Notes under the pieces: generated by a model
Database searches by the model: none
The model's input: only the letters and a program-made list of their open reading frames with translations
What the model was told of the DNA's origin: nothing
Made by a program: the position numbers and the translations under genes
In this document: piece after piece, positions 1 to 64,000 of the stretch
Layout: the number at the start of each line of letters is the position of its first letter
Position numbering within the stretch: the first letter of the stretch is position 1
Assembly (NCBI GenBank): GCA_026770025.1
Contig: JAMXDE010000029.1
Span: 248,001-312,000, forward strand
DNA length: 64,000 nucleotides
Direction: 5' to 3'
DNA from: Craspedostauros australis
Taxonomy: Eukaryota > Bacillariophyta > Bacillariophyceae > Mastogloiales > Achnanthaceae

Positions 1-2
1 AT

Positions 3-2765
3 GAAGATTCGGATGCGGACGCCGATGTGAAATCCTTGATTACACCCCGCAACCTCGCTGCCACTACGGCATCTTCCGCGTCTAACACGCCAAGCGACAT
101 CTCCGAGAACTCATCCGCAACCACAAACACCAACAACGCCACGGAGCTCACGGCCGAGCTCAAGTCGATCCGCACAGCCGTCGAGGGCATCCTCGAAGCC
201 AAGGCGAGCATGGCCGACGGTTCGCACCGCAGCTCCCAGAGCAACCAGGATCTCCTCAAGACGATGCAGCAGATATTGGCCATGCAGCAGGAGCAGAACA
301 AGAACAAGACCGTGATCTCCGACTCGTCTCTCAACGAGCTCAAGGAGCGCACTTCAGACCTCGTGGTGCAAAACACCAAGCTCGAAGGCACCATCGACAA
401 ACTTGAAAAGACTTTGGCAGCCACAAAGCAAGAGCAGAAGGAGATCACGGAAGAGCTCCAGGAATCCCTTGAGAATGCCAGGCTGGAATCGACTGGCAAG
501 GAACGGTGCCTGGAGGAGGCACGCAAGAAGATGCAGGAGCGTTTGACGCAGCTGCAACAGGAGAATGAAGACATCAAGGCGAGCATGGCATCGCTCGAGG
601 CTGCGAACAAGACCCTGCATACCAAGCTCCGCGAGGCCAAGGCGATGGTTGCACAGCTGCAGGAGCAAATTCAGCAGGAGACCCAGAGCATGTCCCACGT
701 CACGGAAGAAGTCGTGGCCGAGAAGGAGAAGGTCAAGGAGGAGGTGGGCAGCCTTATGAAGCAGATGGAGGCCTTCGAGGAGCAGTCTGAGCACTACCAG
801 CACACCATCGATTTGCTTGAGAATGAGCTCCTGCCCGAGTCCGAAGAGCAGCTCAGGAAGGCCAACTCTGATCTTGAGGAGAAGATGGAGTACGCGATGG
901 AGCTCGAGGCGAGGCTCGAGGAATCCGAAACAGAGATGGCCAAGCTCAAAGACGACCTCGCCAGAGCCATCACCGAGCGTGACGATGAACGCCTCACCTT
1001 TCAGCAGCTCAACGAGAAAAGCGATCTAGCGCACAAGCAATTCTCAGACGAGATCACGGCGAAGGCCGAGGAGATTTCGAAGCTCGAGTTTGAGCTCGAG
1101 AATGCCAAGAACGCATGCGACGAACGTCAGGTCAAGGCGGATGGGATCTCCATGGAATTCCGCAGTACGCAGAAGTCCTTGGGTGAGCGCATTGCTCAGC
1201 TCGAGGCGGCCTTGAGGGATGCATTGGCAAAGCTCGAGCGGACCGAGACCTTGAACGCGCATCTGCAAGAGCAGCTCCAACGAGCGACCGACCGGGTCCG
1301 TCAGGGCGAAGCATTCAAGACTGAGACGTTGGTGACCCAAGAGAAGACCAACGTCACGATCTCCGACATGTCCAACGAGAACCTGAGCCTTCGCGAGAGG
1401 GTCAAGTTGCTGGAGGCGCAGCTGAAAACCACATCGACCGAGCGCAGCGACGCGTTCGCCCGGTTGGAGAGCTTCGATGCCCGCGAGAACGAACTGTTCA
1501 TGAAGCTGCGGGAGAGCGATCGGGTCCGCCGTGGCCTCCACAACCAAGTCATGAAGCTCTCTGGCAATATCCGCGTCTTCGTACGCGTGCGTCCGGCCCT
1601 TGGTTCTGAGATGGAGGCCGAGCAGGCCGCAGCACAGGCCAAGTCGGCCTCCGGCTCCCATGCTGGCAGAAAGCGCAAGCATCAGGAGACCCCACCGGTC
1701 GAGTCCCCGTTCAACTTCCCCGGCATCTACGACCGTGAAAGAACGACGAAGAAGGTCGCGAGATCTTCTGGAGTTGTGTCGTCTGGCGGGGCCGAGGATG
1801 TGACCAAGAACCTCGTCCTGGTCACGGCACCGCGCAAGGACCGCGGTGGTCTGAGCGAGAGGCGCAAGACGCACAAGTTCGGATTCGATCGCGTCTTCCA
1901 CCAGGAGCACTGCCAGAAGGACGTGTGGGAGGCCGCCGAGCCGTTGGTCCAGTCCGCCATCGATGGTTTCAACGTGACCCTCTTTGCGTACGGCCAAACA
2001 GGAAGCGGCAAGACGTACACCATGCTCGGAGAACCCGGAAACGAGGGTCTGATCACGAGAGCCGTGAACAGGCTGTTCGAGTCGAAGGATGAGATCATCC
2101 AGTACTCCAAGGGCACATCGACGGTGGAGATCTCCATGGAGCTCCTTGAGATTTACAACGAGAAGATCCGCGATCTGCTGTCGAACAAGGAGACTGAGAC
2201 GAACGGGAAGGAGGACGAGCTGAAGGTGTCTGCCAGCGAAGTCGTTGGCAACGCCCGCCTCGCAACGAAGAGCCAGAGCGAGGTTCTGAAGATCCTGGAG
2301 CATGCCCAGAAGCGGCGATGCGTGAAGGCCACCGCATCGAACGCCGTGAGTTCTCGCGGTCACATGATCTTCACCATCCACTTCGTGGTGAAGGTCCAAA
2401 ACGGAGCGACACGTGCCGGAAAGCTCCACATCTGCGATCTGGCTGGAAGCGAGCGGCTGGGCAAGTCCAACGCCAACGAGGTTGTGGGAGGTGCGCTGTT
2501 GGAGGAGACGAAGAACATCAACTCTTCCCTGAGCGTTCTGTCGAACGTGATCGAGAAGCTGCAGGCTGGCAGCCCCCAGGTTCCGTACCGCGAGTCTAAG
2601 CTGACACGGCTGCTGCAGAACAGCCTGGGCGGAAACTCTAAGACCTTGGCGATCGTGTGCTGCAACCCGCTGCCATCGCACTACAGCGAGAGCATGTGCA
2701 GCCTGCGCTTTGCCGACAAGGTGAACCGCGTGGATCTGAAGGCCGTTGCCAACTTCTCTTGTTAG
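3..2765 (+). CDS. Kinesin-14 (C-terminal motor, Ncd/KIFC type), 5' partial
   Basis: Microtubule motor of the minus-end-directed kinesin-14 class, expected to act in spindle assembly or cargo transport. The frame is open to the left window edge, and the first apparent start at 27 is a GTG, so the true N-terminus lies outside. Counting from codon 27: about 95-500 is long alpha-helical coiled coil; the kinesin-14 neck GLHNQVMKLSGNIRVFVRVR lies near 502-523; P-loop GQTGSGKT is 656-663; switch I NAVSSRGH is 772-779; switch II DLAGSE follows; the conserved ESKLTRLLQNSLGG is near the end. A motor placed C-terminal to the coiled coil with this neck is diagnostic. Oddities: about 90 residues, including a basic GRKRKH patch, separate the first beta strand (VRVRPAL) from FGFDRVF, versus roughly 35 in Ncd; and Gly replaces the last Ser of the usual SSRSH. 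No intron is seen in the window part. Confidence 0.95.
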   Translation, partial: EDSDADADVKSLITPRNLAATTASSASNTPSDISENSSATTNTNNATELTAELKSIRTAVEGILEAKASMADGSHRSSQSNQDLLKTMQQILAMQQEQNKNKTVISDSSLNELKERTSDLVVQNTKLEGTIDKLEKTLAATKQEQKEITEELQESLENARLESTGKERCLEEARKKMQERLTQLQQENEDIKASMASLEAANKTLHTKLREAKAMVAQLQEQIQQETQSMSHVTEEVVAEKEKVKEEVGSLMKQMEAFEEQSEHYQHTIDLLENELLPESEEQLRKANSDLEEKMEYAMELEARLEESETEMAKLKDDLARAITERDDERLTFQQLNEKSDLAHKQFSDEITAKAEEISKLEFELENAKNACDERQVKADGISMEFRSTQKSLGERIAQLEAALRDALAKLERTETLNAHLQEQLQRATDRVRQGEAFKTETLVTQEKTNVTISDMSNENLSLRERVKLLEAQLKTTSTERSDAFARLESFDARENELFMKLRESDRVRRGLHNQVMKLSGNIRVFVRVRPALGSEMEAEQAAAQAKSASGSHAGRKRKHQETPPVESPFNFPGIYDRERTTKKVARSSGVVSSGGAEDVTKNLVLVTAPRKDRGGLSERRKTHKFGFDRVFHQEHCQKDVWEAAEPLVQSAIDGFNVTLFAYGQTGSGKTYTMLGEPGNEGLITRAVNRLFESKDEIIQYSKGTSTVEISMELLEIYNEKIRDLLSNKETETNGKEDELKVSASEVVGNARLATKSQSEVLKILEHAQKRRCVKATASNAVSSRGHMIFTIHFVVKVQNGATRAGKLHICDLAGSERLGKSNANEVVGGALLEETKNINSSLSVLSNVIEKLQAGSPQVPYRESKLTRLLQNSLGGNSKTLAIVCCNPLPSHYSESMCSLRFADKVNRVDLKAVANFSC

Positions 2766-3079
2766 ATACAGTCTTTATAGTATGGTAGAGACACGAGCAG
2801 AAGGTCAATTAGGAGGATGGAGATCACAGGAAGTGATGATAATGCATAGAACAATACTCGTACTTTTGCTGATGCCATCTTGCATTCAAGGATACGATCG
2901 CGTTGTGTCCATCTGTCCTCTTGTTATCCAACGTTGAACTGTTTATACATTGTTAGAACGTTGGCTGCTATCTATTGGTGGTAGTATCATCATCGTCGTG
3001 TCCTGTGTTATGATGAAAGCAGAATCAAAATGAGCGAATCTATTGTCCTATGGTAGAGTGAGAGTGTCGTAGTGGTTCT
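2766..3079. other. Convergent intergenic spacer
   Basis: This 314-base gap lies between the stop codons of two convergent genes. It carries two copies of a TATGGTAGAG motif (about 2780 and 3051) that recurs beside other genes in the window. No gene is supported. Confidence 0.5.
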
Positions 3080-4373
3080 CTAACAGGCGCAGCAATCACA
3101 CTGGACCATGTTGGCAGCGGCCATGTCGTCACAGGAATCCGCCTTCCAAAGGAACGCGGTGTTGTCATCGCCACGCTGAAGGGATTCGCAGGCGAGGCTG
3201 AGGTCACCGCGCAGGGCCATGTTGGAGGAGACGTCCATGTTGGAGACCTTGAGGTAGGTCATCTCTTGGTGTGGCAGCATGCCGACGAGGCCGTTGTTGC
3301 CTGTTGTGGAAGAATGTGAGTTGTGTTGTGTTGGAAGAGTGACAGATATAATAGTATGCAACAAGTAAACAGCACAATGCATAATGCAACTTACTCATAT
3401 CCAAACCAGTGACGACGCCGTCGGTGCACTGGACTCCGTACCACTGGCAAGTGGGCACGTCCTTGTTACCGAAGTTGCTGTTGTTGGTCCAGCGCGATGG
3501 TCCGCCGGTGCTGTGGTAGAGCACCATGAGAACGTAACGGTCCATCCATCCCTTGAAGTTGTCGGAGTTGTCAATGACCTGTGGGAGTTCCTTGGACAGG
3601 CCGTTGTTGGCATCGATGTAGGCGATGAAGGAGGCGGCCTTGCCTTGCGGCGTCATGAGGCTGTTGAAGTCGCGGCTGTCGGAGATGCCGGACTCCACCA
3701 CCATCTGGACGAAGTGCTGGCGTTTGGTTGGCAGGATGGCTTCGTCGAAGCCGTCGGGTTTGGTGAGGGGCTTGTCGTCCTCCGAGGCGGAGACCGGATC
3801 GACGACGACGGTGGTAGGAGTGTCGCCGCTGTTGCTGTCGGAGCTGTCGTCGCCGGAGTCCGTGGCGAAGATGACGACGCCGGCCACGACGGCAGCGAAG
3901 AGGACGAAGAAGACAAAGCGCATGAGGCCGGCGCCGCTGTCCTTGTCCTGCGGTGCGCTGCTTGGCTTCTTGGGGCTCACGACGACATCGTCGTTGGGGA
4001 TGGAGCGGCTGGGCGGCTCCGGGGTCTTCTTGGCTGGCGGCTTGGCGAAGACGGGGTTCTCCACATCAGCGACGGCGTCTCCGTTCAAGTCGAAGACGAC
4101 CTCCTCCATGGGCGAAGTGGCGTCGACCACGGCCTTCTCCTCGTTGTTGTTGGACTCGCGCACAACGCTGCCAGCGAAGAGGCGGTTGCCGCCACGCACG
4201 GAGCGCTGGTCGTCGTCGGCGTTCTGGGAGTAGGAGTCCGCATCCTCCTCCATGGACGAGATCTCCCCGTGCTCGCGCTGCTGGTTGTGCTGCGGTGGGA
4301 GGTATCCGAAGTTGGGATCCTGCTCGTCGTCCTCGAAGCGGTCGTTCATGTTGTTCATGTTGTCGTTGTTCAT
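3080..4373 (-). CDS. Single-pass membrane protein with short LRR-type ectodomain
   Basis: Two exons: 4373-3395 and 3300-3080. The 94-nt intron has donor GTAAGT and acceptor AACAG; joining gives 399 residues through LDMSNNGLVGMLP. Residues 1-145 are acidic, Asn/Gln-rich and probably cytoplasmic. One transmembrane helix (about 151-170, FVFFVLFAAVVAGVVIF) follows. The outer part has a helical region (PTKRQHFVQMVVESGISD), then the LRR N-cap pattern WTNNSNFG...CQWYGVQC, then about two leucine-rich repeats, ending in a cysteine cluster CDCCAC. This layout (acidic tail, one helix, W..G..C cap, few LRRs, Cys-rich end) matches a large family of diatom LRR membrane proteins thought to sense or adhere at the cell surface; the ligand is unknown. 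The ATG at 4373 begins an Asn/Met-rich run, so the start could be one of several nearby in-frame ATGs. Confidence 0.85.
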
Positions 4374-5731
4374 GTTGATACTGCTGGTGATCGTGGTGAT
4401 AACCGTAGTGAGTTGGTACGTGTCAATGCCAACTGGGGTGTGTAAGAGAGTGAAGCGCTAAGCCTTCTGTGTGATGCTGCTGAAGCTGATACTGCTGAGG
4501 TTGTTACGGCGGAAGTCTGGGATGCTCTCCTGCTTCTGCGAGTGTTGCTGTGGGGATCGGACAAGATGGTGGTGCTTGCTCAGAACAAGGGCTTTTGAGG
4601 TCCTGGTTGTTGCTGATGCTGTTGCTATTGCTGATTCGAAGGCTTTCGAGATGCAATGGCTGTCGATGATCTTCTTGCTTGCGGTGTTGCAGGTGCTCCT
4701 TGATACTGTGTGCTTCTTCTATGACTATGTGGCCGTCGTCGTCGTCGTTGTGGTTGTTGGCGGTGCTCCAGTGTCAACAGTTGCATCCAAGTTCAGTGTT
4801 GCAGAGTGGAGTACAGTTGTTCCTCTCATGGACCGAGTGTGGATGTTGTCAATTCTTGGTCCTCTTGCGTTGCTCGCAATCATCGCGTTGCACCCTGCCT
4901 CGAACAGCTGCATCGCACAACTCCGCCATGCTCAGAACGTGCTTTCTTCTTCATCATCTTGTCCACGTCGCGCGCAAGTTCCACACGCAAAATCGTTTCC
5001 TTTTCGCACACGTCAACACCTTGATGACGTATCATCCACGACACGCATCTCGTGACTCCAACACGTCTCACGTCATCAACAACCACGGTCTGGCCTTGCG
5101 TCGGATGCACCCGTGTCTCGTTCAATCACGATCCCATCGCGACTTCAAACGGTTATTTCCGGGTATCTGTTCAAACAACAAAACGAGTTTCTTTTTTTGG
5201 CGCAAAAAGTGTCAAGGAGGAGCCGCATCATCGACCTGCGAGTCATGAACAACGCGACCCTCTTGCATTGTCTCCATCCGACGAGTGCTCTGCGCGTCGT
5301 GATGGGCGATGGAAACAGTGATGCGACAAATCAGCCTCATGGATGAAGGAGGGTTTCTGTATGGCATGTGCGATGAGATCGCCGCCATGCGTCAACAAGC
5401 CCAGTTTGCAGGACCACCAGGGCTGCCCGGCGATGCGCCACGCATACTCGTGGAGTGCTGTGATTGCTCTGCCTTCTCCGCACGCAACCTCAAGCTTTGG
5501 CACATTTGAGCGAGCAACATGACTTCTATCAGCGCCGTCGCCTTGGGCAGTTTTCTCCATCTAATATTCTATTCCTCCGTTGTGAAATGATTTCCACTTA
5601 TCTATTTTATCATCGGTTCGACACCGTGTCGTGGTGGCCGACTTTGGGAGCTGCGGGAGACCAATTTCCCAGTCGCCTCCCACCCTGGTCTGACGCATCC
5701 TTGTTGACCTTCGGTACCCATCGCAGTATCA
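4374..5731. other. Gene-poor spacer upstream of the LRR-type gene
   Basis: Presumed 5' leader and promoter of the minus-strand gene, then unassigned DNA. Open frames here are hydrophobic or Cys-rich shadows of CTG/GTT-rich leader sequence, with no recognisable domain. No RNA gene was recognised. Confidence 0.4.
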
Positions 5732-6043
5732 TCAATAGTTGATGTACCAATGAATGTAGATGCCAATTAAACCGTACCATAAAACAGAGGACAGCATCTC
5801 CACATTTAGACTGCTTGTCCAGCACAATGCCTCCACGTTTCTATCATTGAAACACTGTGCAAGAGTTGGTTCGTGTGCTTTCACTTGTTCGAGTGTTTGG
5901 AAGGTCGTTTCTTGGTGTGGCGTCACTCTCTCTTCGGTAATTCCAAACCGTCCTCCAGTTCCACAGACGAAATATAACACTATGCAACATGCAAAGAACG
6001 ACGCAATGACAAAATCACGAAACATCGATTTTCTATTTGACAT
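5732..6043 (-). CDS. Possible small membrane protein (weak)
   Basis: A 103-residue frame starting at the ATG at 6043 (context AAATAAAATGTCA). It has one clear hydrophobic stretch near the N-terminus (FVIASFFACCIVLYFVC, about residues 10-26) and a second, weaker one at the C-terminus (SVLWYGLIGIYIHWYI). The region between is mildly charged. I recognise no family, and codon use gives no strong coding signal. It could equally be a chance frame in AT-richer spacer DNA. It is listed because the ATG, the compact hydrophobic pattern and the absence of any overlapping better frame make it the only candidate in this gap. Confidence 0.2.
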   Translation of the reverse strand: MSNRKSMFRDFVIASFFACCIVLYFVCGTGGRFGITEERVTPHQETTFQTLEQVKAHEPTLAQCFNDRNVEALCWTSSLNVEMLSSVLWYGLIGIYIHWYINY

Positions 6044-6362
6044 TTTATTTGTGTTCACAAGCACGCAATCGATATTTGTTTGAAAGGAAACGTGAGAACT
6101 CCCCTCGTGTTGTGGACATCGGTATCTTCGTGACCTGTCGCAGACATCATTGCGTTCCCACCAAATAAGAGTTTTGATATAACGCCACGACCCAACCAAC
6201 CAATCATGATGGTCGGTTCACGCAGTGCCATAGTTATTGTGTTCTGATGACGCCTTCGGGCTTCCGAAGGGTTTGTCCGACACGTCACGTTGGTCGTGTT
6301 GTGAATTTTCCTTTTCCGTTTTTACGTTTCGAAGCACATTTTTTTTGTGTTGTCGTTTTGGT
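6044..6362. other. Spacer left of the retroelement
   Basis: AT-richer DNA with T-runs and no recognisable gene. The last five bases, TTGGT (6358-6362), match the five bases just right of the retroelement (13012-13016) and may be a target-site duplication. Confidence 0.3.
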
Positions 6363-6638
6363 TGCGTCGTGAAAACGTGATTTCTGACTGATTGCATCAT
6401 TCATCCATTTCCCGAATCGTGTAATTATCGTGCTATACTCATATTTTTATGGTTTCTACCGACAAAATGCATGGTGTTGTCCAATTGTTGTCTGAATTTG
6501 TCAGTATCGCGAGTGTGTGGTGTGTATGATTTCGTGCTGATGGTGGATTCATGACTACGGAGCTGTGATGATGTTTGTTGTGTCAGCTGTTGCTGCTGTC
6601 GATGACGTCTGCATTGTACATGTGTACAGATGCCAACA
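6363..6638 (-). repeat. Putative 3' LTR of the Copia fossil
   Basis: On the minus strand it begins TGTTGGCATCTG directly after the purine tract and ends ...CA next to the candidate TTGGT duplication. About the first 30 bases align, mainly with transitions, to the 5' LTR start at 13011. The rest is not alignable by eye, so the inner extent and left end are tentative. Confidence 0.4.
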
Positions 6639-7060
6639 CCCCCATGCTTGTGGTAGCTAGCGGAAACAATTCAGTATGTCATACAAAGAAGACTGGGATC
6701 ACCGCACTCCACTGGCAGCATTCACCGGTAAACGTAGAATGATGGAATGCATCCCATGAGTAGGTCCGTATGTCAAAAGAACAGAATCACAGGCATCTGC
6801 TTGTTGCACAGATCCAAAGCATTGGGGTTGGATGACACATCAGTGATGAGGATGAGATATCTGCCCACCCAATTGCAGACCGCAAATGCGTGTATATCAA
6901 TATGCCTGGAGTTCCTTGGCAGTTGGTTGGCGTTTGCCATCATTCTAGCGCCTTGGTTGTCCTTGTAGATAAGTATGGCATGCTGTTGGCACATGCTGAT
7001 CTTGTCCAGGATGGACCGAAACCAGAGCACCATCTTTGTCGAGATGTACATGTGAGTATA

Positions 7061-7165
7061 TGTCGAGATGTACGCGTATATGTGCATCGTTCACCCGTTA
7101 TTCTCTCATACGCACTTGGACGGTATAACTACACTCGTGTCGATATTATGCTGTGATTCGTCATG
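7061..7165 (+). repeat. LTR-like segment in inverted orientation inside the Copia fossil
   Basis: This plus-strand stretch begins TGTCGAGATGTAC and aligns over about 100 bases with the start of the 5' LTR read from 13011 on the minus strand. Shared blocks include ATGTGCAT, TTCTCT.ATAC and ACTACA.TCGTGT.GAT, and most differences are transitions. A near-copy of its first bases also occurs at 7037-7060, making a short direct duplication. It lies where reverse transcriptase and RNase H should join, so it marks a nested or rearranged second LTR rather than the element's own end. Confidence 0.55.
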
Positions 7166-7330
7166 ATCACCATCATCACTCGATAGGCCACGTCATGAAT
7201 CACTGGTGAGTAGTGTTCCTGGAAGTCTACGCCTGCGACTTATCAGCACAAATACGTATAGTGCAAATTACGTTACTCCCATAGCCCCCACTATCTATAA
7301 ATTTCACTTGTGTTCGGATCAGCAATCGCA

Positions 7331-7400
7331 ACGCCTGCAGCTCAATGGTAGAGCACCAGTAATTCTCACTGAGGTTCCAGGTTCGAATCTTGGCATGGTA
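7331..7400 (+). pseudogene. tRNA-like sequence (tRNA pseudogene or SINE head)
   Basis: A D-arm of tRNA form (GCTCAATGGTAGAGC, 7340-7354) contains a good RNA polymerase III A box, and GGTTCGAATCT (7380-7390) is a near-consensus B box. The T-arm CCAGG/CTTGG pairs around TTCGAAT, and four anticodon-stem pairs form (CAGT/ACTG). The acceptor stem does not pair and position 33 is not T, so this is not a working tRNA. A T-run follows at about 7407-7410. It lies inside the Copia fossil and could be a tRNA-derived SINE head. Confidence 0.5.
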
Positions 7401-10400
7401 CTTTGCTTTTGCTCTCCCCTTGTGATTTTCGATAGTGCTCTTTCATGACTTGTGCATATCCACATGCAACAAGCCGCGCTCGATGTGTGCCATCGCGTTT
7501 CAACTTGAAGACCCATTTGCATTTGCAGCATCTGCGGCCTCGTGGGGTGGCGTCTCATTTGATCTTGCTGTACACCTTGCGTGTATCCATGGAGCTGAAA
7601 TCTTTCTTGATGGCTGCTCGGTATCCCTTTCGATGGATGGGATCCGGATGGTTGAATGCCCCATCGAACGTCGTCGGTTCGATGTGCTTCTCGGATTCTT
7701 CGTTCTGGTCCTGAAGCGACAGTCCGATGTCAATCGCTGGTATCTCGGCGACGATTGCATTCATCTTGTATAGTCTGATGGATAACCTCTGTCTCTTCTA
7801 TTTCGTCTATGATTTCCTCATCGTCTGTGTTCTCGTTGTCATCACTCAGTTCGTCAGCTAACTCATCGCTGAGTTTGTCGCTCTCCTTGTTTGATGATGA
7901 TTCGTTCTCATCACCTCGTTCCTTTTGACCTGGTCTGTTGTTGTCTGCAAGCGCGCACAGTGCTTTGGGAATCTTCTTCCCTGCAGTTGCCTTGGGATTG
8001 TTCTGTCCCTTCCTGCCTCTTGCTTTGTGACACATGAGTCTCTCCTTTCTGTCTATGTCACGCTTGCTTGGTTTGGTTGGTGGAGGTCTTGATGGTGTAC
8101 CACGCGCAGGCCTCGCTGGTGTGTTCAGAGGAGTGATGCCCTTGTCATCGTCAGCTTCGTCGCCGGATGGTAGGATCTCGTCATCCTCAGGGTCGGACTC
8201 GCTCCAATCTTCCTCGTTCTCGAGCAGTTGGGTCGCTGCTTCCTCGTCCTCATCATTGCTGTCCAATAGGATGTGATACTTGTTCGTGTTGGCAAAGGAT
8301 ACTCTCCTTGGTTCTGTCATTTGATGCATTGCCGTCCTTGGCGTTGCTCCCTTCCGTCCAATGGTTGTGAAGCTATCTGCGTTCGTCATTTCTGAATTGT
8401 TGAGTGTGTTTGGTGCTTGTGCCCAGCCACAGAACTATCCGTATGATTGGTTGAGCTATTTGATGTTGCAGGAACAGACCAGTGACTTGGTCGATGGTCT
8501 GTACATGTTGTACACTCCTGATGCATGTTGGTGTGCATATCCGATGAACACCATCTCTTCTCCTCTATTCTTGAGCTTGGCAGAGATCCTGCCATAGGTG
8601 GTCTTCACAACAACCACCTCTCCGAATGTTCGAAGTGAATCGGCGTATGGTGGATTGCTGTCAAAGAATTGGCGATGGCAGTGGCAGTGCTTGCAGCTGC
8701 TGCCCACAGGCCATGCCTCTATTTGTTGTTGAGTTGTGCTCCGTTGAGCATGGAGCGGATCTTGGTGTAGAGATACGCAAACTTGCGTTCTACTCTACCA
8801 TTCCGCTTTGGCGTGTTGGACGCCATGAACTCGAATTTCGCATTCAGTCCTGCATCGATGAGAGTATCCTGCGTGGATTTGTTCTCTCCGCTGTTATTGC
8901 CTTGGAAAATGATTTGTTGATCACCTGTGTGTGACTTGATCGTCTGCACGAATCGTTTGATACCCTGGTTGGTCCCTCTTGTTCTTCAGAAAGAAGCTCC
9001 AGCAATAGTCCGTGAAGCTGTCCACGATCAAGGTCCAGTAGCGTTTATCTCCAAAGCCTATGTGTTTAGTGTAACTGATATTGATGAAGAGGCGTTTGCC
9101 ACGGCGAGTCGCTCTTGGGATTCGAGTCTTTGAGATGTTCTTCACTCTCGCATTCGCAACAGCACAGTCGCGACACACCAGCATCTCGCCGATGATCTTC
9201 CATCCGTATTGAGCAGCTGTCTGCTTCATGGTCTCGAGCGGTGCGTGACGGAGTATTCGATGCAAGTTCACCGCGCTCACCTCCTTGGATGGGCTCTTGA
9301 TGATGGCTGTGGAAGCCTTGTCATCCTCAGTTGGCATGATGGGATGCATCTTCACTCCTGTGATGAATCCGTTGGATGTTGGGAAGATGCGATCGAAGAT
9401 GATCTTCTTCCCAGCTCTGTTGACGATGTCCATCAGAATGCCATTGTTTTCAATCTGGTAACTGTTGTATAGTGCCTTGTTTGTAGAGAAAAGGTTCACC
9501 ACCATCTTGGGTGTGTACTTCACATTATTGAGCTGGATAATGTGGCAAGTGTTGTCACGTTGCTTGACCTTCAAGCGGATGGATCCGATCTTGGGAGAGT
9601 CCAGCTTCGTGCTGTCTCCCACTTGGACGAAGGACTTGATGTGCCGCACGTTGAAGAGGCCGGCGTCTGAGTTCACGATGTGACACGAGGCTCCGCTGTC
9701 GGCAAGCCAGGTATTCTCGTTGACCTTGTCCTTGTATTTGGTGCTCAGCTCGTGAAGCTGTTCCATGGCAGCTGCTGCCATGTCGTCGTTGTGATCTTCT
9801 TCGTTCCCGTCGTCCATCCTGTGGTAGTCCATGCCGTCGTAGTACGGTTCTCTGACTGCTGGAGTCATGTCTTCTCAGTGAGTTCCTGTCACCGAATCGT
9901 ATGGCGTGACTTGTGGTCGCTCGCGCAGGAGTACCTGCATACATCCTCCAAGGACGTAGTGCAATTCCGTCTCTGGAATGAGCTTGTCTTTCCTCCAACA
10001 GCCGGTTGAGCATCACTGTGTTGGCGAGAATCTCTTCGATTGATCGGAAATTGTCGGACAGTATGGTGCCAATCACGCGCACCCATACGTGTTGCAGTCC
10101 CCTGTTGGTCATCCCTGGGAAGAGACACATGCCTGCTACCATAACGGCGTCGTGGATGAGCTGTCGTTGCATTGTCTCTACTGTCAATGTAGGATATGGG
10201 ATCGTATCATGCTTGTGTATGGTGTCGAAGCCTCTGGCGTTCTGGACTGGTGGCAACGAGATGTTTGTTGGATAGATGACTCTCTTGTTTGGATTGAATC
10301 TGTCCACTTCTTGTTCTGATTCATTGCTGCTGTCTTTGTGGAAGATACCCATTCTGTTGTTCCTCGCCACTGGAGGAGGCAGCGCCTCACCGCCGTTTGT

Positions 10401-12904
10401 CTTGTCGCCAGAGACGTCTTTGTTGTCTTGATCCGCGCTGTTCTCGTTGGTGTCGGCATCGTCTGCGTTCGCGGCCGCTTCCAACTCGATGGCAATGGTC
10501 TCTGCTCCCATCTCAGCTGCGTCGCCGGACAGATCAATGATGTCGTTCACATTGAAGCAGCACTTGTAGCTGACTTCGCGACGTCGGTTGACTTCATGGA
10601 TGATTGGCTCGTCGCTGAGCCACGCTGGCACGACCTCGTCGTCGTGTACTTCGTCATCGTTTTTGAAGTGTTGGAAGTGATCAAAGAATGAATCCTTGAT
10701 GTCGTCGGATACCTCCAAGCAGAGCATCATGTCCAGTATAGAGAGCATCATCTCATGGCCACTCTTCTCATGTCTTTCCTTTGCTGTGTTGGCCTGCTTG
10801 TTGGCCGTCTTCTTTTTGTTGAACTTCTTCTTTCGGCACTCTACCTCGCGATGTCCGATAATGCCACAGTAGTGGCACTTTCCGTTGAATCTGCTTCCCT
10901 TGCCTTTGTTGTTTCGGTTTCCGTTCTTTCTGTTGTTGTTGGCGTTTTTCTTGTTGTTTGCCTTCTTCCGTTCGGGACAAATCGCAGATCGATGACCATA
11001 CACACCACAGTTGTGTCAGATTCCCTTGAAGTTGCTGGTGCTCGCAAAGCCAGCGTCGTTAGTCTTCATGCTGCTGTCTTGAAATTCGTCGATGTAGGCC
11101 TTCCCTCCTTGGTTGGTTGTGTATGCTGTGCGAAGCAGTGCTCTGATTGTGTTGATTGTGACGACAGTTGGGTTGAATGTGAGTTGATGTTCGAAGTTGA
11201 CAACTTGTGCTTTGTACTCGGCACTCACTGTGCTGAGGATCTGCACGATCATTGCCTCGTTGCTGATCTTGTGCCCGACGTCTTGAAGGCGGGAGTGCAG
11301 TAGCTTGAGCCATGCGATGTAGACATCTGGACCAGTGTCCTTCTTCATCTTCTCGTTGTTGAACTGCCTCTTGAGCTTGATCTTGGTGGCGGCATCGGAT
11401 GGCTTGTACTTCTCCGTGAGAGGTTTCCACACCTCGTGTGGGTTCCCCTCAGGGAATATGTTGGAGATGCATTGGTTGTTGTATTGGATAGCTTGCTTGC
11501 CTGTACCCTTCTCTGCATCCATCATGAGGATCAGATTGCTGAAGCAGTCGGCTGCCAGCTCGTAGGTCTCCTCCAATACTTCCTTGTCTGCTTCTGTGGC
11601 GGCTCCAATTTTGCTCTTGGTTGGGATCCTTGTCTTCCCCAACATCACATCTCTCGTTCTCTGCGCACGCGTGTACGCCTTTGATTGGGACTCCCAGGCA
11701 TTGTAGTCCTCCTGACTACCACTGAATAGCGGCGCCTTGATGGGTTGCTTGTTCACGTTGGCTGATGTTGCCATGTTACTCCATTGCTTCGTTGATGTTA
11801 CGTGCACGCTCGTGATCTCCGTTTGTTTCTGTGTGATCACTTTTTCAATTTTCGCTCGTGTTTCCGCGGAGATGTCTTTCGTCACAAATTCTCCTCCTCA
11901 TGTTGTCTCACTTTCTCTGCTCTGTTTGGCCGTGCGAATGCTCTTCGCCACACCTGTCTCTTCTTGCTTCATATTTGTGAGAATGCTCTTCTGCACAAGT
12001 TGTAGTCTCGCAAACCGTTCCTTGTTGGTCTCGTCGATCGCGCTTCCTTCTGCGCTAGAGAGGACAGTGGGCGCACCTACTTCCTTCTGTGGTTGAAGTG
12101 GAGTCTCACTTGCACCTTCTTCTTGTTTGATAGTTGGGTTGGACAGAGGGACATCTTTCAATTCCTCTTCCTCACTAATTCAGTGTGCTGCTCTTGAATG
12201 ATGTGGTCTTCTTTGCACGATCTGATCCGCGGGCTCGCCCTGATCTATTGTTTATAAACGTGTTGGAAAGTTCCGTAGACGGATACCTTGCGATCGTGGA
12301 AGACAGTGATGGCTGTTATGATGACAATTGCTATTTCATGACATTGCTCCTCCAATGCTCTTGGTGTCTCTCTCTGACTATGAGTTGGCACACAAGATAC
12401 TCTCTTGCCATTACTCGTATTCTCTCTCTCTCAATATTTCGCGTCCACAACAAGCAATATTTCGTACTCGATATGTGCTCTGTATTCGACACATGCTCAG
12501 CCGTCTTGTCCTCTACTGGCCCACTACTCTGCGAGTATTTGCCAATGTTTTGTCCACACTCCTCCTTGTATATCTACGATCTTGATGTTGCTTGGCCATT
12601 GAATCTTTGCCTTCTTGATCTGATGTGGAGACAGCTGCCAACGTGGTGACATGATGACATCCTGTCAATGTCAGCTGTTGTCTTCCGTGGTCCTTCAGAT
12701 TCCAGATTCCATTGATGATGCAGTGGTCTGGCGAGGGTGTTGTCATTTGAGGTTTAGTTGGGAAACATATCAAGCCTGACTTGATATCACATGTTTTGTT
12801 GATGGATGGACGGACGATGTTCCTTCTGCTCTCATAAATGGTTGTTCACAAATTTCCCCAAAATTTGGTGGTTTTTTGTGTGTCCAAATTCGTGATGTGA
12901 TTTC

Positions 12905-13011
12905 GATCAATCACAGTTCACTATCAACACGAATGTAGTTGCGCCGTCTGTGCATATAGTATAAGAGAACAATGAGTGAGCAATGCACATACACATATGC
13001 ATATTCCAACA
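12905..13011 (-). repeat. Start of the 5' LTR of the Copia fossil
   Basis: Minus-strand sequence starting TGTTGGAATATGCATATG, the classic TGTTGGAAT opening of Copia LTRs. Its first 107 bases match the inverted copy at 7061-7165. The LTR continues leftward to an unresolved boundary before gag (about 12.2 kb). Confidence 0.5.
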
Positions 13012-13470
13012 TTGGTAGCCTCATTCGCAGGGACATCATTGTTGGCAGGAGCCTTAGAAATCCTGGCATCACTGTCTGCAGTGGTGTCAACTGCATCAAG
13101 TGCAGGATCTGGTGGTGGCGCAATGCATGTTGGCAGAGTGATGTCATGGGCACTTGGAACAGTGGTGAAGTGGTGCAGATACATGCGGAACTTGCAGGCC
13201 TGGAAGTTGGCGACCCAATCGTCGTCGCCATCATCTCCACAAGCATGAAATCATGTTCAAAGCTTCCACCTGCCATGGACATGGACGAGATTGCCACATC
13301 AATGCACCAATTGGGAACGGAAGAAGTCATCATCACTGTTGAGCAAATTGTAGAATTCACCGTCAGTGGTAGTCTTGAGGTCATCCCACATGAGGGGAAC
13401 CACGTCCAACTGAGCCACGCAGAGATGAGGGAGGCATCAACAAGAGCATGGCGCTACCATTGTTGAAGCC
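13012..13470 (-). pseudogene. Degraded coding remnant, family unknown
   Basis: The minus strand shows protein-like stretches in more than one frame, such as FYNLLNSDDDFFRSQLVH and CGDDGDDDWVANFQACKF, followed by an Ala/Pro/Asp-rich piece. The acidic DDDFF and DDDW runs look biological rather than random, but no frame is open throughout and I cannot name the family. It directly abuts the retroelement, so it may be another decayed mobile element or a host gene interrupted by the insertion. Confidence 0.25.
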
Positions 13471-14673
13471 ATGATGGAAGGAAGAAGGAAGCAAGAATGG
13501 AGAGCATGGGCAAAGACGTTGAGGGAAGATACTGTGAATACAACGGAATGTGATGTCCCTGAGCACTTGCGAAGAGAGGAAGTAATGATAGATTCACGTA
13601 CACATGAAAAAGCCATCACTTGTCACTATTGTGCGAGTGTGGTGTGTTTGAGATGGTACTAATGGTGGATTTAGAGTATTGGAGATGTGATGATCTAGGT
13701 CTGTGGCAGCCGAGATGCCTCCATCAGCATCTGTCATCATACGGAAGTACGTATGCCAACAAGCGAGTTTGCAAAAGTTGAACACAACAAAGCCAACTAA
13801 AAATACGCAAAAATACTAACTTCGACCAATTCGCGCTGTCATTATTTGTATTTTGGCACATTTCTGACAGCTGCATCATCCAAAACAAAAGAAAATTAAC
13901 AATTATGAACGGTTTCGAACACCTGATGTGACGTCACGTCACAGAATTGCGGGAAGACATCCACGAACAGAGGGGAGGGACGCATCGATGATAAAAGCCT
14001 GTCGGAGCGACACACAGAATGGTATCGCATTCTGCTGTCGTGGTACCTGGCACTGTCAGAGACCAGCGGCGAGGGCGTGAGTTTCGAAGGAAGGAAGAGT
14101 CACTAAAAACAGGCAATTTGGTTACCGCAACCCCCACTTTTGATGACGTCTTTGGTGTCTCAACACATGTCGCAAAAAAGATAAGTGGAAATCATTTCAC
14201 AACGGAGGAATATTATATTCTACAGCTGACTGCAGCCACTACGATAGAGGGTCGTGGCAGAGCTTGCGCTACGTATGTTGTTCGAACATACAAAAGGATG
14301 CATGCTCGCACAGAACGCCTGCGACGACAACTAATGTATTGATAAATTCTAAATATGGATGGGAGAGGATCCTCGGTTGATTGCTGTCTGCGTTCTTTCG
14401 TTCGCTCATACGTGCGCGCGCTCTCCATTTCAATGCGCCGTCTGAAGGTTTTCTCTGCGACGTGCTTGTCTCTGATGGCTGGCTATCTTGGCTGCTTGAT
14501 GTTCCTATGTATCTGTGGCAGTCCAACCATTCACTCCATGCTGCACGGCCCAATGCTGCAGCGGTAACACTTGCCTCGCAACAGCAACAAAAGGAAGGCA
14601 TGGGGACACCGGTTGGTAGATAGCTCCACTCAAGTCACGCCATGATCAAACGTACCAATAGTGCAGAGAGTGC
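13471..14673. other. Spacer without a supported gene
   Basis: Short, scattered open frames only; none has a domain. It includes the presumed 3' flank of the next minus-strand gene. No RNA gene or repeat of note was seen. Confidence 0.4.
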
Positions 14674-16845
14674 TCAAGGTTTTGACTTGGCGGTCACAGA
14701 CTCAAGATACGCTATGGGGTCGCCGATGAAGCTGCGCATCTGGACGGAGACGTCGTCGCCGGCCTGCTTGATGACTTCCTTCAAGTTGGATGTTGCGGAA
14801 GATGCGACGGAGACCGCTTCCGCCACGGTCTGGAGGGACCTGCGGGAGGCCTCCGCTGTGGCTGCCGCATCCTTGATGACACCTTTCGTCGACTCGGTGA
14901 TCTTCTTCAATGATTGCTCGGTGGCTGCCTTGATCTCGTCCAATGCCTTCTCTGCTTTGTCGTAGAAACGCGGAGAGTCGGAGTCTGTTGTGTTATCCTC
15001 GTCTTCGCTCTTGCTCTCAGCATCGGTGTCGTTGTTGGCGTCACCACTTCCGGTGTTCTCTGCGTCATCCACTGCGTCGGGTTCCGCGTTCTCAGACCCT
15101 TGGCACAAAGCATGGAGCTTCCAGCGAGATGATGAGGCGTTCTGCTGGTGCTGGTGCCGCTTCAGGAACTGGCACATATTGTCGTTCCATCTGATATTAG
15201 AGAAACCCCATGTCTCGCTCCAGTGTGACGCGTTGGCTGTGACATTCACTGGAACTCCATTGTCCAGGTCTTCTGCCAAGATATCCCCCTGGAGGCTTGT
15301 TGCAGCGGCAGAGGCAATCATGCACTCGTCGATGCAATCGAAGTCGTACGCGTAGTCACAGGAGCATGCTTGGCTGACGTCGCCACCGTTGTCTTCGGGG
15401 CAGGGGCACTCCCTGCACTCGGCCATGCACCTCTCTTCTTCTGCAGCGGCATCGTCGATCGAGTACTCTGATGGTTGGTACGTCGAAGGATCTGCCGATG
15501 CAGCGATGGCAGGTGTTACGTCGCCAACGCCCTCGGCCATGCCTGGCAGCGCCGATCGGAAGAGGCTCTTGACGGCCGCGATGCGTTGCTTGACGTCCTG
15601 GAGCGCATCTTCCGCGCACGAGCCGAGCTGCACGTCGGCATGGGCCTTGAGCCAGCAGTTGTCGACGATGGTGAGGCCCCTGCTGGCGACGTCCATGGCG
15701 AAGGCGTCGTTCCACTTGGCCTGCTCTTCGAGGTCCTTGCGTTTTCGCTCCTCTTCGAGCCGGAGCTGTTCCTGCTGCTTGACCTCATCCTCGAGGGATT
15801 GCTGGACGAGCTGGAGATTGGTGATTGTGTTCTGGAAGTCTAGCTTGTCGGAGGCCCACTGGCGGTTGCGTCGGGCATAACCTGTGATGGCCGTGATGAG
15901 GAAGGTGGAGAGGTCGTCCTGCTTCTTCTGCGACTCCTCCTTGACGTGCTCCGTGATGGACCGGAGCCTCTGAATCTCGTGCTCGAAGTGCAGACGCTCC
16001 ACCTCTCGCACATGGTTCTGATGGCAGTTGACGGCCGCCAGACCGAGGGCTATCGTGGAGAGGATGCCCACGAGGAGGGCCCAGAGCCTCTGCGTCTTGT
16101 TGAGGTGGTTGATGAGGCCTGAACCTGATCCTGAAGTGGTGTTGTTGTTGCTTGCGTTTCGTCCCTGAGTGCGTCGCAGCTGTCGCAGTTCGTGTTTGGG
16201 CGAGTTTTTGCGAATTCCTCTTGATGCTGAATCTTTTTGTTTGTCGACGTGGAGATTGTCATCTTGATCTCCCGTGCCTTGCTCCTCTTCGTCGCAGTCG
16301 CGACCATCGTCGAGGGACAAGGTGGGCAGATCCGTGGGGATGGACTCGGTGTCCGGCATGGAAAGGTCTATGCTGATGTCGCTGGAGGCATCATCTGCAT
16401 CGATGTCTTCGCCTTCCACAATGAGCTGGCCTCTCCTGAGGATGGAGTCCTGTTCTTCTTCCTCGTCGTCGTCTTCCGTGAGGAAGGATGCCTTGTTGAC
16501 GATCTGGACGTCGATGACCGTATCCGGAAGGCGTGGGTCGCGAAGTTGGTCCTGCGACTGCCCGTCTTGGCCCTGGAGGCTGAGCTGGCCTTGATGTTGA
16601 TCTGGAGCGGTGGGAATCACGCCCGGGTTTGAGATGAAGCCCCACTGACCGCTGTCGCCATGGGTGCTGTTGGAGTTGCTGCTTGCATTGCTGATGTCAC
16701 TGCTGGCAGCAGCGACGGTGTTTGCAGTACGCTGCGTATCCATGGTTGATGTGGTGTCGTGCAGACTCAGTTGCTGGTCTTCGTCCAGAGTGTGTTCCAC
16801 AGTTGTAAACGAGGAATCCGAGCTGTACGTGACTTGTGAGAGCAT
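14674..16845 (-). CDS. Acidic single-pass membrane protein with coiled coil, unknown function
   Basis: Long uninterrupted frame of 723 residues from the first ATG at 16845. Residues 1-250 are acidic and Ser/Asn/Gln-rich (EDDDEEEEQD), probably disordered. A basic patch (KHELRQLRRTQGR) precedes one transmembrane helix at about 254-272 (WALLVGILSTIALGLAAV). Then come coiled coil (about 282-382, with EEERKRKDLEEQAK), a Cys-rich segment (CMAECRECPCPEDN, then CSCDYAYDFDC) and a C-terminal Ala/Lys helical tail (AATEQSLKKITESTKGVIKD). The frame stays open 18 codons before the ATG and encodes a hydrophobic stretch (FALASVAVAAIAA) that looks like a signal peptide but has only a GTG before an upstream stop. 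An unseen upstream exon or an alternative start is possible. Family not recognised; topology suggests an outer face carrying the Cys-rich part. Confidence 0.75.
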   Translation of the reverse strand: MLSQVTYSSDSSFTTVEHTLDEDQQLSLHDTTSTMDTQRTANTVAAASSDISNASSNSNSTHGDSGQWGFISNPGVIPTAPDQHQGQLSLQGQDGQSQDQLRDPRLPDTVIDVQIVNKASFLTEDDDEEEEQDSILRRGQLIVEGEDIDADDASSDISIDLSMPDTESIPTDLPTLSLDDGRDCDEEEQGTGDQDDNLHVDKQKDSASRGIRKNSPKHELRQLRRTQGRNASNNNTTSGSGSGLINHLNKTQRLWALLVGILSTIALGLAAVNCHQNHVREVERLHFEHEIQRLRSITEHVKEESQKKQDDLSTFLITAITGYARRNRQWASDKLDFQNTITNLQLVQQSLEDEVKQQEQLRLEEERKRKDLEEQAKWNDAFAMDVASRGLTIVDNCWLKAHADVQLGSCAEDALQDVKQRIAAVKSLFRSALPGMAEGVGDVTPAIAASADPSTYQPSEYSIDDAAAEEERCMAECRECPCPEDNGGDVSQACSCDYAYDFDCIDECMIASAAATSLQGDILAEDLDNGVPVNVTANASHWSETWGFSNIRWNDNMCQFLKRHQHQQNASSSRWKLHALCQGSENAEPDAVDDAENTGSGDANNDTDAESKSEDEDNTTDSDSPRFYDKAEKALDEIKAATEQSLKKITESTKGVIKDAAATAEASRRSLQTVAEAVSVASSATSNLKEVIKQAGDDVSVQMRSFIGDPIAYLESVTAKSKP

Positions 16846-17399
16846 GGCAGCAATTGCGGCAACAGCGACAGATGCAAGTGCGAATGGAGAGCAGCGCACT
16901 CGTACTTGTGGGACAAATCAAGTGAATGCGGGTGGATGCAATGCAGAGAAACTCGATGCGGGGCTTCGGAAGCGATGCAGCAAGCTCGGGTGCCACGAAG
17001 AAGTCTGTCGCGTTGGACCGCTTTGAGGTTTTGTTCTGCTCTTTCTCTTGGTTCTGATTTCTCCCACCGAGCGTGTTGTGGCCTGTCGTGGCGCGTTTGG
17101 GATCTTCTTTCGCTATTTCTCCCTTCTCGCCTGCTTGCTGTTGCGTTTCGCTGCGGAAGGTTGCCCTTGCCTGCCAAGAGGGCGGCTTGATCGCGAGAGG
17201 TCTGCCTTGAGGAATGGGTGGGACGATGACCGGAAGCAGGAAGGACACGTCTCACGAGAGATCTCCAACGCAACAGAAATGACACAAGGAAGGAACCGAA
17301 GCCTCACTGAAGAAGAAGGCTCGTGATGTATTATAGAATAGAATACGACGTATGTGCTGGTACAAGTACGATCAGAGCGCCAATGTTGATGTAAGCGCT

Positions 17400-17467
17400 A
17401 ATGTTGATGTGGATGTTGATGTGGATGTCAGTGTCAGTGTCAGTGTCGATGTGGATGTGGATGTGGG
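17400..17467 (+). repeat. GATGTG/GTCAGT hexanucleotide repeat
   Basis: About 11 imperfect 6-bp units of the form GATGTN with an internal block of GTCAGT. Period 6 keeps frames open on both strands, which explains the spurious long frames here. Confidence 0.8.
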
Positions 17468-18405
17468 TGCTTCCGGAGATGACGGAGAGGGCGAGGAATG
17501 ACAGAAAAAGAAGGAACGAATTGAGAGTGCGTCCACCACATGGCAGTCCGAATGCCACGATGAAGTTGCCACCAACCCAAACACAAGCACATAACAACGA
17601 CGAGAACAACAACATCATCGACAACAAGAACGACGCAAAGAGAAAACAGAATTTCACGTCAAAATCAGTTTCGTTGTGTTCCGTGTCAACGCCACACGCA
17701 AAACAGAACAAAACATCAACAATGGACTTTCTTAGCTTCAATCTGGCAACAACCGCAGCGGAATCAACACGTGTGCGTGTAAAGCAACCGACACTCTCTG
17801 AGGAAGATCCAGACGCCCACGGACTCCGCGAAACTCTTTCGCTTTTCTTCGCTCCCTCCAATCGTGGGCCTGCCCATTGTTTTCCATCAAATTGTGCTTC
17901 TTGTGGTTCCACGGTACGAGGATCGTGTCTACTCCATGTGCTCTCTGCTCGCTTGTGCGCTATCTGCATCAAAGAGTGGCGGGAGAAGTATGCGAGAGAA
18001 AATAAAGTTAGATGTGTTGAACAAGCTATGGGTATTCGGAAGGAGTTGTCACAGTTACATCCATACGAAGCACATGTATGCATCTGCGGTTGAGAGCCTC
18101 TCACTCTCTGTCCAAAAGACACACCTGCTCTCCTGCATGTTTTTCATTCATTGAATCAACTATTATGATACGGCATGAGTGTACTTGTGTGTCAGCTGAT
18201 TGCTGCGAGAAGTGACACTGACATCTAACGAGGAGTATGCATTTTAGAAGTACGACGTTGCTGTTTCAACAGGGTCCTCTTTGCTTCCACTTTGTGTGAT
18301 GATTCTCAGGAGACTTCCGAATCGCATCTGCCACCGCACATCGTACGTACGCGCAGCACCGAAATGGCGACCTCGCAAGAGGTTCCCGTTCCGGGCTGCA
18401 TTGCA

Positions 18406-18428
18406 TTGAACTGAACTGAACTGAACTC
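18406..18428 (+). repeat. GAACT pentamer repeat at a gene 3' end
   Basis: Four tandem copies of a TGAAC-type pentamer that end directly at the stop codon of the minus-strand gene starting at 20423. Confidence 0.8.
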
Positions 18429-18431
18429 TAC

Positions 18432-20423
18432 CTACATCACCATCAATGCGGGTGGTACCTTGAGGAAGCGCAAGCTCGGGACGCGGTTGATGGGTGCGAC
18501 GATGGACGGAGATGGGATGATGACCTGCGGCGACATGGAGGAGGAGGCGAGCGGCATGATGGCGGGCGGTTGTGATGGGTCGCTTGCTGGGGAGGGAACT
18601 TGCTTCGGTTGCTGTGCCTTCATGGATGGCGGAGTCGTCACGTGCTCGTACAGCGGTGCTTCCGATGCGTGATGGAACTGAGCGCGCAGCATGGTGCAGT
18701 AGAGCATGGATTGAGTCACGGAAAGAGGCCAAGTTGCCACGTCGGTTGGCATGTGCTCGGATGTCTGTCCTTCCATGTTTCGCCATGCGTGCTTCAGCAG
18801 ATGACAGCTCTCGTCATCAAATGCCGTAGGGTACAGCTTGAACAAGACGTACTGCTCAAACCATCCCCTCCACCAATCGCTCTTGTAGGGATTGTCAGCG
18901 ACACTGAACGCCTTGTGGATCGGGGCAAGCGCCTTAGACAGTGGCGGGGGAGCAGGTGGAGAGATTGGTACTTGCAAAGGTGGCGACAAAGGTGGTGACA
19001 GAGGCGGTGACGCGGGAAGTGGATGGAACGATGTAGACTTCTTGTCAATGCTCGATGGGATGTTCACAGAACGGCGATTGCTTGCATGTTGCGGGATGTA
19101 GGAGTGATACTGTCCAATCAAGGTTGGCATCTTCGAAGGCGACGGTTGGGGTGGCATTGGTGGGAGGTGTGATGACCGTGGCAGCCCATTGCCGATGTCG
19201 CTTGCATTGGCTGTGGAAGCGACGGTGACGTTGACGTTGACGTTGCCATCCATCATGGTTGGTGAGTCCCACGGATGCGGGGCATCAGGAGTCCAAGAAG
19301 GCTTGGTGATCACAGTGGGGAGCTTGATGTTATTCACCTGATGAGAGCACCAATTGAGCGACCTGCGGACGAGCGTGGAAAGGAACATGAAGGCCAAGAC
19401 TTTGTTGGCGACTGGATTTTGGAGCATCCACAGGATGATCTTGATGGAAGTTGCGAGGACGCAGACGACCACCTCGATCCACGAAATGGACGTTGGTTGT
19501 GGGGGAGCTGTGCCTTCATCTGCCGGACTGGTTGATGAAAGATCTCCTTCTTTTTCTTGTTCTCTTGAGAATGTGACGTTGGTTGATCTTTTCAAGTCAG
19601 AAACCTCAGCCTCATCCATCATTTCATTGCCGTTTTCGTTTTCGTGTTCATTTTCCTGCTTGACTTCATCAATATCAACATCAATGTCAATGTCAATGTC
19701 AACGCCATCATTATCTTCGTCGTGGTCTGGGCTGTCAAGACGGTCTTCCTCTTGGATGTCATCTTTCTCACTGGTATCATCGTTGCAACTGCCCTCTGTG
19801 CCCTCATCGTCGGTCTCCTCGGTACCATCGATGCCATCGGTGTTGTCAACGTCGTCGGTCAACTGAGGACCATCACGATCAGTTGCATCGCTGTTGTCGA
19901 TCGATACGGACACAACAACCTGCACAGCATCAGTATCCTCACAAATAGCTGCGTTGACTTGAGCGCTGGAATGGACGTTGGCATTGATGTTCACAGCGTT
20001 GATCGGATCTGCGTTGGGCGTTGTCTGCATGGCTGTGATTTCATCGGTCACAGCATTGGCTTGGGCAATTCGTGGATGGTGTTCCTTTGCATCAGCGACT
20101 TTGTCATCTTGGATGACGCACCAATCATCGGATTGCACAGAACCCGATGCGCTGCTCAGCTCGTCGTCCTGCGCTATGATTTGTTCTGCTCCTGCCTCAC
20201 TGTCATAGTTGATCTTTGTGATGTTACTGTTGGTTTCAGTCTTGTTGCTGCGTTTGACAACACAGTCGACAGGCATTTGGACATGGTCCGCACTGCTACC
20301 GGCAGTAATGAGGGACCCATCATCACTGTTGCCCATTGAATGGCTGATCGAGGAGTCGCCATTGCTCTCACAGGTGGATGTTCCCGTGGAGCAATGCGTC
20401 CAATCATCATCCATGACAGACAT
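18432..20423 (-). CDS. Acidic membrane-hairpin protein with LIR-like motifs, unknown function
   Basis: Uninterrupted 663-residue frame from the ATG at 20423. Residues 1-310 are strongly acidic and low-complexity, including VDIDIDIDVDIDEV (about 241-254) and a Lys/Glu/Asn run. Two close hydrophobic segments (about 313-334 and 339-352, with a short QNPVANK link) look like a membrane hairpin. The rest is Pro/Ser-rich (LPPMPPQPSPSK; PASPPLSPPLSPPL), with a Trp-rich segment (SDWWRGWFEQYVLFKLYP, about 520-537) that may fold. Near the N-terminus, DDDWTHC and SDDWCVI resemble the Atg8-binding LIR core (acidic-W-x-x-L/I/V). LIR plus a hairpin is the layout of ER-phagy receptors in other eukaryotes, but I recognise no family, so that role is conjecture. 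The next gene leftward (14674) is also acidic and membrane-bound, on the same strand. Confidence 0.7.
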   Translation of the reverse strand: MSVMDDDWTHCSTGTSTCESNGDSSISHSMGNSDDGSLITAGSSADHVQMPVDCVVKRSNKTETNSNITKINYDSEAGAEQIIAQDDELSSASGSVQSDDWCVIQDDKVADAKEHHPRIAQANAVTDEITAMQTTPNADPINAVNINANVHSSAQVNAAICEDTDAVQVVVSVSIDNSDATDRDGPQLTDDVDNTDGIDGTEETDDEGTEGSCNDDTSEKDDIQEEDRLDSPDHDEDNDGVDIDIDIDVDIDEVKQENEHENENGNEMMDEAEVSDLKRSTNVTFSREQEKEGDLSSTSPADEGTAPPQPTSISWIEVVVCVLATSIKIILWMLQNPVANKVLAFMFLSTLVRRSLNWCSHQVNNIKLPTVITKPSWTPDAPHPWDSPTMMDGNVNVNVTVASTANASDIGNGLPRSSHLPPMPPQPSPSKMPTLIGQYHSYIPQHASNRRSVNIPSSIDKKSTSFHPLPASPPLSPPLSPPLQVPISPPAPPPLSKALAPIHKAFSVADNPYKSDWWRGWFEQYVLFKLYPTAFDDESCHLLKHAWRNMEGQTSEHMPTDVATWPLSVTQSMLYCTMLRAQFHHASEAPLYEHVTTPPSMKAQQPKQVPSPASDPSQPPAIMPLASSSMSPQVIIPSPSIVAPINRVPSLRFLKVPPALMVM

Positions 20424-22159
20424 GATGGCTTTGCTTGATCTGATTTAAGATGGAGAGCACCGTTTGGTTTCAATTGCGTCCGTATGTCTTGCTACACTTC
20501 TCCACTACGTAAGATCTTGATGCGAAAGTGTTGCGACGTTTTGGAGTTGTATCCGTAATTGTGTGCGTGTGTATGTATGTGTGTATGTGTGCCCACCTCC
20601 CACGAAGGGCATGAAGTCACGATGGAGTGGGTGAGCCAGAATGTCGAAACGTGCGATACTGCGACGGATTATGTGATCTACCGGGCGGCACCGAGGTCGG
20701 GATGTGGATGGAGACACCAGCACTCGCAGAACGAGTATCCAGAGACCATTTGTTCGTATGGCATGATGGTGGAATGGCCCGCAACAAGAATACCAGCCAC
20801 AACAACAAACGCGAACAAGCCGTACTCGCGGAATACTGGCAGGCAGAGAGGAAATCAGAGGCGTCGCCGAAGAAGAAGAGGACGTGGAGCACCCTGTCGT
20901 CCTTGCCATCCCTCCCATCGCGAAGTCTCTCGATTCCATGCGATTGTCTTACCTTGGCGGTACAGACGAAGGCTCCACTTGCAAATCACAAGACGAAGCA
21001 CCTCTCTCTCTAGCTGTGGATTTGAATGTTGCTGTCGGTGTTGCTGTTGATGTTGTTGTCGATGATGTTGCTGATGATGATGATTGGCCCTGTCGACATC
21101 GATTGGCTGGGGGTGCTGACACCCTCTCGACTTTGTTCGTCGATCTGTTCCTCCCACATCGCTGATCTCCCCTTGACACGCTCCGAGATGGTGAAGGAAG
21201 CACACGCAAACAGAAAATCCTTCGTCTCGGACAGACAACAAGTTCCCACAGAAAATGACATCACCTCGTGAATTGAAGGATACCAAATCGGGACTACATA
21301 TGTACCGCGAATTCTGTTTTCTTGTCAGTCTACAGAACGAGGATAGAAATGGCATCGAAAGTAACGGAGTTGTCTTCTCGCGAGCACTCCGCAGCGATCG
21401 TCTTTTTACGTAGAGTCGCATCAACCTTATATACATGTTTCATTCAATGAAGGAGGAGAATCTTCAGAATTCGAAACACAACCATTCGTCACGATTGGAT
21501 GTTACCCAATCAAAACGCTTCGAAGACGGAAGGAACAGAACAGAACAAAATTGAGAACCATCAGAAGAACAAGATGATGCGCAATCACGATGACGAACGC
21601 CACATCACCACAAACATCGACATCGCCATCGCCATCAACATCGACGCAAAGACACCAACACCAAAAATGATGAGATCTTCCATCGCCAAGAGGGAAGGCC
21701 GAATCATCAACAAGCGCCAAGATTCGGTGGGAGACAAGTTGCAGTTGGGGCATCTGCACTTGCACTCGGATCGACACAGATAGCATTGCTCTCGTGCCTT
21801 GCTTTTGCATTCGGGCAAGAACGCTTTAGTTGTCCACTCACACGGTCTTTGGTGCTATCCGTTGGTACTCATGGTCATCCTCACACCCGCACTCTGCACA
21901 GATACACGCATCATTTGCGATCATTGGCATCAACACCTGCAACCATCGCATTGCTGCTGTCTTCTGCACTGTTCCCACAATCTTGTTGCAATCGCAGCCA
22001 CGATCGCAATCACTGTCACAAACAACAACAATCCAAGCAAGGCGTTCAGGTTCCGCACCAAGCGTGATGATGAACATCACGGCAAACACACTGTTCGTAG
22101 CATCACGAAGCCATCGGAATGATGCGTCCGACAGAAAGAGCAATGCCATCAGCAGAAAG
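20424..22159. other. Divergent promoter region
   Basis: About 1.7 kb between divergent starts (minus at 20423, plus at 22160). It holds GTT/GAT triplet tracts (about 21.02-21.09 kb) and many CA/AAC-rich stretches typical of leaders. No supported gene; in-frame ATGs at 22067 and 22070 could extend the helicase N-terminus. Confidence 0.4.
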
Positions 22160-25100
22160 ATGCGGATCCTTCATGCAGCGACGCCGCTGCTGCTGCTCGT
22201 GGTATCGGCGCACGTCATTCTGCTGCAACCGGCAGAGTGCAATGCTCTGTCTTCCTTCCACGGCGGACGCCTCGTCACAGCATCGCCTTCCACATCGCGG
22301 GCCTTCACAACCATCACGATGAGAAAGCAAAAGGCTTCCGACAAGCGCACAAGGCGTCTGCAACGCGGCGAGATGGATATGCAGCAGCTCGTGCAGCAGA
22401 ACCTGCAGGCCACCACGTCCACTCTCACGTCTTCGCCGATGGCGCAACAGCCTTGGGATGCCAAGAAATCGAGATCCCTGCTCAGCAAGCCACCGCACCA
22501 GCTGACGGGTGGACGTGGCAGAAGCCGCAAGCGATCCACCGTCTACAACTCGCTCTCTTCGTATCACAACCGATTCCTGCAGTTGCTCACGATGGAGTAT
22601 CAGTCCGAGGTCAGTTGGTGTCCTTCAACGAACATTATTATGCATCGAACTATGGTACAAAACATCGCCATGCAAAGTATTGAGTTTCGCACAGTGTGCT
22701 ACGTGCTGCTTGTTGTCATTTTTCTGCCCCACTCACACTCAAACATGCCTTCATGCATTCTATGGAGACTTCGTTACATCGGCATTCCATACTGTTGCTG
22801 CACGCCCACTCTCGACATTACCCTACATAGGAACGAGAGGTCATCTCTCGCATCAAGGCATCCGTCGATGATCCAATGCGATTGGAGACGAAGCAGGGAC
22901 AGGCCATCTACGACATGTTTCCGGAGCGTCGCGGAAACCTATTTTCGGATGAGGTCTATCGCCTCGTCAAGGCACATGACGCAACGCAGCTCTATTTCCC
23001 AAATGGCAGCGACGGCGATAGTGACAGCAATGACAAAGAAGACCACCACCATCAGCAGCAGCAGCCACAACAACAAACACCATCGCCTTCTTCTTCGCAC
23101 GTCAGCAAAAGCAAGACAAAGAAGACCAACGCGGACCAAAGCCATTCACTGCTTCCGCCCAATCACAAATTCTCCAACAACGACGTCATCATGGTCACCT
23201 TGCAACCATCGGGGAGCGGAGATCTGTTCGACCCCAACAACTACCCCACCAGCTCCAATGCCATCACTGCCGAGGCACGCGTCATCGGCACCGGTCCGAC
23301 CTACGTCGACATCGCCATGCCCGGTGGCATCTTCGAGGCAACCTTTGGCCCTGCACCCAACGATTTCAACAACGGTGGCAACAGCAACATGCGATTGCGT
23401 GCCGATCGCTTCTTCTCCGATGTTCCCTACAGACGGATGGTGGCCGCAGTTACACAGCTCTCTGCCATTCCAGAACGCACTGCCAACAAGCAAGCATCGC
23501 AGATGGGAATTCAGCGCAGCGACGGGCCGACACTCAACGGAAAGCCAGCCAAGGCAACTTCGGCCCCTCATGCCCACAATCCGCGACACAAGGGCAAAGT
23601 CGCAATGGACAGCGGCAAGGATGCAAATCCATTCGATAACATCCGCATGGACGAGGTCCTGCGAGATCTCATCATCTCTACTTTCGCCTTCAGCGATGCA
23701 GACGGTCCCCTCTTCCACGACAAGGACGTGTGCGATTTGCAAAGCCTTGCCAACAAGGTGTCCAAACCACCGATGCCGACTTCTGCCAAGCTGGCCAATC
23801 AAGCACTGGCCTTCATGCAGCAGCAGGCAACGCTCATGTTCCCGCCATTGAATGGACCGCAGCTGACGGCCGTCGGTGCAGCGCTCACCAGAAAGTTCAC
23901 GGCCATCACAGGTCCACCGGGGACGGGAAAGACCACGGTCGCATCCGCCGTAGGTTTTGGATTCACGCATCAGTGCCGATCCATCTCGCCACACGCGAAG
24001 GTCTTGGCAACGGCCTTCAGCAACGTCGGTGCCGACAACATGGTGGGCGGCTTCCAGAAGCTGGGGCTCAACGTCGTGCGAATTGGAAAACCATCCGCTG
24101 TCTCCGAACATCTGTGGGGCATCACGTTGGATGCCATCATCGATCAAGATCCAGCAGTGCAAAAGGCAACAGAAGCGGCCGCCCGCGCAACGGCACAGCT
24201 CTCCAAGCTCAAGCGATCATCATCCAAGTCCAATGGCAATGCTAAGAACAACGACGCCTTCCTCAGCGAAAGGACGGCACGGGAATTGGCGACGGCCGCG
24301 GTCAAGCGCTCCATCCAAACACGCAACATCGCAGCCGCCAAAGCCTTCCGGGAGGCCGATGTCATCGTGTCCACCTCGACTGGTGCATCCGACACGCGTC
24401 TCCTCGCGGCATGCGGTCTCTACACTGACATTGAAGACATGGCCAGGGAGGATTCCAGGCTGAACACCAACAAGAACGGGAGCAGAGGTGGTCGTGCGAA
24501 TCCCACCGCCGGCAACAGTGGTGCGGGCACCACTATCCAAATCCCCAATGCCAACAATCTTGTCGCGTCCGCCAGAACCTTGGCACCCGACGGCCTGCCG
24601 CCGCTCTCGCTACCTTTCGTGATTGTGGACGAAGCATGCCAGAGCGTCGAGCCTGCCACTCTCATCCCGCTCACCGCATCCAACAGCTGCAGATCGTTGG
24701 TCTTGCTTGGCGATCCATGTCAGCTTCCAGCCACCGTCAAGCATGATCCAGAATCCCTCCTCAGCGTGTCGCTCATGGAACGTCTTACCGCCGCGATGCC
24801 ACAGCCAATGGTGAGCTCGCAGCCGGATACCACGGAGAAGGATGAGCGCTACCTCCATGCCTTACCGATCAAGCAAGCACGATCGCTGCGACGGGCGCTC
24901 GAACAGCAGGAGCTCCGTCGTCCCGCCAGTGCATCCAGCCAACACCACCGTCTGCCCACAACATCCTACAAGAAGAGCTTCCCGGGATCCTTGCTGCTCA
25001 GTGTGCAATACCGCATGCACCCATCCATATCTGCTTTCTCGTCGGCCATGTTTTACGATGGATTGCTATCCACGCCATGGCAGATGGGACCGACCAGACC

Positions 25101-25707
25101 CTTTTCCGAGCACTGGAAGCAAAAGTACCCAGCTCCGCACGATGAAGCCAATGTCCGTTTCATCAATGTGGGTGGGCGATGCCACGAACGTCGTGGCAGC
25201 AACGAAGCCGAGGAATCCACGACGTACGCCAACCGCGCGGAGGCCGAGCGGGTGTTGCATCTGATTCGTGACGCATTGCTGGAAACATCACAAGCAGCAG
25301 GAACAGCAACAGAGAAAATGGGAAAGACGAGCATCGGAGTGATCACACCCTACAGCGGCCAAGTGCAGCTCATCCAACGGATGATCCAGGACGATGAAAT
25401 CATCCAAAAGCATGCCGACAATGCCAGCATCGAAGTCAAATCCGTCGACGGCTACCAAGGGCGGGAACGCGACATCATCATCTTCTCGGCCGTGCGTTCC
25501 AACCATCGCAACAAAGTGGGATTCCTTTCCGATTGGCGACGATTGAATGTGGCGCTCACGCGTGCAAAGAATGGTCTCATCGTCGTTGGTGACTTGGAGA
25601 CTCTGTCCAGCGGCGACAAGAATTGGGCTGCCTTCGCCAAGTGGTGCGATGGCATGGGATGCATATTCGATGGCGAAGGTGTTCGATCGAAGGTGCACAA
25701 GCTTTGA
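22160..25707 (+). CDS. UPF1/SMUBP2-like SF1 helicase with secretory signal
   Basis: Two exons, 22160-22609 and 22831-25707, with a 221-nt intron (GTCAGT...CATAG). Joining gives 1108 residues through MEYQSE|EREVISRIK. Superfamily 1B helicase motifs are complete: I GPPGTGKTT (511-519), II DEACQ (750-754), III GDPCQLP (777-783), IV QYRMHP (876-881), V VDGYQGRERD and VI LNVALTRAKN. A beta-barrel-like region precedes motif I, as in UPF1 and SMUBP2. These enzymes unwind RNA or DNA 5' to 3' using ATP. The N-terminus is unusual: MRILHAATPLLLLVVSAHVILL is a strong signal peptide, followed by CNA-LSSF, which could act as an ASAF-like plastid signal, then a Ser/Thr/Arg-rich transit-like segment. That points to plastid, periplastid or secretory location rather than cytosol. 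The start at 22160 is chosen because it puts the hydrophobic core at the N-terminus. Confidence 0.92.
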
Positions 25708-26186
25708 GGGTCTTCTCGTGTCTCCACAGTGGAAGGAGACACACACACACACACACACATAGAGTATCCATCGTTGAATCATCGTCCCAAAGGACTGTCC
25801 CAGCGTATGTGGAACTTTCCACCCCCAATTCCGATCTTGGACATATAGCATCAAACTCCACGCAAGCGTCAACACAAGTATCAAGCCATCTCAAAAGCAA
25901 CCAACAAAATGCACTCACGACTCAAGCATATCGTAACGCTAAACCGTCAATGTCTTTCACTCAGTCTTCTATTTCTGCATCGGTAGCACTATTATTACAT
26001 TCGCTCTACTCAACTCATCATCGGTATCATACTTTACGGTACTGTCCACATCTCATAACAACCTTTTTGTAGTCCACATCTGTCGGAATTGGGACATTCC
26101 ATCCGTCTCAAGAGCCAACCGTGGAGTATTGAGCCTCTTGGTTGAACTCGACGTACATACGTACTTGCACTTCCACGAACAAATCC
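25708..26186. other. Convergent spacer with CA microsatellite
   Basis: This 479-base gap between convergent stops contains an AC dinucleotide run at 25739-25759. No gene is supported. Confidence 0.5.
25739..25759 (+). repeat. AC dinucleotide microsatellite
   Basis: Ten uninterrupted AC units just after the helicase stop codon. Confidence 0.9.
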
Positions 26187-29100
26187 TCACTGATTGAAAT
26201 GGACTTGCTTCTTGGATGGCGGCGATCGGATCTTCGACAGCTGCTCCTGCAGTCCCCTTCGCCCGCCAGCCTGGCGTACCTTGGCACGCCGAATGGAATC
26301 CCGATTTCCACCTTTGGGATCGTTCAGTGTGATTCCCTGAATCTGCATGTTCTTGGTCATGGGGAGCACCGCAGTTTGAGGCTTTCGTTGGGGCAACGTC
26401 CACTTCGCGCCTGACTTCGCAGGCACTATGCTCAGCGACTTCTTCACTTTCGGTTTGGGGCCAGACAAGATAGACACCGACAGCTTCTTTGCTTTCGATG
26501 CGGGACCTTCACCGCTCTTCCGCCTCTCCATAAATGACTTGCGAGGTCCCTTTATCTTCACGACAGAGGGTTGCCCTTTTCCGAGCGATCGCTGCTGCAA
26601 AGTGTTTGTGCTCCTGGACGCGAGCACGTTGCGTTTGACCCCCTCCGGTTTTGTGCTCGAGGGTTTGACGGTACTCATGTGCGGTCTCGCATCCTCGACC
26701 TCCGTCCCCTTGATGTCAGCAGGCTTCTCCGATGTTGGCTGCTGCTCAATCGGTCGGGAAGAGGCTGCGACGTCCTTTCCTGCACTTGATGCTGCGGTTT
26801 GGGATATTGTTGACATGGACGGCGCTGAAGCAAGAAGAATCTTCGTTGCCTGTGACTGCGTTGCGGGTTCGACATGAGCCGCACAATGGGACGGAGCAGG
26901 CGCTTTGCTTGTTCCCGCTTTCTTTGCGGTAACTGCTGCTGCAAGTCGTTTGGACGATGGCGACCGCACCGCGGGACGAGTGCCAGTGGTCGCTTGCTTG
27001 GGATGCGCTGCCTTGGATTGTTGCTTCACCCAGTCACTGATTTCATCCTCCTCGAACAGATCATCGATGGAAGCGAGCGGCAGCGTTCTGGTCGCCGAAC
27101 CCTTTCGTTTGTTCTGCGAGCTGTGTGTACCAGTCGACTGATCCAATGTTCCTGCATCTTCAGGAGCCTTTGATCTGGATATAGCTGCAGTTCGGGCTGG
27201 CAGTTGAGGGCTAGGTTGCTTCTGAGGGGATGGCTCATGCTGCTGCTGCTGCTGCTGCTTCTCTTCAACGGCCTTATCGCTCTCTGCTTTGGGACTCCTG
27301 GCATTGCGAAACCTCAACCGGCGTGATTCCAGTGGCGACTTTGCATCTCGGAGGCTTCGTGTGCCAATCAATCCTTGCTCAAGACAGTCGGTGGGAGACA
27401 TCAGAGCAAATCGGATCTGTTCAGCAACGCGGTTTGGCGTTCTGGCATCGCCGGCGGCCTTGGCCTCGTTGGTGCTATCGGCCTGCAGCTCTGTAAGCTG
27501 ACGCCGCAGATCACTGATGGTTTTCTGGTGCGCGTGGATGGAAGCTGACTTTGCCCGACTGTCATTCACGGCTGATCTGTACAGCTCGATGGAGATGGTG
27601 GTATTCTCCTTGTGTAGCTGCTGTCTCAGGTTGGCGATGGCAGTCTTGTACTGTTCTTCTCGTTGCTCCCATTCGGACTGCTTCACGGTCTGTGTGGTCT
27701 GCAAGAGTTTGTCGATGTACGCACGGCTGCTTTGGACTTCTTCTGTCATATCCTGCACCTGTTCAGTGAGCACGGCATTCTCTTCCTGCAGGCGCTTGCG
27801 CACTTCGTCACTCTCTGTGAACTTGTTGATGTAGTGATCACGTTCTTGCTGCATGCCTCTTGCCTTCTCCATCGATTGCTGCGACACTCGCACCATGGAA
27901 TCGTTGCTCTCCTTCATCTTCTTCAAACGAAGCGCGAAGTGTTCTGCAAACTTCATGTCGTCTTGACGAGTCAAGTGACGCACCTGTGTGCAGTACATAC
28001 GTACAATATTCGTGCGCATGGACGTATGGATTCATTCCATTGGCAGTTTGTCATAGTTTGGTGTAGAGTTGGCCGTCACGAGAACGTGAAAATGCATAAC
28101 GTGTGAGATACATTCTGGAACTTGCAAGCGTCCATCAGAGTCTTTCACAGAATTCTTACGAGTACAGTCAAGCAGCAACCTGGTCTCGCAGCAAGGAACG
28201 TACCTCGAGATCTGAAGCGCCAAGTGCTTCCAGCAGTTTGTTGCGAATGTCCTGCTGCGTTTGCTTGAGCTTTTGCAATTGGAGATGCGCCTCTCGCAAG
28301 GATCGATTGGCTGTTTCTGTCTTTGCCGTTTCTTCGGCCAACCTTTCGCGCATGTCGCCTTGATTGGATCCATCAGTGTGTTGCATTGCTTGCAAGTCAC
28401 TCTGAGTCTTCGTCAGCTGCCTCTGAAGGCTTTGGATCGTCGCTTGCATCCTGGTTTCCACTTCCTGCGCTTGCTGACTCTTCTGTGCCCGAATCTTGCG
28501 TTCATTTTCCAGGTGCCTTCGCATCTCCGACGATTCCTGCTGGACCTGTTGCATGGACGAGATTAAGTCGTGCGTGCACATCGACGAAGTGGATACCTTG
28601 GTCTGAAGCTCCTTTACAGTCTCCTCCGCCTTAAGCTTGGCATGCTCCAGGTCGTTCAGCCGTTGCAAGAACTTCTTCTGTTCGGCAACTCTGAGACCTT
28701 CTATCTCCGATCTTGCGATGGTGAGCTGCTGGACCTTGCTGCGCAACTGGCTTGTTGGTGTGACATTCGGGCTGGAGGATTGGCTGGATTGTCTTGCCTT
28801 CTGCAACGGGCTCTCCCTTATAGTTCCAAGCTTTGCGATGGATGAGAAATCAAAGACAGATTGACCTTTGGGTGTTTCCACGAATTCCTCGCCCTGCAGA
28901 CCAGACATGGGAGACAGGGACATATCCAGGCTGCTCTTGCTGTGAGAGTTGGTGCTGTTGGATATGTCCAGAGACAAGGAATATGGGTTGCTCTTTGTTG
29001 CTCCAATTTGGTTGGTCAGGAGGTTTGATTTGCCTCCGGTGTGCGAGTATGACGATACGAACAATGGTGCGCTGTACTTGCCAGCTTCAACTCTAGTTGT

Positions 29101-30351
29101 GGAAGATGCTGGCTTCCCCACATCAACATGACTTGGGGACTTCATTCGCAATGCCCTTGATATTTGAGCTGAAATTGATTCTGTCTGGACATCGGTTGGT
29201 TTCATGCTCGTGCCGCGTTGGCTGTCGTAGATGTTGCTGCTGCCACCTTTTCCTGCGCCATCGCCATCGCCATTGCCGTGACTGTTGTTTTTGCTGGTGA
29301 GGTTGTGATTGAGATTGTGAGTTTGGCTTTGGTACTTCTTCGTTTTCATGCCAGCAACGATGCTGTCGCTGTCGCCGCTGCCGACACGAACATGTTGTTT
29401 TGCGATCGAAGATGAGAATTGATTTGCCACAGCAGCGACAGTGGTGGTAGCAGTGGTAGTTGCAGGAGGTGGTGGCGGTGGAGGCGGCTGCACTGATCGC
29501 TTCGAGCTAGTTTTGGAAGACTCCGTCGTATGTGGTTGGAACTCTATCTTGGCTGCTGGAGATTTAGTGTGTTGGGATTTGAGTGATAAGTTGAGCAGCG
29601 TTGGCTCTGTGACGGCAGAAATGGCTGAGATGGGGCTGCCACCAACGTGGGGTGTGAAGTAGAACTCTGTGCTTGCATCAGCGATGATGCTGCTGGCGTT
29701 CCAATCATGATCATCGCAGCCGCGGAATCCATTCGGTAGCAATGCGGGCGTTTGGAACTGCGAGGCAGAGTCTGATCCAGTATCGCTGAGCGACAGCCGT
29801 CCAGGGGTGGATGCTGTCAAACTGGCATCTGCGCCCAGCTGAAGATCAGAAAAATCAAAGCTGAGCTTGGACTTGTTCGGCGAGAGCAGATACGATGATG
29901 CCAGCCTCGATATATCCTGGCTTTGATGATAACCTGACGCAAGCTGTGTGCCCAAGGGAACTGACTTCTTGTATGAAGGTGAGAAGATGGAATGAAAGAC
30001 GGTCTGTGGTTGCGTCTGATTCGGCGGTGGTGACCCGGTTGGTCTCACCCCGACTATGCCAGCATTGCGGCTCAGGGATTGATGCAAAGGCTTCGCGAAT
30101 GATGGCTGCGATGCGCTGGGTCTCCTTGAATGACGCAAACTCGTAACCGATGCGGTCGTTGGTTGTGTCTGCGGAGGCGGCGGCGGAGGAGGAGGTGGTG
30201 GTGGCGGTGGTGGTGGGTGAGGGCGGGTCGAGGCAGCGATGGCCGATGCAGATCCTGAAACCAATGTCGATGTCGCCATTCTCATTGAGATCGCTCCGCT
30301 TGTTTGATTGCGACGGTTCTTCGTCGACGTCGTCTTTGGAGGTGGCACCAT
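26187..30351 (-). CDS. Proline-rich coiled-coil protein, unknown function
   Basis: Two exons, 30351-28204 and 27983-26187, with a 220-nt phase-0 intron (GAG|GTACGT...CACAG|GTG). Joining gives 1314 residues through GASDLE|VRHLTRQDD, which keeps a continuous coiled coil. Start: the ATG at 30351 (CACCATGGTG is partly Kozak-like in the read direction); another at 30285 is possible. Order: a Pro run of about 15, Ser/Thr-rich disorder, coiled coil (about residues 490-860, with LQKLKQTQQDIRNKLLE and RKRLQEENAVLTEQVQ), then a Lys/Ser/Ala-rich basic tail (RKSFMERRKSGEGPASK) ending KKQVHFNQ. The Pro run could bind profilin or SH3-like domains; the basic tail could bind microtubules. Layout resembles centrosomal or cytoskeletal scaffold proteins, but no family was recognised. 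Retention of the intron would end the protein within about 10 codons, after the first coiled-coil block. Confidence 0.78.
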
Positions 30352-32828
30352 GGCGATGGAGAGCGATGGGCCTTCGGTTGCTCCTTCGGTTGCCAGATGG
30401 ATGGAGCAATTGTGTACTTGTGCTGAGACAATACGAACGGATTCCTCGCTTTGTGCCACTTGTACAAATGAGATCTGCCACAGACAGGGGAGGAGAGTGG
30501 GGTGGTGTGGACTTCGCGGGAGAAATTCTGTACAGAGCAAAAAATGACCCGTCGTGTGGCGTTGCTTGTTGCTTGTTTTGTGTTTCTGTCTCCATCGTGT
30601 TAACTTCGAAATTGTTCGGTGTGCGATATATTTAGCCCATTTGAATTTTGAATCTGGACTTATTCGACTAAAGTTGACGTCAAGAACAAAGACGATCAAA
30701 GAAAACAGGACCAAGGTGGTCGAGACGTGGATGATGAAGGAAGTCTTTGGCAGAAACTCCGATTTGTCGCTTGAAATTTGTTGAATTCTCCACCAAGGCA
30801 AACAAGACCAACTTGGATTCACAAAAGATCGATCCAATCCAACGCAGTTGCAGGTGCTCCCGTGCCATGCCGTGCCGCGCCGCGCCAAACCGCCCATCAT
30901 TGATGTCAACAATGTCTATGCGTGTGTTGGTGGGTGGAAGCTACAACCGCGTAGCCAGCAGCACAGATCCCTGACTATTCTACTATCTATGGCAAGCACA
31001 GGACGAGTGAAGCACTCTGGAGAGGATAGAAGAGAACTATAATACCTACTTTGCGTTGAGCAATATAGTATTCTATAATAGCTCGTATCATGGCACATGT
31101 TGTAGTCTGCGATTTCGTCGAATGTGCGTGCACAACCGCACACCAAAGACGCCTGCAGCGAGCGTGGTTGGATCGAGGCTGGTCGTGTCATTTGGCAAAA
31201 TGATGGGAACCCAGCGCCAACGCGAACATCGGCACTGCCAGAAATGCCGCTTGGTCTGTTCGCAGCGAACACCCCACAGCGAAGCCCCCATGGAACCGCA
31301 TCCCAGCCCACCTCGCAACCACAGACAGAAGGAAGTGCCAACCTCGCCATCGTGGTTTCTTGTTTTCCTGCTTGCGCTCTCGCTCTCGCGCTGGTTGTCA
31401 GTCAGATGTGATCGTTGATGACGACCATCGCAGATGCTCGTTGGATAGAATTGTAAGCGCCTTTGGGCACCATGATACGGCGGTACTGGTGGGTCCGCTT
31501 GCCTGCGCGTACCTTCACCATACATTTATCGCATTTCTACTGCCTACCGCTGCCGGCGAAGCTCAACCGGTTGCTGCCATTGCGCTGTTGTTACGAGTCC
31601 TACCAAGTTGCTGTTGACTGGTCGCAACGATCTGGTGACCAGCAGCGGCGCCCCAAAGTGAATACGCTGCTCTGCAAGCGAGCTACTCTACTGTGACACA
31701 CTCTCTCTCTAGACTCTATGGCGGTGCATGTACGATTGCGGGTAGGAGCCTGCTTTGGACCAGTACCTGCACCAATATCGATGTTCGTAGAGCATTCGTG
31801 CCAACGCTGGTGAGTGCTACTTCGTGCAAACGCCATCCCTGTTGGTTGAATATCGCCCTGTGGCCCTGCGAAGTTGATGGAGCTGTTGAATCTTGCGGAA
31901 GCTCGAGGATCATCGGCAGCTCTCTGCAGTTACGAAGGAAGACAGGCACAAGTGTCTGGCGGTGGAGGAAGTGTTGGAAGCGACGTCCATCCACAGGAAG
32001 GCCTGCTCGTGACGCGTGCGTATTCCAATACATGGGGCACTACGAGCGTGTGTAGAGTATAGTACTGTGCGTCCAGCCATCAGGATTTCACAAGATTAAT
32101 GTGTCCATGATTTTGGCACGATTGCATGCGTTGTTGGTGGCGATTCCGAAGCTCACAAAGTGGGATGAGCACAACGAGTGTGGCTTGTACTGCGTACTTC
32201 GCAACTCCACTACATTACGATTGCGCACCGCGGACACCAACCAGGAGGATATCCCGATTGGTCGGCCTCACGTGCTTCATGTGAAGGTTGTTATTTGTGA
32301 CATGATGCGTATTTGGTGGCACTGCCATTGTCGCCATCATCCACGCGGCCGCTTCTTTTGCTTGCAAAAACTGGCTTTGTCACTTTCCGTTTCGCTGTGG
32401 CACGTCGCAACTTGTTTCTGCTGTTCTCGCTTGATCGACTCCGAAGCTCTGTCGGATTGCTTCGTATCACCTCAATACTCGTCGAGCACGAGTACAGCAT
32501 GCTGAGTCATGATGTAGATTGCAATGGTGCACTGATCTACTCTACTCTACTCTACTCTATACAAGTCTCTCTATACATGTTTTAACGTCGCATATGTGAT
32601 ATACATGGTGTCTTCTGTGGTTCTTTGGGGCCACCTCATCACGAGCCTTGGCAATGGATTCGTCCGTCATCGTTTCGCTTCGTCTGGCTGCGTTTCCTTC
32701 AGGAGTGCATATTCTGTTGATTGTTGTATCCTCAAGAACGACTGCTGAGATGCATCAGACGTGAGTATAGTCTGCTGTACTTTATGTACCCTCGCAGCGC
32801 CAAGAGGGCCAGACAGCCCGTGAATGAA
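30352..32828. other. 2.5-kb spacer without a supported gene
   Basis: Presumed leader and promoter of the coiled-coil gene, then unassigned DNA. Open frames here are short and lack domains. A TACTC pentamer repeat lies at 32537-32560. Confidence 0.4.
32537..32560 (+). repeat. TACTC pentamer repeat
   Basis: Nearly five tandem copies of CTACT, about 270 bases beyond the stop of the bHLH gene. The same pentamer recurs at 38756. Confidence 0.85.
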
Positions 32829-33986
32829 CTACAACCTCCTCTGACCGTCGTACCAGTGCGGAGGTCTGCTGCTCGTCGTGGGCGATGAGCACTCCTCATC
32901 CGCCTTCGGCCGTCGTGGTGGTGGCGACCATGGCACTGACCCAGGCGCTCCGAGAGGCCCAGATGCATAATGAGGTAAAGGCGCGACTGCGGACACAGCA
33001 GCGGCGTGACGTGCCCAAGCTTCGGCTTCGGCGGCGGCGACGGCAGCAGCTCTCGATCCAGGTGCACCCATGAGGCTCCCTGTGATGGCTGCGGATGCCG
33101 CTGCCGCTGATGTTGCTGGATGCTGAAGAGAGGTTGGGTAGAACATCGAAGGGTAGACAGACCGTGTAATCCGCGGATCTTCAATGGGTGCTAGACTTGG
33201 TACCATCACCAGGACCTACCGTTCGAGGAGAGAGAGAACAGCGCAGAGAAGTGTGCGAGCAAGCGAATGGGAGTTGCAGAGAAACGCATCATCGGTGTTT
33301 CGTATGCAGCGTTAGCTTGGTATCCATCAGAAGGAAGAGATCGCAGCATGCGTGCGAACATGGTACGGATAGTCATCACAGTCGTACGAGCACGAGCACG
33401 AGGACGTATGTGTGTGTATGTATGTGGGTGTGCACATGCCTGTCGTTACCTGTACGAGTGATGGTGACAGACGCGCCTTGATCGGATGTTGCCAAACGCT
33501 GCAAACACATGCCAGGAAACAAGGCCATCATGATGACATGATGTGTGCGCAAGCACTGGTACGTACGTTGTTGTCTCTGGTCACTCCGACAGGCCCCAGC
33601 GCAGCAGGACCTGCTCGCCGTATCTTCTCCATCGCTTCCTTGAGCTCCTTGTTCTCTCTGTACAGCCTCTTCATGACGACGAGTCCCTGCGAGATGAGGT
33701 CCAGCCTCGTGATTCCCGGTGGCTGTTCGGCCTCGCTGCTGCGCTTGCCTTTCCGCTTGCGGTCCCCCTCAGAGAGGCCCGGTTCGATCTCCGTCAGGAA
33801 CGATCCAAGTTCTTCAAATGCCGTCGACAGATCACTTCTCCGCTGTTTTTCACGTTTCCGCTTCCTTTCGGAACGATGCCTGTCGCCACCTTCCTTGTTC
33901 GTGTGGTCTTCATCCTTGTCATCAGACGGATCCATGGTTGTGACAGCGCGTCTCGTTGTCGTTGTTCCGTCTTGTGCTGCTACCAT
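32829..33986 (-). CDS. bHLH transcription factor
   Basis: Two exons, 33986-33567 and 33215-32829, with a 351-nt phase-0 intron (AAC|GTACGT...CGGTAG|GTC; pyrimidine-rich before the acceptor), giving 268 residues. Residues about 40-128 form a basic helix-loop-helix domain: basic region RKRKREKQRRSDL with the ExxRR pattern (Glu contacts the CAN half of an E-box), helix 1 LSTAFEELGSFL, a long loop rich in Lys/Arg/Glu, and helix 2 ITRLDLISQGLVVMKRLYRE, running into ENKELKEAMEKIR like a short zipper. The C-terminal exon is Ala/Pro-rich (TSAAAASAAITG) and probably a regulatory segment. It should dimerise and bind E-box DNA in the nucleus; targets are unknown. A second ATG at 33935 has the better Kozak context (ACCATGG) and may be the real start; the domain is unaffected. 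The acceptor site is the less certain splice end. Confidence 0.82.
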
Positions 33987-35035
33987 CCAATCCTCTGGTC
34001 TTCTCACTCAAGCTTTGGTGTGTTGCGTTGCGTTGCGTTACAAGGTCTGATGATGTGATGTGCTGGATTGTGCTCCGGTTGCTGGTTGTTGCTCGTTGCT
34101 TTCAATGGTCTCCGCTTTCGTGGGTGTGCAAGTTGTGCGGGGCGGGGCAAGATGTGTCTCCGATCACCTGTTTGCTTGGTTTGTGATCGTCACCGTCAGA
34201 GAGCGGAGTTGTTTCTGATTCTTCGTGCGGATGCGCGCGCACGCAGAGTGCTGTCTGATTGTACCTCTGTGTACTTGTGTGTCGATCACACAAGGTTGCA
34301 CGTGGTCGGTACCACACATCGTCGCTTGGACCGGTAGGCCTTGGAGGTGCAGGGATGGGAAGAACCTGACCGGAACACCTTGGGCAGTGCGGTTTTTCAA
34401 CCTTCCATCTTCGCGGGCGATTCTGCTTGGCGTGTTGTGCCCACCGAAATGAAGTGACACGCGCCGCACGTGGAAGCGGAACGACTTGTTTGTACCCACG
34501 ACAGCGCTGCTTCCGCTATTCGACTGAATTGACATTGTCATCACCGCGCGTTCTATCCGCATTCTGTGTCTCAGGCACGTGTCTCTATGTGGTTTTTCGT
34601 CCATCCGATGGGGTATTTATGCTTTTCTCGAGTGGAGGTACTTAACATTGGGCAACAAGATTCGCAGACACATGCTCCGATCAAAGCCTGGACGCATGTC
34701 GTGGAACAGGACAGTAGTATGAAGGCGCGTGCCCCGAGGGCAGTTCCATGTCGCGCAAGGAGAGCTCTGAGTTCCCAAACGCTGCGCAGTGGGACCAACA
34801 GTACCACCGACACAGGCAGAGCAACTGTTCTTGCGGACAACGCACGGGCCCGCCCACACAACGACGCGAAGGCACAAAGAGGAAGAACATTTCCGTTGCA
34901 GGTCACACTTGCGGCTCGTGCGTACTTGCGCAGTGACGGTGTCACTATTGATGAAGGTAACGGAACAGCCTCGCACCTTCACCTGTTCTTCGATCAGGAG
35001 TGGGTCTGGACGATACTGCTCTGTTCTCTCCACAC

Positions 35036-35059
35036 AGAGAGAGAGAGAGAGAGAGAGAA
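35036..35059 (+). repeat. AG dinucleotide microsatellite
   Basis: About 12 uninterrupted AG units in the bHLH-HAD spacer. Confidence 0.9.
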
Positions 35060-37260
35060 TGCGCGCTCGTGGCTTGTGCTTGCCCCCATGCTCCTGCACA
35101 CGGGCTTGTGCATTGCTTCCGCCACAACATGATGACTCCAAACTCGCATCATACTCGTACCACACCACAGCTCGCGATGGCGCCAATGATTCATTGAGCA
35201 ACATCTTCGGCACAGAGAGTTCGGATGATCACGATGTCACGATAAAATTCTCTCTTCATGATTCTCGTTCTCGTAGCCGTTAAGTGATGTTCCTTTTCGT
35301 TGTTTGATGTCGCTGCAAGACAACTCTTGTCTGGGCAGCAACCCCAAGCAGTCCTACCATGTCATTATGGGGGTACCAGTGAGGCCCACAGCCACAAGCA
35401 CTCTTTTCTTTGCCACGAATCGGGGAGTGAAGCTTGCAGTTCTCTCCTGAAGGTCAGAAGAGTGTGTACAGAGATCCATGTTTGCTTGTTTGTTTGCTTT
35501 TGGCGTCGTCAAAGGTGTCATGTAGAGCAGAGTATGGCACTCTGCCTAATGTCACAAGAGAACCGAAGGGTTGCGCTCGTCACTTGAATGGTTGAATGCT
35601 CCATCCCATCCAATACTCGCACAACCTGACACAAGGTCTCCGATGGAGCACGCGTGGTGCTCACCGCATTGCGCAAGCCAACGCACGTATGGAAATGAGG
35701 CGTCATCTGCCAACGCTCGCTCTGCGGGAGCGCGATGAGTCTGGAATGTACAGGAATTTTGGAAGGAGCTTTTGGCGATGGCTGTGGTGCACAACCAGAG
35801 ACCGGCACGTGCCTGTCGACGCCAATGGCGAAAGATGAAGAAACACTTACACGAGTCAATCCATCTCTGGGCTGACAAGTGCCCGAGGAACACATGACAG
35901 TGAGGACTGGTGCGACTCTCGTACAAAGCAACGGGGCAGCAGTTTTTATCCCTGAGCCGAAGGATGAGACTCCAACCACCTTCGCCGTCAGGTACGGCTT
36001 CATAAACGCATTCTGATCGGTGTTGGTGGTGTGATGTGGCAGCATGCGAAGTGACCGTTGTTTACCAGCACAAAGTGCATCGCGGAGATTCGTTGCGGAG
36101 CGTCGCGCGGGATTCATGCCTTGGCTCTACCTCTGCCTCCACATCTGCCACACACACCCACACTCCTCTCCATACCACCTTTTGCAGAAGTTTCTGAACT
36201 TTCGCCCCTGGGGCTGAGATGTTGAGCATCTCTACCTTCTTGATCTACCCAAAGGAGCATGACGTCGCTGTGTTTGGTCGGCATAATAGCATAAAACGTG
36301 AAGCGGGATCAACTAAAGGGGGAGCAGACCGGAGCGCAGATCCTGAGATGTGGAGACAAGACGGATTGGGGCATGATAGCGATGTCAGTGAAGATCCCAG
36401 AGCAGAACAGAGGAGCCAACGCCAAGAACAACGAACCGAGTAAAGCACGTTGCCCATCAGAGAATGCATCTGCGGATGCAGGCATCCACACCACGAAGAT
36501 TGGCTCAAAAATTTAAGCATAAGCTCTCACCAATTGGCATTGCTGCCAAAGTCAAGGAAAAAAGTTGTTTCGTCACTGCCAATCATTGTGGTGGGTGCAT
36601 TTTGGATGCAATTCTCGCCGAACCAATCACGAAGTTCAATGTGACACAAGCGCACCTGCAAGCATCCGCCCACCCTCGTTCCAACATGTGCAGGGCACAG
36701 TACCAGTGGAGATGATCGCAGTATGACCCACTATCCCTTCGCATTCATGCACGTACCCCATGAACCAACCCAAGTTGCGGTTCCACCAATACGGGGTGTT
36801 CTTGGCTTCCAGCTTCGTTCTGCCATGGTCTCTTGTCGGCGTATGGCATCAGTCGCAAGTACTTGCCAGGCTGGTATCAACCCTCGTTCATCGTGCTGGT
36901 TGCGTTTTTCCTCGTTCGTTAAGATGCAAGGAGGCGCACCATCGTGGTGTTTCGGCCTGTGCTTGCTTGTGCTTGTTGTTGCGGAGTGTGTGTGGTTGCC
37001 GAGTGCGCACGTTTGTGGTTGTGGGAGTTGTTTGTGCGTGTTCATCTTCATCTGTGGAGTCCGACATGGAAATCCACCATGAGACACTTGGGTTATGAGT
37101 CCTCTGCATTGTCTTGGTGTTGGTCGTGCCAATCAAAGATCGCCACACCCAACTTCGCCCCGCCAAAACGAGAATCAACATGTTGGATTCTCTCTCGCTC
37201 TGCATCCGCCTTGTTGTGATGTGCGTGGTCAGGTCGCACACCATCGCACCGGACATGCGA

Positions 37261-37320
37261 CCCACCATACCTGCGACCCATCATACCTGCGACCCATCAT
37301 ACCTGCGACCCATCATACCC
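37261..37320 (+). repeat. 16-bp tandem repeat upstream of the HAD gene
   Basis: Nearly four copies of the unit CCCATCATACCTGCGA; the first has one substitution and the last is partial. It ends about 120 bases before the HAD start codon, so it lies in the promoter or leader. Confidence 0.88.
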
Positions 37321-37438
37321 ACTACCTACATCATACTCTTGAGCACAACAGCGAAATCAGCAAAGACCTGAAGGCGGCAACCACAAACATCCGAATACAA
37401 CATCATCGAACAGCGCCGAGTTGACTGCAACAGCAAAG

Positions 37439-38188
37439 ATGACGCCATCCGCACCATACAAGACCCTGCTGCTGGACATGGACGGGGTCCTCGCAGAGGT
37501 GTCCAAGTCGTACCGCGCCGCCATCATCTCCACGTGCCACAAGTACGGCGCGACGTCCATCAACGACGACGTCGTGGGCGACTGGAAGGCCAAGGGCGGA
37601 TCCAACAACGACTGGAAGCTGTCGCTGGACCTCATCAACAGCGATCCGAATGGCGCGAAGGATCTGACCCTGCAGCAGGTGACGGACACGTTCGAGGAGT
37701 TCTACCAAGGCAAGGACGGCCAGCCGGGCCTGTGCGATCTGGAGTCGCTGATCCCGACGAAGGCCACGTTGGACGAGCTGCGGAAACGATCGAACGGGGT
37801 GGGCATCGTGACGGGCAGGCCGAAGAAGGATTGCGACAAGTTCCTGAAGCAGAACGATCTGGAGAAGTACGTCGATTGCTGCGTGTGCATGGAGGATGGA
37901 CCGCCCAAGCCCGATGCGTTCCCCGTCAGGCGGGCCTGCGAGCTGCTCAAGATCGAGCCGTCGGCGTCCGTCATTCTTGTGGGAGACACGCCCGATGATA
38001 TCCGGGCGGCCGTCGCGGCTGGTTGCAAGGGGGTTGGCGTTGCCACGCCCGAGGCGGTCGAGGCGGCCGCGGCCAAGGGCGAGGCATACGACTCCACGAA
38101 GCTGTGCGTGGCCATGAAGGAATGCGGTGCCGATGTCATCCTGGAACCCGGGTTTGTGAAGCTCGTCGACATGTTCCCAGCCAACTGA
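37439..38188 (+). CDS. HAD-superfamily phosphatase (subfamily IA)
   Basis: Single-exon protein of 249 residues. All four HAD motifs are present: I LLLDMDGVLAEV (nucleophile Asp and acid/base Asp), II VGIVTGRP (Thr), III the Lys in PPKPDAFPV, and IV GDTPDD (Mg-binding Asp pair). A helical cap of about 90 residues between motifs I and II places it in subfamily IA with phosphoglycolate-phosphatase-like enzymes; it resembles the HAD group sometimes found beside histidine-biosynthesis genes. Expected reaction: Mg-dependent hydrolysis of a small phosphate ester; the substrate cannot be read from sequence. The start is the ATG at 37439; an in-frame TTG six codons earlier is not credible in a eukaryote. 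There is no clear targeting peptide, so it is probably cytosolic. High G/C at third positions suggests strong expression. Confidence 0.9.
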   Translation: MTPSAPYKTLLLDMDGVLAEVSKSYRAAIISTCHKYGATSINDDVVGDWKAKGGSNNDWKLSLDLINSDPNGAKDLTLQQVTDTFEEFYQGKDGQPGLCDLESLIPTKATLDELRKRSNGVGIVTGRPKKDCDKFLKQNDLEKYVDCCVCMEDGPPKPDAFPVRRACELLKIEPSASVILVGDTPDDIRAAVAAGCKGVGVATPEAVEAAAAKGEAYDSTKLCVAMKECGADVILEPGFVKLVDMFPAN

Positions 38189-38814
38189 GATGGTCGTTGG
38201 AGTGCATACGTACGAGGCGCATGGCATCAATAGAGGAAGCACAACGCCATTACAATTCACTCTGCGATTTTCTATCATGCGATGCTTCCTCCATGACACT
38301 CCGAGTTCGCACATGGGTAATACTTAGAACACCCGGTCGCTTACTTTATTACGTTCTTGTTCAGCATAGAAGCATGTGGAAGTGGTCTGAGACACAATCA
38401 TGTGTCAGAGTCGTCAACGTGATACGAGCTACAACCCATATTTGCAAGAGTACGTTGTGCGCTGTTGGTTCTTGCACAATACTGCACTCGTCGGATGATG
38501 ATGCCCATCGCAACTCCGCACAAGAACACGATGAACACAGTCACCGTAGAAGTCCCGCGTCGTTGTTGAATCATGGACACAAAACAATAGTCGCACAACA
38601 CGGAACAAGAACACCGATAGCGTGACTGACTGTGGTGGCAGTAGTTCGCGCACGACCACATGCCTCTTGTGCTCCATGTGATGAACGAAGCCAAGGATTT
38701 CGGAACACCCTCCAACCAACGGCACAAAGCACATCGCACACATCAATATAGGGCTTTACTCTACTCTACTCCACTCCACTCTATTATCCTTCACTCGTTG
38801 TTACATAACATTCA
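38189..38814. other. Spacer with pentamer repeat before the channel gene
   Basis: 626 bases between two plus-strand genes. A TACTC-type repeat (38756-38783) ends 31 bases before the channel start, in its leader. No gene is supported. Confidence 0.45.
38756..38783 (+). repeat. TACTC/CACTC pentamer repeat in a 5' leader
   Basis: Five to six pentamers, first CTACT then CCACT, just upstream of the potassium-channel ATG. Same unit as at 32537. Confidence 0.85.
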
Positions 38815-40779
38815 ATGATGCGAAGGAACCTGACGCTGGACATCCCGGCGATCCCCGAAGGCCAAGGACCCGGCAGCGACTTCGGCTTCGGCGAGAGCTA
38901 CACAGGTGCCGCAGACGACCATGACAGCCAGGCGACGTCGACGGTCAACGGCGTGCCTCCCACGCCGCAGCGAACGCAGTCCGTGTTCGTGCGTTCGCGA
39001 CCGGAAGTCGGCGCCATGTCCAGCTGGGACAGAACCAAGATTCAGATGAGGGCCGTCATGAACAACTTCGTCTGCTGCAGGGACACCTCCAAGAAGGTCC
39101 GCGTGCGCAGCAACAGCATCGTGGACGCGAAGTCGCCCATATCGCAGCGTCTGCAAGAAGCCATGGAGCAGGGAGTCAGAGCCGACCTCAGCAGCCGGTT
39201 CGATAGCAAGCGTAAAGCGTACAGTTCGGGCGGAGATGACAACAGCGGTGACAACGATGACAACGATGAAGGCCGGGATGATCGCGACGACGACGATGAC
39301 GACGAAGACGATGACAGCGCCCTGGACGATGCGCCGCCAGTTCAATTCCGTCTGGAGGCAACCAGCCATGGTCCTAGGGTGGGTTTCTTCCAATCGATGA
39401 CATCATGCTGCAGCGGGAACCTCACAGCGAGCGGAGCCCTGTCGATCGGGGAGAATCCAAACCAACGCCTTGCCATCTACCTGCACTGGGTCTTCCGTGT
39501 CAATTTCATCTTCCTCTTCGTGGTCATGTGCACGTGCTTCTTCTTCCTGGTCACCATCTTCGCGGGATTCATCATCTGGGCGGGTCGCATGGACGAGGAA
39601 TGCGTCCTCGTCGGCGGCAACAACATCGGCCACACGGGTAACGAATTTGCGGATGCCTTCGGTCTCAGCTGGACCACCTTCTCGACGGTGGGATACGGCA
39701 GCACCTACCCGTCGCTGGGGAATGAGAATGACAACCCCTCGCACTGCCTCTTCATCACGATCGTCTGCTCCCTCGAATCTTTCCTGGGTGTGCTCTATTC
39801 AGGATTCTGCGGTGCCATCCTCTTTGGCAAGGTGCTGCGCATTCAAAGCCACGCGCAGGTCTTGTTTTCGGATCCCATCGTCATTCGCTACGGCTCCGGT
39901 GTCATGCACGGCAACACCAAGGTGAATGCGCAGAGCGACGAAGATTCCAAGCTGGAGAATGGCAGCGCCGAGAGCGGGGCGTCAGGAGAAGATGACACCA
40001 ACCAACAGCTCCTGTGCCCCGTGCTGGAGTTCCGCGTCGTCAATCGGCTGTACGGTGAGGTGGGCGGCGAGATCATGGACGCCACGCTCAACGTCGTCGC
40101 CAACGTCGATGCCAACGACACCGACCCCAGATTCCGCAAGGCGGTGGAATCGGGCCAATTGCTCCCCTTCAACTCGCGCAGTCACAGCGCACCGGGATCG
40201 ATCATAGACACGTCCAGCGACTACAGCGACTCCAACAGGACGTGGTCGTACAGCGAGGGCGCCGCACCGTCGATGTTCATCAACCGCCTTGGCGCGCTGG
40301 GTGCCCGATTCTCGCACCGACGCGACCATCACTCCATCATCGAGGATCCTTCGTCGCGCTTCGTCAGCAAGCGCCTCTTCTCCAAGATGATGATCGAGGC
40401 CAGCGATCATCCATTCTTCAAACGCGTCTGGCTGGCGCGTCACACCCTCAACGACTCGTCTCCCATCCTCAAACCCAAGATCCGCCGCATGATCCGTCGT
40501 AACCAGGGATTCTGGCCCAACCAGCTCAACTCCCACGACGCCGTGCGCGACGCCCTGCAGTTCAATCAGATCCTCGTCTCCCTCAACGGCGTCTCCAACG
40601 TCAGCGCCTCCGACGTCTACGCGCAGAAGATCTACGACTTCGTCGACATCAATATCGGCTACCAATTCGTCAACATCCTTTATCGCGATCCCGACGGCAG
40701 TCTCAAGGTCGACACGGATCTCATCAACGACGTGCGAGAGCAGGATGGAGGTGGTGGAGAGCCGCTGTTGTCGGATTGA
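38815..40779 (+). CDS. Inward-rectifier-type (Kir) potassium channel
   Basis: Single-exon protein of 654 residues. Two transmembrane helices (about 228-256, HWVFRVNFIFLFVVMCTC; and 311-338, LFITIVCSLESFLGVLYSG) flank a pore with potassium filter TVGYG (291-295, in SWTTFSTVGYGSTYP). After helix 2 the pattern KVLRIQSHAQVLFSDPIVI parallels the Kir signature (K..RPKKRAETL.FS), and LEFRVVNRLYGEVGGEIMDA matches the Kir cytoplasmic domain (FRVGNLR). Four subunits would form a plasma- or endo-membrane K+ channel. Unusual points: a cytoplasmic N-terminus of about 225 residues with an acidic run (about 154-168, mostly Asp), and a long C-terminus with a Ser-rich insert (SAPGSIIDTSSDYSDSNRTW). Animal Kir channels are usually 360-500 residues. 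ATG at 38815 is followed by a second ATG; either could be used. Confidence 0.9.
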   Translation: MMRRNLTLDIPAIPEGQGPGSDFGFGESYTGAADDHDSQATSTVNGVPPTPQRTQSVFVRSRPEVGAMSSWDRTKIQMRAVMNNFVCCRDTSKKVRVRSNSIVDAKSPISQRLQEAMEQGVRADLSSRFDSKRKAYSSGGDDNSGDNDDNDEGRDDRDDDDDDEDDDSALDDAPPVQFRLEATSHGPRVGFFQSMTSCCSGNLTASGALSIGENPNQRLAIYLHWVFRVNFIFLFVVMCTCFFFLVTIFAGFIIWAGRMDEECVLVGGNNIGHTGNEFADAFGLSWTTFSTVGYGSTYPSLGNENDNPSHCLFITIVCSLESFLGVLYSGFCGAILFGKVLRIQSHAQVLFSDPIVIRYGSGVMHGNTKVNAQSDEDSKLENGSAESGASGEDDTNQQLLCPVLEFRVVNRLYGEVGGEIMDATLNVVANVDANDTDPRFRKAVESGQLLPFNSRSHSAPGSIIDTSSDYSDSNRTWSYSEGAAPSMFINRLGALGARFSHRRDHHSIIEDPSSRFVSKRLFSKMMIEASDHPFFKRVWLARHTLNDSSPILKPKIRRMIRRNQGFWPNQLNSHDAVRDALQFNQILVSLNGVSNVSASDVYAQKIYDFVDINIGYQFVNILYRDPDGSLKVDTDLINDVREQDGGGGEPLLSD

Positions 40780-41701
40780 ATTTGTGCATTGCATCGGTAC
40801 GTTGGTACCAGTAGAGTCAGCGTGGTGCACCCGCACTATAGAGTATGAGTTATTGATGTTCTGATTGTTGTCCTGCCACTGCCGCTCTGGCTTTGACTTC
40901 GAGTGCAGAGCAATGCTTGGGTCCACTTTGTAGATTTTGGTCTAAAACTTCATGGTCTAGACTAATCAAGATGGTGGTACCATTAGCATTCTTAGATATA
41001 CCACACATATTGTATATCATGTCTCTTCGTGAGTGTTGATGTCGCTGACTGGCTGGCGCTTTATATAACATTAATGTATGAATGTTTGATATCCCGCAGG
41101 GCGATCGCTCATCCCACCTCTTCTCACGATACTCACACCAGTGTTCCTGTTGACTCTCGCGTTTCGCTGTCGCCAAACAAGACGATCGTTGCTTTCGCTC
41201 GTGGTTGTTTCGTTGCGGCAGCTTCTCTCCTGATTCTCTCGTGAGGAGCGCATCAATCATCATGATCGATCATGTGAGCAATCATGTTCATCACCACGGA
41301 CATCATCAGATTCACGTGGTGAACTGCGACGATCACGTGCTGTCAAGTGCGCAAACACATTCCCAGTCAACCCTGAGGACAACCATCTGCAACAAAAGGC
41401 ACGAAGAAACTTCCAAAGAAACCCGACAAGAGTGTATTGCCCACCATCATACTACCGCTCTGCGACGAGATTACTACACTTCATACTTCCTTTCCCAACC
41501 CTTCGTTCCATTCGTTCCATTCCTTCATTCGTTTGCAAGTGCCAATCATAGCATCATAGCATCGACCAATACCAATACCGGCATCAGCATCGGCATCGCG
41601 TGAAGATCACAATAGTCTGCACTTCTACTTCTACTTGCAATTGAACCAAGAAGACGCTCGTCACATTCGGCATTCCTTCGAAGCAGAACAGCGAAGAAAT
41701 C
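40780..41701. other. Spacer upstream of the first C2-like gene
   Basis: 922 bases with CATTCGTTC and ACCAAT/CAGCATCGG short tandem repeats (about 41.50-41.60 kb), probably leader sequence of the next gene. No gene is supported. Confidence 0.4.
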
Positions 41702-43954
41702 ATGAGGAGTGCTGCGGGTGCTGCGGACTATGTAATCGCTGATGGAGTTTACACCGACGATGAGAAGAGGCGCAACCTTGATCAGAGCTCGGCTAATCAG
41801 CGAATGAGCAGCCGCCGAGACAAGTACGCGCATAAAGTGACGGAGGTGCAACTCGACAACAACACCGTCGATCTGCAAATGACGAAGCAGCTGTCGAACC
41901 TGCAGAAACGATACCGCGCGACGTCCGTGCAGGAAGCAAGGCCGCCACCGCGCAATGATGATATGGTGACGTTGAAATCGAAGAAGGAAGAAGAGAGTGC
42001 CATGCTCACATCTGTAGAAGATTCCAAGAAGCACTTTGACATGATGCATGTCACCGTTGTCGTGTACGGTCTCTCCGGCATCATCTGCTGCAACCGCGCC
42101 AAGGATGGCTGCGATGCAAGCTCCTGCAGTGGCACAACCGCCGCGACCAAGAAGGAGCTCGCCGGATCCAAGAAGACGAAATCCCTCAGCAAAAAATGGT
42201 CATCCAAGTCTCTCAAGGACAAATCGGGAGGAACAAGATCAGGGACAGACTCTGCAACGCAAGCCCTGCAGGTCCGGTCGAACACGATGCAGACCATTGC
42301 CACCGCCAGGACCTACTCGGGCAACACGGAAGGCAGGACGAGAGGGACGGACAGGTACGATCTCCCCCATGAATCACCTGTCGATGGCCGTCGTCATGAC
42401 TCGGACAACCGCAGCATCATCACTGAATCAACCAAGGGCTGGAGCGTAAGAACGCAAGGCGGGGACGTTGTTTCTTCCAAGATGAAGATGAATGACGGTG
42501 AGCACAACGAGGACAAGGAGAACGACGGGGGCAGCATGGCTACAAGCTCTGCCGGAGAGGCGCCAACCATGGCAGCCGTGTCAGTGACAAGAAACGCCTT
42601 CAGCAGCAAAACGGCCATGTCCACGTTCCTTCCCAGCGTGCCAATCAGCGCTCCCGTGCATGAGGTCGGCGGCAACTCCAGGTACAATGCGTCCTGGCCG
42701 ATCGATCAGTCGACGTTGGTGCAGGAGGAGGACGACGACGGCATCTCGCTGTCGTCGTTCGACCTCATCAGGACGATGCAGAAGCATTCGTACACGCCTG
42801 GTGAGATCAACGCTGGCGCCGTTGCGAACTACGTCCACGAGACCATCGAGATCAACATCCACCTGAGCAGGGGCACGGAGCTCCTGCCGATGGGGACAGC
42901 GTCCGTAGTAATCAGCGGAGATGAAGAAAGCGAGACGCACACGACGCTGTCCGTCAAGCCGTTCAAGTACAAGAACGGCAAGAAGCTCAAGCACAAGAAA
43001 TTCAAGGTCAAGCGACCGTCGAAGCTCAACCAGTACGGCTACTTCAGCCAAGATGGGTTGAAGCAGTACCATCTAGACGAGAATGCCACCCTGCGTGTGG
43101 GTGTGCGCGTCATCCCTGAGATGACCCTGCGAAGGGCCCTGAAACGCGAGAAGCAGGAGCGCGATCGGATGGCACTCCTGGACAGGATCGGCGAAGAGAA
43201 ACTGAGGAAGGCGGAGTTCCATCTCATCCGTCAGTCGGTGCTCAAGACCATGGATGAGAGCATGCGAATGAGCAGCATCCTCAGTCAGGATGGGCAAAAC
43301 AACGCCATCACCACCAACCAAGACAGCGCCGACACCAAGAACGACGGAAGCAGGACAACGGGCGCACGGTCGATCGAAGACATGATAAAGAGCCTGCTGA
43401 TATGCGCGACCAAGCATCAATCCCCCGCTGCAGCTGCGGGTGGTTCCGGAAATTTGAACCTGGAACAGCAGCTGCTGCGTCAGCAGCATGTCCTGAGACG
43501 AGTTCAAAACGGCATCGTCGATCCGAAGCTCGATGCCGGCGTGCGCACCATGTACGAGAACATGCTGGCTGCCGAGTTCGGGTCAACGGCGGAATCATCG
43601 ACGCAGAATATTCCGACTGAGATCACACCGGACAAGGAGCCTCATTACTTGGCGCTGGGCATCGAGTCCATGCTGTCCTCCATATCGGAATCAACGGACG
43701 GTTCCGGAGACAGCGACTACGACTACGACTACGATTACGATTACGATTACGATGACTTTGATCGCGCTGATCAAGACTATCGCCGTGCCAAGGATCTCGA
43801 CACGGGGTTGGGGATGGACCTGGGCATGGGGATGAACCTGGACATGGATATTAATCATCTGGACGGTGTGCTGCTGCCGTTGCAATACCAACAGCTCCAG
43901 TTGCTGAAGGAGAATCGCAAGGAGGCACTGGCACTGGCCGGCGGGCGGCTGTGA
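41702..43954 (+). CDS. C2-like family protein, copy A
   Basis: Single-exon protein of 750 residues, unnamed, but homologous to the genes at 44337-46652 and 54980-56197. The shared core has a first strand HVTVVVYGLSGIICC (116-130), a strand APTMAAVSVTRNA (287-299), a turn SVPISAP (312-318) and a last conserved block TIEINIHLSRGTELLPMGTASVVISG (381-406, here shortened to TIEINIHLSR and LPMGTASVVISG). The strand pattern and order resemble N-terminal C2 domains (NT-C2, as in EEIG1/EHBP1), which bind membranes or small GTPases; this link is inference. Copy A carries about 155 extra low-complexity residues (131-286) inside the core. After it come a basic patch (KNGKKLKHKKFKVKRPSK), a helical region (RALKREKQERDRMALLDRI), and near the end a DY repeat (YDYDYDYDYDYDD) coded by TACGAC hexamers. 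No targeting peptide; probably cytosolic. Confidence 0.75.
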   Translation: MRSAAGAADYVIADGVYTDDEKRRNLDQSSANQRMSSRRDKYAHKVTEVQLDNNTVDLQMTKQLSNLQKRYRATSVQEARPPPRNDDMVTLKSKKEEESAMLTSVEDSKKHFDMMHVTVVVYGLSGIICCNRAKDGCDASSCSGTTAATKKELAGSKKTKSLSKKWSSKSLKDKSGGTRSGTDSATQALQVRSNTMQTIATARTYSGNTEGRTRGTDRYDLPHESPVDGRRHDSDNRSIITESTKGWSVRTQGGDVVSSKMKMNDGEHNEDKENDGGSMATSSAGEAPTMAAVSVTRNAFSSKTAMSTFLPSVPISAPVHEVGGNSRYNASWPIDQSTLVQEEDDDGISLSSFDLIRTMQKHSYTPGEINAGAVANYVHETIEINIHLSRGTELLPMGTASVVISGDEESETHTTLSVKPFKYKNGKKLKHKKFKVKRPSKLNQYGYFSQDGLKQYHLDENATLRVGVRVIPEMTLRRALKREKQERDRMALLDRIGEEKLRKAEFHLIRQSVLKTMDESMRMSSILSQDGQNNAITTNQDSADTKNDGSRTTGARSIEDMIKSLLICATKHQSPAAAAGGSGNLNLEQQLLRQQHVLRRVQNGIVDPKLDAGVRTMYENMLAAEFGSTAESSTQNIPTEITPDKEPHYLALGIESMLSSISESTDGSGDSDYDYDYDYDYDYDDFDRADQDYRRAKDLDTGLGMDLGMGMNLDMDINHLDGVLLPLQYQQLQLLKENRKEALALAGGRL

Positions 43955-44336
43955 GTCCTCTCCTCTCTCTAACGAACGAATGTGGCATTAGAAGAAGCAT
44001 CGTTCGATTCGACTCTGCTTCACTTGATTTTAATCCAAACACAATTACATCGCATAGTACATTCAATCGAAACCAACTTAATCGTTCTTACTTCACTCTC
44101 TTCGACACTCAGGTGTTTCACTTCGTGTGCATAAAGGTTTAGCGATGATATTCCACAAGATCATGCAGCTCTTCCATGTCGTTCGTAGTTGAGAATGATG
44201 TCCAATCGATTTCTTCCATTTGCTGGTCGTACGTACGTATACTTCAAGTTGAAGAAAGTCACTCTACACATGGTGTTACCATTCCTTTGAACCTCACTCA
44301 ACCTCACTCAACGCAGCAACACCGCTACTCCAAGCC
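43955..44336. other. Convergent spacer
   Basis: 382 bases between convergent stops of two C2-like genes. Two tandem copies of ACCTCACTCA lie at 44291-44310, and ACGTACGTA at about 44230. No gene is supported. Confidence 0.45.
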
Positions 44337-46652
44337 CTACGTCCTGCCCTCCAACAACTCCTCCATGCTGATGCCGACCTTGTCCGCGTAACGGCGTAAG
44401 GTCACTTGGGCATCACGAAGATCCGTCATAGTTTCATGGGTCAGGTCGGTTGCAGAGAGGTCGTCCGAGTTCTGCGCATTGCCACCTGGCGGCCGTCGTT
44501 TGTTCGGAAGTTGCAATGGCTTCTTACGATTCTGTGGGGACAAGACGGGAGCATCGTCTCGGCCTTCCATGGCGATGTTGGTGTTCACCCTCAGTTCACC
44601 GCGATCAAGATTGCGAAGGCGGTTCCTGTTGCGACTGTTGCCAGAAGGCGTATTCGGATTGCGCGTGGTATGTCTGCCTTTGTTCAGTGTTCTGTCATTC
44701 CCTTGATTCACCGACTCGTGATCCCAGCTGGAGGATCCGTCGTCGTCGTCTTCATCATCATCGTCCTCATCCGAGGATTCATCCGTGCTCTCATGGCTGC
44801 CCCCGTTGCGCAGGTTGGAGGTGGTCCCGTCTTCAGACCCACACATTCCTGATGTGAGACATTGGAAGGGATTCGTGAACCTCATGGACTTGGTGAGCGA
44901 TGACACCACGGACATATCGTCCATCTTGACGACGAGGAAATCGAAGGGTGCAGCGCCCTCCTCCCCAGTGAACGAACTGCGTGATCGCGGTGTTCCGTGT
45001 GCAGATGCATGGTTCGCCGGACTGTGGTGCTGTCCTTGTGCCAACCTTTGTGCCTGTGCTTGCGTCTGAGCCTGGTTGTTCCAATCATTCGTTTCGTTCT
45101 TCGGGCTGCTGCTCATGAACGGTGCCATGAATGGCGACATCATCGGCGAAGTCTTTGGTTCCGCGTGAGGTGACACGAAGCTGCGTTGTATCGGCGTTGA
45201 TCCGTTTTGCTGTTGCTGTTGTTGCCGCTGTCTTTCGCTATTGTGCTGCTGCAGATGTTGTTGTTGATAGTATTGCTGTTGTTGCTGCTGATGGTACTGG
45301 AAATGTTGCGGAGTGCCAGGAGGTGATCTCATCTGACTGTCGATGATGCTGGAACCGGTGAAGCTGCGATCTAGACTGAACTTGGTGGTGTAGGATTCAT
45401 CGTCTCCGCGCATGTCGAAGAACGCTTCCGTGTCGCCAGGATTCCCCTCCTGCACGTCGAGACGGACGCGGAATGCAGAATTGGGCGCAAGGCCGTATGT
45501 GAAGTTGCCGTGCGTGGCCTTGCCATCAGAGCCGACGCCGCCTCCCATCTTCTTGCTGAACAGACCCTTGCGCTGCCTTGACCTCGTCCCCTGTGCATTG
45601 ACAGCGCGCACAGCCATGTCGACCTTCTGGTTGGCCACGTTGTTTCCACTGATGACGAGATTCGCGATACCGAGATTGTAGGACTGGTCGCCGCACTTGA
45701 TCCCAATGACGAGCTTGACGACCTCCGGAACGTAAGGGGCAATGGAATGCTTCGAATCATCGTCGATATCATCGAATGTATCATCTTCGTGATCCAGCTG
45801 GACGCAGAACTGCAAACGCCGACGCATCTTGTTCCCCGCTGCTGGCGATGCCTTGCCTCTTCCCGACATCCAGATGATCTTCTGATGCTTCGACCTCGCG
45901 TCGTCTCCGATCGTGGACGAGATGGGTTGGCTGACGGCCAACTTGGCTGGAGATTTATACAGCGCTGCGTATCCGACGACGAGGGAGTTGTTGAAGTTGC
46001 GCTTCCGATTCTTCTGCTCCACCATGAGACCCGTGACATATCCCAACGTGATGCGCACATGGAAGTTCTTCTTCGGTGTCTGGGTGGCAGCACGCGTTGC
46101 TGGAGATGCTCTCATGCTGCTGTTGCCAATGTTGCCACTGCCGGATGTCGGTGTGGACGTTGACGATGGCTTTCTACCCATCATCGATGTTGGTTGCGAA
46201 GGATTCGAAGCTGATGCTAGCGATCCCAACCTCCGTCGAAAGCCGACTTTGCGAATACTGTTGTCCAACGACAGTGACCGCTTGGAACGCAGTGACGCTG
46301 ATCTGTTTCTGCCGAATGCACTGAGACTTCCATCTCGACCATTCTTCTTGGCCCTGCGCTGCGTCGATGTCGATCGCCCTCTTCCCCTGCCCTTCATACT
46401 GCGTTGCCGTTGATTCTGCTTGGACTTGGACTTTGAATTTGACCTGCTGTTGCTCCCGTTGCTGCTTGTGAGGCTGTTCTTCCTCGTCACGCTGGCTTGC
46501 CTTCTTCGCTGTTGTTGTCTGCCGGATGATGCACGGCCTCTATCCCCACCACCTCCGCCGCCGCCGATGACTCCCTTTGCACCGACTTGACGAACCATTG
46601 CAGCCTCTCCTGCAGTCGGTGACCCGCGTATCCTCTGCTTGCCGACGACCAT
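44337..46652 (-). CDS. C2-like family protein, copy B
   Basis: Single-exon protein of 771 residues, convergent with copy A. Residues 1-190 are basic and Ser/Arg/Lys-rich (RSNSKSKSKQNQRQR; RGRGRSTSTQRRAKK), perhaps binding nucleic acid or acidic lipid. The C2-like core spans about 196-420: first strand FHVRITLGYVTGLMVEQK (197-214), FNNSLVVGYAALYKS (220-234), SQPISST (241-247), KIIWMSGRGK (258-267), then RRRLQFCVQL and VVKLVIGIK...YNLGIANLVISG (311-336). It lacks the long insert of copy A and is the most compact version. After the core lie Gln-rich tracts (QQQQQQYYQQQHLQQH), a segment LVVKMDDMSVVSSLTKSMRF, an acidic run and a C-terminal helix DLRDAQVTLRRYADKVGISM. Membrane or small-GTPase binding is inferred from the C2-like pattern; function unknown. 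Confidence 0.75.
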   Translation of the reverse strand: MVVGKQRIRGSPTAGEAAMVRQVGAKGVIGGGGGGGDRGRASSGRQQQRRRQASVTRKNSLTSSNGSNSRSNSKSKSKQNQRQRSMKGRGRGRSTSTQRRAKKNGRDGSLSAFGRNRSASLRSKRSLSLDNSIRKVGFRRRLGSLASASNPSQPTSMMGRKPSSTSTPTSGSGNIGNSSMRASPATRAATQTPKKNFHVRITLGYVTGLMVEQKNRKRNFNNSLVVGYAALYKSPAKLAVSQPISSTIGDDARSKHQKIIWMSGRGKASPAAGNKMRRRLQFCVQLDHEDDTFDDIDDDSKHSIAPYVPEVVKLVIGIKCGDQSYNLGIANLVISGNNVANQKVDMAVRAVNAQGTRSRQRKGLFSKKMGGGVGSDGKATHGNFTYGLAPNSAFRVRLDVQEGNPGDTEAFFDMRGDDESYTTKFSLDRSFTGSSIIDSQMRSPPGTPQHFQYHQQQQQQYYQQQHLQQHNSERQRQQQQQQNGSTPIQRSFVSPHAEPKTSPMMSPFMAPFMSSSPKNETNDWNNQAQTQAQAQRLAQGQHHSPANHASAHGTPRSRSSFTGEEGAAPFDFLVVKMDDMSVVSSLTKSMRFTNPFQCLTSGMCGSEDGTTSNLRNGGSHESTDESSDEDDDDEDDDDGSSSWDHESVNQGNDRTLNKGRHTTRNPNTPSGNSRNRNRLRNLDRGELRVNTNIAMEGRDDAPVLSPQNRKKPLQLPNKRRPPGGNAQNSDDLSATDLTHETMTDLRDAQVTLRRYADKVGISMEELLEGRT

Positions 46653-47738
46653 TGTACTCGTCCTGTAGTACTCGATGATGTGCGCCTCCTTCTCTTTCGT
46701 ACCCGTTCTCCTCTACGTGTATGCTGTTGTCAAGTGTTCTCGAATGAGTGGATGTATGCATGAAGAACTGGATTGCGGTAGTGGGTTTCTGTTGCTTTGA
46801 GGGCGGTAACCAGAAGCAGTTGTTCGTTTGTTTGATGTTGCTGCTGTTGCGATGATACTCAAGGAGATGTTGTTGTTGTTGTTGCTGCTTCAAACACAAA
46901 CGATGATCGTTGTGTTGGTTGCTGAAGGTGAATGGTGCTTCCGCAAACGTTGGCGTTGGGTATGCATCAACTAAATTGAGTATGGTAGAGTGGAGTAGGG
47001 TACTGGAAGGAAGCCCAGATGTCGCTGCCGTTGACTTTCAACTCAGGAGGCTTCGAGTCACTTCCAGTACTGCCGCGTGCGCCATGAATGATCACACCGT
47101 TGTTGGTGATGTTGCTGTTTTGTTGGCGCGGTTGCGAGTTTTTTCCATGGTTGTGTGACCGCAAACCCGTGGGATGTTGTCACCACAAAATGACATCGCC
47201 CAACGCTTGCCTGCGACTCGCTGAATCCACCTTGCTTAGCGGCGATTCTGATACGACATTCCAACGACGCTCGTAAAACAGCTTATTAATAGCCTTGTCG
47301 AGTGTTTAAAACGTGATATTGTGTCCTAGGACACAAAATGGACGTTTTAGCACATGACCCAACGCTAATTTTAATCCATCGAGTCATATGTCGTGTTTCA
47401 TTTGATTCATGAACCAATCCCGTACGGGAATGGAACCAAGAAACCTTTCGTGGCGAACCAACAGGAGAGCAAGACACAACAAGAAGCCAAACGAGGAGGG
47501 AGGAGATCCGACGATCCGACCATGGCGGATGGCATGGCACAGCGGCCGTTCGCACCGCAGCTCGCCGAGGCACAACAGCAGCAGCAAGAAGAAGGAACGG
47601 ACGCCACCTGAGGCCCTGATTGAGGCACTGATTGAGCTGAGTTGACGAAGCATCCACGGCGCCACATCCCACCCTCCGCACATCAGTCACAGCAGTCACA
47701 GCAGCCACAGCAGTCACAGAGCGAAGCAGTGCCAAAGC
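46653..47738. other. Divergent promoter region
   Basis: 1.1 kb between the starts of C2-like copy B (minus) and AP-3 mu (plus). It holds a TTG triplet tract (about 46.87-46.89 kb), the TATGGTAGAG motif (46982) and a GCA/CAC-rich AP-3 mu leader. No gene is supported. Confidence 0.45.
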
Positions 47739-49157
47739 ATGATCCAATCCCTGTTCATCCTGTCGCCGACGGGCGAAGTGCTGATCGAGCGGCACTTCCG
47801 AGGAGTGACGTCGCGATCGGTGTGCGACTACTTCTGGGACAAGGCCTCCGTCTCCGTGAACCACCATGGTGGGCTGTCCATGACGACGTCCCTGCTGACG
47901 AGCGAGGAGCAGCAGCTGCTGCTGCCCATCCACGACTCAGTGCTGCCGGTGATGGAGGTGCCGGAGGGTGACCATGGCACCGTCTATCTGGTCTCCGTGC
48001 TGCGGGACGGCCTGTCGTACCTGGCGGTGCTCACGGCGGAGGTCAGCCCGCTCATGATCGTGGAGTTCCTGCACAGAATCGCCAGCATCTTCGTGGAGTA
48101 CTTCGGCAGTCCCGCCGACGAGTCCGCCATCAAGGACAACTTCTCCACGGTCTACCAGCTGCTGGAGGAGATGGTGGACAACGGCTGGCCGCTCACGACG
48201 GAGCCCAACGCCCTCAAGGCCATGATCCGCCCGCCCTCCGTCATCTCCAAGCTCTCGTCGGTCGTCTTCAACAACACCACCGTGTCGGGACAGCTGCCCA
48301 GCGGGACCATCAGCAACATGCCATGGCGCGCCGCCGGGGTCTCGTACGGCCAGAACGAGATTTACATGGACATCATCGAGGCGGTGGATGCGATCATCGA
48401 CGCTTCGACGGGGACGCTCGTCTCGTCCGACGTCTCCGGCAGCATCCAATGCCAATCGCAGCTCAGCGGCGTGCCGGATCTGCTCATGACCTTTCAGGAT
48501 CCGTCCCTCATCGATGATTGCAGCTTCCACCCCTGCGTCAGGTACGCCAGGTTCGAGAACGACCAGGTCGTCAGCTTCGTCCCGCCCGACGGCAACTTCG
48601 AATTGATGCGCTACTCCATCACGCCGGAGAAGAAGTCCTTCTTCTCGCCGCCCATCGAAGTCAACGCGCAGTGGAACGTCAACGCCACGGCGGCAGCCGG
48701 CTCGGCCAGCGCCGAATCATCCGCCGTCCTCATGACGCACCTGCGAGCGCGGTCGCTGTCGTCGCTCGTCATGTCATCTTCGCGCAAGGGCGGCAGCGTG
48801 GAGATCGAGGATGTGGCCGTCACGATACCCTTCCCCAAGCAGGCGCGCACCGTATCGATCCAGGTCACGCACGGCACCTTCGTCTACGATGAGGCGGGCA
48901 AGGTGGCCAAATGGACGATCGGCAAGCTGTTGGACGACGTCACCATGCGCCGATGCCAATTCGTGGCCAACATCAAGTTCAACGCGTCGGAGGAGACCGT
49001 GGCCGCGCCGTCCTTGTCGTTGCATTGGAAGGTGCCGTTGTCATCCGTCAGCGGTCTCAGCGTCAGCGGGTTGACCGTGCGGGGGGAAGGATACCGTCCC
49101 TACAAGGGCGTGCGCAACATCACGAAGAGCGGCCTATTCCAAGTCAGATATAGCTAG
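47739..49157 (+). CDS. AP3M: AP-3 complex subunit mu
   Basis: Medium (mu) subunit of the AP-3 adaptor, which sorts cargo from endosomes or Golgi to lysosome- or vacuole-like compartments by binding YxxPhi signals. 472 residues, one exon. N-terminal longin domain (about 1-140: IQSLFILSPTGEVLIERHF; LMIVEFLHRIASIFVEYF) is followed by NFSTVYQLLEEMVDNGWPLT, the conserved end of the longin part, and TEPNALKAMI. The mu-homology domain starts at PWRAAGVSYGQNEIYMDIIE (about 197), which is typical of mu chains, and ends YKGVRNITKSGLFQVRYS, the AP-3-type terminus (mu1/mu2 differ). Human AP3M1 is 418 residues; the extra length is partly a Ser/Arg-rich loop (RARSLSSLVMSSSRKG, about 345-360) in the cargo domain. 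Start ATG 47739; an upstream GCA/CAC-rich leader has no better start. Other AP-3 subunits are not in the window. Confidence 0.95.
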   Translation: MIQSLFILSPTGEVLIERHFRGVTSRSVCDYFWDKASVSVNHHGGLSMTTSLLTSEEQQLLLPIHDSVLPVMEVPEGDHGTVYLVSVLRDGLSYLAVLTAEVSPLMIVEFLHRIASIFVEYFGSPADESAIKDNFSTVYQLLEEMVDNGWPLTTEPNALKAMIRPPSVISKLSSVVFNNTTVSGQLPSGTISNMPWRAAGVSYGQNEIYMDIIEAVDAIIDASTGTLVSSDVSGSIQCQSQLSGVPDLLMTFQDPSLIDDCSFHPCVRYARFENDQVVSFVPPDGNFELMRYSITPEKKSFFSPPIEVNAQWNVNATAAAGSASAESSAVLMTHLRARSLSSLVMSSSRKGGSVEIEDVAVTIPFPKQARTVSIQVTHGTFVYDEAGKVAKWTIGKLLDDVTMRRCQFVANIKFNASEETVAAPSLSLHWKVPLSSVSGLSVSGLTVRGEGYRPYKGVRNITKSGLFQVRYS

Positions 49158-50125
49158 AGAGTAGAGCATAGCATAGCATAGCGTAGCACTTTCAAGAATG
49201 TTACGAATGCAGCATGGTACATAGTCGTGGAGCGCCTTGTTTGTTCTAATCTCATCTGTATAGTATGGTTACTGGTTGAACACATGGAATGCATGAATCA
49301 TCCACACTTCTACTCGACTCTATGTAAACCAAACGGCCTTGCTCTTCTCCATGTGCCATCGGGATGCGTGTAGCTGGTGCGAGTACTACAAGTGGAGAGA
49401 ACACCACAGTAGATTGGGTTGTACACGTAGCTCACATCAACACACTTCTCGACAGCCGCTGCTAATCTTGCGTGTTGTTGTGGATCTTGTCCCTGAGGAT
49501 GTGTTGTTGTTACGACTCAAGCCAAGAGGGACACGAATGAGTTGGGTGTCTTGTCAGTGATCCATGAATCTTGGATACTCGTGGATTGGAGAAGGACGCA
49601 AAATGCCGCCAAGAATCCCCGAAACTGCGCAGAACAATCCCGCATCCAAGGTCCATCGCGCCATGACCAAATCGAGGTCACCAACATGAGGTCACTGCAT
49701 CCTGCTTTCGCATTTATTGCTATCGTGCATGAGAGCAACCTTCGCCAACAACATCGATGCCGATGACATCAATAGCACCAAACACAAATCTTCACCGAAG
49801 GTCTCGAAGGGATGATCGAGTGCGGTACCCGCGAGAGTGGAGCAATGGGAGAGCCAACAGGGCTGTGGCAACGGGAGGGAGCATGGATGGCAGTGGTGCA
49901 GGCGCAGACATGGGCAGACAGAGGGAGGGAGAGGGGTCAGAAGCAATCATAAAAACAACAGCATCGGAACTGCATCACAACATTGACACAAATCTCCCAG
50001 CTTCATTCTTCACAACATCACATTCATCAGAACACCCCATTCATCACAACAATCACAACCATCACAACTTCGCTCATTGCAGTCACAATTACAACCACAA
50101 TTACAACACCACATCCAGAATCAAC
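49158..50125. other. Spacer with GCATA repeat
   Basis: Begins with a GCATA pentamer repeat right after the AP-3 mu stop. The frame of the next gene is open upstream to an ATG at 49757, but that stretch (His/Asn-rich, from CACAAC leader sequence) looks untranslated. No separate gene. Confidence 0.4.
49166..49187 (+). repeat. GCATA pentamer repeat at a gene 3' end
   Basis: About four copies of GCATA starting 9 bases after the AP-3 mu stop codon. Confidence 0.8.
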
Positions 50126-51190
50126 ATGACCAGCACAACAACAACCTCGCTCCGCAACTTCCGTTGGGAGTACAAGATGTTCGCCATGCTCTCCGCATGC
50201 CTCATGATGATTTCTGCCAAGTGCAGCCTGGTGGAGTGCAAGGTCGCGCAGCGTGGCGGCGTCCCCACCCTCTCCTCCATGCCTGGCAACACGGCATTGG
50301 CCGCTACCCACGTCGCAGGCATGGACGAGATGGTCAGCACCAACGTTGAAGCCGACGCCCACAAGACCAAGCAAAGCAGCAAGGCCCGGCTGGACTTTGA
50401 GGGCATCTACGAAACCAGCAGCGAACCCATCACCTCCATCAACAACGACCAGCTCAACTCCTTCTTCCAGAACAGCGACAACCTCGCCATCCTCCTCAAG
50501 GGCGGCGACAATCCCATCGAGAACCTCCCCATGACGAACGAACTCCTTGAGATCTGGAAGGAGCAAGCCAGGGCCATGGGCACCACCACCCCGCAGCTGT
50601 CGGACCCCATCATCGCCGTGCAAAGCAGCGTCAACCTCATCCCGGGCCTGCGCATCGACGCCACATCCTACATGGGCTGCAAGATCCTGCGCAATCCGGA
50701 AACCTCCTTGCCAATCTTCGAGTTCACTCTGGTCTTCGACGAGTACGCCGCATCGGGTGCCAGACCCTTGGTGTGGTTGTTCAACAAGGTCACGGGCGAG
50801 AAAGCTGGCGCCGTGCCAAATGCCGATGACGACAGCAGCCGCGTCACGCGCGCCGTGAGCCGCATCACCATGGTCAGCGATGGCCTGTGGCGCAACACCG
50901 CCGGCGCTTTGACGATGCAGTACCACGGCATCGTGCGCGTCTCGTGCCGCGTGCCCAACGCCGTCCTGCGCATGCTGCCCATGTCCAAGGAATCCGTGCA
51001 GCAGAAGGTCTCCACCGCCATGGTGGGCCAGCTGCGACGTGAGGGCACCAAGTCGATGCAGAAGATCCAGTCCGCATTGACGCAATGGTTGGAGCAAAAT
51101 CAGGCTCCTCCTCGAGGTGGCGCTTGCGAGTCGCAAGCAAACAACCAACGACAACGACCATTTGCGCGCGTGTCTCGATTGTTTCGTTGA
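50126..51190 (+). CDS. Secreted or plastid hypothetical, tandem paralogue 1
   Basis: 354 residues from the ATG at 50126, chosen because it places a hydrophobic signal (KMFAMLSACLMMISAKC, about 18-34) near the N-terminus; an in-frame ATG at 49757 would add 123 low-complexity residues. The mature part (about 110-320) is homologous to the next gene: LLEIWKEQARAMGTTTPQL, IPGLRIDATSYMGCKIL, LPIFEFTLVFDEYAASG, PLVWLFNKVTGEKAG, then a C-terminal helix SMQKIQSALTQWLEQ. Alternating strands with conserved IPGL, G.K, P.FEF and a final helix suggest a beta-rich fold closed by a helix, perhaps a START/SRPBCC-like or DUF1997-like lipid-binding barrel; that is inference. No catalytic motif. After the signal there is no aromatic +1 residue, so secretion or ER is as likely as plastid. 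Function unknown. Confidence 0.78.
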   Translation: MTSTTTTSLRNFRWEYKMFAMLSACLMMISAKCSLVECKVAQRGGVPTLSSMPGNTALAATHVAGMDEMVSTNVEADAHKTKQSSKARLDFEGIYETSSEPITSINNDQLNSFFQNSDNLAILLKGGDNPIENLPMTNELLEIWKEQARAMGTTTPQLSDPIIAVQSSVNLIPGLRIDATSYMGCKILRNPETSLPIFEFTLVFDEYAASGARPLVWLFNKVTGEKAGAVPNADDDSSRVTRAVSRITMVSDGLWRNTAGALTMQYHGIVRVSCRVPNAVLRMLPMSKESVQQKVSTAMVGQLRREGTKSMQKIQSALTQWLEQNQAPPRGGACESQANNQRQRPFARVSRLFR

Positions 51191-51969
51191 ACGCAGGTAC
51201 GGATGGAGCGCAGCAGAACCCAACACTTACCATGAGATCTGATAAGTGTAGCACAGAATCGAACAAAAAGACGGCTGACAATCACGTTCACTCAGGTTGC
51301 GACCGATAAGTGTGAAGGCAGCGAACTAAAGAATGAGCAACAATACTCTAGTCCAAGCAATGAACTTTATATCTCTTCACCTCTCACAAGAATACCGATA
51401 GGATCCACATCCCACAGAGGAGAAGCATGCAGCTGGCATTCATGTGGATTCTTGTGCACGTCCACATTTGGCGAAGCGTTCGTGCCACCCACGATCTGTG
51501 GACCGGAATGTCCGCGTTGTCATCGTGGTGCGAAGCGTTTTGGCACCAGGAGTCCGTAGAACCCACCCAGCGAAGAGGAGAAGGTTGCGGAGAACGAACC
51601 TGGATGTCGGAAACAGCACAGCCACCGAATGGTGAAAACATGTCAACGAGAAATCAAACATCTGCCGAACTTCAACTTGGCGCCGACACCAAACGAGAGC
51701 GGAGGAATCCAAGAACAACCAACATCTGCGTTGCGGATGGTGCCAATGACCTCGCCAAGATGAGAAAGACGGGAGGCGTTCGGAGACTTCATCGCATGCC
51801 ACAGCATCCATCTATCTGATGCCTTGTGGCACACTTCGACGTACACGTACACGCACTCTATTGCAAAGGAAGGACATACCCTACCAAGGTTGTTGACCAA
51901 GGTTGTGAGATCGAGCAGAGTAGTTGTGCAATGGCAAATAGAGATTGCGGAAGATCGCAACGACGCAGA
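51191..51969. other. Spacer between tandem paralogues
   Basis: 779 bases between two same-strand paralogues. Open frames at 51427-51819 and its complement show no domain and lack good starts. It probably holds the promoter of the second paralogue. Confidence 0.4.
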
Positions 51970-52938
51970 ATGGCAAGGACAGCGACGATGACATCACCAG
52001 GCCATCGGATTGTCAATGTGGCGCTGCTGATCCTCATCTGCTGCCTGGGAACTTCAAGCTGCACGGCATTTGGAGTGCATCATCTATCTTCCGAACACAC
52101 TGTCCGGACGTCAAACTCACATGGCATCAGACTCGAAGCTGCCGTGGAAACGCAGACGAAGGAGGAGCAAGCGTCACTTGCTGCACCCAAACGATCAGCA
52201 TCCGGAACATCATCGCAAAAGAAGAATGATGACCGCTGCCTGACGTTCTTGGCGGAATTCGCGACGGACTCCACGCCCGTGCCAAGCAGCACGCCGAAAG
52301 AAGCGATCGACTACTTTCGCAATCCCAAGCACCTTTCCTTCGGTGCTTCGATGCCAAGCTCCAGAACCAAACCCACACCGCAATTGATGCAGAACTGGAA
52401 GGAGGCCTGCGTCCGCGTGGGCGCCAAGACTCCGACGGACCGCGACATCATCCTTAACGTCCGCACCGTCGGCATCTCCATTCCTGGCCTGACCATCGAA
52501 TGGTCCGCCTACCTCGGCGTCAAGCTGCGCAGGCAATCGAATGGATACCCCATCTTCGAATTCGTGCTGATCCAGGATGAGCTGTGCGCCAAGGGCCTCA
52601 CACCCGTCACGTACATCTTCGATCGCATCACGGGATCGCGCAACGGCAAGCAGAACAAGGACAGTGCACGCAAATCTGACTTTTTCAGTACGATCGGCAT
52701 GCAACGCAACGGTGACAGCAATGTATTCCGGTGCGAAGGGTTCATCGAGATCAATTTTCCCATTCCGCCCCTGTTGTTTCGGTGGATCGGCGAGGACAAG
52801 CAGGCGTCGGAAGAGCGCATGGGCAAGACCATTGGGAATGCGATCAAGAAGGACATGAAGAAGGCCTTGCGGACTTGGGAGGAGACCTACATCGAATGGA
52901 GCCAGCAGCGATCGCAACAGCAGCAGCATCAATATTAA
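51970..52938 (+). CDS. Plastid-type hypothetical, tandem paralogue 2
   Basis: 322 residues from the ATG at 51970 (a second in-frame ATG lies at 51988); the upstream frame to 51826 starts with GTG and is not used. Signal peptide: HRIVNVALLILICCLGTSS, then CTA|FGVHH, a good ASAF-like bipartite plastid signal with Phe at +1, followed by a Ser/Thr-rich transit-like stretch. The mature part aligns with the gene at 50126: LMQNWKEACVRVGAKTPTD, IPGLTIEWSAYLGVKLR, YPIFEFVLIQDELCAKG, TPVTYIFDRITGSRNG and a terminal helix KKDMKKALRTWEETYIEW. So it is a tandem duplicate whose presequence looks clearly plastid. Divergence is high, so the duplication is old. No enzyme motif; a small-ligand or lipid-binding fold is possible. 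Ends in a Gln/His tract (QQRSQQQQHQY). Confidence 0.8.
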   Translation: MARTATMTSPGHRIVNVALLILICCLGTSSCTAFGVHHLSSEHTVRTSNSHGIRLEAAVETQTKEEQASLAAPKRSASGTSSQKKNDDRCLTFLAEFATDSTPVPSSTPKEAIDYFRNPKHLSFGASMPSSRTKPTPQLMQNWKEACVRVGAKTPTDRDIILNVRTVGISIPGLTIEWSAYLGVKLRRQSNGYPIFEFVLIQDELCAKGLTPVTYIFDRITGSRNGKQNKDSARKSDFFSTIGMQRNGDSNVFRCEGFIEINFPIPPLLFRWIGEDKQASEERMGKTIGNAIKKDMKKALRTWEETYIEWSQQRSQQQQHQY

Positions 52939-53259
52939 TATGAGTACGGCTGGATGCATGGATGCATGAGAAGAGATGACTGAATTAATGAGCGTGTGAG
53001 CATTGTGATGAGTGTCGATTGTACTCGCACAGTGTACTATACCACAATGTGTAGAGAAGCAGTTCGATGCCCCATGTATTCCATACCTTTGCGTCTCTCT
53101 GTGTGTCGGTGTGTCTTGCTCTCTTCCTATTTTGACAAATCCCACTAACATGTGACAGTGAGAAGGGTGAGTGCCATTGGGACAATGCAGAAATCTCTGC
53201 TCTGTGCCCTCGATTGAACGAAGAAATAGTAGTCGCACAAGAGATGACGATGGAATTCA

Positions 53260-53372
53260 GGAGATGAACTCGGGACACAACCCTTGGAGTAGATGTTGGA
53301 TCCGGGAGACGAAGTTGGGACACAACCCTTGAAGTAGTTGTTGGATCCGGGAGATGAAGTCGGGACACAACC
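53260..53372 (+). repeat. 45-bp minisatellite, 2.5 copies
   Basis: Unit begins GGAGATGAA.TCGGGACACA and ends GTTGGATCCG. Copies lie at 53260-53304, 53305-53349 and a partial one at 53350-53372, with a few substitutions each. The length is a multiple of three, so minus-strand frames stay open and would read a 15-residue repeat (GCVPTSSPGSN plus four). Confidence 0.88.
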
Positions 53373-54675
53373 TCGGGAGGTTCCCCTTGAGGGTGACTGG
53401 TGATGAGCTCTCATCCCAAGCACGTACTGGTACTCGTTGTTGCGCTCGCCCCGCGATTGATGCATGGGTTCCTGAACAAGATTCACGACGAACCAGTCGC
53501 ACGTTGAAGACCTCATTCCCACAAACTTCGACGAAATTGCTCATCGTTGGAACTTCATTCTGGTGAACAGCCAATGGAAGTTGCGCACATCTTGCTGCAG
53601 TTCTGGAATCTCGCCGGAAGTGATCGTTCTCGAAATGCGGAGGAATGGAGCATCTGTGACGCTCTATTCCATCATGGAGTATTAATGCTCAAACGCACCC
53701 AAACGCACCTCGACTTTACCTAACGTCTCGACACAGCTGTGCAGAACTGCAGAGTTCGCTCCCATGGAAGCGAACAAGCGTTCCGCGGTGCGCACCGAAC
53801 AGGAGCGCCAAACAAGATTCCGCAAAAAATGTGGAGGGAGAAACGCGACACAATGCCCACAACGGACGCAACGGCGACGAAATGGTATCTTTTGTGACGG
53901 CGCTCGCTGTTTTGTGTCCCAATTTTGTGTGTATCGCAGTTTGTGAGGGGCGCCGCTAATAATATCGCTCGGTCACGCCCTCGTGTCAACACTGCGTCTA
54001 AGTGGAATTTGTACGTCCGTTGATTCTGGTATCGGGCGTCACAGTGTCGCAAACAACGTCACGGTTCTCACGACTCTGCATGTATTTTAGCAGAAAGCGA
54101 GTCGTCGAGCGCGGTTTGTTAAGTAAATTGTGGTATGGAAGTCACGTAGAGATGTACGTTGACGGGTCTTGTAGACAGAACATGTGTTGCATGTCAGAGT
54201 TCGGGCTTGGGGAAAATTCTCTCCCAGTTGGCGGGCCACGAGCGAAACATTTTGCCCATCAGCATCTCTTGTCGTTGTGCGTTCACGGTATTGCGTGGGT
54301 GGTCGGGTTGCCTCCATCCAACACGCAGAGTCACATCTTGTTGGGCGGAGTATGCACGCGTCGAGTATTAATACTCCACGAGCACCCCATTTCGCTCAGG
54401 CAATACCGCCATTCTCTCTGGACCAGTACGTACACGTGCTGATTGATCGAGTGAGTGATTGAGTGATTGACACAGTGATCGATCGATCGATCAATTCATC
54501 AACAAAGTAGCAACAACAAAGCAACAACAAAGCCAACAACAAAGTCAACAACAAAGCGAGAACGGCACTTGCAGCCACCTTTACATTCACGTCCAAGTCC
54601 GCATCCAAGAGTCCACTTTCAGTTCGGCCACCTTCGTTTCTCTCTCAATCTTCAAATGGAGAAGCCATCCTTGCA

Positions 54676-54724
54676 GAGAAGAGTTCAGTAGAGTCAAGTT
54701 GAGTTGAGAAGAGTTGAGGAGAGG
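54676..54724 (+). repeat. GAGTT/GAGAA pentamer-rich tract
   Basis: Imperfect run of GAGTT, GAGTC and GAGAA units about 250 bases before the start of C2-like copy C. Confidence 0.5.
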
Positions 54725-54979
54725 AAAGCCCACAACATCAGCGGAGTAGAATAGAGCAGTGCAGAGTACTTGACAGCCTTTGCACCATCTCTTCATTCTC
54801 TGCTACCATCACACCTTCCAAGCAGCGTATTGGTGGAGATCGGCCATCTCTGTGATCACAACACAGCAGGACGGAGCGAAACAGTCTTTGTGCATGGTCT
54901 GGCATGCCCAGTGGACACCAACGACAGACACAAGAATAGTGGCAAGGACGTTGACAAGAACAGATAGAATCAGAACACC

Positions 54980-56197
54980 ATGACAAGACAAAGAGAAAAG
55001 AGCGAACGAGGAGTGCAGGTGCAGCTGGACCTGCGCAGCGTCCACGGCGTCTCCTGGAGGGCCGACAAGGACGCGGAGAACGCGGCGCGACCCAGCATGA
55101 TGGCCGTCGTGGCATTCACGGGATCGGCCACCGACATGATGGTCAGCTCCTCCACGATGTGCAGCCGCACGGGCCACATGGTCATCGAGTCCAGCCCGTT
55201 GCGCATCGATGCGCAGGAGCAGAACGACCGCCCCGACCGCCACTGCCCGCTCTACGCCACCTTCCAGCGCAGGCGTTCGCAGGCCACGCCCTCCGTGCAC
55301 TCCACGTGCTCCTCGTCCGTCTCATCCCACCAGCCGCACGTCAGGGTGCAGCTGCCGCAGCGCGACGACAACGTCCCGTCCGTGTCCTTCGAGAAGACCA
55401 ACCGCGACTGCCGCGTGGTGCGACGCCACTCCGTCTCGCAGACCTTCAGCGACAGCTTCAAGGATGCTTCCGATGCAACCGCCGAAGAAGCCGCTACTAC
55501 CGCAACTCCCACAGAAACCACCACAACAACAGACACGACGCCAGGCCTCGAATGGGGCGACCAAAGCGAGGCCTCCATGCCCGAGATCCTCGAACTGCAC
55601 GTCAGCATCCGCTCCGACGACAACCGGATACTGCAGGAGGGCATCGCCCATCTCGTCCTGTTCGGCAGCCTCGAGGACTCCGCCATCTCGACCGTCGAGA
55701 TCCCCATCAAGCGCCACTGCAGCGTCGATCCCTCCGAGACCAATCCCGGCATCATCATCGAGGACGACGCCTTCGTGCGCATGAACGTGTATATCGGCGC
55801 CTCCAGCGATGACATCTCATCGCCGTGCGCTTCCCGGTGCACCGCCACGACGGAGGAGTGCTCGGTCGATACCAACGACGACGACGAGGAGGACATGAAG
55901 CATCCGCTGGATCTGTGGCAGATGGAGGAAAAGCAGCGGCACAACGAAGAGAAGCTCGAAGAAGCGCGCGTCAAGTCGGCCGAGATGGCCTTCGATGAGA
56001 TGGCGGTCGAAGCCTCCAGCCAGAGGTCCTTGTCGTGCGGCAGCATGGATCTGCGCCAGATCATGCTCACCCTCACGGACGCCTTCCGGTGCAGCGACAA
56101 GACCGCCCGCGAGGAGGAGGACGGATGCGCCGCCACGCTCATGGAGGCATCCACGATGGGTTCCACCATCGTCACGAGGGCATCGATGGGGCTCTGA
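54980..56197 (+). CDS. C2-like family protein, copy C
   Basis: Single-exon protein of 405 residues, the shortest of the three family members, with the C2-like core at its N-terminus (about 10-275). Blocks: VQVQLDLRSVHGVSWRADK (12-30), RPSMMAVVAFTGSA (37-50; compare APTMAAVSVTRNA in copy A), SSPLRID (71-77), VRVQLPQRDD, and PEILELHVSIR...LQEGIAHLVLFGS (201-230; compare LGIANLVISG in copy B). A Thr/Ala-rich linker (EEAATTATPTETTTTTDTT) interrupts the core, as longer inserts do in copy A. After the core come an acidic run (NDDDEEDMKHPLDLWQ), a helix rich in Glu/Lys (MEEKQRHNEEKLEEARVK) and a Ser/Met-rich end. It follows the two tandem plastid-type genes. A C2-like membrane- or GTPase-binding role is inferred only from strand pattern; no Ca-binding Asp cluster is evident. 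Confidence 0.75.
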   Translation: MTRQREKSERGVQVQLDLRSVHGVSWRADKDAENAARPSMMAVVAFTGSATDMMVSSSTMCSRTGHMVIESSPLRIDAQEQNDRPDRHCPLYATFQRRRSQATPSVHSTCSSSVSSHQPHVRVQLPQRDDNVPSVSFEKTNRDCRVVRRHSVSQTFSDSFKDASDATAEEAATTATPTETTTTTDTTPGLEWGDQSEASMPEILELHVSIRSDDNRILQEGIAHLVLFGSLEDSAISTVEIPIKRHCSVDPSETNPGIIIEDDAFVRMNVYIGASSDDISSPCASRCTATTEECSVDTNDDDEEDMKHPLDLWQMEEKQRHNEEKLEEARVKSAEMAFDEMAVEASSQRSLSCGSMDLRQIMLTLTDAFRCSDKTAREEEDGCAATLMEASTMGSTIVTRASMGL

Positions 56198-56930
56198 GGA
56201 ATGTACTCTCAGTCGACCCAGCTGTTGTGCCTTCCCCTGTTTTGCTCCACTCTATTTCATCCCATTCGATTGCCATACCGGACTACCACAATACCATACT
56301 ACCCTATACTCTTCTACATATGATATATTCCATCACTTCAGTTTCAACCAAAGCATTCACGTAGTCTGCGGAGACTCAGGACCGACCAACCAATCGTGCC
56401 ATGCACTTCCCAAGACACAGTCACCAACACAATTCAACATCAACATATTCTACCACACATTTAAACGTAACAACATGCCAGTTAATCGACTTCACGTACT
56501 CTACGATCGTGCTAACTTTACACAATGCTAATGCAGTATCCTGACCTTCCATAGATCCTATCACACATCTTCATGAGAGTGTAATACCAATCTCCATGGA
56601 GCTCCAAAGACTTCTTCCACCAAGAGAGAGAACAGATTCTACACGACATCTCGCGCTTTTGTCTCCCCTCATTTCTTTGATCAGTTAGCGATGTCCGATT
56701 GGCGATCGGGAATCGACCCCTTCGATCCAATCGCCTCGTGTCCATCCATTTGTCAACAATTCGACGAACTGGCGAAAGAGAGGAGTGATTTTCCGCGTTG
56801 TGGGTGGAATGGAGGCAACACCACTACCAACGATCCATCCACAATACTCCACAATACTCATGCCTTTGATTGTGTTTGTGTTTGTGCTTGTGTTCAGATA
56901 GATAGAGAGAGAGAGGTGGAGAGAGACACC
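56198..56930. other. Spacer and leader of the DEAD-box gene
   Basis: No gene. The helicase frame is open from an ATG at 56691, but 56830-56930 is GTTTGTG/GAGAGA low-complexity DNA that reads CVCVCAC, so it is more likely untranslated leader. Confidence 0.5.
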
Positions 56931-59660
56931 ATGGTGAGCAAGATGGCCAAGAGGAAGAAGGAAAGCACGGAGATGGTCACAGACGACGGTGTTGCCAAGA
57001 CCACGAGCAGCATCAACAACAACAGCAACAACAACAAGAGCAACAACAGCAAGAAAAAGAAGGCCAAAAAGAGCAAGAAGAAGAAGAAGAGGCAAGAGGA
57101 TGAGGACGATGACGATGACGGCCATGCTCAGAGTAACGAGAATGGCAATGAAGCCACAGCGCGCACGCAATCCGATGCGGCAGGCCGTCCGCTGCACAAG
57201 ACGCTGCAGGGCTCCTTCCGTTCCATCGAACCCCAGCTATCACCAGGCGTGCTGAAGTACTTGGACGCGCAGAACTTCCACGAGATGACGCCCGTGCAGG
57301 AGGCCACCATCCCGCTCTTCCTGCAGAACAAGGACGTTGCGGTGCAGGCCGTCACTGGCAGCGGCAAGACGCTGGCCTTCCTCATCCCCATCGTGGAGCG
57401 CATTCGCAACATGAACCTCTCCAAGAAGCAGATCGGCGCCATGGTCATATCGCCCACCAGAGAGCTCGCCATGCAGACGTGCCGCGTCTGCGAAGCTCTG
57501 TGCGAGGCCGCGGCCATCGCCAAGCCGCTGCTGCTGGTCGGCGGCGGCTCCTCCAGCGGCTCCAACCACCGCCCCGTCACGAAGGATCTGGAGAACTTCC
57601 GCAACGACGCATCGGACATCGTCATTGGCACGCCGGGCCGAATCGATGACGTGCTCACGCGCTACAGCGTCATCGACCTGGCGGAGCTCGATATCCTGGT
57701 GCTGGATGAAGCGGACGTCCTGCTCTTTGGAAGGGCCATGATGGACCCGACGCTGTCCTCCATCCTCAATCAGCTGCCGCGCATGAGGCGCACCGGCATC
57801 TTCAGCGCCACCACCACCTTCACGAGCACCAATTCCATTCAATCCCTGCTGCAGCGCGCCGGAATGCGCAACCCCGTGCTCGTCAATGTCAGCGTCGGTG
57901 TGAAGGATGCGCCGGCGTCCAAAGCAGACGGCGACAAAAACTCTTCCGCTCTCACATCATCCAGCAAGGCCAGATCCAAGACGACCTACACGCCCAGCTC
58001 GCTCTCCAACTTCTACGCCATCACCAAGATCGAAGACAAATTGAGCCGCCTCGTCTCCTTCCTGCAGACGCACAACGAACAAAAGATCATCGTCTTCTTC
58101 CTCACCTGCACCTGCGTCGAGTTCTTTGGCAACGCGCTGCGTCAGATCGCGGAAAAGGCCAACAACCTCGACGTCGAGATCCTGCACGGCAAACTCAGCC
58201 AGAAGCGCCGCGAAAAGTCCATGGATCGGTTCCGCGAATGCAAGACAGGCACGGCCTTGTTCTGCACGGATGTGGCAGCGCGTGGACTCGATGTCTGCGA
58301 TGTCGATTGGGTCGTGCAGTACGATGCCCCGCAGAATCCGTCCCAATTCGTGCATCGTGTCGGCCGAGCGGCGCGGGCAGGGCGCAAAGGATCCAGTCTG
58401 GTGTTTCTCAGCGAGAAGGAAGAGGCCTACGTCGATCTTCTGGCGAATCGGCAGGTACCGCTCGACTTGCTGTCCGAGTCGGAGCCGTGTTGTCAGTCTG
58501 TGCGCGTGAATGATAGCGAGGATGGTGGTGACGACGAGCAACAAACGGTCGAGGATATCCTTCCAAAGGTTCGTGAGCTCGTTCTGACGGATCGCGACTA
58601 CCTGGAGAAGGGGACCAAGGCCTTCACTTCCTACATCCGTGCCTACAAGGAGCACACGTGCGCCTTCATCTTTCGGTAAGTGCAGAGGTTTCGCATTGCT
58701 GTTGCTGTTGCCAATTGATTGATCGCATGTGCAAGGATGGCGGAACAACGATGGAACGATGACGATGATGTGGTACGAGTATGAACCACACACCACTGCA
58801 AGGCCTTCTTCGACAAGTAGGGGTGCATGAGGAAGTGTCTGCGCATTCATTCTCAAAATGGGATGATGCCGGATGTAGATTCATGAACAATTACAGCTCC
58901 CATGATCTTGTGGAATGATGATGCACTTGCCAAAACAAACATGATGGAGAGAAAATCAGTAGTTCTCTCCGGGCGCATTTCGCTGATGGTCGACACTGCA
59001 AACGGACACAGACAGTAACCCAGAGCCCTAACATTTTACCCTGCTCATTCCACCACTCCCCCCATGTCTTTTCGCATGCACATGTATCATCACACAATAC
59101 TTCTGCACGTGCTTCACAGATTCGCATCATTGGATCTTGGCAGCCTCGCAACCGGCTTCGTCCTGCTGCGCTTGCCCAAGATGCCCGAACTGCGTGAGTA
59201 CAACGGCAAGCTGAAGCACTTCACTCCTGCAGGACCCGAGATCAACATCCACGGCATCCCGTTCCTGGACAAGGCCCGCGAAGCTGCGCGACAGAAGCGA
59301 CTGGCCGCGGAATTGGCCGCCGGCGGAAAGAACGCAAAGCAGATCAAGGCGGAACAACGCAAGGCGCAGCAATTGCAACGTCAGAAGGACAAGCGCAAGG
59401 ACGCAGTCGCGAAAGGCCGCAACCCACACAAGAAGCGTGGTCGCAATGCCCGCATCATGGATGAATGGGAAGAGCTGGCCAAGGAAGAGCGGCTGTTCAA
59501 GAAGCTGCGGCGTGGCAAGATCACGAAGGAGCAGTACGAGGAAGAGCTGTACGGCGTGAGTGCCACGCTGTCCTCGAAGCCCAAGAAGGGCAAGGCATCG
59601 TCTAACAAGGGCGGCGCAGGTGATGATGACGATTCTGGATCGGATTCCGACAGTAGTTAA
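56931..59660 (+). CDS. DDX55: DEAD-box RNA helicase DDX55/Spb4
   Basis: ATP-dependent RNA helicase needed for 60S ribosomal subunit assembly in the nucleolus. Two exons, 56931-58675 and 59120-59660, with a 444-nt intron (CG|GTAAGT...TTCACAG|ATTC) that splits an Arg codon; 761 residues. Motifs: Q-like F..MTPVQ, I AVTGSGKT (140-147), Ia PTRELA, Ib GTPGR, II DEAD (259-262), III SAT, V TDVAARGLD, VI HRVGRAAR (475-482). The C-terminal extension KGTKAFTSYIRAYKEH...CAFIFR followed by FASLDLGSLATGF and LPKMPELR is the DDX55/Spb4 signature and continues exactly across the splice. A Lys/Asp/Glu-rich N-terminus (KKKKAKKSKKKKKR) is a likely nucleolar signal. The ATG at 56931 has Kozak context ACCATGG. 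The end is acidic (DDDDSGSDSDSS). Confidence 0.95.
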
Positions 59661-60062
59661 GCTCAGAGAGGCACCATTGAAGCCATCCAGTATCTGTTGA
59701 AGTAGGTCATAATACTATCGTTCCGTGTTGGCGAGTATGATAGTAGTAGCATTGCAGTTCCATAGTTCGTACGGATATGACGAGAGCAGAGTGCCACGAA
59801 GAGTGTTGCGAAGAGTGAGGTTGATGTCAAGCCGGCGACTGTCGGTGGACAGACGGATTTGCATCCAACCAAGATCGAAAAGTGAGAATGCGTGTCCACG
59901 ACAACATGATCCATTCCAGAACGCAACAAAAAGAAGATCCATCCCCACAACACTCCGATCACATCAACCATTGCACTCGATGGCATGGGTATAGCAGAGG
60001 ATAAGGGAACAAGAAGTACGCTAGCCACAATCGCACCACAAGAACGAACAAAGCAATTGATC
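59661..60062. other. Spacer before the plastid-type hypothetical
   Basis: 402 bases between same-strand genes; no supported gene. The next frame is open upstream to 59985, but that adds a segment that would mask the signal peptide. Confidence 0.45.
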
Positions 60063-61064
60063 ATGTTTGTTTCAAACAATCTCACTCGCATTCTGTTGCT
60101 GCTGGTGCTGCAGCCATCCATTGGCTTCCTTGTCCATGAGCCCCAACATCAACATCAACAGCAGCAACATCAACAGCAACGACGAAGTCCAAAGATCGGC
60201 ACGGCACATCGCAGCCATGTCCCACACAAAGCAACATCAAGACCGCCACACCACCAGCCCCGCGACAGATCCAACAGCAACACGGGCCTTTCATGCAACC
60301 CGACTGCGTCGGATACGCCGGCGACGACCGCTATCGAATTCTGGCTCGACATCCGCGCAACGGCCATGAATCCAGCCGAGGCCATTCGCAATTTGTGTGG
60401 CGACATTGGTGTCACGGTCGAGGAGCCCAGCATGCAGCAGGATCTCGTCACGCGCGTTGTTGCGATGCAAGAGCTGTACAGGGAATCCGTGAATGCGGGC
60501 ATGGATCACGACATGGTGCTGCTCAGTTCGGGCGACGGCATCTTGCAGCGCGGGGAAGACAGTTGCGGCAGCATCGTGCCATTGTCGACGGATGAACCCA
60601 TGGATATCGAAACCTTGATGCGGTCCACGGATGTGGTTTCCAACGGGGATTGGATCATTCTGGATGCGGAAGATGCATCCTCCAGCGCGGATGCCGAGAA
60701 GAGAGTTGCCGCGATCGAGAGCTGCCTGGACCTCCTGACTTCCATGAACCCAGCTTCTCCGGCGGCGATGGACGACAGCACGGGATTGATATTGCAGACG
60801 CCGTCGGATGCATCAACGAACAAGGGTGGAATCGCGATCCACTGTCCCACAAAGACACTGCTGATGGAGCTCGTTGCACGGCTGCAGTCACGGCAGATGG
60901 GATCCAGCACGACGATGACCGACTCCGGCATTATGATACCTCGCGATGATTCGGACGGCGATCCAAGTGATGCCGTTGCATCGTTGTCGTCAAATTCTGT
61001 GAAGCTCGCCATCTTGCTGCCCTTTGATTTCATTCTGTGGCAGACAGCGCTAGTCTACAATTAG
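60063..61064 (+). CDS. Plastid-type hypothetical protein
   Basis: 333 residues from the ATG at 60063, chosen because MFVSNNLTRILLLLVLQPSI is then an N-terminal signal peptide. The following IG|FLVHEP puts Phe at the likely +1 position, an ASAF-like plastid motif, and a His/Gln/Arg/Ser-rich segment (about 25-90, HQHQQQQHQQQRRSPK) could be the transit part. The presumed mature protein (about 95 on) is acidic and mostly helical: AIEFWLDIRATAMNPAEAIR, NLCGDIGVTVEEPSMQQDL, AMQELYRESVNAGMDHDMVL, CLDLLTSM, and near the end SVKLAILLPFDFILWQTALVYN, a hydrophobic C-terminus. I recognise no domain or catalytic motif. An ATG at 59985 in the same frame is less likely. It may be a diatom-specific plastid or periplastid protein; confidence is in the gene, not the function. 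Confidence 0.7.
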   Translation: MFVSNNLTRILLLLVLQPSIGFLVHEPQHQHQQQQHQQQRRSPKIGTAHRSHVPHKATSRPPHHQPRDRSNSNTGLSCNPTASDTPATTAIEFWLDIRATAMNPAEAIRNLCGDIGVTVEEPSMQQDLVTRVVAMQELYRESVNAGMDHDMVLLSSGDGILQRGEDSCGSIVPLSTDEPMDIETLMRSTDVVSNGDWIILDAEDASSSADAEKRVAAIESCLDLLTSMNPASPAAMDDSTGLILQTPSDASTNKGGIAIHCPTKTLLMELVARLQSRQMGSSTTMTDSGIMIPRDDSDGDPSDAVASLSSNSVKLAILLPFDFILWQTALVYN

Positions 61065-61414
61065 TCGATGCAGATCATGCAGATAATAGGACGTACTAGT
61101 ACGCGCAAGCATGATGTACAGCCTTTTCGCATCATGGCAATAGACTGAGTATGGCAGAGTACGAATAGAGAAGACTACGTGCGTTTTGTGTAGTTTCGAA
61201 ATGAGTCGAGCCAACAGGATGGAGTTGAAAATTGACTCAGCCAAGGAGAGAGCACTCTGTCAAAATGCTTGCGCAAGCCTTCTCCAGTTTGTCGCACCGT
61301 GGCGTTGATGCAACCTGCATTGGAATATGTGCCATGGATGCTGGTCTCGTCCACATCCATGATGTGTGTCTGTCTCTATATATATAGACGGAAACAAGCG
61401 GAATATCCCAAAAT
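61065..61414. other. Convergent spacer
   Basis: 350 bases between convergent stops. It contains a TATATATA stretch (about 61379-61386) and a TATGGCAGAG variant of the recurrent motif. No gene is supported. Confidence 0.5.
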
Positions 61415-62104
61415 CTATTTGGCGCCGCCGCTGCCGCTGATATCGATGACTTCATCCGGCGTCAGGATCATCATCATGGTGCGATCGTACGTATCCACCG
61501 GGATGGATCCATCCACGAGCTGCGGCAACATGCACACCGCGATCAAGGGTAGCGTGCGGCCGTCCGAGGACATGCGCGCGATGAACCGATCGTAGTATCC
61601 CTTGCCCTGCCCCAGACGATTGCCATTGCGATCGAAGGCCAATCCAGGCACGATCAAGAGATCTATATCGCCCGGCTGGGCCAGCTCCTTGGGCATTTCC
61701 TCCGGTGGTTCGGGGATGCCCCATTTGTTGCGCGGCCATGCGGCGTGGAAGATGGCGTCGCCATCCTCTTTCGCGTCGACGACAACCTTGAGCAGATCCA
61801 TGTCGGACTTTTCAAAGTTGCTGCCCACCTGCGGCACATAGATGTCCTTGCCATTCTTCAGCGCGTCTTTGAGTGCCTCATCCGTCTTGATTTCGTTTTG
61901 CGGCATGGAGAGGAAGAGGCCGACGGTCTTGGCCGATTGGTACTGCGGCGATTGGAATAGCCGACTCCAAACCTTGTGCGATTGCTCGACGACCTGCTCG
62001 TCTGTCATCTCGCGGACCTTGGAACGAACCTGCTTGCGCAGCACCTTCTTTTGATCTCGGATGGTAGTGTCGCCTGGTGCTGGCGTTGCTGGTGTTTGCT
62101 CCAT
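61415..62104 (-). CDS. MTHFS: 5-formyltetrahydrofolate cyclo-ligase (MTHFS)
   Basis: Converts 5-formyl-THF to 5,10-methenyl-THF using ATP-Mg, returning stored folate to one-carbon metabolism. 229 residues from the ATG at 62104. Family features: DQKKVLRKQVRSKVREMT (the basic N-terminal ATP-site region), VGLFLSMPQNEIKT (folate-pocket region), IYVPQV, WGIPEPP, LLIVPGLAFD and the C-terminal signature GNRLGQGKGYYDRF, then IAVCMLPQLVDGSIPVDTYD. Human MTHFS is about 203 residues, so this is full length. The frame stays open for 96 codons before the ATG and encodes an Arg/Ser/Ala-rich, acid-poor stretch (TLRAILAGAKAPVSAIAF) like a mitochondrial or plastid presequence, but contains no ATG; its first codon after the upstream stop is GTG. 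A separate upstream exon or a non-AUG start would give an organellar form. Confidence 0.93.
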   Translation of the reverse strand: MEQTPATPAPGDTTIRDQKKVLRKQVRSKVREMTDEQVVEQSHKVWSRLFQSPQYQSAKTVGLFLSMPQNEIKTDEALKDALKNGKDIYVPQVGSNFEKSDMDLLKVVVDAKEDGDAIFHAAWPRNKWGIPEPPEEMPKELAQPGDIDLLIVPGLAFDRNGNRLGQGKGYYDRFIARMSSDGRTLPLIAVCMLPQLVDGSIPVDTYDRTMMMILTPDEVIDISGSGGAK

Positions 62105-62765
62105 GTTGGGATGCTGTGATGGTGTCGCTGGTGACGATTTCGAAGAGAAATGGAGATGGGTCGAGGCACGCAACAGTGCGGATGAAGGCAGCAGATTAGC
62201 CGAAGTTCTTCGAAAGGGAGTCGCGGGGCAGTTCCTACCGAATTGGCTTGTGAATGCGATGGCAGAAACGGGGGCTTTGGCACCGGCCAAGATAGCCCTC
62301 AACGTGAGGATTGCTGATGGACGAATGGTGTCAAGCGAGGGTGCTCGAGAAGCTAAGAAAGTGGGAGGTTGTGATTCTCTGCACAAGGTCACTCAGAATG
62401 TGAAAGACTCAGATGGGACGTGGTGAGTTACATGCAATGTGATGAAATGAAATGTGATGAGATGAGATAGTCGTGGAGGTGAGGAGTTGCCCCCTCAGAT
62501 ACGGTTTCATTTCGCGTTGCAATCCCCACGAAGGGGAAAGATCGCAACAGGTCTCGCGGATACCACGGGAAGCGCGGTAAATACGTTTTCGGCGTCGTTT
62601 TCCGATGGGACTCCATTGGTAGTCCAAGTAGTCATCGTGTAACATGTTCACAATCTAGAAGGTACTCCCATAGACAGTTCATCGACGTAGTGTGAACATG
62701 GTATTACGGTTGGTCACTAGTTATGTTATGTTGGTTGTTCGTGCTGCATGGGACTCGCTCCAGTC
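62105..62765. other. Region upstream of MTHFS (open frame) and spacer
   Basis: About 62105-62392 is open in the MTHFS frame, as described for that gene. The rest has no supported gene; it may contain an upstream MTHFS exon and the 3' flank of the right-edge gene. Confidence 0.4.
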
Positions 62766-63986
62766 TTACTCAGTCTCTGTGGATTCGCCCTCCTTGGTCT
62801 CGGGGTTCTCCGCTGGCGGGTCGACCTCCTCGGTCTTGGGGCTCACGGGCGGCCAGTAGTACTCCTCCTCCTCGTCGTCGTCTGACTCGCAGTCAATCTT
62901 AATCAACTCTGCCACACGAATCCTGCGAATGACTGTGGCGCAACGCTGGTTGCTGGCGCTGGAGAGAACAGCGGAAGGCACCACGACGGGGTCAGGAATA
63001 TCAGCGCGACGAGCACGTCTGCGAGCAGCAACGCGGCGGGAAGCACGAGTAGACGTGTCCATCGAACCCACAGTCACGCGAGATGGTTGACGAGCAGACT
63101 GCACAGTGAAAAGAAAGAACCCAAGGATGTGTGAGTGAACAAGTGGGAGTTGTGAAGAACAGAAGACGAAACCGGTATTGAAAACACTTACCCTTGCAGA
63201 ATGTCCTGATCCGGTAGCTCGGCGACCACGAGCAACTGTCATGCGAACAGGAGCAGGACGGGAAAATGTGCACTCGTCATCGGATGAACTGTAGTCATCC
63301 TCTCTCTGGTGAGCACGAGGGTTCAGCTTAAGTGTGCTATGCTTCTCTGTTCGCCTGTAACGCGCCAAATTGGTGGCACAATGGGTGACCGGGCTCGCGC
63401 TGTAGACCGGCACCATGCGCACGATCAGCAGGGGCGCATCAGTGTGCACATCGCTCTCCCGATCATTGATGCCAACAGAAGGATTGATAAAATCAATCCC
63501 ATGCATGGCTTGATCCACAGTCATTTCAAACCGGTCACTGACTTGGATCGGTAAGAACTCCTTGTGCACGCGCACAGGCCGTGGGTGCTCGCGACACATG
63601 TTGCGAACAGCAAGCGCGTATGATTCGCTGCGTTCGCGTTGCCCGCGGAAAGAACGAATCTTGAGGTGCGGAGGAACCGTTTCGTTGAGGCGCTCAAGCA
63701 GCTCCTTGTCGGTTGCGGCGGATGACGCGAGCTCTTGGTTCTGATCGAGCTTCACCTCCAACACGCGCCCATGCTCCTTGATCAGCACGTTGACATCGCC
63801 GTAGCAAGTCCCGCCAGGCAGCTCGAACGTGATTTCGAACACCTCCCCACGACCGGCTGGGGAGTACGCGTGGCGCACAGCGGGCAAGAAAATTTCGGTG
63901 TTCTTGTTCATCCACGTTTCAATCGCACGCGCACGACTGGGGCCCTCTTGCAAGGGTGTCCCAGTAACAGTGTTTGTCACCAGCAT
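62766..63986 (-). CDS. Unrecognised protein with a stop-free intron, possibly partial
   Basis: Two exons, 63986-63192 and 63098-62766, with a 93-nt phase-0 intron (AGG|GTAAGT...CTGTGCAG|TCT). Spliced protein is 375 residues from the ATG at 63986; the frame is open to the right window edge, so the true start may lie beyond. No known domain. Residues 1-210 look folded (VFEITFELPGGTCYGDVNVL; LEVKLDQNQEL; ILVRMVPVYSASPV-like LLIVRMVPVYSASPV), with a conserved-looking segment PVRVHKEFLPIQVSDRFEMT. Then come a Ser/Asp run (DDYSSSDDECTF), an Arg-rich section (ASRRVAARRRARRADIP) and an acidic tail (CESDDDEEEEYYWPP; ETKEGESTETE). The intron has no in-frame stop and would add 31 mostly hydrophobic residues if retained. 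The Arg-rich and acidic halves suggest a nuclear or nucleic-acid-linked role, but this is speculation. Confidence 0.7.
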   Translation of the reverse strand: MLVTNTVTGTPLQEGPSRARAIETWMNKNTEIFLPAVRHAYSPAGRGEVFEITFELPGGTCYGDVNVLIKEHGRVLEVKLDQNQELASSAATDKELLERLNETVPPHLKIRSFRGQRERSESYALAVRNMCREHPRPVRVHKEFLPIQVSDRFEMTVDQAMHGIDFINPSVGINDRESDVHTDAPLLIVRMVPVYSASPVTHCATNLARYRRTEKHSTLKLNPRAHQREDDYSSSDDECTFSRPAPVRMTVARGRRATGSGHSARVSVFNTGFVFCSSQLPLVHSHILGFFLFTVQSARQPSRVTVGSMDTSTRASRRVAARRRARRADIPDPVVVPSAVLSSASNQRCATVIRRIRVAELIKIDCESDDDEEEEYYWPPVSPKTEEVDPPAENPETKEGESTETE

Positions 63987-64000
63987 GCCACGACTTGCGG

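Follow-up and report, generated by a model that had tools for sequence, protein, structure and literature searches.

Three open reading frames, here called genes A, B and C, lie within 14.5 kb of the 64,000-nucleotide stretch of the Craspedostauros australis genome that we analysed (the window), and they raise the question of whether they descend from one gene and, if so, which kind of domain they share. A sequence-only reading had proposed that they do, through local duplication, and that the shared core resembles NT-C2 domains. The coordinates and reading frames that it gave (Table 1) are correct by an open-frame check and by codon scores: codon use is coding-like, the stated frame scoring above the other five in each gene (-0.09 to -0.69 for the other frames of A, -0.15 to -0.53 for those of B, +0.07 for the runner-up in C). 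The score of gene B (0.11) is lower than that of every training gene (n = 6, 0.15-0.42). Matches to silicon transporters occupy 88 stretches of the genome, which points to a silicifying alga, most likely a diatom.

Table 1. Genes A, B and C and the parts of their cores, in positions of the window
Feature	Coordinates	Strand	Description
Gene A	41702..43954	+	750 aa, one open frame ending in a stop; codon score +0.28
Gene B	44337..46652	-	771 aa, one open frame ending in a stop; converges with A; codon score +0.11
Gene C	54980..56197	+	405 aa, one open frame ending in a stop; codon score +0.33; kinship to A and B probable
A, first predicted strand (MHVTVVVYGLSG)	42044..42079	+	ranks 1-2 when compared with B, 27 and 73 when compared with C
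A, stretch between strands 1 and 2	42080..42559	+	160 residues; B has 12, C 13
A, rest of core	42560..43123	+	second strand, PIS turn, G.A.SVVISG block, basic loop and last strand, in that order; Smith-Waterman 73 to B, 0/1000 shuffles
B, core (residues 195-404)	45441..46070	-	most compact copy
C, core (residues 10-276)	55007..55807	+	G.A.LV block preceded by a long loop rich in Ser/Thr

Sequence comparison makes it very probable that A and B are paralogues. Their Smith-Waterman score of 73 stands against a shuffle mean of 30.8 and is reached by none of 1000 shuffles (z near 9), and BLASTP gives E 0.001 in a single comparison. With phmmer, the C-terminal halves of A and B find each other as first non-self match among 1311 sequences (E 0.023 and 0.0055). 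Against the genome, the C-terminal domain of A has B as its only non-self match, a weak one (E 2.1); whole A did not recover B in the genome, nor did the C-terminal half of B recover A. When the block of A was used as query, B scored 57 and a short frame at 6058-6321 on the minus strand came close at 54; this frame lacks further blocks and was taken as chance.

Four blocks had been described in the three proteins, namely a first strand, a second strand, a P-I/L turn and a hydrophobic block, and all occur in the stated order in A, B and C. Beyond them we find a fifth, the last strand (DENATLRVGVRV / APNSAFRVRLDV / IEDDAFVRMNVY). Ranking each block, as placed in a hand alignment, against every position in the partner protein shows that the four are not equally well shared. 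The fourth block has two halves, (V/M).E(hydrophobic)... and G.A.(L/V)V..G, each of which ranks 1 or 2 in all directions among A, B and C; between B and C, both are mutually rank 1. The turn (rank 1 for A-B) and the first strand (1-2) hold for A and B, whereas the turn is weak against C (12-29) and the first strand is weak between A and C (27 and 73), ranking 2 from B to C and 13 from C to B. The second-strand block is poor, with ranks of 19-192, C standing one residue off register in the ranking, a shift that was put right for the hand-aligned profiles. The last strand ranks 1-2 for A-B and A-C and 11-12 for B-C. In A and B, two blocks are separated by the same 68 residues, and a W sits, by count, 18 residues after the P of the PIS turn in both.

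The insert reported within the core of A is present, though nearer 147 residues than the 155 first given, and the stretch that contains it has no similarity to residues 1-193 of B or residues 100-195 of C. Five comparisons of flanks other than the N-terminal one of C and the B-C pair of tails gave no similarity, in line with the earlier statement that the flanks are unrelated. Related tails of A and C were ruled out, 529 of 1000 shuffles doing as well.

The place of C is less firm. BLASTP gave no meaningful match of C to A (best E 2.9) or to B (best E 0.16). For B and C, the real score is equalled by 5 of 1000 shuffles when the cores are compared and by 4 of 5000 when the C-terminal half is used; for A and C the corresponding counts are 100 of 1000 and 15 of 5000. 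Searching 1931 open frames with the 50-residue block of B placed A and C at ranks 2 and 3, while with the 53-residue block of C a chance frame scored 50 against 46 for B, the locus of that frame having been fetched for the motif. Profiles were compared by leaving one protein out. A hand-aligned A+C profile recovers B at E 1.1e-5, but the hand alignment was built with A, B and C all in view, so that such values flatter; the automatic alignments are fairer and place B at 0.0037 with the C-terminal halves and at 0.048 with the cores, first non-self match both times. C was not singled out by A+B profiles, whether hand-aligned (E 4, rank 6) or automatic (ranks 29 and 8), and the automatic B+C core profile puts A merely at rank 6 (E 0.73). 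Weak profile E-values mean little here, because in a control the best non-self match of 10 of 150 random segment pairs had an E of at most 0.01. Profile-profile alignment of the cores with hhalign, a check that the sequence-only reading had suggested and which also used the hand alignment, is likewise weak, with probabilities of 42.9% for A+C to B (E 0.00025), 4.4% for B+C to A (E 0.0092) and 3.4% for A+B to C (E 0.013).

Of the three related genes first proposed, A and B are very probably related, and the kinship of C, with B-C at 4 of 5000 and A+B profiles that miss C, is probable but short of proof. C could instead be an unrelated beta-rich protein resembling the others by chance over about 30 residues, a reading that we consider possible though doubtful. 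The failure of the A+B profiles to single C out, the non-significant A-C cores and the chance frame that outscores B would all suit it; the B-C shuffles on the C-terminal half, the mutual first ranks of the fourth-block halves and the same block order in a gene 8.3 kb from B argue against it.

That none of the three are related, and that hydrophobic strands chosen by eye happen to look alike, seems very improbable. The motif was picked after the fact, random pairs reach low E-values as noted, and the reverse genome searches with whole A and with the C-terminal half of B miss the partner. Against this stand the z near 9 of A and B, their equal block spacing and the finding of B as the sole non-self genome match of the C-terminal domain of A, and A, B and C make up three of the eight genome occurrences of G(I/T)A.(hydrophobic)V(hydrophobic).G. 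This DNA pattern has seven occurrences in the control for its eight in 74.8 Mb, and the other five lack further blocks when read by eye.

No additional copy was detected in the genome searches that we ran. The narrow DNA motif patterns gave 3 and 8 matches genome-wide, of which A, B and C alone were accepted as relatives, the other loci being dropped after reading by eye for want of further blocks. A broad pattern gave 70 matches, fewer than its control (92), with B and C among them; one other locus (C17:264805) was read by eye and not taken as a relative, and the remaining 67, scanned with four profiles and read by eye in frames of 90 aa or more, yielded a best E of 0.025 (L050) and no accepted relative. 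In the 20 kb that flank the window at each end (40 kb), the four profiles found nothing better than E 0.41. Genes D and E were ruled out as relatives (between 74 and 173 of 300 shuffles did as well), and a 115-aa frame within the 10 kb (L099) around the relative of gene D on contig C9, at E 0.0081 in one of four profiles and 0.25 in the combined profile, was taken as noise. Scans of viral contigs and of prokaryote genome contigs found no relatives of A, B or C. Because no other copy appears in the genome searches or the flanking 20 kb, the cluster fits the local duplication that had been proposed.

Which fold the shared core adopts is harder to say. A hydrophobic-G block preceding the last strand is a pattern of C2 sandwiches, and in A, B and C a last strand comes after the G.A.(L/V)V..G block. 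The block order, together with the basic loops of A and B, makes a C2-like sandwich our best guess for the fold, about evenly balanced between right and wrong. Net charge reaches +8 in A (residues 401-450), +7 in B (351-400) and +41 over residues 1-200 of B; residues 1-150 of A are about neutral. The matching stretch of C is acidic (net -5 and -8), with four basic and two acidic residues before its strand 1. Counting against a C2-like adaptor are the acidic C, the silence of Pfam and PDB, and the want of a usable AlphaFold2 model. Pfam C2 and NT-C2 models matched neither the three whole proteins nor six core pieces at E<=10, a setting under which the HMMER filters still lose most matches above about E 0.1, and in keeping with the lack of obvious annotation noted before, no Pfam-A model names A, B or C. 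The classical C2 model (PF00168), whose sandwich and hydrophobic-G block the cores may share, matches none of the three. Among PDB sequences, phmmer with B and searches with profiles found no match. AlphaFold2 on B residues 186-421 alone gave pLDDT 33.5, and on B 195-405 with rows of A 345-475 and C 10-277 it gave 34.9, neither model being usable; the single-sequence model has six strands at the places of the blocks but is unreliable. The common domain may instead be a beta-rich one of a different type, whether immunoglobulin-like, PH-like or of a fold not yet described, with no connection to membranes. The negative tests against C2-type families and the unusable models leave this a good possibility, somewhat below an even chance, while the block order and basic loops suit a C2-like domain, as a likeness of pattern rather than a test.

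An identity of the cores as NT-C2 domains was not borne out. PF10358 (cut-off 25.2 bits) matches a plant NT-C2 positive control at 64.2 bits and is silent on A, B and C, whole or as core pieces; a search of the genome itself with PF10358 is uninformative, giving 0 matches there and also in 14 control genomes. The hhalign comparison with the plant domain, of low power and with a single control sequence, reaches a probability of 0.3%; it aligns 17 columns in an implausible position, and 8 of 60 column shuffles do as well. A W after the second strand is typical of the NT-C2 family, and that of A and B is equally placed. Like the NT-C2 proteins EEIG1/FAM102 and EHBP1, the proteins would have one supposed beta-sandwich with long disordered regions, a compatible block order and, in A and B, basic residues near the domain. 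Unlike them, A and B carry the domain away from the N-terminus (beginning near residues 115 and 195), and A has its insert between strands 1 and 2. That all three are true but highly divergent NT-C2 members overlooked by the Pfam model is unlikely, the PF10358 and hhalign results and the domain position weighing against the placement of the W and an architecture of one domain plus disordered tail like that of FAM102 (PMC12406788). We do not claim NT-C2 membership for A, B or C.

What these proteins might do is suggested by analogy. According to PMC4894640, the NT-C2 domain of EHBP-1 requires two patches of basic residues, preceding strand 1 and on strand 2, to reach PI(4,5)P2-rich endosomes. 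FAM102A and B and yeast Ybl086c are described in PMC12406788 as an N-terminal C2 domain with a disordered tail and as partners of the lipid-transfer protein BLTP2, with FAM102 a plasma-membrane adaptor; the likeness of our proteins to them is one of architecture alone, a putative C2-type domain with a disordered tail. Tentatively, and at rather less than even confidence, A, B and probably C would be old tandem-derived paralogues acting as membrane adaptors of the FAM102/EHBP1 type. In each, long disordered stretches would surround a single C2-like beta-sandwich of some 200-270 residues, and the sandwich would dock on acidic membranes via basic loops, namely the Lys/Arg-rich stretch before the last strand in A and B, with the strongly basic N-terminal tail of B in addition. 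The disordered tails would recruit partners, and the protein would thereby work like the adaptors FAM102/EEIG1 and EHBP1.

At its widest, and this we regard as rather unlikely, the three genes could make up a family of C2-like membrane adaptors that Pfam does not see, and serve diatoms as a trafficking module that evolves fast and is restricted to their lineage. It would occupy a single 14.5 kb cluster in the genome, as far as searched, its members still linked at ~16-26% identity despite the large insert of A and unrelated disordered tails. Should the fold be of another kind, a small unannotated gene cluster with probable A-B paralogy remains. If the C2-like fold is true, diatoms would possess membrane adaptors that present family models miss, adjacent copies would have diverged almost beyond recognition yet stayed linked, and A, B and C would be concrete genes with which to study how vesicles or membrane contacts are directed in diatoms.

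Each of the three clustered genes A, B and C could be read at the place proposed by the sequence-only reading as a single open frame with a positive codon score, and we accept all three as genes. The score, for which six further frames in the window served as training set, was 0.28 for A, 0.11 for B and 0.33 for C in these frames, with the value for B lying below those of all six training genes (0.15–0.42). It was negative in 14 of the 15 alternative frames of the three genes, the exception (+0.07) being antisense to C.

Features of the window, in order of position
Feature	Position	Strand	Remarks
Broken frames	~6400-9200	-	By eye like Copia-type retroelement remains
Open frame	38815-40779		654 aa; by eye resembles a potassium channel of the inward-rectifier type; unmatched in Pfam at E<=0.01
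Gene A	41702-43954	+	750 aa, single open frame
Hexamer repeat in gene A	43714-43753		Gives the Asp-Tyr tract of A's acidic tail
Gene B	44337-46652	-	771 aa, single open frame
Clathrin-type adaptor complex medium chain	47739-49157		Between B and C; Pfam E 3.8e-65
Gene D	49757-51190		Between B and C
Gene E	51826-52938		Between B and C
Tandem repeat	53260-53372		45 bases, 2.5 copies, 89% matches
Gene C	54980-56197	+	405 aa, single open frame

We are highly confident that A and B are paralogues. Their Smith-Waterman score was 73, which none of 1000 shuffles reached (mean 30.8, standard deviation 4.7), and BLASTP run as a single comparison gave E 0.001, with 23% across 154 residues. The spacing within the two proteins is also the same: in each, a W comes 18 residues after the P in the PIS turn, and the last strand follows the G.A.(L/V)VISG block at a distance of 68 residues. 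When the whole genome (74.8 Mb in 90 contigs, the window being bases 248001-312000 of contig C27) was searched with the C-terminal domain of A, the two matches were A itself and B (E 2.1), 2.7 kb off. Other searches count against the pair: B was absent from the matches to whole A, which included a 30-residue stretch elsewhere (E 0.14), A was absent from those to whole B, which included five weak matches elsewhere, and the C-terminal half of B matched only itself.

For C, we lean towards membership with A and B. The cores of B and C scored 46 (shuffle mean 30.5), a value reached by 5 of 1000 shuffles, and the score of their C-terminal halves was equalled in 4 of 5000; A and C scored 40, with 100 of 1000 shuffles for the cores and 15 of 5000 for the C-terminal half. 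In a genome search, whole C found only itself and two weak matches elsewhere. When single blocks were compared with 1931 open frames, the 50-residue block of B placed A second and C third, that of C placed B third and A eighth, and that of A placed C sixth. Leave-one-out profiles from a hand alignment, searched against 411 frames from the window together with 900 shuffled sequences, recovered B from A and C (E 1.1e-5) and A from B and C (E 0.0016), while A and B found C at E 4, rank 6. With automatic alignment, the E values for B, A and C as the protein left out were 0.0037, 0.061 and 3.2 for the C-terminal halves and 0.048, 0.73 and 4.1 for the cores. Profile alignment of the cores with hhalign linked A and C to B with a probability of 42.9%, and gave 4.4% (B and C to A) and 3.4% (A and B to C) for the other two. 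A control calls for caution here: 10 of 150 random segment pairs reached E<=0.01 to some non-self frame, true paralogues or antisense frames possibly being among these.

The searches fit the proposed local clustering: patterns and profiles turned up no further copies, although intron-split or more diverged ones could be overlooked. The DNA pattern G(I/T)A.(hydrophobic)V(hydrophobic).G occurred 8 times against 7 in the control, a count that is not a probability, as the pattern was designed from A, B and C; these three account for 3 of the 8, and the frames around the other five held no further block by eye. A broader pattern had 70 matches, fewer than the control (92), and among the 67 tested with profiles the best E was 0.025. 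Profiles run on 20 kb each side of the window reached at best E 0.41. On another contig, C9, a 115-aa frame (5890-6234, plus strand, of the stretch C9:2401001-2411000) matched the B and C profile at E 0.0081; this match is probably noise, because the combined profile gave E 0.25. That stretch surrounds a relative of gene D. D and E, for which Pfam gave no match at E<=0.01, are clearly paralogous, since none of 1000 shuffles equalled their Smith-Waterman score of 250, and the best genome match of D, on C9 at 2405656 (E 1.7e-28), was better than gene E (1.2e-21).

As had been supposed, Pfam names none of A, B and C. The weak matches (DUF6972, TFIIA, NOA36, DUF5537, Hexapep_2) all fell under their own cut-offs. 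The suggested link with NT-C2, a domain reportedly defined by Zhang and Aravind in 2010, found no support in the tests run here. No Pfam-A C2-type model matched the three proteins at E<=10, in a search whose filters remove most matches above ~0.1. The library is able to detect NT-C2, since a plant NT-C2 segment was recognised at 1.3e-17. PDB sequences were matched neither by B nor by three profiles, the hhalign comparison of the A/B/C profile with that plant segment was at chance level, and AlphaFold2 gave pLDDT 33.5 from one sequence and 34.9 from three; the unreliable single-sequence model has six strands where the blocks lie. The C2 reading therefore rests on a pattern, in which a first strand with G at its end is followed by a second one, by a turn and W, by further strands, and then by the hydrophobic G.A.(L/V)V..G block before the last strand.

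Among the titles listed for NT-C2, PF10358, EHBP1, EEIG1, FAM102 and C2 domains with diatoms, no such diatom family was found. The family appears as a very probable paralogue pair, A and B, with C as a probable third member, clustered locally and lacking a Pfam name, so that the proposal of a family in the sequence-only reading has partial support. Beyond the window, 88 stretches of the genome match the silicon-transporter family PF03842, and the organism is therefore a silicifying one, in all likelihood a diatom; 31 of the 88 run from profile position <=11 to >=504, with an in-frame stop in 3 of these.

For the mode of action, we infer every step beyond the homology. One report on worm EHBP-1 describes basic patches of the NT-C2 domain that direct it to PI(4,5)P2-rich endosomes (PMC4894640). 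In a lipid overlay that its authors call preliminary, the human EHBP1 domain bound phosphatidylserine when calcium was present, and PI(3)P and PI(5)P when it was absent (PMC7442826). FAM102A/B are described as such a domain with a disordered tail, through which BLTP2, a lipid-transfer protein, is recruited to the plasma membrane (PMC12406788). In both A and B a Lys/Arg-rich loop precedes the last strand, with a net charge of +8 in A and +7 in B over 50 residues, and the N-terminal tail of B is basic; both features are missing from C. By analogy, A and B would be located on acidic membranes, where their tails could act as baits.
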